Origin: Spirodela intermedia
Lineage: Eukaryota; Streptophyta; Magnoliopsida; Alismatales; Araceae
Direction of reading: 5' to 3'
DNA: 64,000 bases
Assembly: GCA_902729315.2 (NCBI GenBank)
Contig: LR746272.1
Coordinates: 6,325,827 to 6,389,826, forward strand
How positions within the stretch are numbered: the stretch's first letter is position 1; every line of letters starts with the position of its first letter. Made by a program: the position numbers and the translations under genes. This document shows, one piece after another, positions 1 through 64,000 of this stretch. The notes below the pieces were generated by a model that searched no databases, had not been told where the DNA came from, and was given only the letters and a program-made list of their open reading frames with translations.

Positions 1-735
1 AACACTAAAATATACACTTCATTTCTGTTGATCATAATGCATTTCTTATGTTAGTAATGAACTGAAAAAAGACAGCCCCGATTGAGTGGGCACATACTAT
101 TTCATAAAATTGACACACTGGTTCCATTAATCAAAATGAAATCATGTTATTGCAAAATATGCACGCCAAAAAGCATATGAATAATTATCATAAATGATCT
201 AACCATATTAACTCATATTGGACCAGGTGATTCAGTTCACACTAGTCAAGAACAAAGTTGCAGATTTGAAACCTTTGCTTATGAAACTTAACTTGAATAA
301 AGTGCTAACAGATGCACAACTGATTTACTGTACATAGTATCATTCAACTCATCCACGAATTTGTAATGTCTAGATGACATATAAATCATAATGCAAGATT
401 TAATTTTGAAACTTCGCAACCAGAAGAGGACATATAAATCATAATGCATACAACCTTTGACGAAAACTAATATACTATTCAAGCACCAATGTGTTGGCAA
501 ACTACATCTAAGCAATATTCCATGTCATTAACCATATATTAAAACCAATAAAACAGGTAAAATTCCCACTGAATGATCTCCTTTTAAGCTTGCAAAGTAC
601 ACTTTCGAAAATATGCAATTTATTCAAAGCAATGCAGAGCTGTAGATTACATTACGTGGTTGAAAATGGACCATTCAAAGCCTCCAGTAACGTGTAACAC
701 AGGTCAACAAATTTTCTGTTTCAATCAACACTTAC
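1..735 (-). other. Intron 2 of the MRS2-11-like gene, continuing off the left edge
   Basis: AT-rich sequence following the exon-2 donor (gtaagt on the minus strand, 735 downwards). I looked on the minus strand for the next conserved exon of the family (the LRPRDIRSVDP region) and did not find it here, so the rest of the gene lies outside the window. No other gene is visible. Confidence 0.7.
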
Positions 736-2748
736 CACTGGACTTCAACAGTTGCCTCCGATTTATTTTCTTTGTAGACATCACACCATCAGATCTTACT
801 TCGACCACCTAAATGAAATTCAGATTTAATAAGCATAATGCACTAAGCTTTAGATGTCCTCAACATCTCACTCCAGAAACAATCAGATGACAGGCTCCAT
901 AGAATGAATGTTGTTACAATATTACACAAAATATTACGAATGGAAAGAACGAAATTCGGAAAGAATCAAAACAAAACATGGTGCAATCAATCACTCAAAT
1001 GTTGAGTGGATGTATGAACCAAGAAATCTTGTCTAAGAAAGATCAGCATGCCATACACTAGGAACATTAACATACATTTCATGCCAATTATCATCAATCA
1101 ATTACTATTGTTCTTCTCGCATTATTGGAGATCTACTGGGCTACAGTGCATTGGAGACAAAAATAATGGGTCAAGTATCACGAATAATGGTTAAAATGAT
1201 CTAGGCTAATATTTTTACTTTATAGAGTTATCATGGCCAAAAAGAAAAGAAAAACCTCTGATTCAGTAAATCACTGTATCAGCAGTGAAACTAATGGCAT
1301 TAGAAGTGTTTGATTTTATCTCTCGTTTCTTTATATGATTAGTACTTGTAACAACGTCAAACAAAAGGCACGATTGATGAGGTCCATCATCCTATTCCCC
1401 AGCAGACCACGACATCTAGAATTACCACGACTTTGGAGAGGGCTTATATGACTCTGTAATCATCAACGAGAAAAACAGGATTCTGATTCACATAAAAAGC
1501 CATAGGACTGGAGCCCAAGTAGAGTTCAAACTACTTCCAAATATAGGCTTATATTACACAGTGGACATTGTACCTCTTTTCATCCTAAACACCATAAAAT
1601 AATTTAGGATTACCAGCATCAGTCGAAAAGAGAAAAAAAGGTTATTTCTACAAACACCAGAAGGTCAGATCTCTGAAGACTATATTAGAGACCAGGAATG
1701 GAAGCTGGTTGTTATGTTCTTTGGGAGAACAACACTCAAAGCTAGCTTTTAGAATGTCCTCTCTCAAAGCACATAAAAAATGGTATTAAACCCAGCCACA
1801 GTCTGTCAATCACAATTGTGCAGCGCAAGTGGTGAATCTACCATTCCAATGTTCGCACAGGAGTAGTAAAGACTAGTGAAAAGCCAGTCCGCATGGGCGA
1901 CGTGGCTGCGGGGCATGGCTGTATATTATGGCCCATTTCCAAGTTATGGGACTTATCCCACATTTGAAATGTGAGCTTTCGACAAGGGGGGTTTCAGTGT
2001 TTGTGCTCTCCAACCTCACAAGCCAGCTCTTAAGATGAGTTTTTCCAAGTTACAAGAGACTAGTTGGTCAGAGGAAATCACTTTTTAGTGCAAACTTTTG
2101 CATACAATGAAGAAAGGCTGTAGTTCCCACTCTCGTGTCACGGTTTGGCAGATGCCTTGTCTTCTCAGGTACACATGTCATCCCCGAGCCAGGGGTGAGA
2201 GGATTCGCAGACTCTCAGTAAAGTGGAACACATATTTTCGTCTTCAAGGAATTCAATCAAGTGATCAGTAAACGTCTCAAACAGACCTCGTAAACCGGTT
2301 CTTTGATCCCCAGTGAGAGAGAATCTGAAGGCACTGCTGGCGTCTGAGTACCCTGCTCCGCCGCCACCCGCGTTTCGCGACCCTCCCCTTCGTGGGTGGA
2401 AGGGCTCCTCCGATTAACTTCGCGCAGTTCCTCCGCAGGCTCCCCACTCCCCTCCTCTCTCCCAACTTCACCTTTTTTCACCGTCCCACGGGAGCTGCTT
2501 CCTTTCTTCTCGTCTTGCGACGATCTAAGCCGCCACGAGAAGAGCCGCGCGGTGACGACGGGGATTACCCCCTTCCTTCTCCACCATCTGCGGCTCTGGA
2601 TGGAAGAAGAGGGAGACGTAGAGAACAGCGATCCGAAGACGACGAAAGCGCCTGGGCGGCGATGGCAGAGGCTAGAAGATGACTGTGGCTCGTGAAGGAG
2701 AAGCAGGGGGTTGAAGGCGAGGGACAGCCCGCCAGCTGTGCCCGCCAT
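736..2748 (-). CDS. MRS2-11: Chloroplast CorA/MRS2-type magnesium transporter, first two coding exons (partial)
   Basis: Exon 1 is 2287-2748, with ATG at 2748. It encodes about 154 residues: a Ser/Arg-rich, acid-poor N-terminus typical of a chloroplast transit peptide, then an acidic linker ending GIKEPVYE. The donor GAG|gtctgt is weak. Exon 2 is 736-808 and encodes VVEVRSDGVMSTKKINRR then QLLKSSG, with donor G|gtaagt. The joined junction KEPVYE/VVEVRSDG and the INRRQLLKSSG motif match plant MRS2-11 (MGT10), the plastid-envelope Mg2+ channel of the CorA family. The two C-terminal membrane helices and the GMN signature are outside the window. Intron 1 is 809-2286 (1478 bp) and shows no other gene. 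A CT/GA tract at about 2850-2873 lies some 100 bp upstream of the start, in the leader or promoter. The family assignment is strong; the exact start is inferred as the first Met of the open frame. Confidence 0.87.
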
Positions 2749-3980
2749 GCTGCTTCCCGCTCGAAATCCACACAGAGAGGAGAGCTAATTGCCCCTCGAC
2801 AGATGTAAGGGCGAGAGCCAGAGCCAGAGCAAATGCGAGAAAGAAAGAGGGGAGAGAGAGAGAGAGAGAGAGATGGAGAAATTTTAGTCGTGTCCGTACT
2901 CGGCCGCTCGCGGGAATCCAAGCTTTAACCTCGACGTTCTGCTCAACAGGAGGCTCAGATCTTAAGTAATTTTCTAACCACTTTTCAAAATTCCTGATGA
3001 TCTTAAAAATAATTTTAAAAAATAATAATAATATTTTCATTTTCCCTTTTCCTCACCTAAAATCGTGTTTGCTGCTTCACCTTTTTCCTCGCCAATAATT
3101 TAATTAACTACAACTTATAATCTATTCTCTGGTACTGCAAAACCAACCCAAAAATGTATTTTCGGAGATTGAATTTAAATATGGGTTTTTTATTTTTTTA
3201 TTGTTAAAAAAATAACCCAATATTTAATTTTTTATATTTTATGTAGCTTATTTAGCCAATGCGTTACCCCGACCAGTATTATCAACCCAAAGTTGATAAA
3301 ACATAGTGTATATGTGCCAAGTGAACCACTACCTTGTCGTATCCTGGGCTCTCTCTGGAAACGAGACCGGATCGACTTCAGCAAGATTCAGCATGAGATA
3401 TGTCACACGTGGCAGCTTCCAATGGATGCCACGGGTTCTCTCTCACCCAATCTAATTTTTTGGGCAGGAGGCAGTATTTTTAATCTTTAAAATAAAAATA
3501 AAAATATAAAGAGCCATTTCTGCCATTCAAGTTATTTTCTAATTTTGGGCAAAACATATACATCTTTGCAATATATTATGGTTCGGTTGTTATTTACACA
3601 TAATATTATTTTTGTGGGAGTCAAATTTAATATTTTTTTTCTTCCACATGGCTCGATGTGATTGGTCGAGGTGAGTTTTATTCTCTCCTAAAAAATATTA
3701 TCTTCTGGGTTTGTTAAAATCATTTATTTTATAAATTTATCGAGAAAATTCTACAGAGGTAACTCGAATATATTCAAATAAATCTTTTTTCTTCCTTGCC
3801 ACCAGCTTCCCGGCGTGACTTCCAGCAACCATCGACGAAGCTCCTCAGGTGGTTGCTCCTTTCCGCTCCTCAGGTGGTTGCTCCTTTCCGCTCCTCAGGT
3901 GGTTGCTCCTTTCCGCTCCTCAGGTGGTTGCTGTCGTCTCCGTTGTCTCCCCTCCCTGTTGCTACGGCCCTGTCGTGGGG
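2749..3980. other. Divergent intergenic region between MRS2-11-like and INTS7-like genes
   Basis: About 1.2 kb of shared upstream DNA for two genes transcribed away from each other. The left part holds a (GA)n tract (about 2850-2873); the middle (2960-3780) is AT-rich; the right part (3790-3980) is GC-rich with a 25-bp tandem repeat. No convincing coding region. Short frames in the GC-rich right end read through the tandem repeat in several frames and are artefacts. Confidence 0.6.
3840..3932. repeat. 25-bp tandem repeat, about 3.7 copies
   Basis: Perfect copies start at 3840, 3865 and 3890, with a fourth copy of 18 bp from 3915. The unit begins gctcctcaggtggttgct and ends cctttcc. The array ends about 50 bp before the INTS7-like start codon, so it is probably in the 5' leader or core promoter. 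Because 25 is not a multiple of 3, the repeat opens reading frames in all three phases, none of them credible. Confidence 0.95.
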
Positions 3981-6900
3981 ATGGAGAGGATCCCCGCTGC
4001 CTGCGCCATGAACTGGAGTATCGAGCTTGAGAAAGGCATTCGGTCAAGAAGACAAGGTCCGTACTGTTTGAAGTCGATCTCCACCTTGTTCTCTCGGGGC
4101 GAACTTGGATAGCGGCGTGAAAGGATCTTGGCGTTCCGTTTTGTGCTTTCCCTTGGTGTTTCTCTGTGGACGCTTCACCCGACTAAGCGTTCCTGCTTCT
4201 TGATCCTTCCTGAAATAGTCTTGAGTATGCGGTTTTTCACTGGTGACCTCGGTTTTCACGAAGAGAGAACGGGTTAGAATATTCGCATTTGTTTTTTTTC
4301 GTTCAGATTTCCATCTGAAATAAAATCAGTCTGGTTTCATGATATTATCATGCAAGCAGACAGACTTATCTTATTGGCCGGTTCTAGTTTCTACGATCAC
4401 AGCATAAGAAATTGTCAATTCCCAACTTAAGTCTGCTTTTTCTGTGCGTGTAAGCATGATATGGTCCGCTCTTATTCCTTGGACTGAAAGGTTTTTATTT
4501 TTTTGAGTCTGCTGGGAGGTTGACAAATTGTTATGTTCTTGTTCAATCGGTTCAGGCCATCCCGAAGAGGTGATAGAGCAGATTGGACCCAGACTTCTCT
4601 CGTGGAGCCGGGAATCATGTGCCACTTTGTCTGCGTCAAAGATGTACGATTTGATACCTGGGGAGGAGAGAAGTTTTGCAAACACGATTCTTACACGGCT
4701 TGTGGATGCTTTTCGCTCTGGCAATAACCGGATGAGATCTTCCATTTTGAAGGTTTTTCTGTTGGAGTTAAAGCACATTAAGGACAAGGGTAAGAGGTAT
4801 AATGGCATTCTCTCGAAGAAAAGGTTACCAAACTACTTAGAATTGTTAAAAAGGCTGTGGTTGGTTTTTGATACTGGTGATGTCGAAGCAAGAGCGTTAT
4901 CATTACGCCTTTTGGGTTGTTGGGCTCCCTTAACACATGATAATGCTGATGTGCAGAATATAGTCATATCGAGCTTGCAGTCAAAGCATGTTTTGGAGGT
5001 GGGATGAGTATGTTCTTATAGTATTCTTTTCCCTAACCAGAGGTTTTGAAATGTATAGAGAACTTTATAACATACAATATTATTCGTTCTAATATATTGT
5101 ATGCAATATTTCCAGGTGAAAGCATCTCTATTTGCTTGTGGGTGTCTATCTATATTGTCAGAGGATTTTGTTCGCATTATCCTTGGCATATTGGTAGACG
5201 TTTTCTGCTCGGTGACGGTTCCATTAGATGTAAAGTTTGCCACAGCTCGTGCTTTCGGTGAAATTCAATGCTCTTCACTCCTGGCCTGTAGAGCCTACAA
5301 GGTGCAGAATTTCAACAGTGTATTATGTGATTTGAACATCTAGTGAACAAGTTTCCATTCTTTGATGGGCCTTGCGTGTCAGAATAATTATTGAAAAACA
5401 TTTTCTGTTCTGAGTTGCCTGAACATCTGCATTTTGTATCCTTCACTGAGTCTGTTTCTTCTCAGATGAAGCTATTCTTGGCTTTGGTTTCTTTGAGTTG
5501 CATAACAATAAGATATTTTTGGGCATTTGAACTCGGATTCATTCATATGATCAGCTTGCTATGTGCCATTGTTTATGATGATGCGATGAAAGCTGTCAAG
5601 GAAAGTTTGTGTCACCATTATAATTGTGCACACGGGTAACTTCGATGTTGAAGACTCCATAATGGGGCTTGAATAAGTTATATGGTCTGTACAAATTATA
5701 ACAGCAACTGAGTTATTAATACTCTTATAATCTTTGAAAGTGGAGGACACTCACCAATTATTAAATGAAAGGATTTAAGGAAAATACTTATCTGGGAAGA
5801 TCACCACATCGTGATGTGTTTAAATGTAAGCAATCTTCCTTTAAAATTATTATGGACCGATGATTCTGCACACCATATTAGAAACCTCACTATTCAAGGA
5901 CAAATAAACTTGGAGAAATGGCAACATTATTTGCTGAAAAATTCGAATGAGTGGTGGCAGTCATGCCCCTGGAGTGATGTTGTTGGTGATGTATTAATTT
6001 TTGCAAATTTGGGTGGGAGGACAGTTAATTTCAGTTTTCATTTCTGTTTGGCATGTAACATATTGAATGAATGTTTTGGGAATTTGCACTTGGAGTGAGG
6101 AATTCGAAGCCAACTCATAGAGGAAGGTTAGTTGTGTCATACGAAAAATTATCAGGAGAAGCAATAGTTCAATATATAGAGGGATTTGTTGACCAAACCC
6201 GATGTGCGAACTAGCAGTTTTAGTTTTTTTTCAGTCATAATCTTTAAGAGGTTTATGAGGAAGGTTTTAGGGAGACACCAGCTGCTCTATTTAGCAGTAT
6301 ATGTGGATTTTACTCAAATACGACCTGCATATGTTGACACATATTCTCACTAGAGAGTTCAACACTTCTGATGTAGTCCACATTGGCAACATTGGTTTTT
6401 ATTTGGAAATTGTAGGTATCATGTTAATTCTAATTTTGCATGATGCTTCATGAGATTTCTGTTGTGCTTTGGGACCAAGAATGATGCTAAGTTCATAGTC
6501 TCATTCTTATTTTTTATAAATATTTGCTGTGTTGCATTTTATCTATGGGTTCCTGTTTTTGGTTGTTAGATGTATAATAGACAGTCAATTCCATAGAGCA
6601 ATCAATTTGGCTTATCATCCTTTGTTTCAACAACTCATGATACGCCTGTATCTTGACGGTGGTGGAATACATGTTGCAGATCTGAACTGATTGTTGACTT
6701 CAGAAGATAATATTTGTCATATTATAACTATTTAGTACCTTAATCATGTCATTTAATGTCAGATTCGTTATATTCTGATTGTTTAACATTTTCTTTCTAG
6801 AGTGGTAAAAATCTGGTGCAGGGTGTACACTTAGAGGGCTATAGAATTGAATTGCTCTCCTCTCTGACAAGGCTTGCTGTCAAGTCTGTTATTTTAATTC

Positions 6901-9900
6901 CTGAGCAGGTACCTACCCAATTTGCCTTAGACCACTATAAAGAAAACTTTCCGTTTTCCCCGATTCATTCTGCTAACTGTTATACTTTGAAGTGATTTTA
7001 CAATTCTATTTTTCATCAAAGGATTTTTTATGAGAACCATTTAACTTGTCGTAATAATCAAGAAAAGAGACAAAGTTTATGCTCTGAAACAGTTGGGAGG
7101 ATAGCAACCAAATGTGCATATTAATCGGCGTAAAGCTTGTGAAGGTATTGCAAGAAGAGCTTGATGGGAGGTTCTTCAGAAGTACTCGTCGAGACTTCCA
7201 GGTTGCGTTTGAGGGAGTTCAAGGGGGCTAGTAACATCCTTTTTCCAAGGGGACACCACTGATGTAGAAGGCAATCAGGATAGAAGAAATAGTCTCGGTT
7301 CTCGATTCTGGATTGAGGGGGTTCATATGGTAGTCGGGGATACTTTTATATCTTCTTTTCAACCAGTTGGTGCTCTTAACCTGCTACATTGAAAGAAACA
7401 CTGCAGTATCATTACATGTCATTACATAATTTTTTGAACGCTTCCCTATTTTTTTTAATTTAACATTATGTGAACAGAATTCATTTGTTGTTTTCCTTGG
7501 GTTCTTACTTTGCTGATCTTTGCAGGTAGATTTTCTTTTGACATTCATGGTTGAAGGATGCTCCTCTGTCACAAAATCTATGGCCCTTAAATGTGTTCGT
7601 TTTCTGTGTTTCCGGGGATTCTCTCATTTTTCAGCCAAAGGGAATGTTCTGTCAATATTAATGGATAGAGTAAATGATCCTGAACTTCCACTTGCTCTAC
7701 AATGTGATGTCTTGAAAACTCTGCGTCAGGTAATGTATAGTAATTTGACTACGATTCTTGTCAATACCTAAATTTTATCAATGCAGTCTGATGCATGACT
7801 GATTGTAGCTTTTCAGTGATCTACCAAAAGTATGCCATGAGGATACACCTCAGTTTAGAGGTCTGGTTATGTGTGTTCAACTTGCATCCCAATCTCCGCA
7901 CATTTCAAAGAGGTACTTGTCCCTTGGTTTCCTTGTTGATATAGTCTGTAATACCAAAAGGGCAAGAAAGGGAAATTATTCCTGCACTGAGAAACTGCCC
8001 CTTGAGTATGTTAAATCTCAATCTCAAGTAAGCACGGACGAATTTCCTGCTGTAAATGGTGCTGATTCGCTGCTGAAAGATGTCTTTTTGCTTCTATTTG
8101 ATGACATCGCTTCTGTGCTGAATAAATCGGATAATGGGACTATGAGGAAAACAGAATTTGTTGAGGATACAGGATGGAGTGATAATGGTTATGATATAAA
8201 ACAAAAGTACAGAATTCTCTCCAACTACGTTCTACGGCTTGTACAAGGATGCCCAGCATTAAGTGTTGTGGTTCTAAGTAGATTCAGAAGTTTGATTGAG
8301 GATATGGTCTCTCAGATGGAAATCGAACTTGACAAGTCAAACCCATCTTTTGAAAGCCAAGACTATGCACAAGATGTCCCAGAGACAATTATATCATGCA
8401 TTCGCTGTTTTGTTATCCCTTGTCTCAATCTACTTGATGAAAATGGTCAGACTGGTACTGAAGTATGTGCAGTTGTCGAGCTTCTCATGGATAGTTTACA
8501 GAAGGTTGACTTTTGTAATTATGATCCTCTTGAAATGGTCTACTTCCGCCTCTTTTCATTAATATCTCGTTGCGAGAAGTCCGGTCGCATGCAAATGATC
8601 TGTTCGTCAGATGCTTATTTAGACCCAAATATTTCTGAAGATATCTTGTGGGTTGAACCTGAAAGATTTGCCCTTCGATTAGCAAGAAAAATGATGACTA
8701 GAAATAAATACTGGATGGTTTATAAAGCTGGAAAATATTCATTGACTGAAGGGCTCTGGTTTGCAGCTACTTATGCATTTAAGAATTTAATAGCCAAGGC
8801 AAAATCTGATTCTTGCCGTTCCTGGTTAAAATGTCTGATGTTATTTTCTGGCGCTGAAACTGAAATCAGGTTACTTCTGTTTCCAGAGCATGGTGCAAAG
8901 CTAGTCAATGAACTATGCTTTGACATTGACCGTGAAAGGCCTCATGAGGGTATTGAAGAAAGAATGGGAAGCTGTGAGGGTGGAATTGGTTTGATGCATA
9001 TGCATAGAGAAAAGCTTTCTCGGGTTCATAGAAGAATTTGCTCTTCCCAGGAAATCCTATCAGTCGTCGGGACCCAGAAGGGTGGCTTCTGGTTCCAGAA
9101 CTGGTTCCTAAACCTCAGAGGAAAGGGTCTTGAAATCCTTCTGGAACTACTTGGGCATCTGGATTCATGCTCTCGTGGGGAGGGAAACCTGAATAAACAT
9201 GTCCCCTCAGGGAAAAAATTGCCCATCAGTTCTTCACTTTCCACGGATGATGTTGACTTTTTATCATCAAAGTTATCTCATATTTCTCTTCAGTTTAATA
9301 AGTTAGCGAGAGAATATGATTTTATGATTGTATCTTTCATGGATATGGACATCAAAAGTTATGCATTGATATCAAGGCTTGCACTTTATTTTTCATTGCT
9401 GGCATATTGCACTGGTTTTCCTCTGTACTTTTGTGATTCATCTGGTTCTCATAATACAGCCAGCAATTTAGGACGCTTTGAGAACCCTTCAGGTTTGCTT
9501 CTTCTTGAGGATCTATCCGGAAGATTGTTTGAGATGGATTATGAGAGTGATTTAGATCTCAAGGGGCGTCTGCCATTTTCTGGGTGGTCTAGGGGATGCT
9601 CACAGTCCAGAAAACAGACATCTAGCCTTAGCAGCAGAGATACGGATACTCTATCTGTTTGTAGGTTTGCCACTTGTGGGATTCATCACTTGCTGAAGGA
9701 GGATAAAGAAGATAAAAGTAGAGAAGAATTTTGCGACATATTCAGCAAGGGTCTACACCTTTTGAATACTACTCTTGTGAAGTGGATGGGTTTACCTTCC
9801 CAGATCCCACGATATTTCTTCAGATTAGGGTATGTTTTCAGAAACATTTCTATTTATCGTGAGAAATATATTGATGTCAAATCAAATGTCAAGTTTGTGG

Positions 9901-10589
9901 CTTGAGAAAAAATGAGAATTTATGATGTCAAATCAAATCAAATATATTGATGGCCCATGGAGTCATCATCTTGAAAAGTTGGAGGTCAAATGTTCTATAA
10001 TGATCAGATCAATATAAAACAAATGTGCTAACTTTTCGTCTTATTTTACAGGGATTGCATTGGTGCTGAGCTCTTTCTCCTCAGCGACCAAACCAGAAAC
10101 TCAAATGAACTCTGCATCTTGGTGGGAAATCAGTTGTGTCTACATCTGTGTATCCAGATGAGAAATATTTCACCTGTGTACCGTGGTAGGATTTACAAGA
10201 TATATTGCATCCTTACTATCGAGTCACCTAAACCTGTTCCCGAAGGGAAAAAGAGTAGTAAAGTCCTGACAGGGTTTCAACAGTGGAAAACTGAGGAAAC
10301 TATGAATATCTACGAACTGCTAATGTTGCATATGAGGAATGAAGCAGAGAAGAGACAAAATATGCGAGCAGTTCCTACGGATGACGTCGACTTGGTGACC
10401 GCGTATGTTTGCGTTGAGCCCAATACTCTGGGACAGGGTTTCTCTACATGCTTGCTTGATGTCTCAGATTTTCCCGAGGGTGTATATCAGATCAGATGGC
10501 ACAGCTGCTGCGTTGATAAGAGTGATCACCTGTGGAGCTTGCCTTCTTTTAATAATGGGATTCCTTTCACCGTCAGATGTCCTGTTTAG
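3981..10589 (+). CDS. INTS7: Integrator complex subunit 7 homologue (ARM/HEAT-repeat protein), complete
   Basis: Seven coding exons: 3981-4056, 4556-4998, 5116-5301, 6801-6908, 7526-7729, 7809-9829, 10052-10589. All junctions keep frame, giving 1191 residues (the Arabidopsis homologue EMB1895, At4g20060, is about 1130 as I recall). The start MERIPAACAMNWSIELEKG, the early block PGEERSFANTILTRL, the helical repeats RAYKSGKNLVQG to QVDFLLTFMVEGC, and the C-terminal block GDCIGAELFLLSDQ to IRWHSCCVD are recognisable plant INTS7 segments. The protein is a helical-repeat scaffold; in animals it belongs to Integrator, and the plant protein is reported to act in snRNA 3'-end processing. Exon 6 alone encodes over 670 residues. 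A possible extra exon at 5466-5639 was rejected because it stops in frame and breaks the match between exons 3 and 4. The gene is divergent from the Mg2+ transporter and upstream of VPS26C on the same strand. Confidence 0.87.
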
Positions 10590-11625
10590 TCACATTGCTA
10601 CATCTTTCTGGCCGTGAACAGAGAGTACCTGGAGCTCGTGCACTAAACGCCAATCCAGCATTGGAAAAGGGGCTCCTATCTGGGAATGCTGCAGGTGTGT
10701 GGTCTCTCATCCATCATTTCTCTTCTCCAGTGCATGAAAACAAAACCCAGATACGTACTGGGAACAAAAGGGATTCAATTGCCCATCTTATTGGCTTCAT
10801 TTCACAGAGAGCTTTCTCTCTTGATTTGGATGCTCCTGAGCTGGATCTCTGGTGTGCTACCATGCACCCTGATGAAAGGAGCCATGGGTCAAGAGCTTCA
10901 AGTTGTCATCACCAACATGCATCACGGGCGGCCCATAACAAGAAACCTTCAGTTTTCTGGTGGGGGCCTTTTATGCAGAGAATAGAGCACACTGCGCACA
11001 ATATAAGAAGGCCCGGGATGGTTTCTAGAATCCGTCTCATGGCCATCGGCGCTGAATTATTCTGCTTTGGGAAACCTGGTTCTGTGCAATGGATTTTTTT
11101 TTTTTTTTTTTTCATCTTCTGATCCATTTTTCCTTCTTTCTTTTTTTTCCTTATATCGAGGAAATCATCCAGTTGACTCCCGTGCGTATCTGGCTGCTGC
11201 GGGTGAGGGACCGTGTGTGGGTCCCACTCAAAAGCCCAGACCCTATGATCAATGGATTCACACCTTTCTTGCTCCTTGAAGTGATGTCCTCGGTCAACTA
11301 TCCAAGAACTACCCCACCCCCCTTGAAGTCAATCTTATTAAACCGAGAGGAGGAGGAGGAAGAGGGGGTGGGCCAAAAAGGGGTCAGATAAAGTAGTAAG
11401 AAAAAGGGTCTTTTTTTTTTCTTCTAGGAAATCGTATCCGGCTATGGATCGGTGGCAGATGGTAGTCCCGTTGGGCTTATGAGGAAATCTAGTGGGCCCA
11501 GGCCCATGTATGAGAGAGATCCACCTCGAACTGCAGGAGCTCCCAACGTCGTCGGCTGGGAGAGAGCGAGAGGGAGAGCGAGAGGGAGAACGAGAGAGAG
11601 AGAGAGAGAGAGAGAGAGCGCTGCC
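10590..11625. other. Intergenic DNA between INTS7-like and VPS26C: 3' UTR, then promoter/leader
   Basis: The first part is probably the INTS7 3' UTR. It contains a 181-codon open frame (10577-11122) that overlaps the INTS7 stop in another phase and resembles nothing I know. A T-run at 11093-11112 and a (GA)n leader tract before 11626 are the only marked features. I see no other gene. Confidence 0.55.
11592..11618 (+). repeat. (GA)n microsatellite directly in front of the VPS26C start codon
   Basis: About 13 GA dinucleotides, preceded by the GA-rich imperfect run from 11565, end 8 bp before the ATG at 11626, so the tract is almost certainly in the 5' UTR. GA/CT tracts in plant leaders can be bound by BPC (BASIC PENTACYSTEINE) factors; that role is inferred here. 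Confidence 0.9.
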
Positions 11626-14600
11626 ATGCCGGCGATCGAGCTGAAGCTATCCCGTTCCAACCGCATCTATCGTCCATCTGTACGTCCGATAGGCTGCTTG
11701 CCAGTTGGAGGGACAATTTAGAGGGAGTGATGAGGACTGTTTGTTTTGGGAAAATTCGTACCAGGCCTTTTATATCTACGATTCTTTGTTGGTTTCTGCA
11801 GGAGGCGGTTGAGGGGAAGATCGTGACGACGTCGTCGGCTCCCCTCTCACACCAAGACATCCGCGTCTCCATCTCTGGTTCAGTCAATCTTCAGGCATGT
11901 TATACGCGCCGCGCTGGATGTGTTTGTTGCTAATGTTCTCGTACTCTGACCTTCCTCAGTTCTTGTTTTCTACTGGCTGAAGGTCCGAGGAGGGTTGGCG
12001 GGCGTGGTCGACTCCCTGTACAGCGTCGTCAAGCCGATTTATTTAGTGTGAGTCACCAGCCGTCTCTCCCTCGCTGAGTTCCTCCGGCGTCCGTTTTCGT
12101 CATTTCTTATGGTGTTTCTTTCTTTCTTTCCGGGACTAAATTTATTATAAAATAGGGAACGTCGATATTGTCCAGACAAGTCTGCTCTGTTCAGAAGTCA
12201 CCTGTTTTATGAGCCGAGGATTGAAGTTGATTGATTGGACTAGGATCTATTCTACTAGGTAAAGAATGTAAGGTTGTCGGAGGGTTAGGCGGTTAGTATA
12301 GTTTTTCATCTCCCTGGTATAGACGCGAGAGATGATACGAAGTAGACATGCCTTGAAAGTACGCTACGCTGAGTATACTAAAATCCTTATTTTTCTTTGA
12401 AATTTAGTCAATAAACTGCACGTCTCAATCTCAAATAGATGCGCCACTGTGTGAACAACAATGGGGCCTGCCGCCTGAAAGTCAGCTCTATAAAAGAGTG
12501 TTTTTCTTCCAGCTGTCACCACTGTGCAGCCAGGCACATATGGGTGGTGTTAGTGGAACTCCAAGTCCCGAATTTATTTTAATTTAAATTCTCTTTTGAT
12601 TGGTTTCCCTAGAGATACCTCATTTGGATGATTATTGATTAGTTTTTTCAAATTTTGGTTCATTAGTAATATAATGTAATATTTCCTAGTTGTCGAATGG
12701 ATGCTCTTGCTTATTTTTCGTTTTTGCACCTTATTTTTCAGTTTTCGAGCCTCTCACTTCTGGTAAATTTGCCTTTCGTTTTGAAATCAGGAAGAATAGC
12801 GTCGTGGTTAGTTCATCTGGAAAACTCGCTCCAGGAACCAATGAGGTGTTGTATTAAACTTTAATGTCCCTTTTCTTTACATCTCATGCTTCATACTTCG
12901 CTTTCATTGTTTCATATTGTCGGCCATCTAGAATGAATGCTGCCTTCAATAAAAGTTAGCTCGAATGACGAATCAGATGGGTAGCAATATACAGTTAAGA
13001 AATATAGCTTTGTCAGGCAGAAATTTGTAACATTCTTGATCAAAGCGTACACTATATCTTAAGTAAGATGAAATGATCGTAATCTGGAACAGATGTAGTA
13101 GTTCTAAGACCGTGTCTGAGCACTGTTAGATATATCAGGTGATTTCGCAACAAGGTTGAGCCTGAAATCGTTTTTGTTTACGTTATATGCACTCGTTCTT
13201 CTCTTAAGTCACAAAAATGTACCTAATCTCTTACACGACACATCATACCTTATGGTTGCATATTTGGATCTATTCCTTTTAGACAGTCGTAGTTTTTGAA
13301 TTGACCTGAGTGGGAGTCATGTTCATGGGACCATGCATTTGTGGAAGGGACATTTCAACGGCATCTTTTTAAGTGACCTGGTTCAGTCACAAACTGCTTA
13401 CGTTGACCAAAACGCTGGGTAGTGATATCTTTCCAGCTTTCAGGAATTCTTCATACTATCCAGTTTACAAAACACAATTTCCAGCCTGCACCATGTCAAT
13501 TATTGCCAGTTGCAGCTATTTCATCCTTTCTCTATTTTAATTCTACCAATGAGGTTTATTTCCTGCCGTATTTGGTTGGCTTGTTCTGATCTCATTCCAT
13601 GTTCGATTTATATTTTACTTGACGCTAGTTTTTCTCTCTACGGTTTTCTGATGTGTTACAAGAGTTGATGCGTAAGTATACGCAGTTAGGAGTTTCTCAT
13701 AATGTCCACAATGATGCCTTCTACATTGAGAAATAAGAGGGTGGTAAGGGAAAAGAGCTGCCAATACAGATTATTTTACAAATGATTTCTGGGGAGCAAC
13801 ATCTGAGGCTTATACGACTAGAATATGCTCTACTATTTGAAGTAGACTTTGAATTTCATGTTTTGAATCATTGGAGAGCAATGCTGATGCTGGAAATTAC
13901 GAAGCACAACACTAATGGTGTTTTAGGCATGTTCCTCGACTAGAATTTTGTTTCGTATATGATTCGTCCTTTGATTTAAAGAAACAAAAGCTTACATTGC
14001 AATTTAGGTCCGAGCATCAGTTGCTCCAATTCTAAACGACGCTATGGATTTTGAAATTTATTTAATTTCACCACAAGCATCCGGCATTATTTCTGGGTTA
14101 GAAAATTGAGGATGATAACAAAGCAGGAAAGTTGTAGGGTTCAAAGACATAACTATGGATCATAGTTTGTTCCGTATGAAAAAATCATTGAGGTACGTGA
14201 AAAATATGCGTTAAAAGATATCACTGCCTTATACAGTCATGGCTTTGCCTTTTTATACACGGATAAGATTGGATAGCATTAATTAACAAATGGCTGTTAG
14301 AAATTGAGAGGTCAAAAACCCATTGATATGATTACCAGAGATGCTGCCTGTTCTCATCTAATCCAAGAAGCCAAAAAGTGGAAATATCTCATTCAATAAC
14401 TGTTCAGCGAGGTTAGAATACAAACCTAATTATAAACTTAAAGAGGATCTTGTTTGATAGGTTTCTTCTGTATCTTCTCTGATGGGGTCTCTTCACTTGG
14501 GCATCCTTGTTTATGTTGCGGTTTAAATTGTGATGTATTGCAGATTTGTAGGCGATCTTGTAATTTGGTTCATTTATCTTTTTACAGATGAATATTTTTA

Positions 14601-17600
14601 TTTACTACTTCCGACCAAAACATCATTCAAAGAATTTTTTAAAATATGTTTTGAAAGAAAACTTGTTTTCCTTTATCTTAAGGTGGAACACATTCTATTT
14701 TCTTTTTGAATTTTTTAACGTCTCATTCACTGATAAATATATGACCTACGTGATAGTTTAATGCTGACATTTGAAAAATAAACTTAGATAAGGGTTGAAC
14801 AGTATTTCCAACAATTCAATTTTTTTATGTATGGGACTTGAATTTGAATTTCTTTTGCTATTTCACCTTTATTTACCTTTTAAATCATTCTTCAAATTGG
14901 ATTTTATGTTTATTTCTCAATGTTCTGTTTGAATATTACAGTGAAGATTTTATTTTTTTTATATGATCTACCTTGGAACAAATTTTTCGACACATTCTGC
15001 TCAATTTCGTCATAATCATCATCGTTACCATCCTCCAGAACCCAGTTAATTGGGGTATTGACAGTGGTGGACAGTCATCCTACTCCTATCCACCCTCTCA
15101 CGTGGTTCATCTATCTTCATCATACTTAAGTCCATTTATCTCCATTGCTTGTATCCAAGTTCTTTCGCTCTTTTTCTTTCCCCTTTAGAACCCTCAGCAA
15201 AACCGTTTATGTCTTCACAATTGCTGTCACTTTATGGATATTTCCGAATCATCTAAGATGGGTTTCAGGGGCTTCCTGTGGTTTTCACATTTGCAGTGTC
15301 TTCCCGAGTATATAGCGGAAAATTCCCTGAAAGCCTTCTCAGACTTTATATCTTTCGTATTTTCCAGATACCATTTTCCATTACTTTGAGAAAAGATGAT
15401 GCGAAGGACATTCAAAGGTTTTATGACACATTTCATGGAGGAAATATCACTATTCAGGTAGATATTTTCATAGGCAAGCTCTGTTATCTCTGATTCTACT
15501 GTTAAACGTTGGTTTTTACTCTTTCACTCACCATTCTGGGAGCTGTGGGATTTCTAATTGTTTTTTTGATAGTATTTAATAACTGCAGATATAAGTAGGG
15601 GTTATCTTCACAAATCTTTATCTGCCACTAAAGAATTCATCGTTCAAAGGGATAAAGGTAATAACATATGAAGTACTTAAATATCATTATTTCTTTACAT
15701 CATGAAATACAATTTACTTTTCCACTATTTGCATTTCTATTCCAGGCTCTGTATTGGACCTGCCTGTTGCAGCTGACATTGTGAGCTTTTATGTTACGGA
15801 AGACACTCAGAAGCACCAATTAATCCCCGAGCTTACCACTGGTACACATATAATGCTTTGTTATATTTGGGCCTTATTTCTCTCTTGAACAGATCCGTTA
15901 ATTTCTGAGTGGATTGCTGACTGAGATGCAATAATTTGCTGATTACATTTTTTTTTATTTACTACCTTTGGAGTGCTTGCTACTGCTGTTTATCTAATGC
16001 TCAAGTAAATAAATGAACAACCGTACCTTTCTACCGATGTGAGATGCACATCGTATGTAACATGCCATGATTCTCTAAGATAATACATGGAGCCTTCTAG
16101 CTTTTGGCTGGTCCCTTTTGGAGCGAAGTAATTTACTTTTCTTTATTTTTTATATTACACAATTTATTAGAACTACAAAGGAATTTTGTGGTTCTCAGGA
16201 TTTTCTGGTTGTTCATGTTGCCTATTGGTCTAACCCGGGGAAAGGTTTGCATTTTTCCCAAATATAGGGGAAAGAAGGAGCGAAAATTTAGCCCTTCCAT
16301 TGCTTTTTTAGATAATACATTTTAACAGCAAGGTAGTTTCTTAAATAGATTATATATTTCCTTATATTCATGCGGATAGGAACCAACTATTTGATAGCTA
16401 TATTGAATAACCTTCCTTTTTCTTTAGTTTCTATGTTGTCAGCGTTGTTTCCTTTGTATTCATATGAAATTGCTTTCAAGCAGGACGTTTCCGGGTAACA
16501 GGGAAGATACCAACATCATGCTCTATTTCAGATCCTCTTATTGGGGAACTAATTGTTGAATCATCTGCTGTACCCATTAGCTCCATAGATATACAATTAC
16601 TTCGTGTTGAGTCTATTCTTGCTGGAGAAAGGATCGTGACCGATACATCTGCTGTTCAGACCACGCAGGCATGTATCCATTGTGCTCATCTCTGTGGTCA
16701 TTCGGTACAGCTAACATGCATGTTCGTATTATACTGTAGATTGCTGATGGTGATGTATGTCGATCGCTTGTTCTTCCAATTTATGTCATTCTTCCCCGGC
16801 TTTTAGTATGTCCTTCATTGGTAGCAGGGTAAGTGCTATTATCTAAATAATTCTACGTGATATTTTTGCGAAAGTAGTGGTCTGTGATATTGTTTAGAAC
16901 GGTTTATTATTTATTTTGTTTGTTCTTGTATTTTTTCTTCAATGCTTTGGTTTTAACCATTATTATTTTTTAAAAGTTCGATTATGATTGTTCATGCATT
17001 TCACGGATTTTATGAGGAACGTATAAAACCAATTACACAGCTGAGTGACCTGAATAAAATTTCTATCTTGAGGCTTCTTGGGATCAATAACTACCTTATG
17101 GAAAGTACCATGAAGAATTTCTCGGGGGGCTATTTTCTACTTATCACGTACTAGTTGGTGTGTCCAACTATTATTCTACTTTATTAATGTCCGCATTCAA
17201 GATAGTGTTGTTAGGCAGAGTCCTATCAAAATTAACAAAATCAGACAAGGTGGAGTGACTTGTCGACCTACTCGGTGCAATGTCCTGTGTGGTATGTGAC
17301 CGAGAATATCCTGTCATCTGATTTCTATGAACATAGACTCGTCTGGGCATTTCATGGTCAGAATGCTGCAAATCTGGTGCTGTATCCGTATTTTTCATTC
17401 GCATGGAGTTGTTAGTTTTTGTAACCAGAAACTAGCAAACGGCCATGTGTATTGAGAAACGGGGGAAAATAATGCATTGGGAGATGCTTGAGAGGGGGAG
17501 AAACAAGACGCATTTCTTTGTAGCTGGATGGTCTATACTTAACAGATACCATTCAACGTAAAGTACTTCTCTTCATGGAATTTACGAAAGACAAAAACTT

Positions 17601-18441
17601 AGAAAGCCCATTAGAGGAATAGTAGAAGAGGATGATCACCAGAAGAGGAATAGCATTAGAAGATGATTGTCAATACATTATTAAGAAACTATCAGTACAT
17701 TAGAGGAGTAGCAGAAGAGGATGATTACCCTGTGCAGATATATCCTTCGATTTTGTGTAGTGATGCCCACTTTTTCCTATATTATCATCTCTATTTATGT
17801 AATCATGCGTTTTTTTTTCGAGATATTGTGTCATCATACCCCAAATATTTGATTCAGTTCCTGTTCCTCCAGATAAGTCGGTCAGAATATGATAGATTCC
17901 CTTGTGCTACCAGAAGGTTCAGAATTGACTCCTTTGAAAATGATGATTATTATATCATTCCTTAGAAAATGCTAAATACTTAAGAATGGCAAAACTCGAG
18001 GAAGTGAGAGAATTTCTTCGTTGAAGGTCCATCATTAGTTCATTAAATATAGAATTATGTCTTGGCAGCGGCATATCTTTCTTGATATGTGGGCCTTGAT
18101 ACCGTTCAAATCAACCACAGCCTTTAAGGTTGATCAGCACTCATACTTCAGCGGTTTTATGCTCTTGTATTTACATGATGCGTGTGTTCTCTTTTTGATG
18201 GTTGCTTTAACTTAAATGCAGGCCTTTCTCAGTTGAGTTTCAGGTTTCCATCGTCATCACCTTCCAATCAGAGTTGTCCAAACTCTACCCTAAATCTGAC
18301 CTCAGAACTCCCAGGCCTTGGGTATGCGTCAATTAACCATTTTTTTTTTTTTTTTTCCCTTCTGATGATAAATTTCCCTTTGTAACTTTGTACTATCGTG
18401 TTCAGTTGGCGATGCAGACCCTGCCTCTCAGGATATGCTGA
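11626..18441 (+). CDS. VPS26C: VPS26C (DSCR3), arrestin-like subunit of the Retriever endosomal recycling complex, complete
   Basis: Eleven exons: 11626-11679, 11802-11894, 11983-12047, 12791-12845, 15368-15457, 15573-15657, 15746-15841, 16484-16668, 16740-16828, 18222-18321, 18406-18441. Phases close exactly, giving 315 residues. The product begins MPAIELKLSRSNRIYRPS and carries GSVNLQVRGG, RFYDTFHGGNITIQ, YLITADISRGYLHKSLSA, GRFRVTGKIPTSC, SIDIQLLRVESILAGER, ADGDVCRSLVLPIYVILPR and GPFSVEFQVSIVITFQSEL, all family hallmarks spread over both arrestin-like beta-sandwich lobes. VPS26C with VPS35L/VPS29-type partners recycles membrane cargo from endosomes; in Arabidopsis it is linked to root-hair growth. 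Two introns (after exons 2 and 8) use GC donors, both in the context CAG|gcatgt. The C-terminus LAMQTLPLRIC diverges from the usual LPLELVR ending but stops cleanly. Length fits the family (about 300-330). Confidence 0.92.
12846..15367 (+). other. Intron 4 of VPS26C (2.5 kb)
   Basis: AT-rich intron between the GTNE and IPFSITL exons, donor gtgttg, acceptor tttccag. Short open frames inside it have no recognisable product. No coding trace of a transposon was seen. Confidence 0.75.
17609..17729 (+). repeat. Imperfect direct repeat pair inside VPS26C intron 9
   Basis: A 32-bp segment at 17609-17640 recurs at 17698-17729 with three mismatches (both begin cattagagga and contain agaagaggatgat). 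The spacer holds further degenerate agaagagga words. The intron runs 16829-18221 and is otherwise AT-rich and apparently non-coding. Confidence 0.8.
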
Positions 18442-19296
18442 CTCACTAGAGTGGGAAAATACCTGTAGGCCCCTGTCCGAGCCTTGCTAATATTGCAAAA
18501 GAGATGGATCTTCGTAAGGTGATATAGTTGGTCTAGCACTAATTTTTTTTGTGTACCTCAAGTTTATATTCCATCCCGATTTGTTTCTACAGTGTGAAAC
18601 TAATTGTGTGATAAAAAATTATTACATTGATAAATAAATGATAAGTGGAAGCAGATGGTTGTATAATTTAGATGTGATTATTCGACTGATTTCATTTAGC
18701 TTTGAATTGAACTGATTGATGTACCCTGAAATCAGATATTGTAGATGGTCTTGTGTTCCACATACTACTGTCGTTGTCTGTTCTGGCAAAATTCAGATTT
18801 GATTCTTTGGTGATAAGTCGTCTCAGAGTGATCTTATATAGCTCAAATTAATTATACCACCACTGAGAAAAAGAGTTGTTGGCTGTGATGTTTGCTTAAG
18901 AAATATTTCAACGACTAGCATTCAATTTTAATTGCATTAATGGAAGAGTTTACATAAGTTGGCCAGGTTTGATAGATATGGGAATATCTGTCTAAGTAGC
19001 ATACATGAGCAAGAAAAAAAGGCTGCCGGATGGTGACGAAGAGATGCATTCAGAAGCAATGGTGAGGAATGAAAAGTAAAGCATCGGTTTCAGATACTTG
19101 CACAGCAATCAGAAATGAGCTCTTTGTTCTATGTACATACATGTCGCCTACTTTCCACCGTCGACCAAAAGGTAGAAGAAGAAGAAGAAGAAGAAGAAGG
19201 GCTAAAACACGAGGTAGAGTGGCCGCCCCTCCTCACCTCACCTCTCACCAGTGGAGCGAAGAACAAGGAAAGGCTGAATAAAGATTGCTCCTTGCG
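18442..19296. other. Convergent intergenic DNA between VPS26C and the receptor-kinase locus
   Basis: AT-rich; holds the 3' UTRs of two genes that meet tail to tail. A (GAA)n tract lies at about 19171-19198. No gene recognised. Confidence 0.6.
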
Positions 19297-22200
19297 TTAC
19301 CCACTGGCGTGGGGTGTGGTGGCCCTGCTGGACCACTGGTGCATTACCGTGTCCGGCGAAGGAGGCTCATCCACTTTCTTCAGCAAGCGCATCTCGTCGA
19401 TGGTCGTCTTCGTAGGCTCCTCCATCTCCCCCGTCCTCTCCTCCTTCGCATGGTCGTCCCCGCTCTCCACCCTCCGGAGCACCTCCACGACCTCGTCCAT
19501 GGCGGGCCTCATCTCCTTCTCCCTCTGCAAGCACCTGAACGCCAACTCCGCCACCACCGTGATCATCCTCTTCACTTCCCAGTCCGTCTCGAAGCCCAGC
19601 TTCGGGTCCACCAGCTCTGCCAGATCGCCGCTCTGGATCTTGCCGATGGCCATGCTGGAGAGGTTGATCTCGTGCCGGCGCCGGGTGATGTCCACGGCGG
19701 GCATGGAGGAGATGAGCTCCACGAGCACCACGCCGAAGCTGTAGACGTCGCTCTTGTCCGTGAGGTGGTAGCACTGGTGGTACTCGGGGTCAACGTACCC
19801 GGGCGTGCCCTGCGGGGCGGTGGAGACGTGGGTGGCGTCCACGGGGAAGAGACGAGAGAGCCCAAAGTCGGCGACTTTGACGTGGAAATTGCCGTCGAGG
19901 AGGATGTTGTTGGTCTTGACGTCGCGGTGGATGATCTGGGGCTCGACGGCGTGGAGGTAGGCGAGGGCGGTGGCCGTCTCGAGAGCGACGCGGAGGCGGA
20001 GGGGCCAGGTGAGTGCGCCGCGGGGGGCGAGATTGCCGTGGAGATGGTCGGCGACGGTGCCGTTGGGGACGAACTCGTAGACGAGGAGGAGCTCGCGGCT
20101 GTGCCGGGAGGTGCAGCCGTAGAGGCTGACCAGGTTGTGGTGGCGGAGGCGGTTGAGGATCTCCACCTCGTTCATGAACTGCTCCACGCGCTTGAAGTTG
20201 TTCTCGTATAGTCGCTTCACCGCGACGATGCGCCCGTCTCGGAGCTTCCCTGCACACGCACACACAACAACAACAAATACCATCTATATTAAAGAGCAAG
20301 AACGGGGGGATTTGGATGGTTGGTTGCTGCGAGTTGCTACGAGAAGAAGAAGAAGAAGACGACGATGATGATGATAATGATGACGAAGAAGAAGAAGGAG
20401 AACGGGAGGAGGAGGAGGAGGAGGAGGAGGAGGAGGGGAACCTTTGTAGACGGTGCCGAACCCGCCATCGCCCAGCTCGCTGGAGGGGTTGAATCCGTTG
20501 GTGGCCTCGTGCAGCTCCTCGTATCTGAAGTACTGCGTGCCGCACTGCAAGCTGCCACTCTCCGGGTTTTTCTTCAAGGACGGCTCTAAGGAGCCCGACC
20601 GGAAGAGCAGATCCGAAGAGTGGGATCGCCACTTCCTGTTCTTCCGTCTGAAGAAAAGAAAGCAAATGAAGCCAGCCAGGAGTGCGCCCCCAAATCCTGC
20701 CGACACGCCTGCGCGAAGAAGATGCAGAACTGAGCAACAAGATTGAAGGCGGCGAGGTTTTAGAAAATATTGTTCCTCGGAGGGAAAGAAAAGAAAGCCA
20801 TATATTGCGACGAAAAGCGACCGCTTTTCATGCAGAGAGAGCGTACCTATGATAATCTTCCTGATCTTACTAGGCTTCTGAGCTGCATAGAAAAAGCCAC
20901 GCCAGTCAGGCTCTATCTCCATAGTCAATAGTTATCAAGTAGCCAAAACACTAGCCGATAATAGCGGAGAAATATAGGCATGCTTCAGACGTTGACCCAC
21001 AACCAGAACTCTCTCCATTTTCAGTCTGAACAAACTGGTGGCATTAAACATCGGTCAATGATAATTTAGTGGCACACCGTACTTTCATCACCTTCTGTCC
21101 CTAAGAAGCAGCTCATATACTTTCTAGCAAGCCAAATGTCTGCCCATCTTACTCTGTAATATTCCCCTACCATGCATGGAGAGGAATATGATCCTACTGC
21201 TGCAAAACCCTAGACTGTTTTATTCTGTACCGCCTGGAGAGCTGAAACAATGGGGCGAGAAGTAGCATGCACGCTTCTTCACAGGTGGATAGTTTCCGAA
21301 GAATCCTATCACGCATACGGTGCGTGCGGTCTGAAAAAGCTTCACGTCTCTTGTTCTGTGCTAGGATGAGTGGAGAGAGGAAGAGAAAACGTCCAGGTTT
21401 TCTTCTCACCGACTAGTCTTCATAACCTAGAAGAACCGATTGATCCGCGGATTATAGATCGAACGAAAGCATGGAAGAGGCAAATCTAGAAGAACACCAA
21501 ACCTGGTCATAATCAGAGGGATTTGGAATCTGTATGGGCAGAGAGATTCCAAACATGCGGAGACCAGCGAGCTACAGTTTGAAAATTTTTAACATAGAAC
21601 AGATAGGAAAGTAAAAACATGAGTACCAGACCTTTGCAGCTGACAGCATGGGACCTGTCGCTGCAGAGACATGAGAACCTGCTCTGCTTGGCATCATACC
21701 GACATCTTCCGCCACTCTCCAGGCACTCGCTGCAGTTTACGGCTCGCCATCGCAGGAGAAAACCAGGTTTCAGGATATCCAGGGCATCATTATACTTCTC
21801 TAGGCCGTCATCCCCCAGGCCAACTATAGGGAAGCTAATGACAGATTTACAGGCCGATGCGTTCACTTGATCCCTACCGACGAACGACAGGCCCTTGCTT
21901 CCATTACGGCAATTGATGGGGACGTAACCAGGAGGCTGCGAATTCGGCTCACAGTCGAGGAGGAAGAAGAGGCTGCTCTGGGCCGGGACGATGGAGAAGG
22001 GAGTGGCGGTAATCGAGAGATTATCGCGGGGCACATAGCAGGTTGAGCTTGAGAGGCCAACGTTGGAGACGAGGAACGACTGGTTGCGGTAGAAGATGTT
22101 CCGAACGTGGTAATCATCTTCGAAGATGCGGACGACTGGGAAATCTGCCCGGCAGGTGAGCTTGAAAGAAGGAAAACCGCAGTGGGAATGTTGGAAGCCG

Positions 22201-22412
22201 TCCAGCCAGAAAGGGTAACTCACGTTGACCCCATTCCCGCAGTGCCTCGGCAAGCAGTCGTCCGGCGGCAGGTCAGCGGCCCAGGCCAGAGAGGAGAGGA
22301 GGAAAGAGGAGAGGGCGAGCCTCAGGGAGAGCTCTGTTAGTTTTGACCATGCGGTCAGAGTGGGCATCTTCATCTGCAGAGGAGAATCAGTGGGCAGGCT
22401 CGATGAATCCAT
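19297..22412 (-). CDS. LRK10L-type (GUB_WAK) receptor-like kinase: ectodomain exon A plus the only kinase module of the locus
   Basis: Exons in transcription order: 22412-21632, 20882-20847, 20708-20442, 20249-19297; phases close, giving 678 residues. Exon 1 has a signal peptide (LALSSFLLSSLAWA), a GUB_WAK_bind domain opening with CLPRHCGNGVNVSYPFW, and a WAK_assoc domain with CSECLESGGRC. Exon 2 encodes the basic stretch AQKPSKIRKIII. Exon 3 holds the membrane helix (residues about 274-293), the RRK stop-transfer and the P-loop GDGGFGTVYKG. Exon 4 holds VAVK (Lys about 373), HRDVKTNN (Asp about 471), DFG (about 489-491), TPGYVDPEY and YSFGVVLVEL. The catalytic set is complete, so this is an active RD-type kinase of the leaf-rust-10-like family, which acts at the plasma membrane and binds wall-type ligands by inference. 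The kinase exon is very GC-rich. Three further ectodomain exons lie upstream on the same strand (see the following entries). Confidence 0.9.
20250..20441 (-). repeat. 192-bp intron built mostly of trinucleotide repeats (kinase intron between P-loop and catalytic Lys)
   Basis: On the coding strand the intron runs from gttcccctcc through (CTC)n, (TTC)n, (ATC)n-like and (CTT)n blocks to an acceptor gtgtgcag. On the plus strand these appear as (GGA)n at 20404-20436 and (GAA/GAC/GAT)n at 20340-20398. Retention would read in frame through proline/leucine/histidine runs to a stop near 20290. Confidence 0.85.
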
Positions 22413-23186
22413 TCCAGGGGAAGAAGAGAAGGGGAGAGGAAGGTAATGGGCGGAGGGAGGACACGGGGGACTTCTTCCTCAGATTTCTGTGGCTGATGCT
22501 GCTCGTGGTTGAAGGCGTGACGTTAACAGGTGGGACTCCGACCATGAAACCCGGCGGCTAGTTCCAAAGTCAAACCTTGCTTGCAGTAGGGCTTGAAACG
22601 CTACCGTCCGATCACCAGTAGCGAAAGTACCCCCTTTGCACGGACAAAATCGAATCTGAGGTGACCTTGCCCTAGATTTTTATGAAGCAAGCAGACTGGT
22701 GGGCACGGCGAAGTCAACGCTTGATCTGGTCACGCTTGGCAGGTGCTGACCCGCCTCCTTTTGAATCCTTGGCCATCTTTCTTCTCAGAAGAAGAAGAGT
22801 GAGTGATCGAAAGAGAGAGGTTGTGGTGTGGATAGAGGCTTCCGAACATGTCTGATCCAACATGGACTGCTAGCTAACACGGGCTGATAGAGAGAGAGAG
22901 AGGAGACATAAGGCCCCCCGGGGCATCCAAATGATTGACGGAATACCTAAAACTCGAGGACAGAAGGGGAAGCAGAAGCCCACCAGATTCAACGCCGGAG
23001 TCAGCCAGAAGCTCGCACAAGGTGGACTTTCCGCCGATGGGCAAGCACCCGAGAGGCCTAAACGACGTCCACTAAAAGAGAGGGAGGAAGCGAAACGGCT
23101 CGAAGAGCAGGAGGAGGAGGAGGCGGAGGAGGAAGACGACGACGACGACGACGGTGGTGGAGATAGAAGTCTCAGAGGGGGCGTAC
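22413..23186 (-). promoter_or_regulatory. DNA upstream of ectodomain exon A, with two W-box cores
   Basis: Minus-strand TTGACT (plus-strand agtcaa) occurs at 22568-22573 and 22712-22717, about 160 and 300 bp upstream of the exon A start. WRKY factors bind TTGAC[CT], and induction by defence cues is common for this kinase family; use of these sites here is inferred. The part nearest exon B (22870-23186) carries on in frame past exon B's donor as triplet-rich low-complexity sequence (about 23110-23160), which I read as intron. No kinase sequence is present. Confidence 0.4.
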
Positions 23187-23952
23187 CTTTATCTTTAGTC
23201 TCTGTGCATCTGCCCAAGGATGAGGATTCCTTACAGTAGCAGAACTGCGCATCGGGCTGGGAGGAATTGTACCCGCAGACTCCCCCAGAGTCGACGCAGT
23301 CCCTGCACCAGCTCTCCCCCGCCTTCCACCTCACGTCGAACCACAAAAAAGGGTCCAAGTTCGGCACTTCAACGGGCCCCCTTCGTACTGGTACGCTGCC
23401 CATCGAGTTGCACGACGGATCCTTGGCAGGACTCTCCGCCAGAGGGTCATCTAGCACGAGGTAGAACTCGCTCTCCGCGAAGGGAAGGCAAGCGAACATT
23501 TGCTGCTGGAGACGTTCTGTTATCGAACAGTTGTAGAGCGTAACGTTGAGATTGCTGGAAGCGTACTCGAAAAGAGAGCCCAGGTCCAGGGAGACGAGCT
23601 CAAGTAAGGGGCAACTATCTTTCGGCACCACGCTGAGGACGTTGGTTTCGTAGTTGATCTCGCTGACGAGGTAGTTCTTCCCGCTGATCTCGACTACCAG
23701 AGCGTCATCTACACATCTCACCCTGTACTTTTCCCCGAAGCCGCAGTATTCCGGCCGCCCCGCCGCCGTGAAGGGGTAGCTGATGTTGAATTTCCACACG
23801 CCGCAGAGCAGACGGAGAGGATGCCGGCAATCGGCGTACTCTCGCAGGTCGCTCAGCGCCGGGGGAATTCCGGCGAAGAGAGAGAAGAGGAGGAGGAGGA
23901 GAAGCATGGCACAGAGTTCCGAAGGGAAGCCCCAAGGGGTCTCCTCGAGCAC
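23187..23952 (-). CDS. Ectodomain exon B of the LRK10L locus (no kinase of its own)
   Basis: Open from ATG 23952 (alternative ATG 23907, which begins directly with the signal peptide MLLLLLLFSLFAG) to a phase-1 donor GATAAAG|gtacgc at 23187/23186: 255 codons plus one base. It encodes a GUB_WAK_bind domain (CRHPLRLLCG, ISYPF, CGFGEKYRVRC), N-glycosylation sites (NVTLYNCS) and a WAK_assoc domain (CRDCVDSGGVCGYN ending FCYC). Joining to the shared exon at 20882 is in frame and would give a 673-residue receptor kinase. Alternatives: a secreted receptor-like protein formed by reading past the donor, or a duplicated receptor that lost its kinase. No frame damage is visible. Confidence 0.8.
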
Positions 23953-24498
23953 AGTAGAGGGAGAAATAGGCGGCGAATTGAGGAGGGGAAGGTGGCGGAG
24001 GAGAAGAGGGCTCGGTCGCTGCCTTCTCCAATGGGTTGTGGGAGGGACACGACGTCAAAGCCGCCGGCAAACTGCGGGTTTGGTGAAAAGAATTCAACGC
24101 CCACCAGGAGGAAAGGGGAGACTAAAGATCCAACGGCCTTCCCTCTCCTTCAAAACGCTCACAGAGATGGCGGGATACCCACTGCCTCTAAAGATCCAAG
24201 AACTTGCAGGTATTATCTCTCGGACTGACAGCGCCCGACAACCAAATTTAATGACCAGGTCAACATACTACCTCCGAGGTACCAATCGTAATCCTGCAAA
24301 TCCTGGAAAACCTGGGTGCTCTCTGTGGTGCCTAGCTTCTTCCTAAGCTCGTCGGAGGAACCTTCTCCGAGCCATCTCCGGCAATTCTTTATGAATAATC
24401 AAACCGAAATCCCCTCAGTTTAAAAGCCCCACAGTGACGCGCACCCTTGAAAATCCTACCTTTAGATGCAGAGGTAGAGAGAGAGAGAAGTCAAGATA

Positions 24499-24501
<3 letters not shown>

Positions 24502-24532
<31 letters not shown>
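24502..24532. repeat. (TC)n microsatellite, about 15 repeats
   Basis: Uninterrupted tc run, preceded at 24473-24488 by a short GA run, so the pair could fold as an imperfect hairpin. It lies about 550 bp upstream of exon B. Confidence 0.95.
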
Positions 24533-24533
<1 letters not shown>

Positions 24534-24875
24534 AAGAAGTGGGTTAGTGGTCGACAGCGACGGCATGAGAGAAACGGTCCGTCTTACCTCGTCTGATCGT
24601 GTTGCTTTTGCCGTCACTGTTGCGACCAAGACGAAGGATCGACCCAATCCTTGATTAGGATGGAGAGGTTGTTGGCCTTGCTGATAATGGGCGAACCACT
24701 GCGATAGCAGAGGCGCCTCCAAGCAACCCACCCGGCTTCAAAGACGTTACCTTTCCTCCAGCCGATTTCCGCCTCCCCCCTGTCTCGTCTGCCACCATCA
24801 TGTCTCGTGTACCCTAATCCTCCCCCTCAATGGTGGCGCGCGAACCATCTGAATTTTGGTGTCTTTCTCTGCGTG

Positions 24876-24895
24876 CCCCCCCCCCCCCCCCCCCC
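24876..24895. repeat. Homopolymer of 20 C
   Basis: Twenty consecutive C just past the exon C donor (in the presumed intron). On the minus strand this is a G20 run, which could form a G-quadruplex in nascent RNA. The length may be unreliable in sequencing. Confidence 0.9.
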
Positions 24896-24961
24896 AGGGA
24901 GATAACCCGGGCAATCCGAATCTATGGATCCGTGAAAACGAGATGAGATCTGGAAGCATAC

Positions 24962-25943
24962 CTGATGCAGATGTACAAGTTCCACCCTCTCTGTTGCAGA
25001 GGCAGGCGAACGCGAAAGCTGTGATAGTCCTGTTGCGAACGTACCCGCATGTCCAATTTTTCCCTTGGCACTCGCGGCACTTGGCCGCCTCCGATAAGTT
25101 CAGTGCCAGAGGAAAACCGGTTTGCACTATCCTCGTAAAATCTGTGGTCAGATTCCAACGTTGTTCGTCTGGTTTCTTCACCGGCGACACCACACTTGCA
25201 TTGCAAACACCCCAAACACCCCAAATTGCGTTCCACGGAGTTTCGGATATGTTCCACTGGAGGCCGTAGGAATTGTCGCCAAGGCAGGTGAGGGGATAAA
25301 GAGTTTCGTACCAGGGGAAGATGGGTTTCTCGGAGCAGTTGAAGAAGAAGAAGATGTAACTGACGTCTCGAGCAACCAGCGGGATGTTGGGACTCAAGGT
25401 CAGATTATGCCTAGCCCGGGGGCAGTCATCACCCAGCAGGTCCAAGTCCTTGAGGGTGATGGTGCCCTCCTCGTAATCAACGGCGGCGACCTGGTAGATG
25501 TCTCCACCCAGGTGGAGCAACGGTTTGTTGTCCTGGCAGCGGATCCCCAAATCGGGATGCCCACAGATGGTCTCATTTGTGGAGGCGTTGGATATGGCGG
25601 TGCTGTCGTTGTACCATAGAGGGTACTTGATCTCCACGCCGTCGCCGCAGTCATGGGGGAGGCAGCTCCCGCTGCCGACGTCTGCTCCGGAAGACGATTG
25701 GGAGAGGAGGAAGAAGAAGATGGGGAAGGCCCAGGAGGAGGAAGAGGAGCGCGGAGGATGAAGACGGGCACCGGACATTGTTGCTTCTCCAGCTTGCTGG
25801 GCCGCGGCCAAACAGTTTAGGGATGGGGAGGAGGAAGAAGAGGAGGCCGCGAGAAAGGGAAGGAAGGTGAGGGAGTCTTCTTCTCGGTCGGTCCCATGGT
25901 TTCTGTTCTCCTTCGGCGGCGGGGCAGCTAAGAGAAGATCCAC
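24962..25943 (-). CDS. Ectodomain exon C of the LRK10L locus (no kinase of its own)
   Basis: Open from ATG 25943 to a phase-1 donor GCATCAG|gtatgc at 24962/24961: 327 codons plus one base. The ATG at 25778 (MSGARLHPP, then the hydrophobic segment WAFPIFFFLL) is the more likely start because it places the signal peptide at the N-terminus. The GUB_WAK_bind domain opens CLPHDCGDGVEIKYPLWY; the middle has several N-x-S/T sites; the WAK_assoc domain is CRECQGKNWTCGYV ending FACLC. Splicing to 20882 is in frame and gives 690 residues from the inner ATG. Downstream DNA up to exon B lacks transmembrane or kinase coding sequence. Confidence 0.8.
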
Positions 25944-26577
25944 CCCACCCAGAGAGGCTCGCGTGGTCTTTCACGCCATGCGTTGACGAAACCGCCAGGG
26001 CAGGATTCCTGTGGGCGGAAAAGTATTCGGCAAATGGGTACTACGTGGAGGCCAGCAGAGCGTGGTGCCACCTTCTAGATTTTCTCTTCCGCTGACGACT
26101 GATGGCGTTGACCAGCAGGTCAACGGTGAGCTGCCATGCCGGAGGGGACTAAACAGTTCATGGGCCGGCCCAAAGATTCGATTTTGATCGGACACTGGCC
26201 AGGAGGAGGAGCCCCGACGGACAAAACGGACACAGTCCTAGGCAAATCTCCTCCCGATGGGCCACACGCACAGCCCGTATGGACCTTTCCAAATCTGTGG
26301 CCCTTATGGACCAGAAACCTAGCATACGACCGAGCGGCCCAACGAATGAAGACCTCGCTGCCCGAAAAGCATGCCTATTTATGGGGCTACGAACCCATAA
26401 GAATCTAAGCATTCAGCCTTATTCTAGTGCTTGATTATATCTAGCTCGAACAGCTACTGCTGTACTTCCTATGAAAAATAAAAATCAGACCTTTCTTGGG
26501 CACTGTGGGTGCCCATAAAATCTTAAAACCTATGTAAATCCGTGGAGCGAGAAGAGATGGTGTGAGAGTTAGCGTAC
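25944..26577 (-). promoter_or_regulatory. DNA between ectodomain exons C and D, with a palindromic W-box pair
   Basis: At 26107-26124 two W-box cores face each other (TTGACC and GGTCAA) with a 4-bp spacer, about 330 bp upstream of the preferred exon C start. The region is otherwise unremarkable and has no kinase sequence. Confidence 0.45.
26107..26124. promoter_or_regulatory. Perfect inverted repeat of two W-box cores
   Basis: The sequence gttgaccagcaggtcaac is a perfect 7-bp inverted repeat around agca. Each arm contains TTGACC, the WRKY-binding W-box. Function is inferred from the known binding preference of WRKY factors. Confidence 0.5.
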
Positions 26578-27328
26578 CTTTCTTGGATCCGCAAGCCGGG
26601 TTCTTTCCCTCGCCGGTGGAGCAGCTACAATGATACTGCTGGGCTGTCCGGTTGTACAGGCATTTCTCATTTTCCTTCTCGCAGTGGCTGCAGTTCTTGT
26701 CGAGATCGGGGGCTGATCTCCACACGACCTGGAGACCCTCCTCCACGCAAAAGTTCATGTAGTCTGACACCGACGGAGCTACGCTGTGGTGTCTGGTGTC
26801 TCCTTTCAGACCCGGCATCTCCTCGCCGATGCCGCTGTTGCCGTCTTGACATGGTTTCATGGATTCGAACCTCTCCTCGCCTCTCTCAAGGCAGGAGATG
26901 TTACAAAGAGCGGAGACGGAGAAACACTCGACCTGAAACTTAGGGAAATCGTTGGCCTCAGTGGATCTTGAGCTCTGGCCGCCGTGATCACTTTGGCGGA
27001 GGGCCTTGAGGGTGATGATGGTGGCCTTTTCGTAGCTGACGTTGGCGACCATGTACTTGTGTCTTCCCAGTTGGAGGACTGGGTACCCGTCCGTGTGTTC
27101 GACATGTAAACAATAATACCCACAGACAATGTCCTCCACTGAATTTTCTTGGATCCACAGAGGGTACCTGATTTGTAAGCCGTCTCCGAAGTCGTAGATT
27201 TTGCACTGCTGGATCTCGGTGTGTCTCACAGAAAGACCTCGAGAAGGGAGGGGTAGAGAGTGGGCTAGGAGGAAGAGGAGGTAGAAGACGTAGCAGCCGC
27301 AAGGCGGACTTGGAGGACGACCTGTCAT
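26578..27328 (-). CDS. Ectodomain exon D of the LRK10L locus (no kinase of its own)
   Basis: Open from ATG 27328 to a phase-1 donor AAGAAAG|gtacgc at 26578/26577: 250 codons plus one base. Signal peptide YVFYLLFLLAHSLPLP, then a degenerate GUB_WAK_bind start, CKIYDFGDGLQIRYPLW, in which the usual second Cys (xCG) is Phe. The C-terminal WAK_assoc domain is intact (CSHCEKENEKCLYNRT, ending YHCSC). It is the most 5' of four ectodomain exons. Joining to the shared exon at 20882 is in frame and gives 668 residues. It could instead be a lone receptor-like protein; no stop or frameshift interrupts it. Confidence 0.78.
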
Positions 27329-30300
27329 GGCTGCTCCGCGTGGGTTGCCGCGGAAGGGAGGGCGAGCGGATCAGGAAGGAAGAGATGGGGTTTCTACGTA
27401 GGCTTTGTAGTCCAGTTCCCTCTTGAGGAGTGAGGTAAGTCGTCGGAGAGAGATCTTCCGCGTAGCGACGGCCGACGACCGACGACCGACGGCCGACGAC
27501 TCCTGGAAGCACTCGCGGCGTGTCTCTATCTAAGATGGACGTGTTCTACACTGCCGTCCTTCGACGGAGGCCATTGAAACCTTGGGCTCGCAGAGCAAAT
27601 TTATGACCATAGACTTGGTGCTCATCGTCTTCTTTCGGCTTCATCGATTTCACCACAGTCGTATGGGAGAGATTCTCTGGCCTCGCCAAAATGGTGAGTG
27701 AGGATCACGGGATCAAAAGGATTCAAATCATCGTTTACCTCGTAGCATCGTCGTGCGACATGCTGGACCTTCAGAACCAGTGACGTCACAGAAAGGCCAC
27801 CACGCCGTGTGCTCATCTTCTTGTTGGTTAAACGAGACACAGATGATGCAAGCGCCGCGAATGTAGAGACCAAGCTCGACTTTATCGGTCCAACACCCTG
27901 CAATTAATTTCGTCTGCAATTAACCAGGGAAGGAGGTCTTTCCTCTCCCTTATCCCCGGAGAAGAAGGTGGCCATTGCAGACTCTCAGACCTGCTTCAGA
28001 GCCCCTCGCTTCGTCAAACGGGCAGTCCCCATTGCGTCTAATCCAGGAGGACTAGCCTTAAGAAATGCGGCGCGCCCTCCTCATCTCTTGCACTACTTGC
28101 CCTCTACATCAAGAGATGTCCTCCGCAGCCTGGTGAAACCCAACAAGTCCACCCACCCTTGAAAAAGTAGCGTCTCAGTCCCAATCGATAGGTCTGGCGT
28201 GGCGTGCAGCAAGTCGCCAGACTTGCTTCGTCCGTCGCCATGATTCCGTCCGCGTATGTTGGACACATAAGAGGAAGTCTCCGCGTCGCTTTAACTCGGT
28301 GAAACTTCCAAGAATATGACCAAGAGGTTTCCTCTGGGCAGTCCGAGAGTGAGGCCACCGAGTCCACCATGCTATCCGAAAAAGACGACGTATGAGAGGG
28401 GGAGACAGGGAGTCCTCTAACGCTCGGCATTGAATCTTCTCTTTGGAAACCAGTTTTAATTGACTGAGTCTTGTCATGGTGACTGATAACATGATAAATG
28501 CGCCCACAATTCTATGCATTTGATATGAGTTTAACCATCTACATTCTGAATTTATCATGATATCAATTAAATTATGTGAATATTTCTGAACTTTATTTGA
28601 ATATCATTTCATGTATATTATGTATGTTTTTGATTTACTATGCTTGACTTCTATGAAGTCGAGTAATTTTATTATTAATAAATATTCTCAGGTTCCATGT
28701 GTACAGAAATTTACAAGAACTAAATGGAATAACTACCAGTGACCTGGAGCTCTCCATGGGATCTTAAAACTTATTCGTTGGGTCAGAATGGATCAGTTCT
28801 GGTTTTGGGCTTCAAAGGATCAGTTAGAGGGATGTGGGCCACGTTTTGTCGTCATCCACTAACCCTTGTAATTTTCCTCTTAAAGAGGAGCACGAAATTC
28901 AGGTCATGGGAGCTCTCAACCAATCAGGAAAAAAAAAAAGAGGAAGAAATGGCATGGAGAAAAGTCGATAAATGATAGGAGGGCATTTTAGTGATTATAC
29001 CCCCTGTATAAATAAATACTCTCTTCCTCTCTCTTTCCCGCCTTATTCTGGAGGTGTTCTAGCAGTGGCTAGCTAGCAGGACAAGGCATCTTCCAGGATC
29101 CGGGGTATCCACCCTGATAGATGTAAGTCGTTTTGAAGCGTGCACTCTTGTTCTTCCCCTTCTTGCAGTGAAAAACGCCTGATCCTGGCGGAATATAAGG
29201 ATCAGAGAGGAGGAAAAAATCCTGAGGGCTCAAAGGACGAACATCAGCACCAATCTTCTCTCTATACCTCTGAACCCTCCAGCTTTTTCCGCCGTTTCCC
29301 ATTGCTCTGTCTTCCGTTCCGCCCCCTCCAACCGCTCCACGTTTCCCTCTGTTTTCGCCCATCGTTCCTTCTCTCTTCGTCTTCTCCCGCAGCCTCCTCT
29401 CTCCGCCTTCTCCCGCAGCCTCCTTCTCTCTCCGCCTTCTCCCGCAGCCTCCTTCTCTCTCTGCCTTCTCCCGCAGCCTCCTTCTCTCTCCGCCCTCTCC
29501 CGCAGCCTCCGTCTCTTTCCGCCATCTCCCCTCGCTCCATCTGCCGCCACCTACCGCCAGCCGCGATGCGCTCGCTCCCGTCGCTCCTGCAGCCTCCGTC
29601 TCTTGGCAAGTAGACTTAAGCTAATAAAAATCATACCACTATAAATCTTAATGTACTACACATGTTAATACTTTGTGTTGACGAGCTAGTTTGTGTTAAT
29701 TCAAAAATGTTCGTGTCAACCCAATCAAATGATGTGGACCCACTAAAAAAATATCATCACTCAAGAAAAATATACTAAAGAATTACTTAAGAAATTCAAA
29801 ATGGATTGATTGAAGTCCAAAAGCATACCCGTAGGATTAAACTAATAAATTTAATGTATTGTAGAGGTATGATTTGTGCTACATTATATTTAAATGTTTG
29901 ATGACACAATAAATTTTGTACTATTTGTATGTGTTTGATTTCAAGGCTACCATAAGGAAACCACATATAAGTGTTATAAAATGCATGTAAGTCATTACAA
30001 GTACCTTGGTGAACTCCCTCGCAGCAGGTTCTTGGTGAGTTCCGCAGGTGACGTTGAAGGGTGCTCGACGTTGACTGAGCAACGGTCGAGGCCAGTCTCG
30101 GGCGAGAAAAAGGCCAGAAACCTAGAGCCACCGGTGCCTAGCACCAAAGAGGGGGCTACACTCCATTAAATCGGGCCTCTAAAGGAGATGAAGAGAGATA
30201 TTTTAGCAAAGAGGTGAATTTGGGTCTTTCTAGGGTTTTGTTAGGGTTTACTATAAGACAGATATTGGGGCATATTGAGCTGTTTTGAACCCAATACTAT

Positions 30301-33246
30301 TAATGGGCTGGATGTTGGGCGAGTGAGTTTGGGTCATCGAGGTGTTGATTCAAGCATCAGTGCTTGACAGAGACGGCGGCATCCACAAGTGAGGATGGTG
30401 GTAGCACAGGTGGCAGCCGTTCTTCAGGAGAATCGGGTGAAGATGCGAAGGAGTGATGATTTTGATTGTTGGGATGTGCAGTCTGAAGGTAGTAGGGATG
30501 GTGAGTGAGAACTAAACGGGTATGTATATTCATTTGATCTGATTGAATCTTTTGTCGCCAGAACTGCATTTGTGTAGTTTGGAACGTAGGGTACTTTGAT
30601 GTCTTCTAGTTGAGATTTGGATCATCATCAAAAGAAATGAAAACACGTAGCATTGTGTTAGGATTTTGGAGTCTTATGCATGGTACTAGAGTACATATAA
30701 TGGAACAGTTTGTCTCCTTGTAGCGCTTTAGCTCACTGGCTATTCAATGGAGAGGAAGGGTGAACAACGAGGTAAAAATGATATTGGTATTTCAATCCAA
30801 GGTTAAGTGATGCTCAATTGTTTTTTGAGGCTTTGATGAAGACTCGAGAATGATTTTTAGCTAGTGGAATCAATTTTTGATAGGATTTTAAGAGTGGATT
30901 AGGGTTTAACAGAGGTATGAGAGAAGGGATTGTTAGCATTTTTTATAGGAATAATGTTTAAATGGCTTTCATAGAGGTGAAATTTGAAGTGGGTTGTTTA
31001 CTATAAAATTGAAATTTGATTTTGACAGTCACTTAGTGCCGATCAGTGATCTGTATGTATGAATGAGGGCAATATGTGTCAAACATTGTTGTGGCTTATG
31101 TGCCTGCCTTTTGTGAGTTGATATAATCTTAGGCTTACTTGAGAATGGGTTGACTCATCTTGTAGTGAGTGAGTTGGCTAACTCATTTAGTTCATATTTT
31201 TTGTTCACACGCTTCGTTTTTGAATGAATGATATAATTTTTAGCTAAATTTATCACATTAGCATTGTCAATGAATTTTGTAAATACTATAACTCCATAAT
31301 CCTATCAACTTAATTAAAATAATTTAGGCACAATAGTTACCAATTAAGACATTAAACTTAAGTTTAGGATATAGAAACTAAATTTTGCTGCTTAGAAAAG
31401 AAAGAGATCAGTGATCCTTTTTACGAATAATCATGATCCAATTGTGATTTTTCTACCAGTTCAATGTCTAGTGAAGTGTGAATTTAATTATCCAATCAAA
31501 TTCAAGTTGTAATATTTGTGATACCATATTTCAAGTTGCATGACCTCAAGAAGTACGTACATAAGAGGGAGAAGATCCCAACGGGATCGCTCTTCTCGTA
31601 TTACCGGCTTCCAGCTCTCTATCAGTCTACAGCCGACTTGTCTCCTGTTGCCGTCGCACCACAGCCTCCTCAGCTCCCTATGAGCACTGCCCTTCTCACT
31701 CCGGAGCTTCCCCTCTCCTGCATATGAGACCCTCTCCGCAGTCTCCGTCTTCTTCTTCAGTTCTCTTGTCTTGCGGAGGGCGAAATTCTCCCCTTTTATA
31801 GAGGGAGAGGCCTGGAGAACCTTCTCCGTTTAGATCTTCCTCCTTTCGACACCTTCCTATGCAGACGCTTTCCTCTGTCTGCCCTGGATCTCTCCATGTG
31901 TTCGTGAGGTTCTGGGAGTGTCACAGTGCTCCTGAGGCTGTTGAGGACAGAACGGGCCTTCAGCCGGTGCCTGAATGGTATCCTTCGCCCCGAACGAGTC
32001 ATTGACGGTATTACGAAAGGATTGAGAAGAAGAATACGCGACAAAACGAGCGAGAGAGAGAGAGAGAGAGAGAGACGCACTGAATGCCGTTCAGTCGGCG
32101 GCGCGAAGGAGACCTCATGTGAAGTGAGGGCTTCCCTGCCACGGGGTCAAGATCGAACTCGCCTCTGCTCTTACCCCCGGGCGGGCTTGGTCACCCCCGA
32201 TGGCACGAAGCAGTCTCCACATTTGCGGAGTCCTTTTCTTCACCAATAGACACGCATTATCTCTCTCTCTCTCTCATAAAATAACCGCAGGAGGAGGAAA
32301 AGGGCGCCACGCCCGCGTTTCTCCGTTCCATACGGGAGACCGTGCTTCGAGGGCTTTGAGCTCCAACCATCGCGCAGACTACCACACCCCCCGTCATTCC
32401 CGTCTTTGACCGGCCGTCGAAAAGGCTTAGCCGTCTTGTTCTGCATGTCTTCAATCTAGTCTGATCGAGTTATTACGGGTCAGCGTACCCCTGCCCGAGC
32501 CTACGCCATCCCTTGGAGATTACTGCGTCTTCCATCTTATGATTATCTTGGTTTTATCTTAGGGTTATTGACGAGCTTTCATCTCCGTCTCTAAGCTAGC
32601 CCGATATACTGCTTCCTAGGTCCCTATAATTAAGTCTAACACATTTTACTATATCAAGGGCGCTCATAAATGTAAATCTTCCATTGATCTACTTCACATT
32701 TGAGTGTGGAACAGCGGTGATCGTTATTTCTTTTGACTATGATTTTAACCATTTTCAATGGCGTTCGTCAAGAGATTTGGTTGATGCTTTATATAAGATG
32801 TATGTTGACTTTTCAGGCTGTAACGCAGGAGCGTAGTCGTGCGAGTCAACGGGATCGCTCGAGTCAGACCCACTTTAGGATACATTCATTGATATATTCT
32901 GACCACGCCACTGAAATTGCCCACTTTTCATTTTTCTGACTCCACCTACTATCCGGAGGCGTTGTCGAATCATCCACTGCTTCCTCCAATCTCAAGGAGA
33001 TGGTCCGTAGAATGTTAAGCCGTCTACGTTGACTTTTCCGATCTAGAGGAGGTACGTCGGTGGTCATGTATTTATTATTCTTCCTTGGTGTGCCTCGAGG
33101 CGGCTGACCGGGCAGGCCGCCCGGACTCAATGCATGTTACTTGAAAAGGGTTGGGGGCTGGATGCAAGTCAACGCTGCCTAATGTACAGTAGAATAAAGA
33201 AAGAAAGAGAGAGAAAGAACCTTCCGTCCTGGCCAGAGCCGACTGG
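27329..33246. other. Gene-poor 5.9-kb intergenic region
   Basis: I find no gene I can name. The first 1.2 kb is the presumed upstream region of exon D and holds unplaced open frames (for example 27622-27903 minus). A TATA-like tataaataaata at 29007-29018 precedes a C/T-rich stretch and a 29-bp tandem array (29381-29520). The stretch 29620-31520 is AT-rich; 31560-32500 is GC-rich with a (GA)n tract at about 32047-32073. Part may be old transposon DNA, but I recognise no terminal repeats or pol motifs. Confidence 0.45.
29381..29520. repeat. 29-bp C/T-rich tandem repeat, about 4.5 copies
   Basis: The word tctcccgcagcctcc recurs with copy starts at 29381, 29407, 29436, 29465 and 29494 (spacings 26, 29, 29, 29). 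Units are near-identical, with small changes (cgcc/tgcc). The array opens serine/proline-rich frames on the plus strand and arginine/glutamate/glycine-rich frames on the minus strand, which I regard as by-products. Confidence 0.9.
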
Positions 33247-34534
33247 TCAGCCGGAGAAGGTTACCCATTCCCCTCGTCTGTTTTCCTTCAGCTCCCGAAG
33301 AATGTTCTCCAGCGCCGTCTTCGCCTGCGATGGCAGTTGGCAGCCCACCATGAGTCTCCTCAGCTCCCCTTCATCTGTGTCCTTTCCGTCGTCGGCCAAT
33401 ATCCTACACCAGAAGCAAACACGGAATTCCCATCTTAGAACAGATAAATCTCCTTCTTAGAACAGATAAATCTCCTTCTTCTTCTTCATCATCATCATCA
33501 TCATCATCAGCCATTCATCTCTAAAATGGTGGCGATGCTCACCCGTTGAGCTTGCAGGCGAGGTGGGACTCGGCGAGCTGCTTTGTGCTCCGCAGGCCGA
33601 GGGACTCGCAGAGGGGTAAATAATTCTTCTGCAAGTAGTATTTCTGGTGGTGGCTCTCGGCGAGGTAGAATTCCGAGGAGCCGCAAAGAAGGATCTTCGT
33701 AACGATCCTCCTGTTGAGCTTCAACTGCCACCGGACCTTCGACTCCTGCGCCCACTTCCTCTCCTCCTCGCTCCGGTAGAATATAGCCGACCGGAAGTGC
33801 GTACCCGCGCCAAATCTCTGCAACGCGAATTAGGGTTTAGACCTGCTAAAAGACGCTGGTGGTTTGCCCAACTCAAACCAGGTGAAGCTGTTTAGGAGAT
33901 CATACGAGATAATCCTTGTTGGTGGAATCATGGCTTTCCCAGAAGACTCTGCAGAGGAGACCGTACGAGACCCTCCGCTTGTCGTAGACCACCTTCACAG
34001 CCTCCGTGTGCCCCGTGTGCCCCTCTGAGATCTAATATCCCCACACAAAAGATGAGTGAAATGATCTCCGGAATTTCTCAAGGAACGCGGGGAGAAGAAC
34101 GTTCCCACCTCTCTGTAATTAGGGTTCTTCAGAGACCCTCCGTAGTATCCGACTGCCGTCCTTACGACCCCGTCTAGGCGGCCGTACGCCGCCTCCAGTC
34201 CCCAGAAGCTGTCTGCGCGTCAAATACGATCCGATCAGATGATGGATGCAAGGAGGAAGGGACGAGGGGAAGGACGAAGTCGCTGGCTACCTGCTGCAAA
34301 AATGGCTTCTCCGAGGAACTCCAACGGCGGAGAAGCGACAGAATCGGCGCCGCCGCCTGATGAAGGCCATTTGGCCGCCAAGAGGCGACAATTATCGTCG
34401 GAATCCTCTACTCTGAGCTTGGGCAAAAGCTTATACATCGGGGCGCCTCTCCTTCTCCGTGAGCTTTTGCAGACTTCCGCAAGGGTAAGGAAACTTGAGA
34501 GTTGGAATCGAAACTGGCCCTTCTTACGAATCAC
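33247..34534 (-). CDS. Peptide methionine sulfoxide reductase A-like protein lacking the catalytic cysteine (MSRA5-like), complete
   Basis: Exons in transcription order: 34534-34291 (or from ATG 34438), 34212-34109, 34031-33906, 33817-33543, 33403-33247. Phases close, giving 301 residues, or 269 from the inner ATG; MSRA5-type proteins are about 250. The core is a full MsrA fold: [63 protein letters not shown] and [10 protein letters not shown]. The MsrA active site is normally GCFWG; here it reads DSFWG, across an exon junction (G|AC AGC TTC TGG), so Cys is Ser. Arabidopsis MSRA5 also carries Ser there as I recall, so this is likely its orthologue group. Methionine sulfoxide reduction is therefore doubtful unless another Cys substitutes. 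A C-terminal extension ([19 protein letters not shown]) follows the fold. No clear signal peptide. Confidence 0.85.
33486..33509. repeat. (TCA)n microsatellite in an MsrA-like intron
   Basis: Eight tca triplets within the short intron 33404-33542, next to a (CTT)n stretch. Non-coding. Confidence 0.9.
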
Positions 34535-36344
34535 GTCCGTCGTATTGTATGTCTTCCCACGCGAGTTTTCAACGGGGCGATCGCCGTCCCCGCCGCCGCA
34601 ATCAGAGAATGGCCATCCCCCTCGCGCCCCCAGAGATTACGTCTGTCCGACCTTTGACCTCTCCCACGCTTGCATGTGAATATGTACTCATCTTCCGGCG
34701 ATTGCGGAGGAGAGAAAGAGAGGGAGAGATTCACACGGCATGAAAGTCAACGGATGTCGGCATCGTGCTTCTTTCAGCAAGAAGGATTGGATCCGAGAGA
34801 GACGTCTGCAGTCATTTACTGGGGGGCCCGTTCCTGCATCTGTCAGCTTTATCAATTGGCCTCTCACGTCGACGACCAAAAGAATATCTATAAATAATAT
34901 CGCCGATGACAGCTCTTCCTTTTACTGGAATAAAAATGCTGGTCCACGCTAAAAATTGAATGCCGATTGAGATACGTATTTATTTTCTAACTTTAAATCT
35001 TCACAAATTATTCAATTGGTGTGATTACAACATCTTGGTCATGTACACTCTATCTAATCCCCTCATCCTCTTTTTTTATTTTTTCAACATTTAAAAAAAT
35101 CCTTAAATTATCCAGTACCCATGTGGTGGTATTTTAAATACCATCGTCAACACTATATAAGCTACTATAATCTTAATATGATCCCCTCCTAGAAGGTGTT
35201 TGATAGGCAGAAATGATGGGCCGTCAGGTTGTACTAGAGTGGTTGCATTTCGTTCTTTTGGGCAGTGAAATGGTGCGGCTTTTAATTTTTTAATTGCTTA
35301 TCATTCTGTTAGTAAGTTTCACGATAATAGGACTATAAGAACTATTATATCTCGAAAGGGAAAAAAGAGAGGCATATTCATCATTCCAAGATTTTTTCTT
35401 GAATTAATACTAAAAATAAATAGAAAAAGGGATGGGATGGGGGGGGAGGGGGTAAGAATAACTAGTAGTAAACAAGAAAGCCCTATGAGGATGTAGTCAG
35501 TACTCCCTTGTTCAATATTTTACAAAGTTAAGGCCAAAGTTCCATGTTGGCCTTCTACTTTAAAACCCATATATTTGTTAGATTATTCATCTCTGCATTC
35601 GATCATGGTCATAGAAAGGAGGGGTTGGGGTGAGTGTGATGGCATCCGTTTGCTCTAAACCTTATGCATAGATAAGAATGATGTGGGACTTATGATATCA
35701 AAAATAGGATGAATGAGCATACTGGGTCCTAGATTATGAAGTGAAGATGTTGTGAGTTCAATTCAATTTAAAGGGCATGGTCCAATTTGGAAGTTTGACC
35801 ACATGTGCCCATTTCATATGCTTTGAAACTCATGCACTAATATGGCATCGTGAAATGGTGAACATGACTTGATGGAGCAGGATTTGTTGATGGTGGCAAC
35901 AAGTATTTCAAAGTTTGTTTTTAAAATGCAATTGAAACCATGAAAATTACCTCTAATTATTAGACTTGTTTGGCCTACCATGTGCAATTTTTACTATTTT
36001 TGTCTATTGATGGTATGATGGAATCAATAAAATATGGGGATTGAAATTTTTTGCGCAACAAATTAAGGAATAATCCGGAGAGATAGTTTGTATTCACAAT
36101 TTTTGCAAAGTTTGTGAGGAAAAAGAGGGAGATTTCATGAGAGGTAGATGTGAGTACAAATCAGTTCAACACTTTTATCTTGTTGACTTGTGCACTAAAT
36201 TTGAGGACTATATTTTATTGATAGATCTTATAAAACTACCCACCCAAATGGTGATTTTGATATTTAACAAAGGATACTAATAAATTGTTGGAGAGATAGA
36301 GGAAAAGAGGGAGAGAAGGAGAGAGAGAGAGAGGGAGAGAAGAG

Positions 36345-36393
<49 letters not shown>

Positions 36394-37042
36394 TTCATTA
36401 ATAGTTAGATGGGCGATTATTATTTTCCAAACGTATGAGAGCGGGCTCCCACCAGCAAGACGTCTACCGGCCCGCTCGCCGCCGTCTCCAGTGCGAAATG
36501 CCGTACAGCAGATTTAGACAGCGTGGAAGGAAGAGGGTAGGCCCACTACCCAGGACACTAAAAATAGATCACACGCTGCGCATGCGTGTCAGAGAGATGC
36601 GGACACATACGCCACTAAACATAGAATGTTTTGTTGACACGGTGCGACTTTTTCTTGTAAGCATGTGCCCACTTTTTGATACGCTAATGAACTCTGCTCA
36701 TGTTAACCAGCCGGCCTTCTCCGAAATGGTCCCAGCAAAACGAAGCAAACGCTAGCAGGACGCCCTGTCATCGCGTCTCCCGTTCTCCGCCGGGGAAGAA
36801 CGACCACCGACTTCCTGCTCCAAGCTACGTCACGCGACCGAATTGGAGAGGAGGAGGAGGAAGAGGAGGTGGAGGATCGACTCCGACAGTTTAGATGCCC
36901 TAATTTGCGGAGTGGCATTCTCATTCTCTCCGTATTCGGCTTCCTCCGCCGTGTTCTCGCGAGGGCTGCGACTTACGCTGCTCCAGTGAAATGAGGGTCC
37001 TATTGTGAGGTTTGAAGGTGCACCGATTGGGATAGCGGAACG
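34535..37042. other. Divergent intergenic DNA between MsrA-like and MAP3K epsilon genes
   Basis: About 2.5 kb. The stretch 34900-36290 is AT-rich with no recognisable gene or transposon; 36296-36389 is a (GA)n tract; 36430-37042 is GC-richer and presumably holds the MAP3K epsilon promoter and leader. Small frames here carry no recognisable motif. Confidence 0.55.
36296..36389. repeat. (GA)n microsatellite upstream of MAP3K epsilon
   Basis: Imperfect GA/GGA run turning into an uninterrupted (GA)n block from about 36350 to 36389. It lies about 650 bp upstream of the start codon and is a possible BPC-factor target by inference. Confidence 0.9.
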
Positions 37043-40000
37043 ATGTCTCGGCAAGCCGCCACCTCATCCCACTTCCGCAAGTCCAAGACCCTCGATAACA
37101 AATACGTGAGTTGAATGTGATTTTCTTCAAGTTGGTTACTACGCTTCTTCTTTTTTCTCCTCCTTGTTCTCGGAGATTTGGTTTGGCTGTCTGATCGAGG
37201 GTCGCGGGATAATTTATCGATAGATGCTTGGGGATGAGATCGGGAAGGGAGCATACGGGCGCGTATACAAAGGGCTCGACTTGGAGAATGGCGACTTCGT
37301 TGCGATCAAGCAGGTTTCCCTGGAGAACATTCCTCAAGAAGACCTCAACATCATCATGGTATGTTCTGTGATCATTATTTTTTTCTTTAAGCCAAATTAC
37401 AAACCATCAATATTCTACAAGGATATGTGTTTGATACCATGACGAAAAATAATCTCACAAGCATCTCAAGGTGACCATGCGGTATGTCCTCCTGAATTTC
37501 AGCTTTAATGGCACACATTGGTTATCCCTTTTCTACTTATTCGTAATGATTTGTTAGGCCATCATGTACTTGCCCAGAATGCATATTGCTTTCATGAAGG
37601 CAGACTGATTCTTGTCCACTAGCTGGCTCATGATACATTTTTATGTGCTTTAAATTATTTTCGTTACAATCGTTTGGCACTCTATTGACAGGCCTGAAGT
37701 GTGGCCCTCTTTTCTTTTTGTCTCATTTGGCTCTACTGCTTGAGAAAAATACAGTCCAGACAGTACCTCAAACTACAAGATGTAGTTCTTTAGAGCATTT
37801 TGAATCCCAATTTGTCAACCTATGAATCCTTGAAATGACTTCGTTCCATAATGGGAACACTCATTGGTTGAACTCTCTCCTTCTATCGGTTTGGGAAATT
37901 TCAGTTGATTTGTCTCAGAAAATGAGTGTTCTTCCACTTTCTCCCGGAGAAATAATAACTGTTGCATTTTTTGTTCTTCGAATAATAACAACTGAAGGAC
38001 TTCTTTGATTGTTATGAATTCTAATATACGCTTTTTTCAATCAGATCCCTCAAATTTCAAAGGTCCATTGGACCTCAATTTCTGAGACAAGAAGTTTATG
38101 TCTAATGGAAACTGGCGAAAATGGAGTTTCTTCTGATCAATTTTGTATGCCCACAGATGATAGTCCATTTCTTGTCAGCTAAAATAGTTCTTAGAGAGAA
38201 AACATGAAGAACTCTCCTAATTTCCTGTACAAATGGCTGAAAGCAATGCCTGACTCTTGTCTCTATGGCTTCTTTAATTCATATTAAAATTTATACAAAC
38301 CTAGACCCAGGTCATCACAATTTGATTGTAGTGGTATTCTGTGAATATTTTAAATCCGGAGTTCCTCCTCTTGCTAGCCCTCAAAAGTATTGCCAAAACG
38401 TGGTAATAATGACCTTACTTTCTTACATTAGAGTTGTCCTGCAGTGTGAACACGTTAAAAGGCGAAATGCAGTGTGAACATTAGAGTAGTTCCGCAATGT
38501 GAACAGGCTAGTCCTACAGAAGATGGGGAAATGCGGTTGAAATCAATATGAACCCTGTGGAACCTAGTTCCTGTAAATGGTGACGTGATATTTTTTGATG
38601 CAGCTTCGCATTTGTTCAAAGTTGAGACGGATAGATTTCAGTTATTTCATGATATATTCCTGCGGAAACGGAATTGCTCGAGGTTGGAGTAAAGGAGAAG
38701 AACTTCCATGTACGTGGGGATGGTATCTACTAGTGCGAAATACCCTGGGATGGTTTCAGTTACGTGAGTATCGTCAGTTCATTCTGTTTATCGTCTCCAT
38801 AAAGGAGATAACCTGTAATTAGGTATGAGAGAAACCAGAACTTCTGATGATGGGAGATCATCAGTTTTTGCCTTACCAGACATAATAACATGTTAGAAAC
38901 ATTAGCTCAAACATGCTGACACTCTTATGGCACCAATGGGATTAGTGATCAATAGGACGAATAATAGTGGTTAACTCAGGTTGGCTTTTTTCTAGATGCC
39001 ATTCACCACGAACTTACACCTGTGAAACAACAACCAAGTTCTCCGTGGAGCTCCATTTGTCGAGCAGAATTTTGGTAAACTTTATCTTTCTATCATATGC
39101 TTAATTTAATAGAATCTTTTGCGTCTTTTGAAGGCCTGTATGTTCTATCAGTTACAGTTGTTCTGGGACACACCTATTGTTACTATAGCCTTTTGGACGG
39201 GCTTTATTTATTAGGGAAGTAGGCATATTTTTTTTCACTGTAATGTTAGTATTCTGTTAGGAGTTTTTATCTCCTGTGCCAATTATTTATTGAATACAAA
39301 AGATGAATATTTAATCATTGAATTATTTTATTTATTTAATTTTAGATATGGATTTAAGCTTTTTTTATATGCAACTAAATGGACATGAATTTGATAGATT
39401 TTTGAGCCACCTTATCTATTGCATTTGTCCTTGCTAGCCATTAGATAGTAGACTCAATGCTGGTTAGCTGTGAAAAAAACATTCTTTCATTTTTATCTAT
39501 TTGTGTTTTGAACTTATGCAACTTTGAGGCCCGAGGATATTGTTCTCTTTTCTGACACATCTAACATTTTTTTTACTTTTGTTGCTCTCTTGGACGTGCC
39601 ATCTGTGTTTCAACATCTTAGCTAGAAATTGATTTACTAAAGGTATTTCTACACTGTATGCATTCTTTTAATTTTTGTTTCATGCATTCATTTTATCCGA
39701 AAAATTATGGCATATAGTTATGAATCATCTTTTCTTAAAAATAAAAATGGGGCTATCCTCCATCAGCTTTAGGTTGGAGTTTTAGATTGTCTTGATTGGG
39801 TGGAACTGTCTATTTGGAGTTCTTCAAGAATCTGATCTAATCTGAGTCTCCTTTCATGCTGACGGGGAATGCATGTTCTTGCTGAACTTGAGACTTGTGC
39901 AGCACTTGTAGGTTGGAATGCTAAAATCAATATGGAAACGAGTATATTAGCAGGTATCTTGGTTGAATGTGCCACAGTAATCTATGGATCTGATAGAAAT

Positions 40001-43000
40001 GTTGGCCCTAATCTGGAGATAGATCTCGACAAGGAGGGAGAGGATTAGTTGTTCATGATGTAAGCATTACGCAGATTACAACATGATACGCATTGAAAGA
40101 GTTAGACAATAGTGCTGACATGTGTTGTTGAGTGGTTATTTCTGTAGACCTATTCTATTCCTCAATCCTCCTTTTAGGAGTTCACTATCTGTTCTCAACT
40201 TAAGTGTTGACACTTTTCTCCTGAGTTATATTTCCATGCACAAAATAGGTTATTTTATGTGGCTTTCCATGAAACTCTGAAAAGTCAACTTTGTCAAATT
40301 GAGTTAATGTTGGGCATTTTTGGCCCGTAGAACCTTTGTTTTGTCACCTCAAATTCAATCAAAAAATCTGTATTAAATCATCAAAATCGATTTATTGGGT
40401 ACAATAAGAAGATTGGGTACTAAATCGTTCTGATAAAGGAGGTTGATTATATCTAGATGTGGAAAACCAAATGCCTATTTCAATAAGGCATGCTCATACT
40501 GTACTTTTCATGATTGAATGTATACTTTTAAGCTAAACATTGATTAATGCTCTGCAGAATTTGAACCATAAGAACATTGTGAAGTATCTAGGATCATCAA
40601 AGACAAAGACTCATCTGCACATTATTCTCGAGTGAGTTTTCAGATTCGAGCTACTTATTAGTCAATAGTAGTTCCCTGCTCTCCAGATTCAGTGTCATAG
40701 TTCTTGATGCTTTCTGTATGTACAGATATGTGGAGAATGGTTCACTTGCGAACATTATTAAGCCAAACAAATTTGGACCATTTCCTGAGTCTCTTGTGGC
40801 AGTATATATATCACAGGTGTGCCTGAGCTACAATTAATTGATTCCTTTGCTCTCTTTGAGATCCAAATCTTAATTTTTTGGGTGAATAGGTATTGGAAGG
40901 ATTGGTTTATTTGCATGAGCAAGGTGTGATACATCGAGACATAAAGGGTGCAAACATTTTAACAACCAAGGAGGTATTTTAATTTGTGGATATTCATAGT
41001 TTTCCATCCATTTTTAATATTAGAGCTCCTATCTGCTTGTATCTTTTATTTCTTTATGGAGATTCCAAATTCGTTGTACTGTAACTGGTTATCGTAATCA
41101 CACTTCCACATCAAATGTGTAATTCCCTCAAAGAATTGATTTTTCCTAGACAGTGAGAAAGAACTCGAAATATGCTATGCCTGAGATTTTTGGGGGTAGT
41201 GCTTTAGCTGTAGTTTTTGAAGTTGATTTTTGGGGTTGTATAAGAGTAACAGAAACTCCAAGTCGTTAATGCTTGAGAGTATGAGCCATTGTTCAATGCA
41301 TTATTTAAAGTTAACATAGGATGGTAGCTTTTATGTTATATTTAGGAATTAAACATGCTGAACTTTGACCATCATATATAAATTTGACAAGGTTCAGTGG
41401 GACGCAATACAGTCTATGAGTGAAATACTTATTTTGATGTACCAAATTCATGGCTAGTGTTAGCATTGACATTGACACTTATTTGATCGATGATTTAATT
41501 TTAAAGAATCCTTATGTTTTTTTGTTGTATCTGTATTTTTTGGGTCTCAAGAATATATGTACATTTGTATATACATCTACATATAGGTGTTTGTAAGAAA
41601 TACAAAACGTGCAAAGAGAGCTGATTTTTATTTTTGAACTTAAATGTAACTATATTTTCATCTATGATGATAGTTGAATTCATATAGTTCTTTATCGTGT
41701 TATAAATTATGCGACCTTTAAAGATGGTCTTCGTGCATTGTAGCTTAGGCGTGGTATCTGTGGTTTCCCACATTAGCCGCAATGGTCCATTTTATTTGGT
41801 CTGCTTATGCGGTCCTTGATGTCCTCAGAAGATCACCCAGCATCACGTTTGGTAACTAGAAAAATCATCAAATCCTCTTTAATTATTCAAGACTTCTTCT
41901 GCTCCAAGGTCTCATAAAGTCAATAAATCTTAGTGAATGATCCCACACTTAAGACAAATATTTCTGAGGTTTTACAGAGGACCCTATCTCTATATTTGAT
42001 ATTCCTGAATTTCTTACCTGATGTTGGTTTTGGAGAATACTTCCTCATAGGGACATTCTGTCCTTAATCTATGACGTTTTGTGATACTTCTTCCCAACAC
42101 CACACTCTATACAGATTCCAATGAATGGTTTTACCCTTGGAATCCCATCTGTAATATTTTCTTGTTAGAGGGGTGTAGAAAAAAGGTGGTACGTATGATC
42201 CCATCTATCTTGGAATATTTTCTTGTAATATTTTTGGAATACTTATCTTGGAATCCCATCTATTTTTGGAATCCCAATATTTCCATTTTGCAAACCTTTA
42301 CCTTCTGCAGTAGCACTTCTGGACTGGGTAATTTGCCTTAAACCCTGTAAAGTTGGTACATTGTTGAAAATTTGACTGACTGACAAGATCCAGAAACTAA
42401 TTGATCTCACCGTGCGCTCAAAGATATTCCATCACCCATCCGCAAGTATGTAAAAGCTGACCCTAAATCTCCTTGTTTGGGGATATTGAACCAAATATTA
42501 AACCTTCGGAGTTATGCTTCATATGCTACCCTGCCCGTAGAGCTTTCCTTTTAACTATTTTCCACAAACTAATTTTCACTCAGCCTTCACAACCACAAAT
42601 AGATCATTATTAAAAATCGTAAAACTAAAGACGTGTCCTGGATGTAACAAATAACTGCCAGAACACTCTGATAATCCCACTACTCTGCACCGCATTTGTA
42701 TGTGAATGCGTCTGTGTGTGGGTATGCACAGTGGTGGTGGGGTCGATGGATATATCAGGGTGTTGTGTCAGGGGATGTGCTGAGGTGCTGTTTCTGATAT
42801 ATGATCAAAATTGTTCTTCTTGTACTGATGGTGGATATGATATGGACACTAGATATATGCGCGTTCTGTATGCATGGCTGTTTTAATGCTGGAGAAGTGT
42901 ATTTGTTCTACTAATCATAATTGAAGTGGATAGTGTCTCTATCATAAATTGGAATATCTGTTTCACTCTCTCATTGTTTCCCTTTGTATCTAACTTTACA

Positions 43001-46000
43001 TTGTTTGGCCACATGCACATCACAGGGTCTTGTCAAACTTGCCGATTTTGGGGTTGCCACAAAACTAAACGAGGCCGATCTCAATACCCATTCTGTGGTT
43101 GGAACACCTTACTGGATGGCCCCTGAAGTAAGAAGCACTGATTTTTGCTCAAATTTTATTCAGTTCCAAGCTTTCTGTTTTTATTCATCTTAGTATGACC
43201 TTCTCAGAAAGGGCTACCTCTGTCTATATTTTTATCATTTTAATCTTTTGCTTTCACAAATTTATGATACCTTCACGCTGCCGCTATTTGATCTCATATG
43301 CATTGGAAACATCCTATAGAATTTTGAAGTACTAAGCATTGGTTTTCGATCATTGTTTCCAATGTATATCTTAAAAGCGTTTTGGCATGGAACGTAATTT
43401 GTAGGGTGGGGGATGCGGTCATACATCAAACACTCATGTGTTGTACCGCATTATATTTTTTGTTGATGGGTGTTTTCAACCAGAGTTCATTGATGAATAA
43501 CATCTTCTAGTGATAAGATGGTTGTGGCCCGCATGAAATCAGGATACACATGTTGAAGACAAGAAGAAAGGCTTCCCGTTCTCTATTTCATCATGGTTAT
43601 AGTCGGCCTTGGATCAATGTAGAAAAATACTGGGCAGCCTAGCATGGAAAATATTGGAGTATATTATACGAATCAGTTATGTCACGTGACTTTGACTTGT
43701 CAAGATAGAGTTTGACTACTTCATTGCTAACTCTAATAAGGTCGTGTAATGCTTCCTGAAACTGCATGTTCCTTTCCAACCCAGAGTGCCTATAAGACTG
43801 CAAGCTTTGAATGGCAGTATGAGAATGGATGTAGAGAAACGAGATAGAATGAATCGGTTATAAGGCCCTTCCCCAATGTGGGATCTCAGAGCTTTCTTTA
43901 TATGCTTTGTAACATATAGGAAAAATAAATCATTACAAAAGGAGACAATAATAAGATATTGGAGTATCCCAAATAATTAGATACGACTCTACCTGAATAG
44001 AGAAGATTAAAAAAGGAACAAAAATTAATCCATTTTCTAGCCCTTATTCCGCAGGCTACTCAGTGACAACAACCATGAGTTTTTTCATGGTCATTGCCCT
44101 ATATTTCTACCACAGATTCTTCATGTTTTATGCCCTGGGCGTTTTCCCCATTGGAAGTTCATAACTGGAATTGTTAATCTCCCGGTTAACTGATTCGTCA
44201 GTCCAGAATAAGTGCTGCATGGTTCCTGTTTGGAAACGTCGTAAGATGTCTGTGATAACTTCCTATAGAAGTAACCTCCTATATTATCTACCTTAAGCTT
44301 AATGTCCATTTCAAACTAAATCGAATCATCAGCAAATTGAAACAGTGTCTCCTTGAAGTTATCTCTTCCAATCTTGATGTCTCTCGTGTGTTCCCGAGTT
44401 GTAAGTATGTACCACATTGAACTTGAGTTTTTCTCTATGAATATAAAAACGAATGATAATTTTCCCTAGCCTCTTTAACTCCTGAAGATGCAACATTGTT
44501 GATGGGGTTATCTACGATTGACGTACAGCTATGACCTTATCAACTCATTCTTCTTATACTTTAAAATTTCTTACTGAGGCAATCCCTGACTTACTGCGGC
44601 TCATTGTTGAGACCCCATCGGGCATTTTCACATTTGACACTGAAATTATGATCATTTTGGGAAATGTGATTAGTCTTGACAATTTGCGCGCAATTCCTCT
44701 GAGTCTCTTGTACATCATCTTGTAACACTAAGTAATCCTATTGATCTGACTGTAGTCCTTTCCGCAGCTCCATCCGTTAAAATAAAACAAGTAGAATTCA
44801 AAAGTTTCATTGGGAGTGGCTGCCTTGAAGTTGTTATACCATAATCATTTAATCCTGCTCGGATTGTCTCCTAACATGTTGACAAAAACCTAAGGAAAAT
44901 GCGTCAAGTTTCAGAATTTCATTGTTACCTATACGACAATCTGATCTTATCAGTTCCTTCTTAAATGGAGTCATTCATGTATGTTTCTGTAGAAATAATT
45001 CATTGATTTTTTCGATCAATATGTCAACATTCCTGTGCCTTTTCTTATGTTTCCTATCCGATTCCTATTTTTTCCGCTTATTCCATTGACGCAGTCTCTT
45101 TGTAACCGATCTAATACCTTTCATAAAATTGATTATTAAGTTTTAAATGGGTGTTTCAGTTCATCTCTGATTCACGAGTCCTCGAATCCTTCTCTACAAA
45201 AACTTCTCTTTTGCTGCGATTTTGGGACCTCTTACACAAGATTTTGGATAACATTGATGACTTGTATGCAACAGAAAATCTGTCCAGTGTCAATCATATA
45301 GTTTGTATTTACGTTTTTTCCTGATATGTCTTATTTTGGATATGCATCTCTATTTGTTTATTATCTTTCAGACCCCTTTAGACTGTCCACGTCATTCCCT
45401 CTGAAATCGGATACTGTTAAAATCCCCTCCCAGACTATCTTTGCAGAACTTTCTTTTGACTTTCACATCTCCCTAAATAAACTAAATGCAAAACTATTGT
45501 TTTCTGCTACTCATTCAAGGATCAATGCCGTTCTGTTTTCTCATCTTTAACCTCAATGGTAATGATAAATTCACCTTCAGAGTTCTTTTGTACTGAATTC
45601 TTTTACCCTGTGATAATTTGCCCTGGTGCATCCTTCTTCAGGCTTGTATTTTCATCTAGTTAGTGAAATCCTTTCTAATTTTGGGTGAAATCAGGCTACC
45701 TTTCTCAATGATTCCCTGACCACCGATGATATTGGGTACGTGGTATGCAATGTGGACTGATAGCCATGACTCTCCCCTAGTTGCACCATTTAGACGATCC
45801 AATGCACTTTAAAAGAAGCAGATTGGTGCTGGGCGAACGTCCAATGAGCTCCTTTGAAAATATCTTACCTAGTCCAGATGGCAAAAGAGCAGACATGTTA
45901 TCAAATATGACGAAGTCCTAACAGAAATTCCTGGCCCTTGTACCTCTTCTCATCACATGCAGTTTACCTTCCACAAAAAATTAAAAAGTCATTGCTGCAT

Positions 46001-49000
46001 GTCATTTTCATGGAAGTCAGGTCTACTTCGATGCTTGTTGATTCTTACTCGGGATTTTAATACAATAAGCTTAGCTATATTCTTTTCATTTTGTAGTTGA
46101 TTTAAAGGGAAACTACGATCACATTCCTGAATTCTTATCCTTCTAGTTCTTCTGCCTGTGTAGTTTCTAATTTATACTCTGGATGGATAAAAGTTCCCAA
46201 CATCTGCATCAATTTCTAATAAAATGAGCGCTATTTTTAGAATCATGCCTTCCATTGTTATTTGCTTATGTTTTTGTACATACTAGCTTCTTATAATTTT
46301 ATCTTATCTGTTAGATTAGTTTTCTTTAGTGACATGAATGGTATCTGATTCAGGTGATTGAAATGTCTGGGGTTTGCGCAGCATCTGATATTTGGAGTGT
46401 TGGATGCACTGTAATTGAGCTTCTTACTTGTGTACCCCCATATTATGATCTCCAGCCTATGCCAGCACTTTTTCGCATTGTCCAGGTCACAGCTGCTTTT
46501 CAAATCCTTTCAGTTGTGATTCTGTCAGTGATATTTATTACTCTTTTTTGTTGGTCTATAATTGTTGTTTTAGAGAATGCTTCTTAAATATTATCATTTT
46601 GTACGGGTACCAGTCAGCTTGATGAACAAGCCCAGAAACCTGGGCCTGGGTCTTCTAAAATAACCAGACAACATGAGAGAGTTTAGGAATAATACTGTAG
46701 CTTTAGTCGGGCTGGAAGAGAGATCCTATCTTCTCACACATCTTTAAAACCGGAAGAGCTTAGGATGAGAGATCCAATCTTCCTATTAATTTTTTTTAAT
46801 TGTTAGTCGAACTTTTATCATCTATGGAATAATACTGTAGCTTTAGTTGGGCTGGTTGTTGTCAGGTGATGATAATACATATAATGGTGGAGTTAAAAAA
46901 TCTGAAACTGCCAATTCTGTTAAATACAAGAAGTTCAAATATTGCCAATGTCATGCAGTTGTTATCGATGTCAAGCATGAGAGAGTTTCAACTGATAATG
47001 GTACATTGTTCTGTCCTCTTTTTACACTGTATACTGGACATCTCTTTTGTTAGAGAAGAGCTTTATTTTGGAGGACTGGAGTTTCATAAGGAAAAAAGCT
47101 TGACAAAAGGTGTGAGAGCTGGTTTTGGTGACTACTTGAAGATATGGATTCTATCCAAATCAGTGTTATCCAACTTGAGAATTACTCCGTGATGATTTTA
47201 AGATCCCATACCCAATAGAGAGATTGATCAAAGCTGTAGAAGCTTATTCCTTTGCGAAGGGGGAAAGAAAGACACTAGAAGGCTCTGCCTTGTGATGTGG
47301 ATAGAATTTGGAGAAGGCAATAAGGAGAGGTACAAACTGTCTACATTTGTAAATTTAACTGAGGCACTTTTTGTAACCTGGTTGTGGATATTAAATAAAA
47401 AAGGTTATGCCGTGGAAAAGGATTGTTAAAAGCGGATATTATAAGACAAACAAATCGGACATGAAACTACCAATCACTCCTCCAAACATCTAGATTTTTC
47501 TACATAATTTACCCTTTTTCAATTCGATTAATTTCATGTCAATGATGTCACGTTAGGTTTTTGTAAGACAACTGTTTTTAATGTAAGTCCCTCTTAATGC
47601 AAATAAAGAACAATAGGAAATCATCCATGAAATTCCTGGAAGAATGTGAGGTGAGCACTTTTGAAAATCTCTTTCAAAATGGTAAATCAATGACTTCCAG
47701 GATCTGCAAGAAGCAGTGCAGATTATTCAGAGAAGAGGGATCACAGGGGTACGTTTCCTGTTCCACCCTCTATTTGAGTACAACATTTTGTAAAGAGGAA
47801 AAATTTCCCTGTTAGCCCACTTGTTCTAAATTAATGGTATATGTAGAGCTTGGTGGAGGATACTACTGTGGGATTAGTTATTGCCTAGAAAGATTAAAAT
47901 TTTCCTATAGAAATTTTTAACGGAAAATTACTAAGGGTAGCTGTGGTTTTAGAATTTTTGTTTGTGGTTCGTTAAATGATTAATGAAATTTGGGGCCAAG
48001 TCATCAGAAGATAGCGTGGTAGAGTTGTTGAAGTTTTCATATCTGTTTATGAAAGGGGATGAAGGGTTGTGGTAGTGGTATGGTTTATTTGTGGATAAAG
48101 GAACATGAGAAAGTTCCATTTATCCTATGAGCTTATGGCCAGAGTCATTCACATCAGCTGAGTTTCTTATGAAATGAAGTGTCGCATGTTGCATTTGAAT
48201 TCTATCTTCATTAACAGGCAACATAAACTTCTCTAAGCAGCGAGTGCTTCTTTTTCTGAGTGCGTCAGCTCAATTATGAATTGTTCAATTTTGTGAAATG
48301 CATAAGCTGTGGGCTTGATAGAGTAGGTAATGCTGAGTTTGAACAGTTCTTTCTTTCAAGTTTATTATTGGTTGGCTGTTTACCTGAAAGCTGTACCTTT
48401 TAGCTGTGTTCAATGAAGGTTTTAAAAAAGATTTAGTCTTGATATTATTTAGGTTAGAGATATACAATAGCTGGAGTGCAGCTAGTAAATTTGCGCCTTA
48501 TGACCTTAAGCTAGCCATTTATGACCTTAAGAAATCTTCGTTTTAGGATTTGCCAGACTTGAAAAATCTTTATCCATACTGATGAAAAAAAAAAGTTTAT
48601 CGATCACGTACCTAGGATACTCCTTTGTGTGATGAATATGAGTACCACCTGCAAAGGACATGCTTAAACGTACAATATCTGTGTTTTAAGGACCAGTGAT
48701 ATGAGGTTAACTTACGCTATATTATATTAGGTTCTTGTGAAGTTATGCATTCTGATCTTTACGAAGTTGAAATTTCGACTGTAATTTGAAGTGAACATTA
48801 AATGCTTGTTTCATATGCTAAATTAGGCTTAAAGACTGATATGAATGGACCTGGACTTTGTCTAACATTTGTCTTCTTTGAATGTCAGATATTTTATAGA
48901 ATTGTGGGAGTTTATATTTCTAGAAATGGTTCTTTTGCCTTAATAATCTGCTTTAAGTTTCTATTTCTTTCATATGCTTACGTTTTGTTATGGTGTCTTT

Positions 49001-50263
49001 AATTTCCAGGATAAGCACCCTCCATTACCTGATGGCCTAACACCTGCCATTACAGATTTTCTGCTTCAATGTTTCAAAAAGGTTGTAGGAATATTGCTTG
49101 AAAGCTTCTTATAATCGATTTATATTCTTCTTGCTATTTTGGGTCTTATCATATCCTTTTTCTTGCTATTCTTTACTCAAAGTTTCTCCTTGATTATATG
49201 TCATAAATACAATCACAGTGATGAGTTTGTTGTTCCTTTTGTTCTCCCAACTCGTATAGTCTACCTGCCCATTTTACTAAATTAACTTTGAGATGCATCT
49301 GTAGGATGCTATGCAGAGACCAGATGCAAAGACATTATTGTCTCACCCCTGGATTCAGAACACTAGGCGTGCTTTTCAGTCCTCACTCCGGAAAAGCGGA
49401 AGAGTAAGGTGGAAATCTATCCCTTGGTTCTTATGGCTCCTGTAGTAGTTCACTAGGATCCATGTGCTTTCTTTACTCTATCCTTGTGACTATTTCTTTA
49501 CCAGATATGCTCTTTGATACGTATGCAATCTCTATGTAGTGAGAAATTTGTGATGATAAGGTTGCGTTTCTGGTTTATAAATCTAGTAAAGTTTGTGTAC
49601 GGCTTGTATTACCCTCCTCAGTCCTTGCTTTGTTATCTTACCTTGTTAGTGATAGAATGGTAGTGATGGCAGTTCATCAATTTCATAATCACAACTACCT
49701 TAATTTTCATTGTTCTAATTTATAGTTGGATATATGGGTCCAATACAGGCGCAAGCTATCTATACAAAGCTACATGGATCTCCTTGGACCATTCTATGTC
49801 CATAATTTGTATTGAATTCGATAGATAATGCGTCATAATGATGATGAATTAAAGTAATTTCATTTGTCCTTGTTGAAGAACCATCAAAGACAAAGTCTAG
49901 GACATGTGGCCACATCAGTTTTTTGGTTTCAAATGGTTTTCATGCGTGAGCATGTCAAATCTCTAATGTTGAAAAGCAACAGTCACATTATATTCCATTA
50001 CAAGTTGTAAACACCATATAGAGCATTATGATCTATAACATTCATGAGAAAAATTGTCATCATTGTAGTGTCAAAGGTCTAGTCTGTGTATGGAAGCTGC
50101 TGGTTTCGTTATCACGAATGGATGAATAAGAAGTGGTGGTTATCATACTCATGAATGGCTGAACGCGATCTCATGCTTGAGTGAATGGTTCTTACTTGAT
50201 GAATAAGAAGTGTATGGAATCCTTTGATGTGAGGCATTTAGGTGACATTGATGTGTACATATA

Positions 50264-50311
<48 letters not shown>

Positions 50312-53300
50312 CTCATACTAGACAATAATCAATTAGGTTTTGACGAAAAATCTTTGTATGGAGGGAGAAAGGTGGAAAACCGAGAAAACCTCAGTGTTCT
50401 TCGGGAGTTGGAAAAACAACTTAGAGTTGGAAAAAATCAAATCTTTGATGACTCTCTCGTACATGATTGAGTTGCGAATCTTCGGGATAGGAATCCTACA
50501 TCAGAACTGAGTTCCTTCTAGATAAAGAACCTCTTTCTAGTTGCTCTGAAACAATTGGGAGATTCTCTGGAAGAAATGCATGGTTCTGCTTCTGACAATA
50601 AGATGCTATTGGGTGTTGGTCCTGCCTAAGTGGTTCAGTCCATACGTTCTAAGAATAAATATTTGAATTTCAATCTCATCATTCTCATAATTATCATACC
50701 AAGTTCCCTCAATCCAATCATTTTTTCGAGAAATTTGAGACATCTTACTTTGATATTATGAAGAAGAACCTTCAAATGGAGGGAGAAAAGCGGAACACTT
50801 GGAAGACCCTAGGTGTTGGCGTAGAGAATATAAGAGAATAGATGGAGGCCCAAAAATCCCAAGGCCAAATGGTGGAGGTAATCTCTATATATTATCCTCA
50901 CGATTCATTCTAAAGGGTAATGCTATATGTATAGATTCCACAGTACATGTTTAGTGGACCCATAGTAGATTGGGGACTTAATAGGTTAGCGAGTCCAAAC
51001 AAGATATAAGATTAAATGGCCACAACTAACACTAATACAAAGAAGCGAAGAAACGATAATTTGTAAGGGTTGGATAATCAAATATATGGTAAAAAATGTT
51101 AACTATGCAGCTGGTGGTGGATTCTTGCCTCCATTGCCTTGTTTATCTTAATAAGGTTTGTGACTATTGTTTAAACCGTCAAGTAGGCCACAAGGTTGCC
51201 AAGCTGCTATTTTCAAGTTAGATAGCCAAGCGACACTGTCATGATCACATTCTATTGTGCATTTGACAAGTGAAGGGTGGGCGCACTGATTCAGCTTTCT
51301 TGTTGATTGTGTTGGATGCTTCACTTTTGGTTGAAAGATCCTGCATTTGAATCATTGTTAACATAGGTTAGGAACATGTTAGAGAGTTCCACGTATCTCT
51401 CCTTTTCTTCTATGTCACAGCTACTGATGTAATAAAAATATAGAATGTTCATGGTTGCCTTGAATACGTTTCAGATTAGTCTTAGGTAGCTCTCTCCACC
51501 CTTGCAAACTCTTTTTGGGAATGCCATCACTTGGTTTAGTTTTTTGTAATTTGGATTGATCTTGGTCTGTTTTAGGGTTGTTGAGGACTCCGCAGTAACT
51601 GAGGAAAGCATATCCAGGGGAGATCATTCAAGTGAAATACCCTCAGAAGAGAAAATAAGAGATCATTCTTCCCAATTTGAAAGAGTGAGTACCCTTCGTG
51701 CTGAGGAACTTTGTTTCTAACTTCAAATTATGCTTATGGTTACTTAATTAAGAAAATCTAATTCATATGGTCTCATCCATTTTCTCAAGTACTTTTTGAT
51801 GGATGTGATGCTTCAGTAGATGATGCTGACATGTTTCAGTTTCTGTCTGCATTATTTCTCACAGGAAGAGTCAAGGAAAGAGTTATCACCGGGAACTAGT
51901 GAGACGAGTGTATCTGACCAGGATAGAATTTTGGATAAAAACAACATTGAGAAGTCTTGTTCAAGTACGATGAATAATTCAAAAGATGACTTATTTTCTA
52001 ATCAGGATCCAACTCTGGTTTTTCGTGAAATACCATATGAGAGATCTGGTTCCCTGCTGGTATCTTCCTCTGGAGAAACTGATTGTAACCAACCAGATGG
52101 CCCTGCCAATCCATCAAACAGAATTGAACATGAAAAGCTTCTTAGTAATGGAGAGGTGCATTTTGCAGAGTCAAGAAGGAACGATGCTTTTGAAGATGAG
52201 AATGGGAGGCCCAGTCTTGGTGAAATTAATATATTTGCCTTTGGGCCTGGAGTCCAAGATGTGCATACTCAAAAGGTCAAACCTTTTCTTTTTTTTATTC
52301 GTCAAATATTTCCTGCCAACTTGTAAGTGATTTTTATAAGTTTCTTTTCCTTATTACTAGAGTATTTTATTTCAATTTATTATTTAAAACTTTTATTTTA
52401 TTTTTATATTGGTCAAATGTGCTTTAGTACTGAGTTGAAGAAGATAAAACTGTGTTACGTGACTGAACCAATACAAGTTTCAAATCCCTGTTACCTGCAG
52501 GTTGAGTATTGGAAAACTTTAAGTCTTTTATAGAGAATTTATTATTTCATGAAATTCTTGACAAAAGTGTATACGAGTCAAATCGACAGAGTTGTTCTGA
52601 TTGACCCTAATTCCCATTGGAGATGGTAGTATCTGGAATACCAAGTTTACCTTTGTGGGTCTCACCATCTCCAGTCTCAGATGCAACATTCAGATCACTG
52701 GGTTTGCTGTGTTTGGAGTATTTCTTGATGTATTAATCTTAACATCATTCTTTCTGTCATTTTTTTTGTTGACCATTCAATGTGATGAATTTTATTTGGT
52801 AGTTGGCTTATCTGTGGGATCATATTTTTGCTAATTAGAACGAGATATTTTCTCACAGGAGGCTCTCATTTGCGATCTTAAGGGAAAGCTATGCCTGCTG
52901 AATGCTTTCATGTTTCTTTGGTTTAAGTTCTGTTTCAGTAATTTTCATGTAGCGTAGACAGCTTTGTTTCTGTAACACGCTTTCTCCAAATGTTATCTCA
53001 TAACTTTTTTGTATCTACTTTGCAGGTTACAAAGCCTTTAGTTGTTTCTGGGAGCAATGAGCTCAGTCGGTTCAGTGATACACCGGGAGATGCTTCCCTG
53101 GATGATTTATTTCAGCCCTTAGAGAGAGTGCATGAAGACCAAGCTGCTGAAGCTTCAATCTCTACCTCATCATTACATCCAGGCCAAGGTAACTTGCCCA
53201 TTGCAGAGGGTAAGCACGACTTGGCATCGACCCTGAAGGCTAGAATAGCTCAGAAAAAAATGGAAACTGAAACAGGACATAGAAATGGTGGAGAGCTCCT

Positions 53301-56300
53301 ACAACTAATGATGGGGGCTTTGAGAGAAGATGTGATTGATTTGGACAGCTCGGTGAGAGTTTTTACTGCCTCGTTGCATGTCTGAAAATTACACTATTTT
53401 GTGTGGGAAGTGGATTTGAACCGTTTCAAACATCATTTCTTTCATTTGTCATAGCCGCTGGTGCTGAATTATAGCTTTGAAGCTGTCCTGTTTTCCTGCT
53501 ATGACTGAATAAAAATATAGTCGTGTTCCTGTTTTCCTGTTTCAAACATCAATTCTTTCATTTGTCCAATGCTGGTCATATACTACAGTCGCGTTCTAGT
53601 TGCCTGGGCTCGAATAAAATCATGTAAAAATGGGTAATTGGCGCTGAAATATCCTAAGAGGACTCTACCTCTTTGAACATCTTAAAATTCAAAACCGGAG
53701 GATACAATCTTAGAACAAGATTGCTTCTTCTTTTTCTCTTTTTTGGATACACCTTTTAAAACACTTATTAACATTTTGCATTAACCAGATCTGGGACTGG
53801 ATTGGGCCCAACTTCTTGAAACTTTGCAGAATTACTGCTCCATAGTGTATTTTGGTACGAAGTTGCATTCCATCTTAAGTTTTTTAGAACAAAAGGTGAC
53901 AGTTGTTACAGCTGGAGCTGTAATGTTGTGCTCTTTAATGAACATTCATAAAAATGAGGGGTCCAAGTTAACAAGATATGAAGCAGTTACCATTTATGAA
54001 GGCTGTCTGTAAGAGATGATTCTTAATCAGGCATTTACCAACACCAACGTGGGGAAAAGACTTGTTGGTCAATTGACGAGAAGAGAAAAACAAACAGAGC
54101 TGCTATTGTTCTGTTTTGATGTTGGATAACTCATATTTTCATCGCTGATAGAGTGAGATTTATATGGTTAACTGATACAGATATTTGTTGGCCTTCGTGG
54201 CATAGAATATAGAGAAGAGAAAGGATTTTAACCGGCATATTTTGTGTCTTATTGGCAGGTCTTTGAAGATAACTTGCCTGGAAACAACCTTTTTCCATTA
54301 CAGGTACTGGTTTTGATGTTAAAAATTTTCCTATTTTTTCTGTCGAAGGATATGATGTATTTCAAATAATGTTTCTTTCGTCTGCTTCACGATATTTTTG
54401 GCTAATTACAAACTCTCAAATCGATTTGAATAGTTTGTAGCATGATTGACGTGTTACTCTTGAGAGCCATACTAAATCTTCATGTTCTGTTTCACCTTCT
54501 CAGGCAGTAGAATTCAGCAAAATTGTTGGATTATTGAAGCCTGAGGAACCTGAAGATGTAATTGTATCATCTTGCCAGAAGCTTATTTCGATTATTCATC
54601 AACGCCCAGAGCAAAAACAAATTTTCCTCTCCCAGCATGGTTTTCTGCCATTAATGGAATTGCTTGAAGTCCCCAAGAGCCGGGTATGCACGATCACTTA
54701 TATTGTTTTACGGGATGGATTATTCAATACCCAGTCTTTTTATATCCATATCTATTACTTGCATTTGGCTGAACACAAATGCCATTTGTAATGCCATTTT
54801 TATTTGACGCGCCCAAACATTTTCAGTTTGACATTATATTTATTTTTTCCCGATCTCCAGGTTATTTGTTATGTCCTCCAAATTATCAATCAAATTATCA
54901 AGGACAATGTTAGTTTTCAAGAAAATGCGTGTCTCATTGGTCTTGTAAGTATCAATAATAATTTTTGGACAACTAATGATTCCAAAGGCGTCTATTTTTA
55001 GCAATTTCTTCACACTTTAATAACCATTTCTTTAATGACTTTTGATTTTAATTAGATTCCAGTTGTAATGGGCTTTGCAATGCCGGATCATCCACGTGAT
55101 GTTCGTATGCAGGCTGCATTTTTCTTTCAGCAACTGTGTCAATCAAGGTTCGGGGAACATAAAGTGTGAATGTTTTTTACGGCAGTCCTAGCATGTTTTG
55201 AAAATAATCTTGTATCTGCTTGTGGTTTAGCTCATTGACTCTGCAGATGTTCATCGCTTGTCGGGGAATACCTATCCTGGTGGGGTTTCTAGAGGCTGAT
55301 TATGCCAAGTATAGGTTTGTATTTGTGCCTGACTTGGACATCTGTTATCATATGTAACTGTTATCCTTTTGGCTTGCTAAAGTTCGTGTGAACTGAGGTC
55401 TTTATGTGCAGGGAAATGGTTCATCTCGCTATTGATGGAATGTGGCAAGTCTTTAAGTTGCAGCACTCGATACCAAGAAATGACTTCTGTCATATTGCTG
55501 CAAAGAATGGCATACTGATTAGGCTTGTGAACACACTTCACAGTCTAAACGAGGCAACTCGACTGGCCTATGTGTCTGGATGTGGATCCCTCCCGACAAG
55601 TGGTTCAACTCAAACGTCAGAAATCGATCGAGTAGGTATAAAAAGTTTCGTGGAAGAGTCTGAGAAACGTCCAAGCCATGTTACACTAGAGAACTCACTG
55701 TCAGCTAAGTTCTCTGAGACATCACCCATGGAAAATGTTGCACATACGACAAATAGAATTTCCATGGCAGGTGTCAAGGACTGGGAACATTCTGATTTGC
55801 GCAAGCCTGACTCTTCTAGAGTAGAAGTCGATGGAGTGAGGCAGCAACGGGGTTCGTACTCTGTGAATAGAAGTTCAATTGATAAGGCACCAAAACTGAT
55901 AGAACTTGCACCAAATGGACATAGCACTGGTATCAATGTATCTGGGTCTCAACAAGACACTGTAAGACCGCTTTTGAGCCTATTAGAGAAGGAGCCTCCT
56001 TCTCGACATGTTTCTGGGCAGCTTGAGTATGTACGCCATATTTCTGGACTGGAAAGGCATGAAAGCATTTTGCCGCTACTCCATGGATCCGTAGAAAAGA
56101 AAACAAATGGTGAACTTGATTTTCTAATAGCAGAATTTGCTGGTGAGTTTTTCTAAGCGTCTGATTGAACTTCTTTTTCCTAAGGCAGTATCATTGCCGA
56201 CTTTTTTCCTGTGTGGTCGTGGAAACATTGAATATTTTCTTAAATCTTGTCTTTTTCTGCATCAGTTTTATGAAGGATGTATATAAATTTGCCATAGAGA

Positions 56301-59300
56301 TGTATAAGCATCCTTGGGGCGATTGGGCATTGAACAGAAGTTATAACAATATTTACGGTTGTTGACAGCAGATTTATGGTTTTACAATTCCGAAAAATCT
56401 TCTGTCGAATGGGACCAATGTCTGTGTTTGTGATTTTCTTTTTTTTTCGTAGAAATGTGAAGTCTGCTGGGACACTGGGTGAAAATTTAATATTTTAATG
56501 ATTTTTTCTACATATGTTTTATAATGAATATTTATAATTTTTGTGTAGTATTTAGAAACCTTCTTTGTAAATTTCCATTTTTGGACAAGGAAGAAAAAGT
56601 TGTGGTCTTTAACTATGGACGTTTAAGTTAACTTCCTATTGTCAGGCTATTTCCCAAAATGTTTAATATGATGTACAATGGTTACATTGGATTCGGGATG
56701 ATGGGTTTATATTTGCTTATCACCTTCTTCTGTTGAAATCAAAACATGGCAAGTGTTCATAGAAGAATATTTATGAGAGGCTTTGAGGTAATCTGAGTGT
56801 TCAACGATCATTTCTTATATTTTTTTCTGACAAATAAGCTTATATTCCTTTTCTCGCATCCTCTGCATTCTGTGATTAAATCAGTTGATAATGCTCAAAG
56901 AAACTTCTATTACGTCTTCCGTATGTCAGTTCATTATGTGTTAACGAAACGTCATTCATTTCGTATTATGTGGTCCTCAGATTTTTCTTATGTTGTTACA
57001 GAGGTCTCAAGACGTGGACGGGAAAGTGCAAGTCAAGATGGCATACAGAAGATGCCAAATAGAACACCAAATGTAAAGATTCCCACATATAGTGTTGGGT
57101 TGGCGACAATCAATGATGGAGTAGCTTCCTCTTCTGGAGTTGCATCCCAGACAGCATCAGGTGTTCTATCAGGATCTGGCGTTTTAAATGCAAGGCCGGG
57201 AAGTGCAACATCCTCGGGATTACTTACGCAGATGGTGTCATCGTCCAGTGCTGATGTGGCAAGGGAATATCTTGAAAAAGTAGCAGATCTTCTGCTTGAA
57301 TTCTCCCAAGCAGATACTGCAGTAAAGGCATTTATGTGCAGCCAAAGTTTGCTTGCTCGTCTCTTCCAGATGTTCAATAAGATAGAGCCTCCTATTCTTT
57401 TGAAGGTTTGCATGTCTTCTCCTCATGAATATTCATGGGCTATCTTATGCGTTTTCTAACCCCGTTTTCTTCATCTCTAAATGCAGATATTGAAGTGTAT
57501 CAATTTTTTGTCAGCTGATCCAAACTGTTTAGAGAGTCTTCAACGTGCAGATGCCATCAAGCATTTAATCCCAAATCTAGAACTTCATGATTGTCCTCTT
57601 GTCTTCCAAGTTCATAACGAAGTGAGTTTTCTTCCTTTAGGATCTTCGTTGGCCACTCAACTTGCCGTCTTTCGAAGTACTGATTATTTTGCTTTTTGTG
57701 GCGTATAGATAAACCTACTGTGAATGCGTTTTCCTGTTGCTTCTTTATTGAGTTCATTGCCTACAATTGCTCGACAGAACTGAAGCATTATTCGATCCCT
57801 TTCATTAAGTTATTTACAAACATAGTTTCCATGTACCTTTCACCAATCAGCCCATTTCTCGTGGCTGGGAGATACGACGTCCCCATGATATTTTTGTGGC
57901 CTAGGTTTAGCCTAGATTTGCTGTGGGAGAGACCCGGTTTTCCACCTTTAACTTGTCCAATCACGCATACTTTCTGACATTATATTCTTGGTAAGTCTGG
58001 AAATGGTCTCCATGTTTCTGACAGCTGCTCAATTTTTTTGAGTTCCAAGAATCAATGTCTACATTTTTTTTGATATCTTATCTATGTCATCCTCTGTATA
58101 TCTGCATGGTTGCCTAGGAGAAAAAATATTGTGCCAATCTGATCCATCTGGTTTGGATACTGCAAGCCGTGTCACATCTTCTAAGGATATGTCATGTGAT
58201 TTACTCTATCATGCTGTGGAAATTGCAGAACGAAGGTATCATGATACAGAGGAGAATTTTGTTCTTGTTTTTTCTGTCGAATGACTGCAGAAGTTGTTGA
58301 TGTAAAGATTTCAGTGCACAGTAGGAAAAAGGTGTTTCTCTCCAGTTTTTCGTGTTTTCAGAATTCATTAGGGTTCTGGTGCCCACATAAGCTGTAAACC
58401 ACTGGTTGTTCACATAATTTCAGGGATTTGCCGAAATAATTATTATCTCAATTATGGCACAATGCAGATAAAGCGTGGTTTAATGCCTCGCCACGACACG
58501 TCTCTCGCCGTATGAGTTGCATCAGCTTTTTATTCTGATTTCTGACATACATTAAGGTCAACTGAGCTGCACGAACTATTGCAAAAAATTCTCATTACTG
58601 TAGGAGGGTAGATTTGTCAAGTGGCAGAATCTGACCGTTTCGGAGGTCTCGTTTCCCAACCTTTATCTTGAGGGTAGCCTGATAGTACTTCTCCAACCGC
58701 ATCTTCTTCTATTTTTTGATTAAATGGTTGCCGGGTTATGCGATTGATTTGTCAATAAATGTTCTTTACCCCCTATTTGTCATCCTTTCCTATGAAAACT
58801 GCCATCATGTTTTTCAGCGCACTTTAGTCAACGATGAACGGGAAGTTCTGTTCAGAGCTCTGTGACAGATTTCGTCATTTTTTCTATATGTGAAGGTCCT
58901 CCATGCACTGTTCAACCTTTGCAAGATAAACAAGCGGAGGCAGGAGCAAGCCGCCGAGAATGGAATTATTCCGCATCTGTTGAACTTCATCATGTCGGGT
59001 TCACCGTTGCGGCAGTTTGCGCTGCCTCTGTTGTGCGACATGGCCCATGCGTCTCGTAACTCAAGGGAGCAGCTGCGGGCCCACGGGGGGCTCGAGATAT
59101 ATCTGACCCTCCTGGAGGATGAAGTGTGGGCAGTGACGGCGTTGGACTCTCTCGCAGTGTGCTTAGCGCACGACAATGATCATCGGAAAGTGGAGCAGGC
59201 GCTGCTGAAGAAGGAAGCCATCCAGAAGCTGGTTAAATTCTTCCAGACCTGCCCAGAGCAGTTTTTCGTCAACATACTGGAACCATTCTTGAAGATCATT

Positions 59301-60023
59301 ACGTATGCTCCCACCCCTCTTGGGCTTCCTGCCTTCTTCTTCTCTCTCTCTCTCCTGCTTCGCTCTCTCTCTCTCTCTCTCTTTTGATTCGGTCTGATGC
59401 CCGTGGTGTGCTCCTACGTGCAGGAAATCGTCCCGAATAAACACAACTCTGGCGGTCAACGGCTTGACGACGCTGCTCATCGCCAGGCTTGATCACCAAG
59501 ATGCTATCGCCCGCCTGAACCTACTCAAGCTGATCAAGGTAACTGGGCTGTTCAATTCTTCACATCAGCAATACCCGTCTCTTGGAAATACCTGCATCTA
59601 AGATTTCAATTTTATATCATCTTAAGCTTACTAAAAAGAGAAAGGTGGGCCCATTCAACATCTTGACTTCTATGACAGCACCCATCAGCATGATTTTATT
59701 ATATCGCTTCTATAGTTTCATGATCATCCCAGCCGTCAATGGCCATTTCCATATTCGAAAAAAAGAAGAAAAATATGGCTGAAAAGCACCCCCTGCCATT
59801 TTTGCTTTTCTGGGTGTTGACGGTCTTCTTGCCCTGCCCCTGCTAGGCCATCTACGAGCACCATCCCCGGCCAAAGCAGCTCATAGTGGAGAACGACCTG
59901 CCTCAGAAGCTCCAGAGCCTGATTGAGGAGCGCAGGGACGGGCAGCGCTCCGGAGGCCAAGTGCTGGTCAAGCAGATGGCCACTGCACTGCTTAAAGCGC
60001 TTCACATCAACACGGTTTTGTAA
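37043..60023 (+). CDS. MAP3KE1: MAP3K epsilon protein kinase (STE11-like kinase plus ARM-repeat tail), complete
   Basis: Twenty-four exons: 37043-37105, 37224-37358, 39622-39642, 40558-40631, 40726-40816, 40890-40973, 43026-43127, 46354-46485, 49010-49081, 49305-49408, 51576-51684, 51865-52275, 53026-53352, 54259-54303, 54504-54683, 54861-54944, 55056-55147, 55231-55314, 55412-56142, 57002-57405, 57487-57621, 58896-59302, 59424-59538, 59847-60023. Phases close, giving 1392 residues (Arabidopsis MAP3KE1 about 1370). The N-terminal kinase has GKGAYGRV (28-35), AIKQ (Lys 50), HRDIKGAN (Asp 145), DFG (163-165) and GTPYWMAPE (Glu 190). A variable acidic linker follows (exons 10-13), then ARM-type repeats to the end ALHINTVL. 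Known role: a Cdc7-like MAP3K in cytokinesis, pollen and plasma-membrane development. Highest-risk points are the 21-nt exon 3 and the exon 10 donor gtggaa. Confidence 0.93.
39622..39642 (+). other. 21-nt microexon (exon 3) of MAP3K epsilon
   Basis: Flanked by an acceptor catcttag and a donor gtattt, it encodes LEIDLLK. This exactly fills the gap between IIM (exon 2) and NLNHKN (exon 4). Family members read QEIDLLK at this place, in helix C of the kinase, including the conserved Glu that pairs with the ATP-binding Lys. Confidence 0.88.
43128..46353 (+). other. Intron 7 of MAP3K epsilon (3.2 kb)
   Basis: The longest intron of the gene. It contains a cccaatgtgggatct word (about 43873-43887) of the kind common in plant LTR elements and several 60-75 codon frames (for example 44531-44725 plus), but no pol motif, primer site or terminal repeat that I can identify. 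Possibly decayed repeat DNA. Confidence 0.4.
46686..46855 (+). repeat. 30-bp direct repeat pair in MAP3K epsilon intron 8
   Basis: A 30-bp segment beginning ggaataatactgtagcttta occurs at 46686-46715 and 46826-46855 with one mismatch. A shorter pair (gagagatcc[ta]atctt) lies between and before them, which suggests a local duplication or a fragment of a repeat family. Confidence 0.85.
50266..50308. repeat. (TA)n microsatellite in MAP3K epsilon intron 10
   Basis: About 21 uninterrupted TA dinucleotides in the intron 49409-51575. Non-coding and prone to length variation. Confidence 0.95.
53423..53566 (+). repeat. 28-bp direct repeat pair in MAP3K epsilon intron 13
   Basis: Copies at 53423-53450 and 53539-53566 (beginning gtttcaaacatca, ending ctttcatttgtc) differ at one base. 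The spacer also repeats cctgttttcctg words, consistent with a local duplication of about 116 bp. Confidence 0.85.
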
Positions 60024-60801
60024 GGCCTACACCTCCTCCTCGCTGCCCTCCCCTGCCTTCCCCTCCCCTGTAAATCTCTTTCTTGAGGTACTTGTACATA
60101 TGGGGCTTATATGCCTTCTAACTCTGTCCTCATCGTCACCAAGCGAGCGAGGCCGCCTCTGCCTGCTGCCCACTTTCCTCCCAAGGGGGAAAGGAAGATC
60201 CTTCTTCTTTGATTGACACACTTATTGAGTATTATTGAAGCGTCTATTGATTAAGTTCTGCTTGTGAGCTGAAAATCTTTGACCAGAAGCTACAGCGAGA
60301 AGTTCTGCTCCTTGTGAGCACGCTACCGCTCAATCGTCTGCCCACCCAACCCCGGCCAATCCGTGCTGCTCTTGCTGAGGTGTGTGCATGAGAGAGACCA
60401 GCAAAAGAGTGCACTGAGGGGCAATCAATTGGAGTGATAGTGTGAAACTCCTGCCCGGGCCTTTGGGCAGCAATCAAGTGATGCTGTACTGTAGGTCTCT
60501 GCAGAGCTGGAGCCAGAGCAACCCGCCCCCATTGACCTTGTGCTGAGCTCCGTTCTTCTCTCTAGAGTCCAGAGTCCAGAGCCCTCTGCAGGTTTCATGA
60601 GATCAAGGTTGTGTGAATGCACAATCTTCCTCTTGATAGCATGAAATATAGGGTGTACCAAGCTCACCAGTTTCACCTTCAGTTCACAGATGGATTGCTG
60701 CCTCTGGTAGTAGAAGAATTTGAGAGACTGAAGAGTGAGAGACGAAATGGGTCAGTTAGTCAAAGATCTGGGGGTGGGCTAGCTCTGGCCAAAGCTGAAA
60801 T
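60024..60801. other. Convergent intergenic DNA: 3' UTRs of MAP3K epsilon and the CRS1-like gene
   Basis: The two genes end tail to tail 778 bp apart. aataaa-like signals are weak. Short open frames on both strands look like by-products. No additional gene recognised. Confidence 0.6.
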
Positions 60802-63073
60802 CTAGGACGGTAAAAAAAGGGATACCCCTCTTCTCTGTATCTCGATAGACCGCTCCATTGCCTCGCCTTTCGAGAGAAGGTTCTCTGGTAATAGCTTAAC
60901 AGGAGCCTGGTGATTCTTCCCACGGTAGATGATAATTGCATGGCCTCTTCTCAGCTTTTCCACAGCAACCAATATGCCACCACTCTCAAGCTCAAGGAGG
61001 CTGGCCGTGAAGGTGATGTGAGAGATTTTCCGCTGAAATGTGATCACTTTCACCACTTCTCTATGCTTCCAGTGCATGTGGATGCTGCCAATGGTCCCAT
61101 CATATACACCACGTCTCCCTATAGATGTGAGTCTGCAGATAAGAATCTGATGGGATGCCAAGGATAATAAATTATGCAGAATAGCCTGGTCCTATAGGAC
61201 AAAGATACCCAAGCTCAAGACACAGTCCGCACTCCAAGATATTACATTAGAATCTCTTGCATCCACTCTCACACAAGAATAAATACAATAAAACTATTGA
61301 ATGCCTAACTATAGGCATATATTACCACTTTTCATGCTCTTGTTGCATGTTATTGAATATCCCATTTTTGAGATCTTACAGCAGCATACCGGAAAGAGAG
61401 GTATAGACGACAAAAGTAATAAACATGACAAAGTGTTGGAATGAAATGATGAGATTATCTGAGGGATGCAGTGATGCATATTATAAACATTACTTTAAGG
61501 CAACAGCTTAACTTATGTTACCCAATGAGCGAGGCGCTCATCCCAACAAACCAACGACCAAATAGAGCATCTGGATAATTTTAGATTCCCTTTCTTTCGC
61601 ATCCACTTTTAGTAGAGGAAGAACAAGAGCAACAGTCGAATAGGGATAAAGAGTTCTATTATACCATCGCACAGAACACTCTTGAATGAAGATACGGACT
61701 TCAGAATCAAGAGATAGATTAAAAAATATAATTAAAAGCAAAAAACTCTGATTCACATTTAGAGTTAACACTGCGTTAATCATCTCCATAATTGTGGGGA
61801 TTTTGTGGGAACATTTTGTCTTTTCATTAGAGCATAAGAAATACCATCTTCATTAGAGCATAAGAAAAGTCAACTTGTTCCTTTTAAATCATTTGTAAAT
61901 ATAGTTAAAATTAAAGTAGTTTAAGGATCTCACCAAGCCGTCTATGCTATAATGCAATGGTCCTGCCTCCTTGCTCATCTTCAAAGCTATGGGCATGATA
62001 CTAAAATTTGCATACCAGAAGATATCCTTGTAATTCTATATGCCGGCTTATAAGGATTATCCATGAATGGCATCTTTCAAATCCTTTATGATGGGAACCA
62101 TATCCATTGGGTCCAAATATTCGCCTTGTCATTGTTTAAAATTAAAGCAGAAATTAAGGAAGAAACTCCATCCACTGGGTAGTCAGTACCATATATTATT
62201 TCCGAAGTGGTCGAAATAACTCAATTGAAAAATAAATATTTTTTAGTCAGTTATAAATAGTTATGTAGATAGTTCTTTCGTCCTCAGTAAATCAGAAAAT
62301 CCGTTACACTGTCCTGAAGAAGATTTTCTTCTGTGATCAGCACAAAAGTTATAAAAAAATCATGAAATAATTTTAGAATAAGAATGTGTATGACTGTCTC
62401 TTGAAGAATATCAAAACGTAACTGTGAAGTTCCCAAATGACCAAGCAGGTTTTGTACTACATACCTAGAAGCAGGGATTCATCCATTTTAAGACCAATCT
62501 TTCGAAGGGATTGTCTTTCTTCTTCAGTGAGGAATTCCTGATCAGGAGCTTGCTCTGAAGGTCTCCATTTAAAATTTAGCTTCAGTAGCTCTTTCTCTGA
62601 TTTATCTAGCTTCAACTTAATCTGAAAACAGAGAAAAAAAATCCTCATTCTAACCGTGCTATTTTTCTTTTCCGATAAGTAGCATTACTTGCCTCCTCCT
62701 GTAGCTAGGAGTAGAACCTTACCAATTGAAGCTGACGCTCCTGCCTTCTGAGATCCTTCTTTAAGTTTTCTCTTTCAGCATCAATCTTCACGCTCACATC
62801 AGAATTTCCATTTCTTAATGAACTATAATTTGTTTCAATGTCTAAAAATTCTTTGACAGTTCCAATTTCACTTGTGCTGGCCACACTAACATCATCAGGC
62901 ATATACAGTGCCGTCAATTTCACTCGGGCTCTTTCTTCATGAAGTTGTATGTCACTCAATATTTTTTCCCTCTCGAGAACAGAGCTTGCAACTTTGGGTG
63001 GAATAAAATCCTTTCCTCTGTACAGTATGATGAAAAATTTGTTCCGCAATAACAGGACACCTCCTGTTAGACG
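60802..63073 (-). CDS. CRM-domain chloroplast group II intron splicing factor, CRS1-like, C-terminal part (partial)
   Basis: Exons in transcription order: 63073-62723, 62621-62465, 61118-60802; upstream exons lie beyond the right edge. The first visible exon starts RLTGGVLLLRNKFFIILYRG, the end of one CRM domain with its conserved YRGKDF. The next carries the linker and EEERQSLRKIGLKMDESLLL. The last begins GRRGVYDGTIGSIHMHWKHRE, a full GxxG-type CRM core, and ends with HAIIIYRGKN. CRM proteins are plant-specific RNA-binding splicing factors; HWKHREVVKVITFQ and GHAIIIYRGKN are closest to CRS1 as I remember it, and CRS1 splices plastid atpF. CFM2/CFM3 relatives are the main alternative. All phases close (208 codons plus stop seen). 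The tail RRGVSLFLPS is shorter than in CRS1 proteins I know, and sits on a T7 run. Confidence 0.82.
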
Positions 63074-63222
63074 CTGCATTGTGATCTTGAACGTCAAATA
63101 TTTGAAAACGTATAACAATAATATAGTCATGGGGCACAGGAAAATAAGCCAAATAAAGATGTGTCGTACTAAGTTGTATTTTTCATTTTTCCCTTTATTG
63201 AATATTTTATTTATTACTAAAG

Positions 63223-64000
63223 TGTTGAACCGGACCAGACTGGTCCGGTCCAACCCCTGTACTATGGGCTTGGTATAAATACCAGACCAACATGTTAACT
63301 AAGTCAAGACTGTCTTATTTTTCACCTTCCTGTTCGGGTTTAGGGTTTTAGGGGTTTCAATGCCTATAACACAGTGCTCAACATGGTATTGGAGCCCAAG
63401 GTATGATCGACTTGTTTTTTAATCTCTGCTACCTTGAGACGTCTCTATGAAGTGAGAGTTCAAATCCTTGACATCTTTCAATGAGGTAGTGATACGAGTT
63501 AGTGGTGAAGAGAGCAAAAGAGGTTTAATGCTTGGTTCTCAAAGGATGGAAAACACAGCGTTTGTGGCTAGAGGCAACAGTAATCCAACTACAACTATGG
63601 AGAAAGCCAAAGTCACTCCCACCCTAATTGGAGAGTCAAAGAGTCAAAGACATGAACACAGGAGTACCCTAAGGTGTACCTACTGCAGAAAGGCAAGCCA
63701 CACTCAGGAGAGATCCTGAAAGCTTCATGGCATACCCCAAAATCAGGAGTGGGGTCAAACGGGAGAGAACAGCTCAGGAGTAGTGCTCATGCTCATGTCC
63801 CAGTTGTGCAGCCAAGTAAAACAGGACCACTTGAGCTAAGTCATCTCATCCTGGACGAGGTTGTAAAGATACAACTCTCTCTAGCCTCATGTTCTTTAGC
63901 ACATTCAAGAGAGTTTCCTTTAGCAAAAATAATGACCCTTATATTGATGTTGTGCACCAAAAGACCCTTACATTTTCTGTCCTTTAAACGTCTTTCACCA
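63223..64000 (+). mobile_element. Decayed Ty1/copia LTR retrotransposon (5' LTR, primer site, gag remnant), running off the edge
   Basis: A candidate LTR of 158 bp (63223-63380) starts TGTTGAACC, ends CTCA, and contains a TATA box, tataaata, at 63274-63281. Three bases later tggtattggagc (63384-63395) matches the plant copia primer site tggtatcagagc with two changes (initiator tRNA-Met). A frame at 63468-63719 ends in a gag zinc-knuckle-like C-x2-C-x4-H-x4-S followed directly by a stop. Only about 300 bp separate primer site and knuckle, so most of gag is deleted. The element lies antisense to the CRS1-like gene, upstream of its first visible exon, so it is probably inside an intron. The 3' LTR would be outside the window. 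Confidence 0.72.
63384..63395 (+). other. Primer binding site of the copia remnant
   Basis: tggtattggagc immediately after the LTR end, matching the 3' end complement of initiator tRNA-Met with two mismatches. Confidence 0.7.

Follow-up and report, generated by a model that had tools for sequence, protein, structure and literature searches.

In vertebrates, the clustered protocadherin and UGT1A loci carry tandem variable first exons that are spliced to shared constant exons. Plants usually gain new receptors by duplication of whole receptor kinase genes. Two products of Arabidopsis At1g18390, AtLRK10L1.1 and AtLRK10L1.2, differ in their ectodomains. Alternative start sites for this gene have already been published; a conserved multi-ectodomain array was not found in the literature searched.

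Here we describe a locus in Spirodela intermedia, within a window of 64,000 nucleotides (the whole stretch of DNA analysed), in which four ectodomain exons, D, C, B and A, lie on the minus strand upstream of a single constant module encoding a transmembrane (TM) segment and a kinase. We interpret this locus with considerable confidence as a variable-first-exon array, in which one receptor kinase would be supplied with several ectodomains. As in the protocadherin and UGT1A loci, each first exon is a complete N-terminal part and the constant exons are common. In contrast, the vertebrate proteins are unrelated to the Spirodela receptor, whose constant part is a TM segment and a kinase, and there is no sign of stochastic or single-cell choice at the Spirodela locus. 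At1g18390 belongs to the same receptor family, judged by the database names of nearest relatives, but has two ectodomains where Spirodela has four candidates; Spirodela A, B and C fall into classes common to palms and Tasmannia. The features of the locus, with slashes at the splice sites, are:

26578..27328, minus strand: candidate variable first exon D, 250 codons plus 1 nt; begins like a signal peptide and encodes a divergent ectodomain resembling GUB_WAK/WAK_assoc; donor AAAG/GTACGC
24962..25778, minus strand: candidate variable first exon C, 272 codons plus 1 nt; ectodomain of class II; donor TCAG/GTATGC
23187..23907, minus strand: candidate variable first exon B, 240 codons plus 1 nt; ectodomain of class III; donor AAAG/GTACGC
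21632..22412, minus strand: candidate variable first exon A, 260 codons plus 1 nt counted from the first ATG; ectodomain of class I; donor AAAG/GTCTGG
20847..20882, minus strand: constant mini-exon of 36 nt, 5' of the TM exon, placed by frame and splice sites; shared acceptor CTATGCAG/CTCAG
20442..20708, minus strand: constant TM exon, with the transmembrane segment (judged by eye), juxtamembrane segment and kinase start
19297..20249, minus strand: constant kinase exon, Pkinase 157.1 bits, with the RD kinase motifs VAVK, HRDVKTNN and DFG; contains the stop

Several complete first coding exons are thus in phase with one constant exon set. As an earlier note on this DNA had claimed, each ectodomain exon is free of internal stops and ends at a phase-1 donor (all four lengths are 1 mod 3), and the shared acceptor before 20882 fits the phase of all four; every one of the four joins to the constant module is open, giving products of 658-690 aa. 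The positions that it gave as donors, 26577, 24961 and 23186, are the first intron bases, the last exon bases being 26578 (D), 24962 (C) and 23187 (B). Its single constant module stands, with three exons in place of one TM and one kinase exon, the 36-nt mini-exon at 20882-20847 having been overlooked; a 2015 study related to At1g18390 reportedly fits this mini-exon. Exon A has a second in-frame ATG at 22373, directly after a CTCCTCTGCAG acceptor-like site, and its donor (GTCTGG) is the farthest of the four from the usual consensus.

By its domains and the database names of its nearest relatives, the locus is of the LRK10L1.2/At1g18390 receptor kinase type. The architecture of LRK10L1-type proteins, a GUB_WAK_bind and WAK_assoc ectodomain followed by a TM segment and an RD-type Ser/Thr kinase, is present at full length with A, in the ectodomains of B and C, and partly in D. 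Among the 120 listed of 7972 matches to the kinase module, many are named LRK10L 1.1/1.2, and identity to full-length monocot and magnoliid proteins is 62-75%. The earlier description of four intact ectodomain exons, each with a full C-terminal cysteine block, applies to A, B and C. Both Pfam domains score above their cut-offs in A (GUB_WAK_bind 56.9 bits, WAK_assoc 51 bits), C (45.2 and 36 bits) and B (39.7 and 33.1 bits), and conserved cysteine columns are kept in 14 of 14 cases in A and C and in 14 or 13 of 14 in B, depending on the alignment. It does not extend to D, where only WAK_assoc is matched, at 22.7 bits against a cut-off of 27, and 9 of 14 columns are kept (10 when aligned a second way). 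That open frames, most or all of the 14 cysteine columns and usable donors should persist together in exons this old is beyond chance; the age is judged from the absence of any shared ungapped DNA repeat of at least 80 nt between the ectodomain exons. The common phase carries no independent weight, since the homology of the exons already accounts for it.

A like arrangement is seen in the gene models of relatives. We examined 13 non-Spirodela isoform groups, chosen by hand from the 120 listed matches and known as database annotation models, not as reads. Eleven of them place at least two ectodomains, which share less than 50% identity, on a C-terminal part of 397-412 aa that is the same in each isoform, and in 10 of the 13 the alternative ectodomains fall into different classes; the remaining two groups, from Populus alba and Vitis rotundifolia, contain no alternative ectodomain. 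Isoform sets with a shared constant part come from Wolffia australiana, Phoenix, Elaeis, Tasmannia and Magnolia sinica (two loci each in the last four), Persea and Phalaenopsis, and the join between ectodomain and constant part lies at the position matching the boundary of Spirodela exons 1 and 2. Wolffia, a fellow duckweed, has one isoform of the A class and one of the C class. Counterparts of four oil palm ectodomains occur in date palm at 65-85% identity, and a fused coconut model runs from class II through class III and a palm-specific ectodomain to the kinase, the relative order of class II and class III being that of C and B in Spirodela. In contigs 2.1-2.4 kb long (source 'lgn'), two types of ectodomain with 34-35% identity run without interruption into kinases that are 98.5-99.0% identical to one another and close to Vitis. 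They look as spliced RNA would; since these kinases are not identical, it is possible that the contigs stem from paralogs or different accessions. Neither of the two S. intermedia models among the database matches contains the array.

Trees place A in class I, C in class II and B in class III, each of which also holds palm and Tasmannia isoforms; all of classes I to IV contain several plant families. Exon A clusters with Anthurium P0012 and Wolffia P0042, exon C adjoins Wolffia P0043 in a class with palm, orchid and Tasmannia isoforms, and exon B lies within a class III clade of palms, Iris, Musa, orchids, Magnolia and Tasmannia. Eudicots are present in class I, appear in class III only in the wide sense of the 70-row tree described below, and have no rows in class II among the sequences in the trees. 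The first tree had 71 rows, drawn from 66 of the 120 listed database proteins and the four exons; the 54 proteins left out were kinase-only, truncated, double-kinase or near-duplicate, some being simply unchosen. AU tests, made after the first tree had been seen, reject a clade of Spirodela A, B and C, a group defined by the locus itself, D excepted (p 0.0002), and a clade of B and C (p 0.0004). The AU-test tree had 65 rows and a later tree 70, six long or partial rows, D among them, having been dropped.

Within the Spirodela genome the arrangement stands alone among the pairings compared. Pairing all 27 GUB_WAK places with at least 62 kinase places gave 17 kinases with a GUB_WAK exon on the same strand no more than 10 kb away. 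Sixteen of them have a single such exon and this locus alone has several, so that no second multi-ectodomain locus appears among the matches listed. An earlier run had used 31 of 65 kinase-search places, and a rerun with all 65, minus three that are not kinases, gave the same counts. The one-to-one LRK10L/WAK-type loci share the ectodomain and kinase families of the array locus and have one ectodomain exon per kinase against its four. Eight of the 27 GUB_WAK places lack a kinase partner, three of them in a duplicate copy elsewhere on the contig.

These observations, chiefly the isoform models of relatives and the shared ectodomain classes, support the variable-first-exon reading of the earlier note. 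For exons A, B and C, use as alternative first exons is very likely. Each ectodomain exon would supply a start codon and a signal peptide of its own and end at its phase-1 donor. Transcription would begin 5' of one ectodomain exon, the donor of the chosen exon would be joined to the next usable acceptor, which precedes the mini-exon at 20882, and ectodomain exons lying farther downstream would leave with the intron. For Spirodela we infer both the use of B-D and separate promoters; no TATA motif is present within 600 bases upstream of any of the four starts. The predicted receptor would cross the membrane once and carry one cysteine-rich ectodomain out of several on a constant TM segment and RD kinase, and start-site choice would set the sensor while the output stayed constant.

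The locus is probably one signalling enzyme fitted with several different sensors. If so, a single kinase would read several apoplastic ligands; as for their nature, the Pfam name, and it only, suggests cell-wall pectin. Such an array would tie several inputs to one output without several kinases having to stay alike, and would explain the kinases without ectodomains and the fused ectodomains among the family's database models. The locus suggests a second, long-kept route to new receptors, in which the sensor exon diversifies and the kinase remains constant in cis. More broadly, we think it somewhat probable that angiosperms have kept three to four ectodomain classes and one kinase together in cis, with a promoter per class, since before the monocot/magnoliid/eudicot split. 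On that proposal this ancient locus would be a plant counterpart of the vertebrate variable-first-exon arrays, which standard annotation splits, fuses or misses.

The earlier note had also raised tandem duplication of whole receptors followed by kinase loss, which would leave A as the sole receptor and make B, C and D either secreted receptor-like proteins or decaying remnants. Other LRK10L-like loci here do have one ectodomain per kinase, several of them clustered, D is divergent, and the duplicate on the contig, D-C-B with a truncated A, lacks this kinase, indicating that ectodomain exons can be left kinase-less. We nevertheless regard this explanation as very improbable: relatives in several plant families join the same exon classes to one kinase, and in A, B and C phase-1 donors persist together with 13-14 of the 14 cysteine columns. 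The gaps are free of recognisable TM or kinase coding, as previously stated, tblastn with the kinase module (E up to 10) showing no relic at 20,884-37,229. Unspliced B-D would read 45-105 codons into their introns, tails in which no obvious membrane anchor was recognised by eye. For A-C, a recent origin of this kind fails, since the three exons belong to three cross-species classes and their joint clade is rejected. It is also unlikely that a single promoter upstream of D serves the locus, with a non-coding leader alternatively spliced onto internal acceptors. The CTCCTCTGCAG site before the second ATG of A would suit such a leader, but at B, C and D nothing comparable was seen immediately ahead of the start, and for At1g18390 the published description is of alternative start sites.

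Compatible with alternative use of A, B and C is a mixed locus in which D is relaxed or newly specialised and is joined rarely or never, a possibility that we entertain tentatively. The use of D is doubtful. It lacks 4 or 5 of the 14 cysteine columns, and Pfam recognises no GUB_WAK match in it. In its predicted structure, residues 41-110 form a block at pLDDT 83-93 and residues 201-240 lie at 72-87, the middle being mostly below 50. D differs from D', its copy in the duplicate, by 4 replacement and 2 silent changes and one in-frame insertion. No ortholog of D was found; its best relatives by phmmer, at low scores, are exon C and class II palm ectodomains, and D is probably class II-derived and fast evolving. 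Against relaxation, the frame of D is open, its GC3 of 0.67 is coding-like, it begins like a signal peptide and its donor is good. Moreover, the palm ectodomain P0015/P0024, comparable to D in its divergence, is kept at 65-67% identity between oil and date palm, so that divergence alone is not decay.

The anatomy of the receptor locus is established from a 136.5 Mb assembly of 32 contigs, in which the window spans C9:6325827-6389826; the locus is read from the minus strand in the following order:

27328-26578 (-), variable ectodomain exon D
25778-24962 (-), variable ectodomain exon C
23907-23187 (-), variable ectodomain exon B
22412-21632 (-), variable ectodomain exon A
20882-20847 (-), 36-nt mini-exon
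20708-20442 (-), transmembrane (TM) exon
20249-19297 (-), kinase exon

Each of the four ectodomain exons has a length of 1 mod 3, and all four joins to the constant part give an open frame (D 668, C 690, B 658 and A 678 residues). The four-exon order described in the earlier note is correct, although that description missed the mini-exon and placed three donor coordinates one base off. Its claim that the gaps lack kinase coding held, as no kinase trace was seen between the ectodomain exons. Against the kinase module, two Spirodela intermedia database proteins show identities of 100% and 84%, the lower value arising because the second gene model is mis-spliced. The array is absent from both S. 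intermedia database models of the locus that we found (P0001 and P0002): one begins within the intron upstream of the mini-exon and leaves the following intron unspliced, and the other uses exon A with incorrect splices. Neighbouring plant genes contribute long open frames at about 4500-10600 (+), 51800-59400 (+) and 60800-63300 (-); Pfam searches of four such frames returned nothing except weak armadillo-type matches, below cut-off, at 58866-59387.

The variable exons differ in quality. A, B and C carry GUB_WAK_bind and WAK_assoc above the curated Pfam cut-offs, and D has WAK_assoc alone, below cut-off. Across an alignment of 43 proteins, 14 ectodomain columns hold cysteine in more than 90% of the rows; all 14 are retained in A, B and C, and nine in D. 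When 13 proteins were aligned separately, the counts were 13 for B and ten for D. Third-position GC is coding-like in all four exons (0.67-0.73). Modelled D reaches fair to good confidence over residues 41-110 (83-93 in 10-residue blocks) and 201-240 (72-87), with its middle part mostly below 50.

Among the ectodomain-kinase pairs seen in the S. intermedia genome, the array is alone of its kind. We paired 27 GUB_WAK places with 62 kinase places from a capped list wherever the ectodomain shared the kinase's strand and lay at most 10 kb upstream of it. Seventeen of the listed kinases have at least one partner, and 16 of these have exactly one; the kinase of the array has three (A, B and C), with D escaping the GUB_WAK model. 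Eight of the 27 GUB_WAK places, three of them in a duplicate copy of the array, have no partner among the listed kinases, and since only 64 of 961 candidates were scored, their kinases may fall outside the list.

Isoform models from other plants strongly support the same arrangement there. From the best 120 of 7972 matches to the kinase module, isoform sets named as one gene were grouped by organism and contig into 13 groups. In 11 of these (two loci each in oil palm and date palm, two groups each in Tasmannia and Magnolia sinica, and one each in Persea, Phalaenopsis and Wolffia), two or more members carry N-terminal parts less than 50% identical on one and the same C-terminal stretch, 397 aa or longer. 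The identical part starts, as a rule, just before the TM segment, at the position of the Spirodela exon 1/mini-exon junction. One date palm locus offers five different ectodomains (23-36% identity); near-duplicates (84-86%) also occur, with one such pair in date palm and another in Tasmannia. Alternative ectodomains on a shared C-terminus were not seen in the Populus alba and Vitis rotundifolia groups. RefSeq-type isoforms are normally backed by RNA reads. Two ectodomain types, 34-35% identical, also occur on 2.1-2.4 kb contigs of the source 'lgn', each uninterrupted on a kinase near that of Vitis; as genomic contigs would be expected to hold introns, the lgn contigs resemble spliced RNA. With 98.5-99.0% identity, the two kinases are not quite the same and could represent two paralogs or two accessions.

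Conservation extends to the individual ectodomains, which fall into the same classes in two unrooted trees (71 rows, and 70 rows without the long ones). Class I holds A with Anthurium and the Wolffia isoform P0042, together with palms, Magnolia, Persea, Tasmannia and eudicots. Class II holds C beside the Wolffia isoform P0043, with palms, an orchid, Acorus, Tasmannia and Aristolochia, and no eudicot among the tree rows. Class III holds B with palms, Iris, Musa, orchids, Magnolia, Persea and Tasmannia, at a support of 98/84 (32 rows, 71-row tree) and 99 (33 rows, 70-row tree); eudicots such as Vitis join only in the wider 33-row clade, and B has a long branch of its own whose nearest neighbour is unsure. 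Class IV comprises proteins of Magnolia (P0079), Persea (P0109) and eudicots, and in Magnolia and Persea it shares a kinase with classes I and III. Constraining A, B and C to form a single clade cost 118 log-likelihood units (AU p 0.0002) in a quick 65-row tree, and constraining B and C alone cost 47 (AU p 0.0004).

At least two classes stand on one kinase in 10 of the 13 isoform groups. Spirodela, palms and Tasmannia each place classes I, II and III ahead of a single kinase, which repeated, independent kinase loss can hardly explain. The classes are probably old; the trees are unrooted, and the great age follows from plant phylogeny. Four matching ectodomain pairs link oil palm and date palm at 65-85% identity, with kinases at 91.8%. 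A fused coconut model runs class II, class III, a divergent palm type, kinase; as in Spirodela, where C precedes B, class II lies ahead of class III. The palm arrays contain one strongly divergent ectodomain (P0015 in oil palm and P0024 in date palm, 65-67% identical); among the Pfam domains listed, WAK_assoc is missing from both, and P0024 has neither ectodomain family. Fast-evolving exons may be a regular feature of such arrays.

We propose that transcription would start upstream of one ectodomain exon, whose donor would be spliced to the mini-exon, so that the sensor would be selected through start-site choice. Intervening ectodomain exons would be removed with the intron; of the four, A alone shows an acceptor-like site immediately ahead of an ATG. 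This sequence, CTCCTCTGCAG (22374-22390), lies immediately 5' of the second in-frame ATG of A (22373), so a 5'-untranslated leader exon may precede that ATG. A and at least one of B or C are very probably used as alternative first exons in Spirodela; for D the balance tips only slightly, and approximately, towards use. The promoters and ligands involved are likewise putative. Variable-first-exon arrays are a known kind of locus, and alternative start sites are already known for one gene of the LRK10L family. In the open-access literature searched we saw no description of arrays in which angiosperms conserve three to five ectodomain exons; as subscription papers mostly fall outside it, an earlier report may exist in print.

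The region 21756-32031, which takes in part of the array, recurs as an inverted copy 2.6 Mb away on the same contig (C9:8962384-8972634; regions L009 and L010). It carries D', C', B' and a truncated A', includes a 1.5-kb internal inversion, and contains no mini-exon, TM or kinase exon of the array gene. An assembly artefact is possible, but a genuine segmental duplication is favoured by the 62 substitutions over 8192 positions of the main alignment (0.76%) and by flanks that differ between the copies. C' is identical to C over all 817 nt, whereas their flanks differ. The copy sits within a different receptor kinase gene of the same strand (C9 about 8961600-8976100, L009-L011), between a 5' and a 3' malectin-domain exon; a tandem neighbour of that gene follows. 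Pfam matches cover the host 3' exon, two pieces of kinase and the neighbour's 5' exon. Next to the insert, the host 5' exon shares 97.4% identity with its counterpart in the neighbour but has two gap positions and is read in two frames, so this gene may be broken. We read its TM exon as apparently starting in phase 1, and chimeric ectodomain-kinase transcripts or receptors are therefore conceivable in principle, as a speculation.
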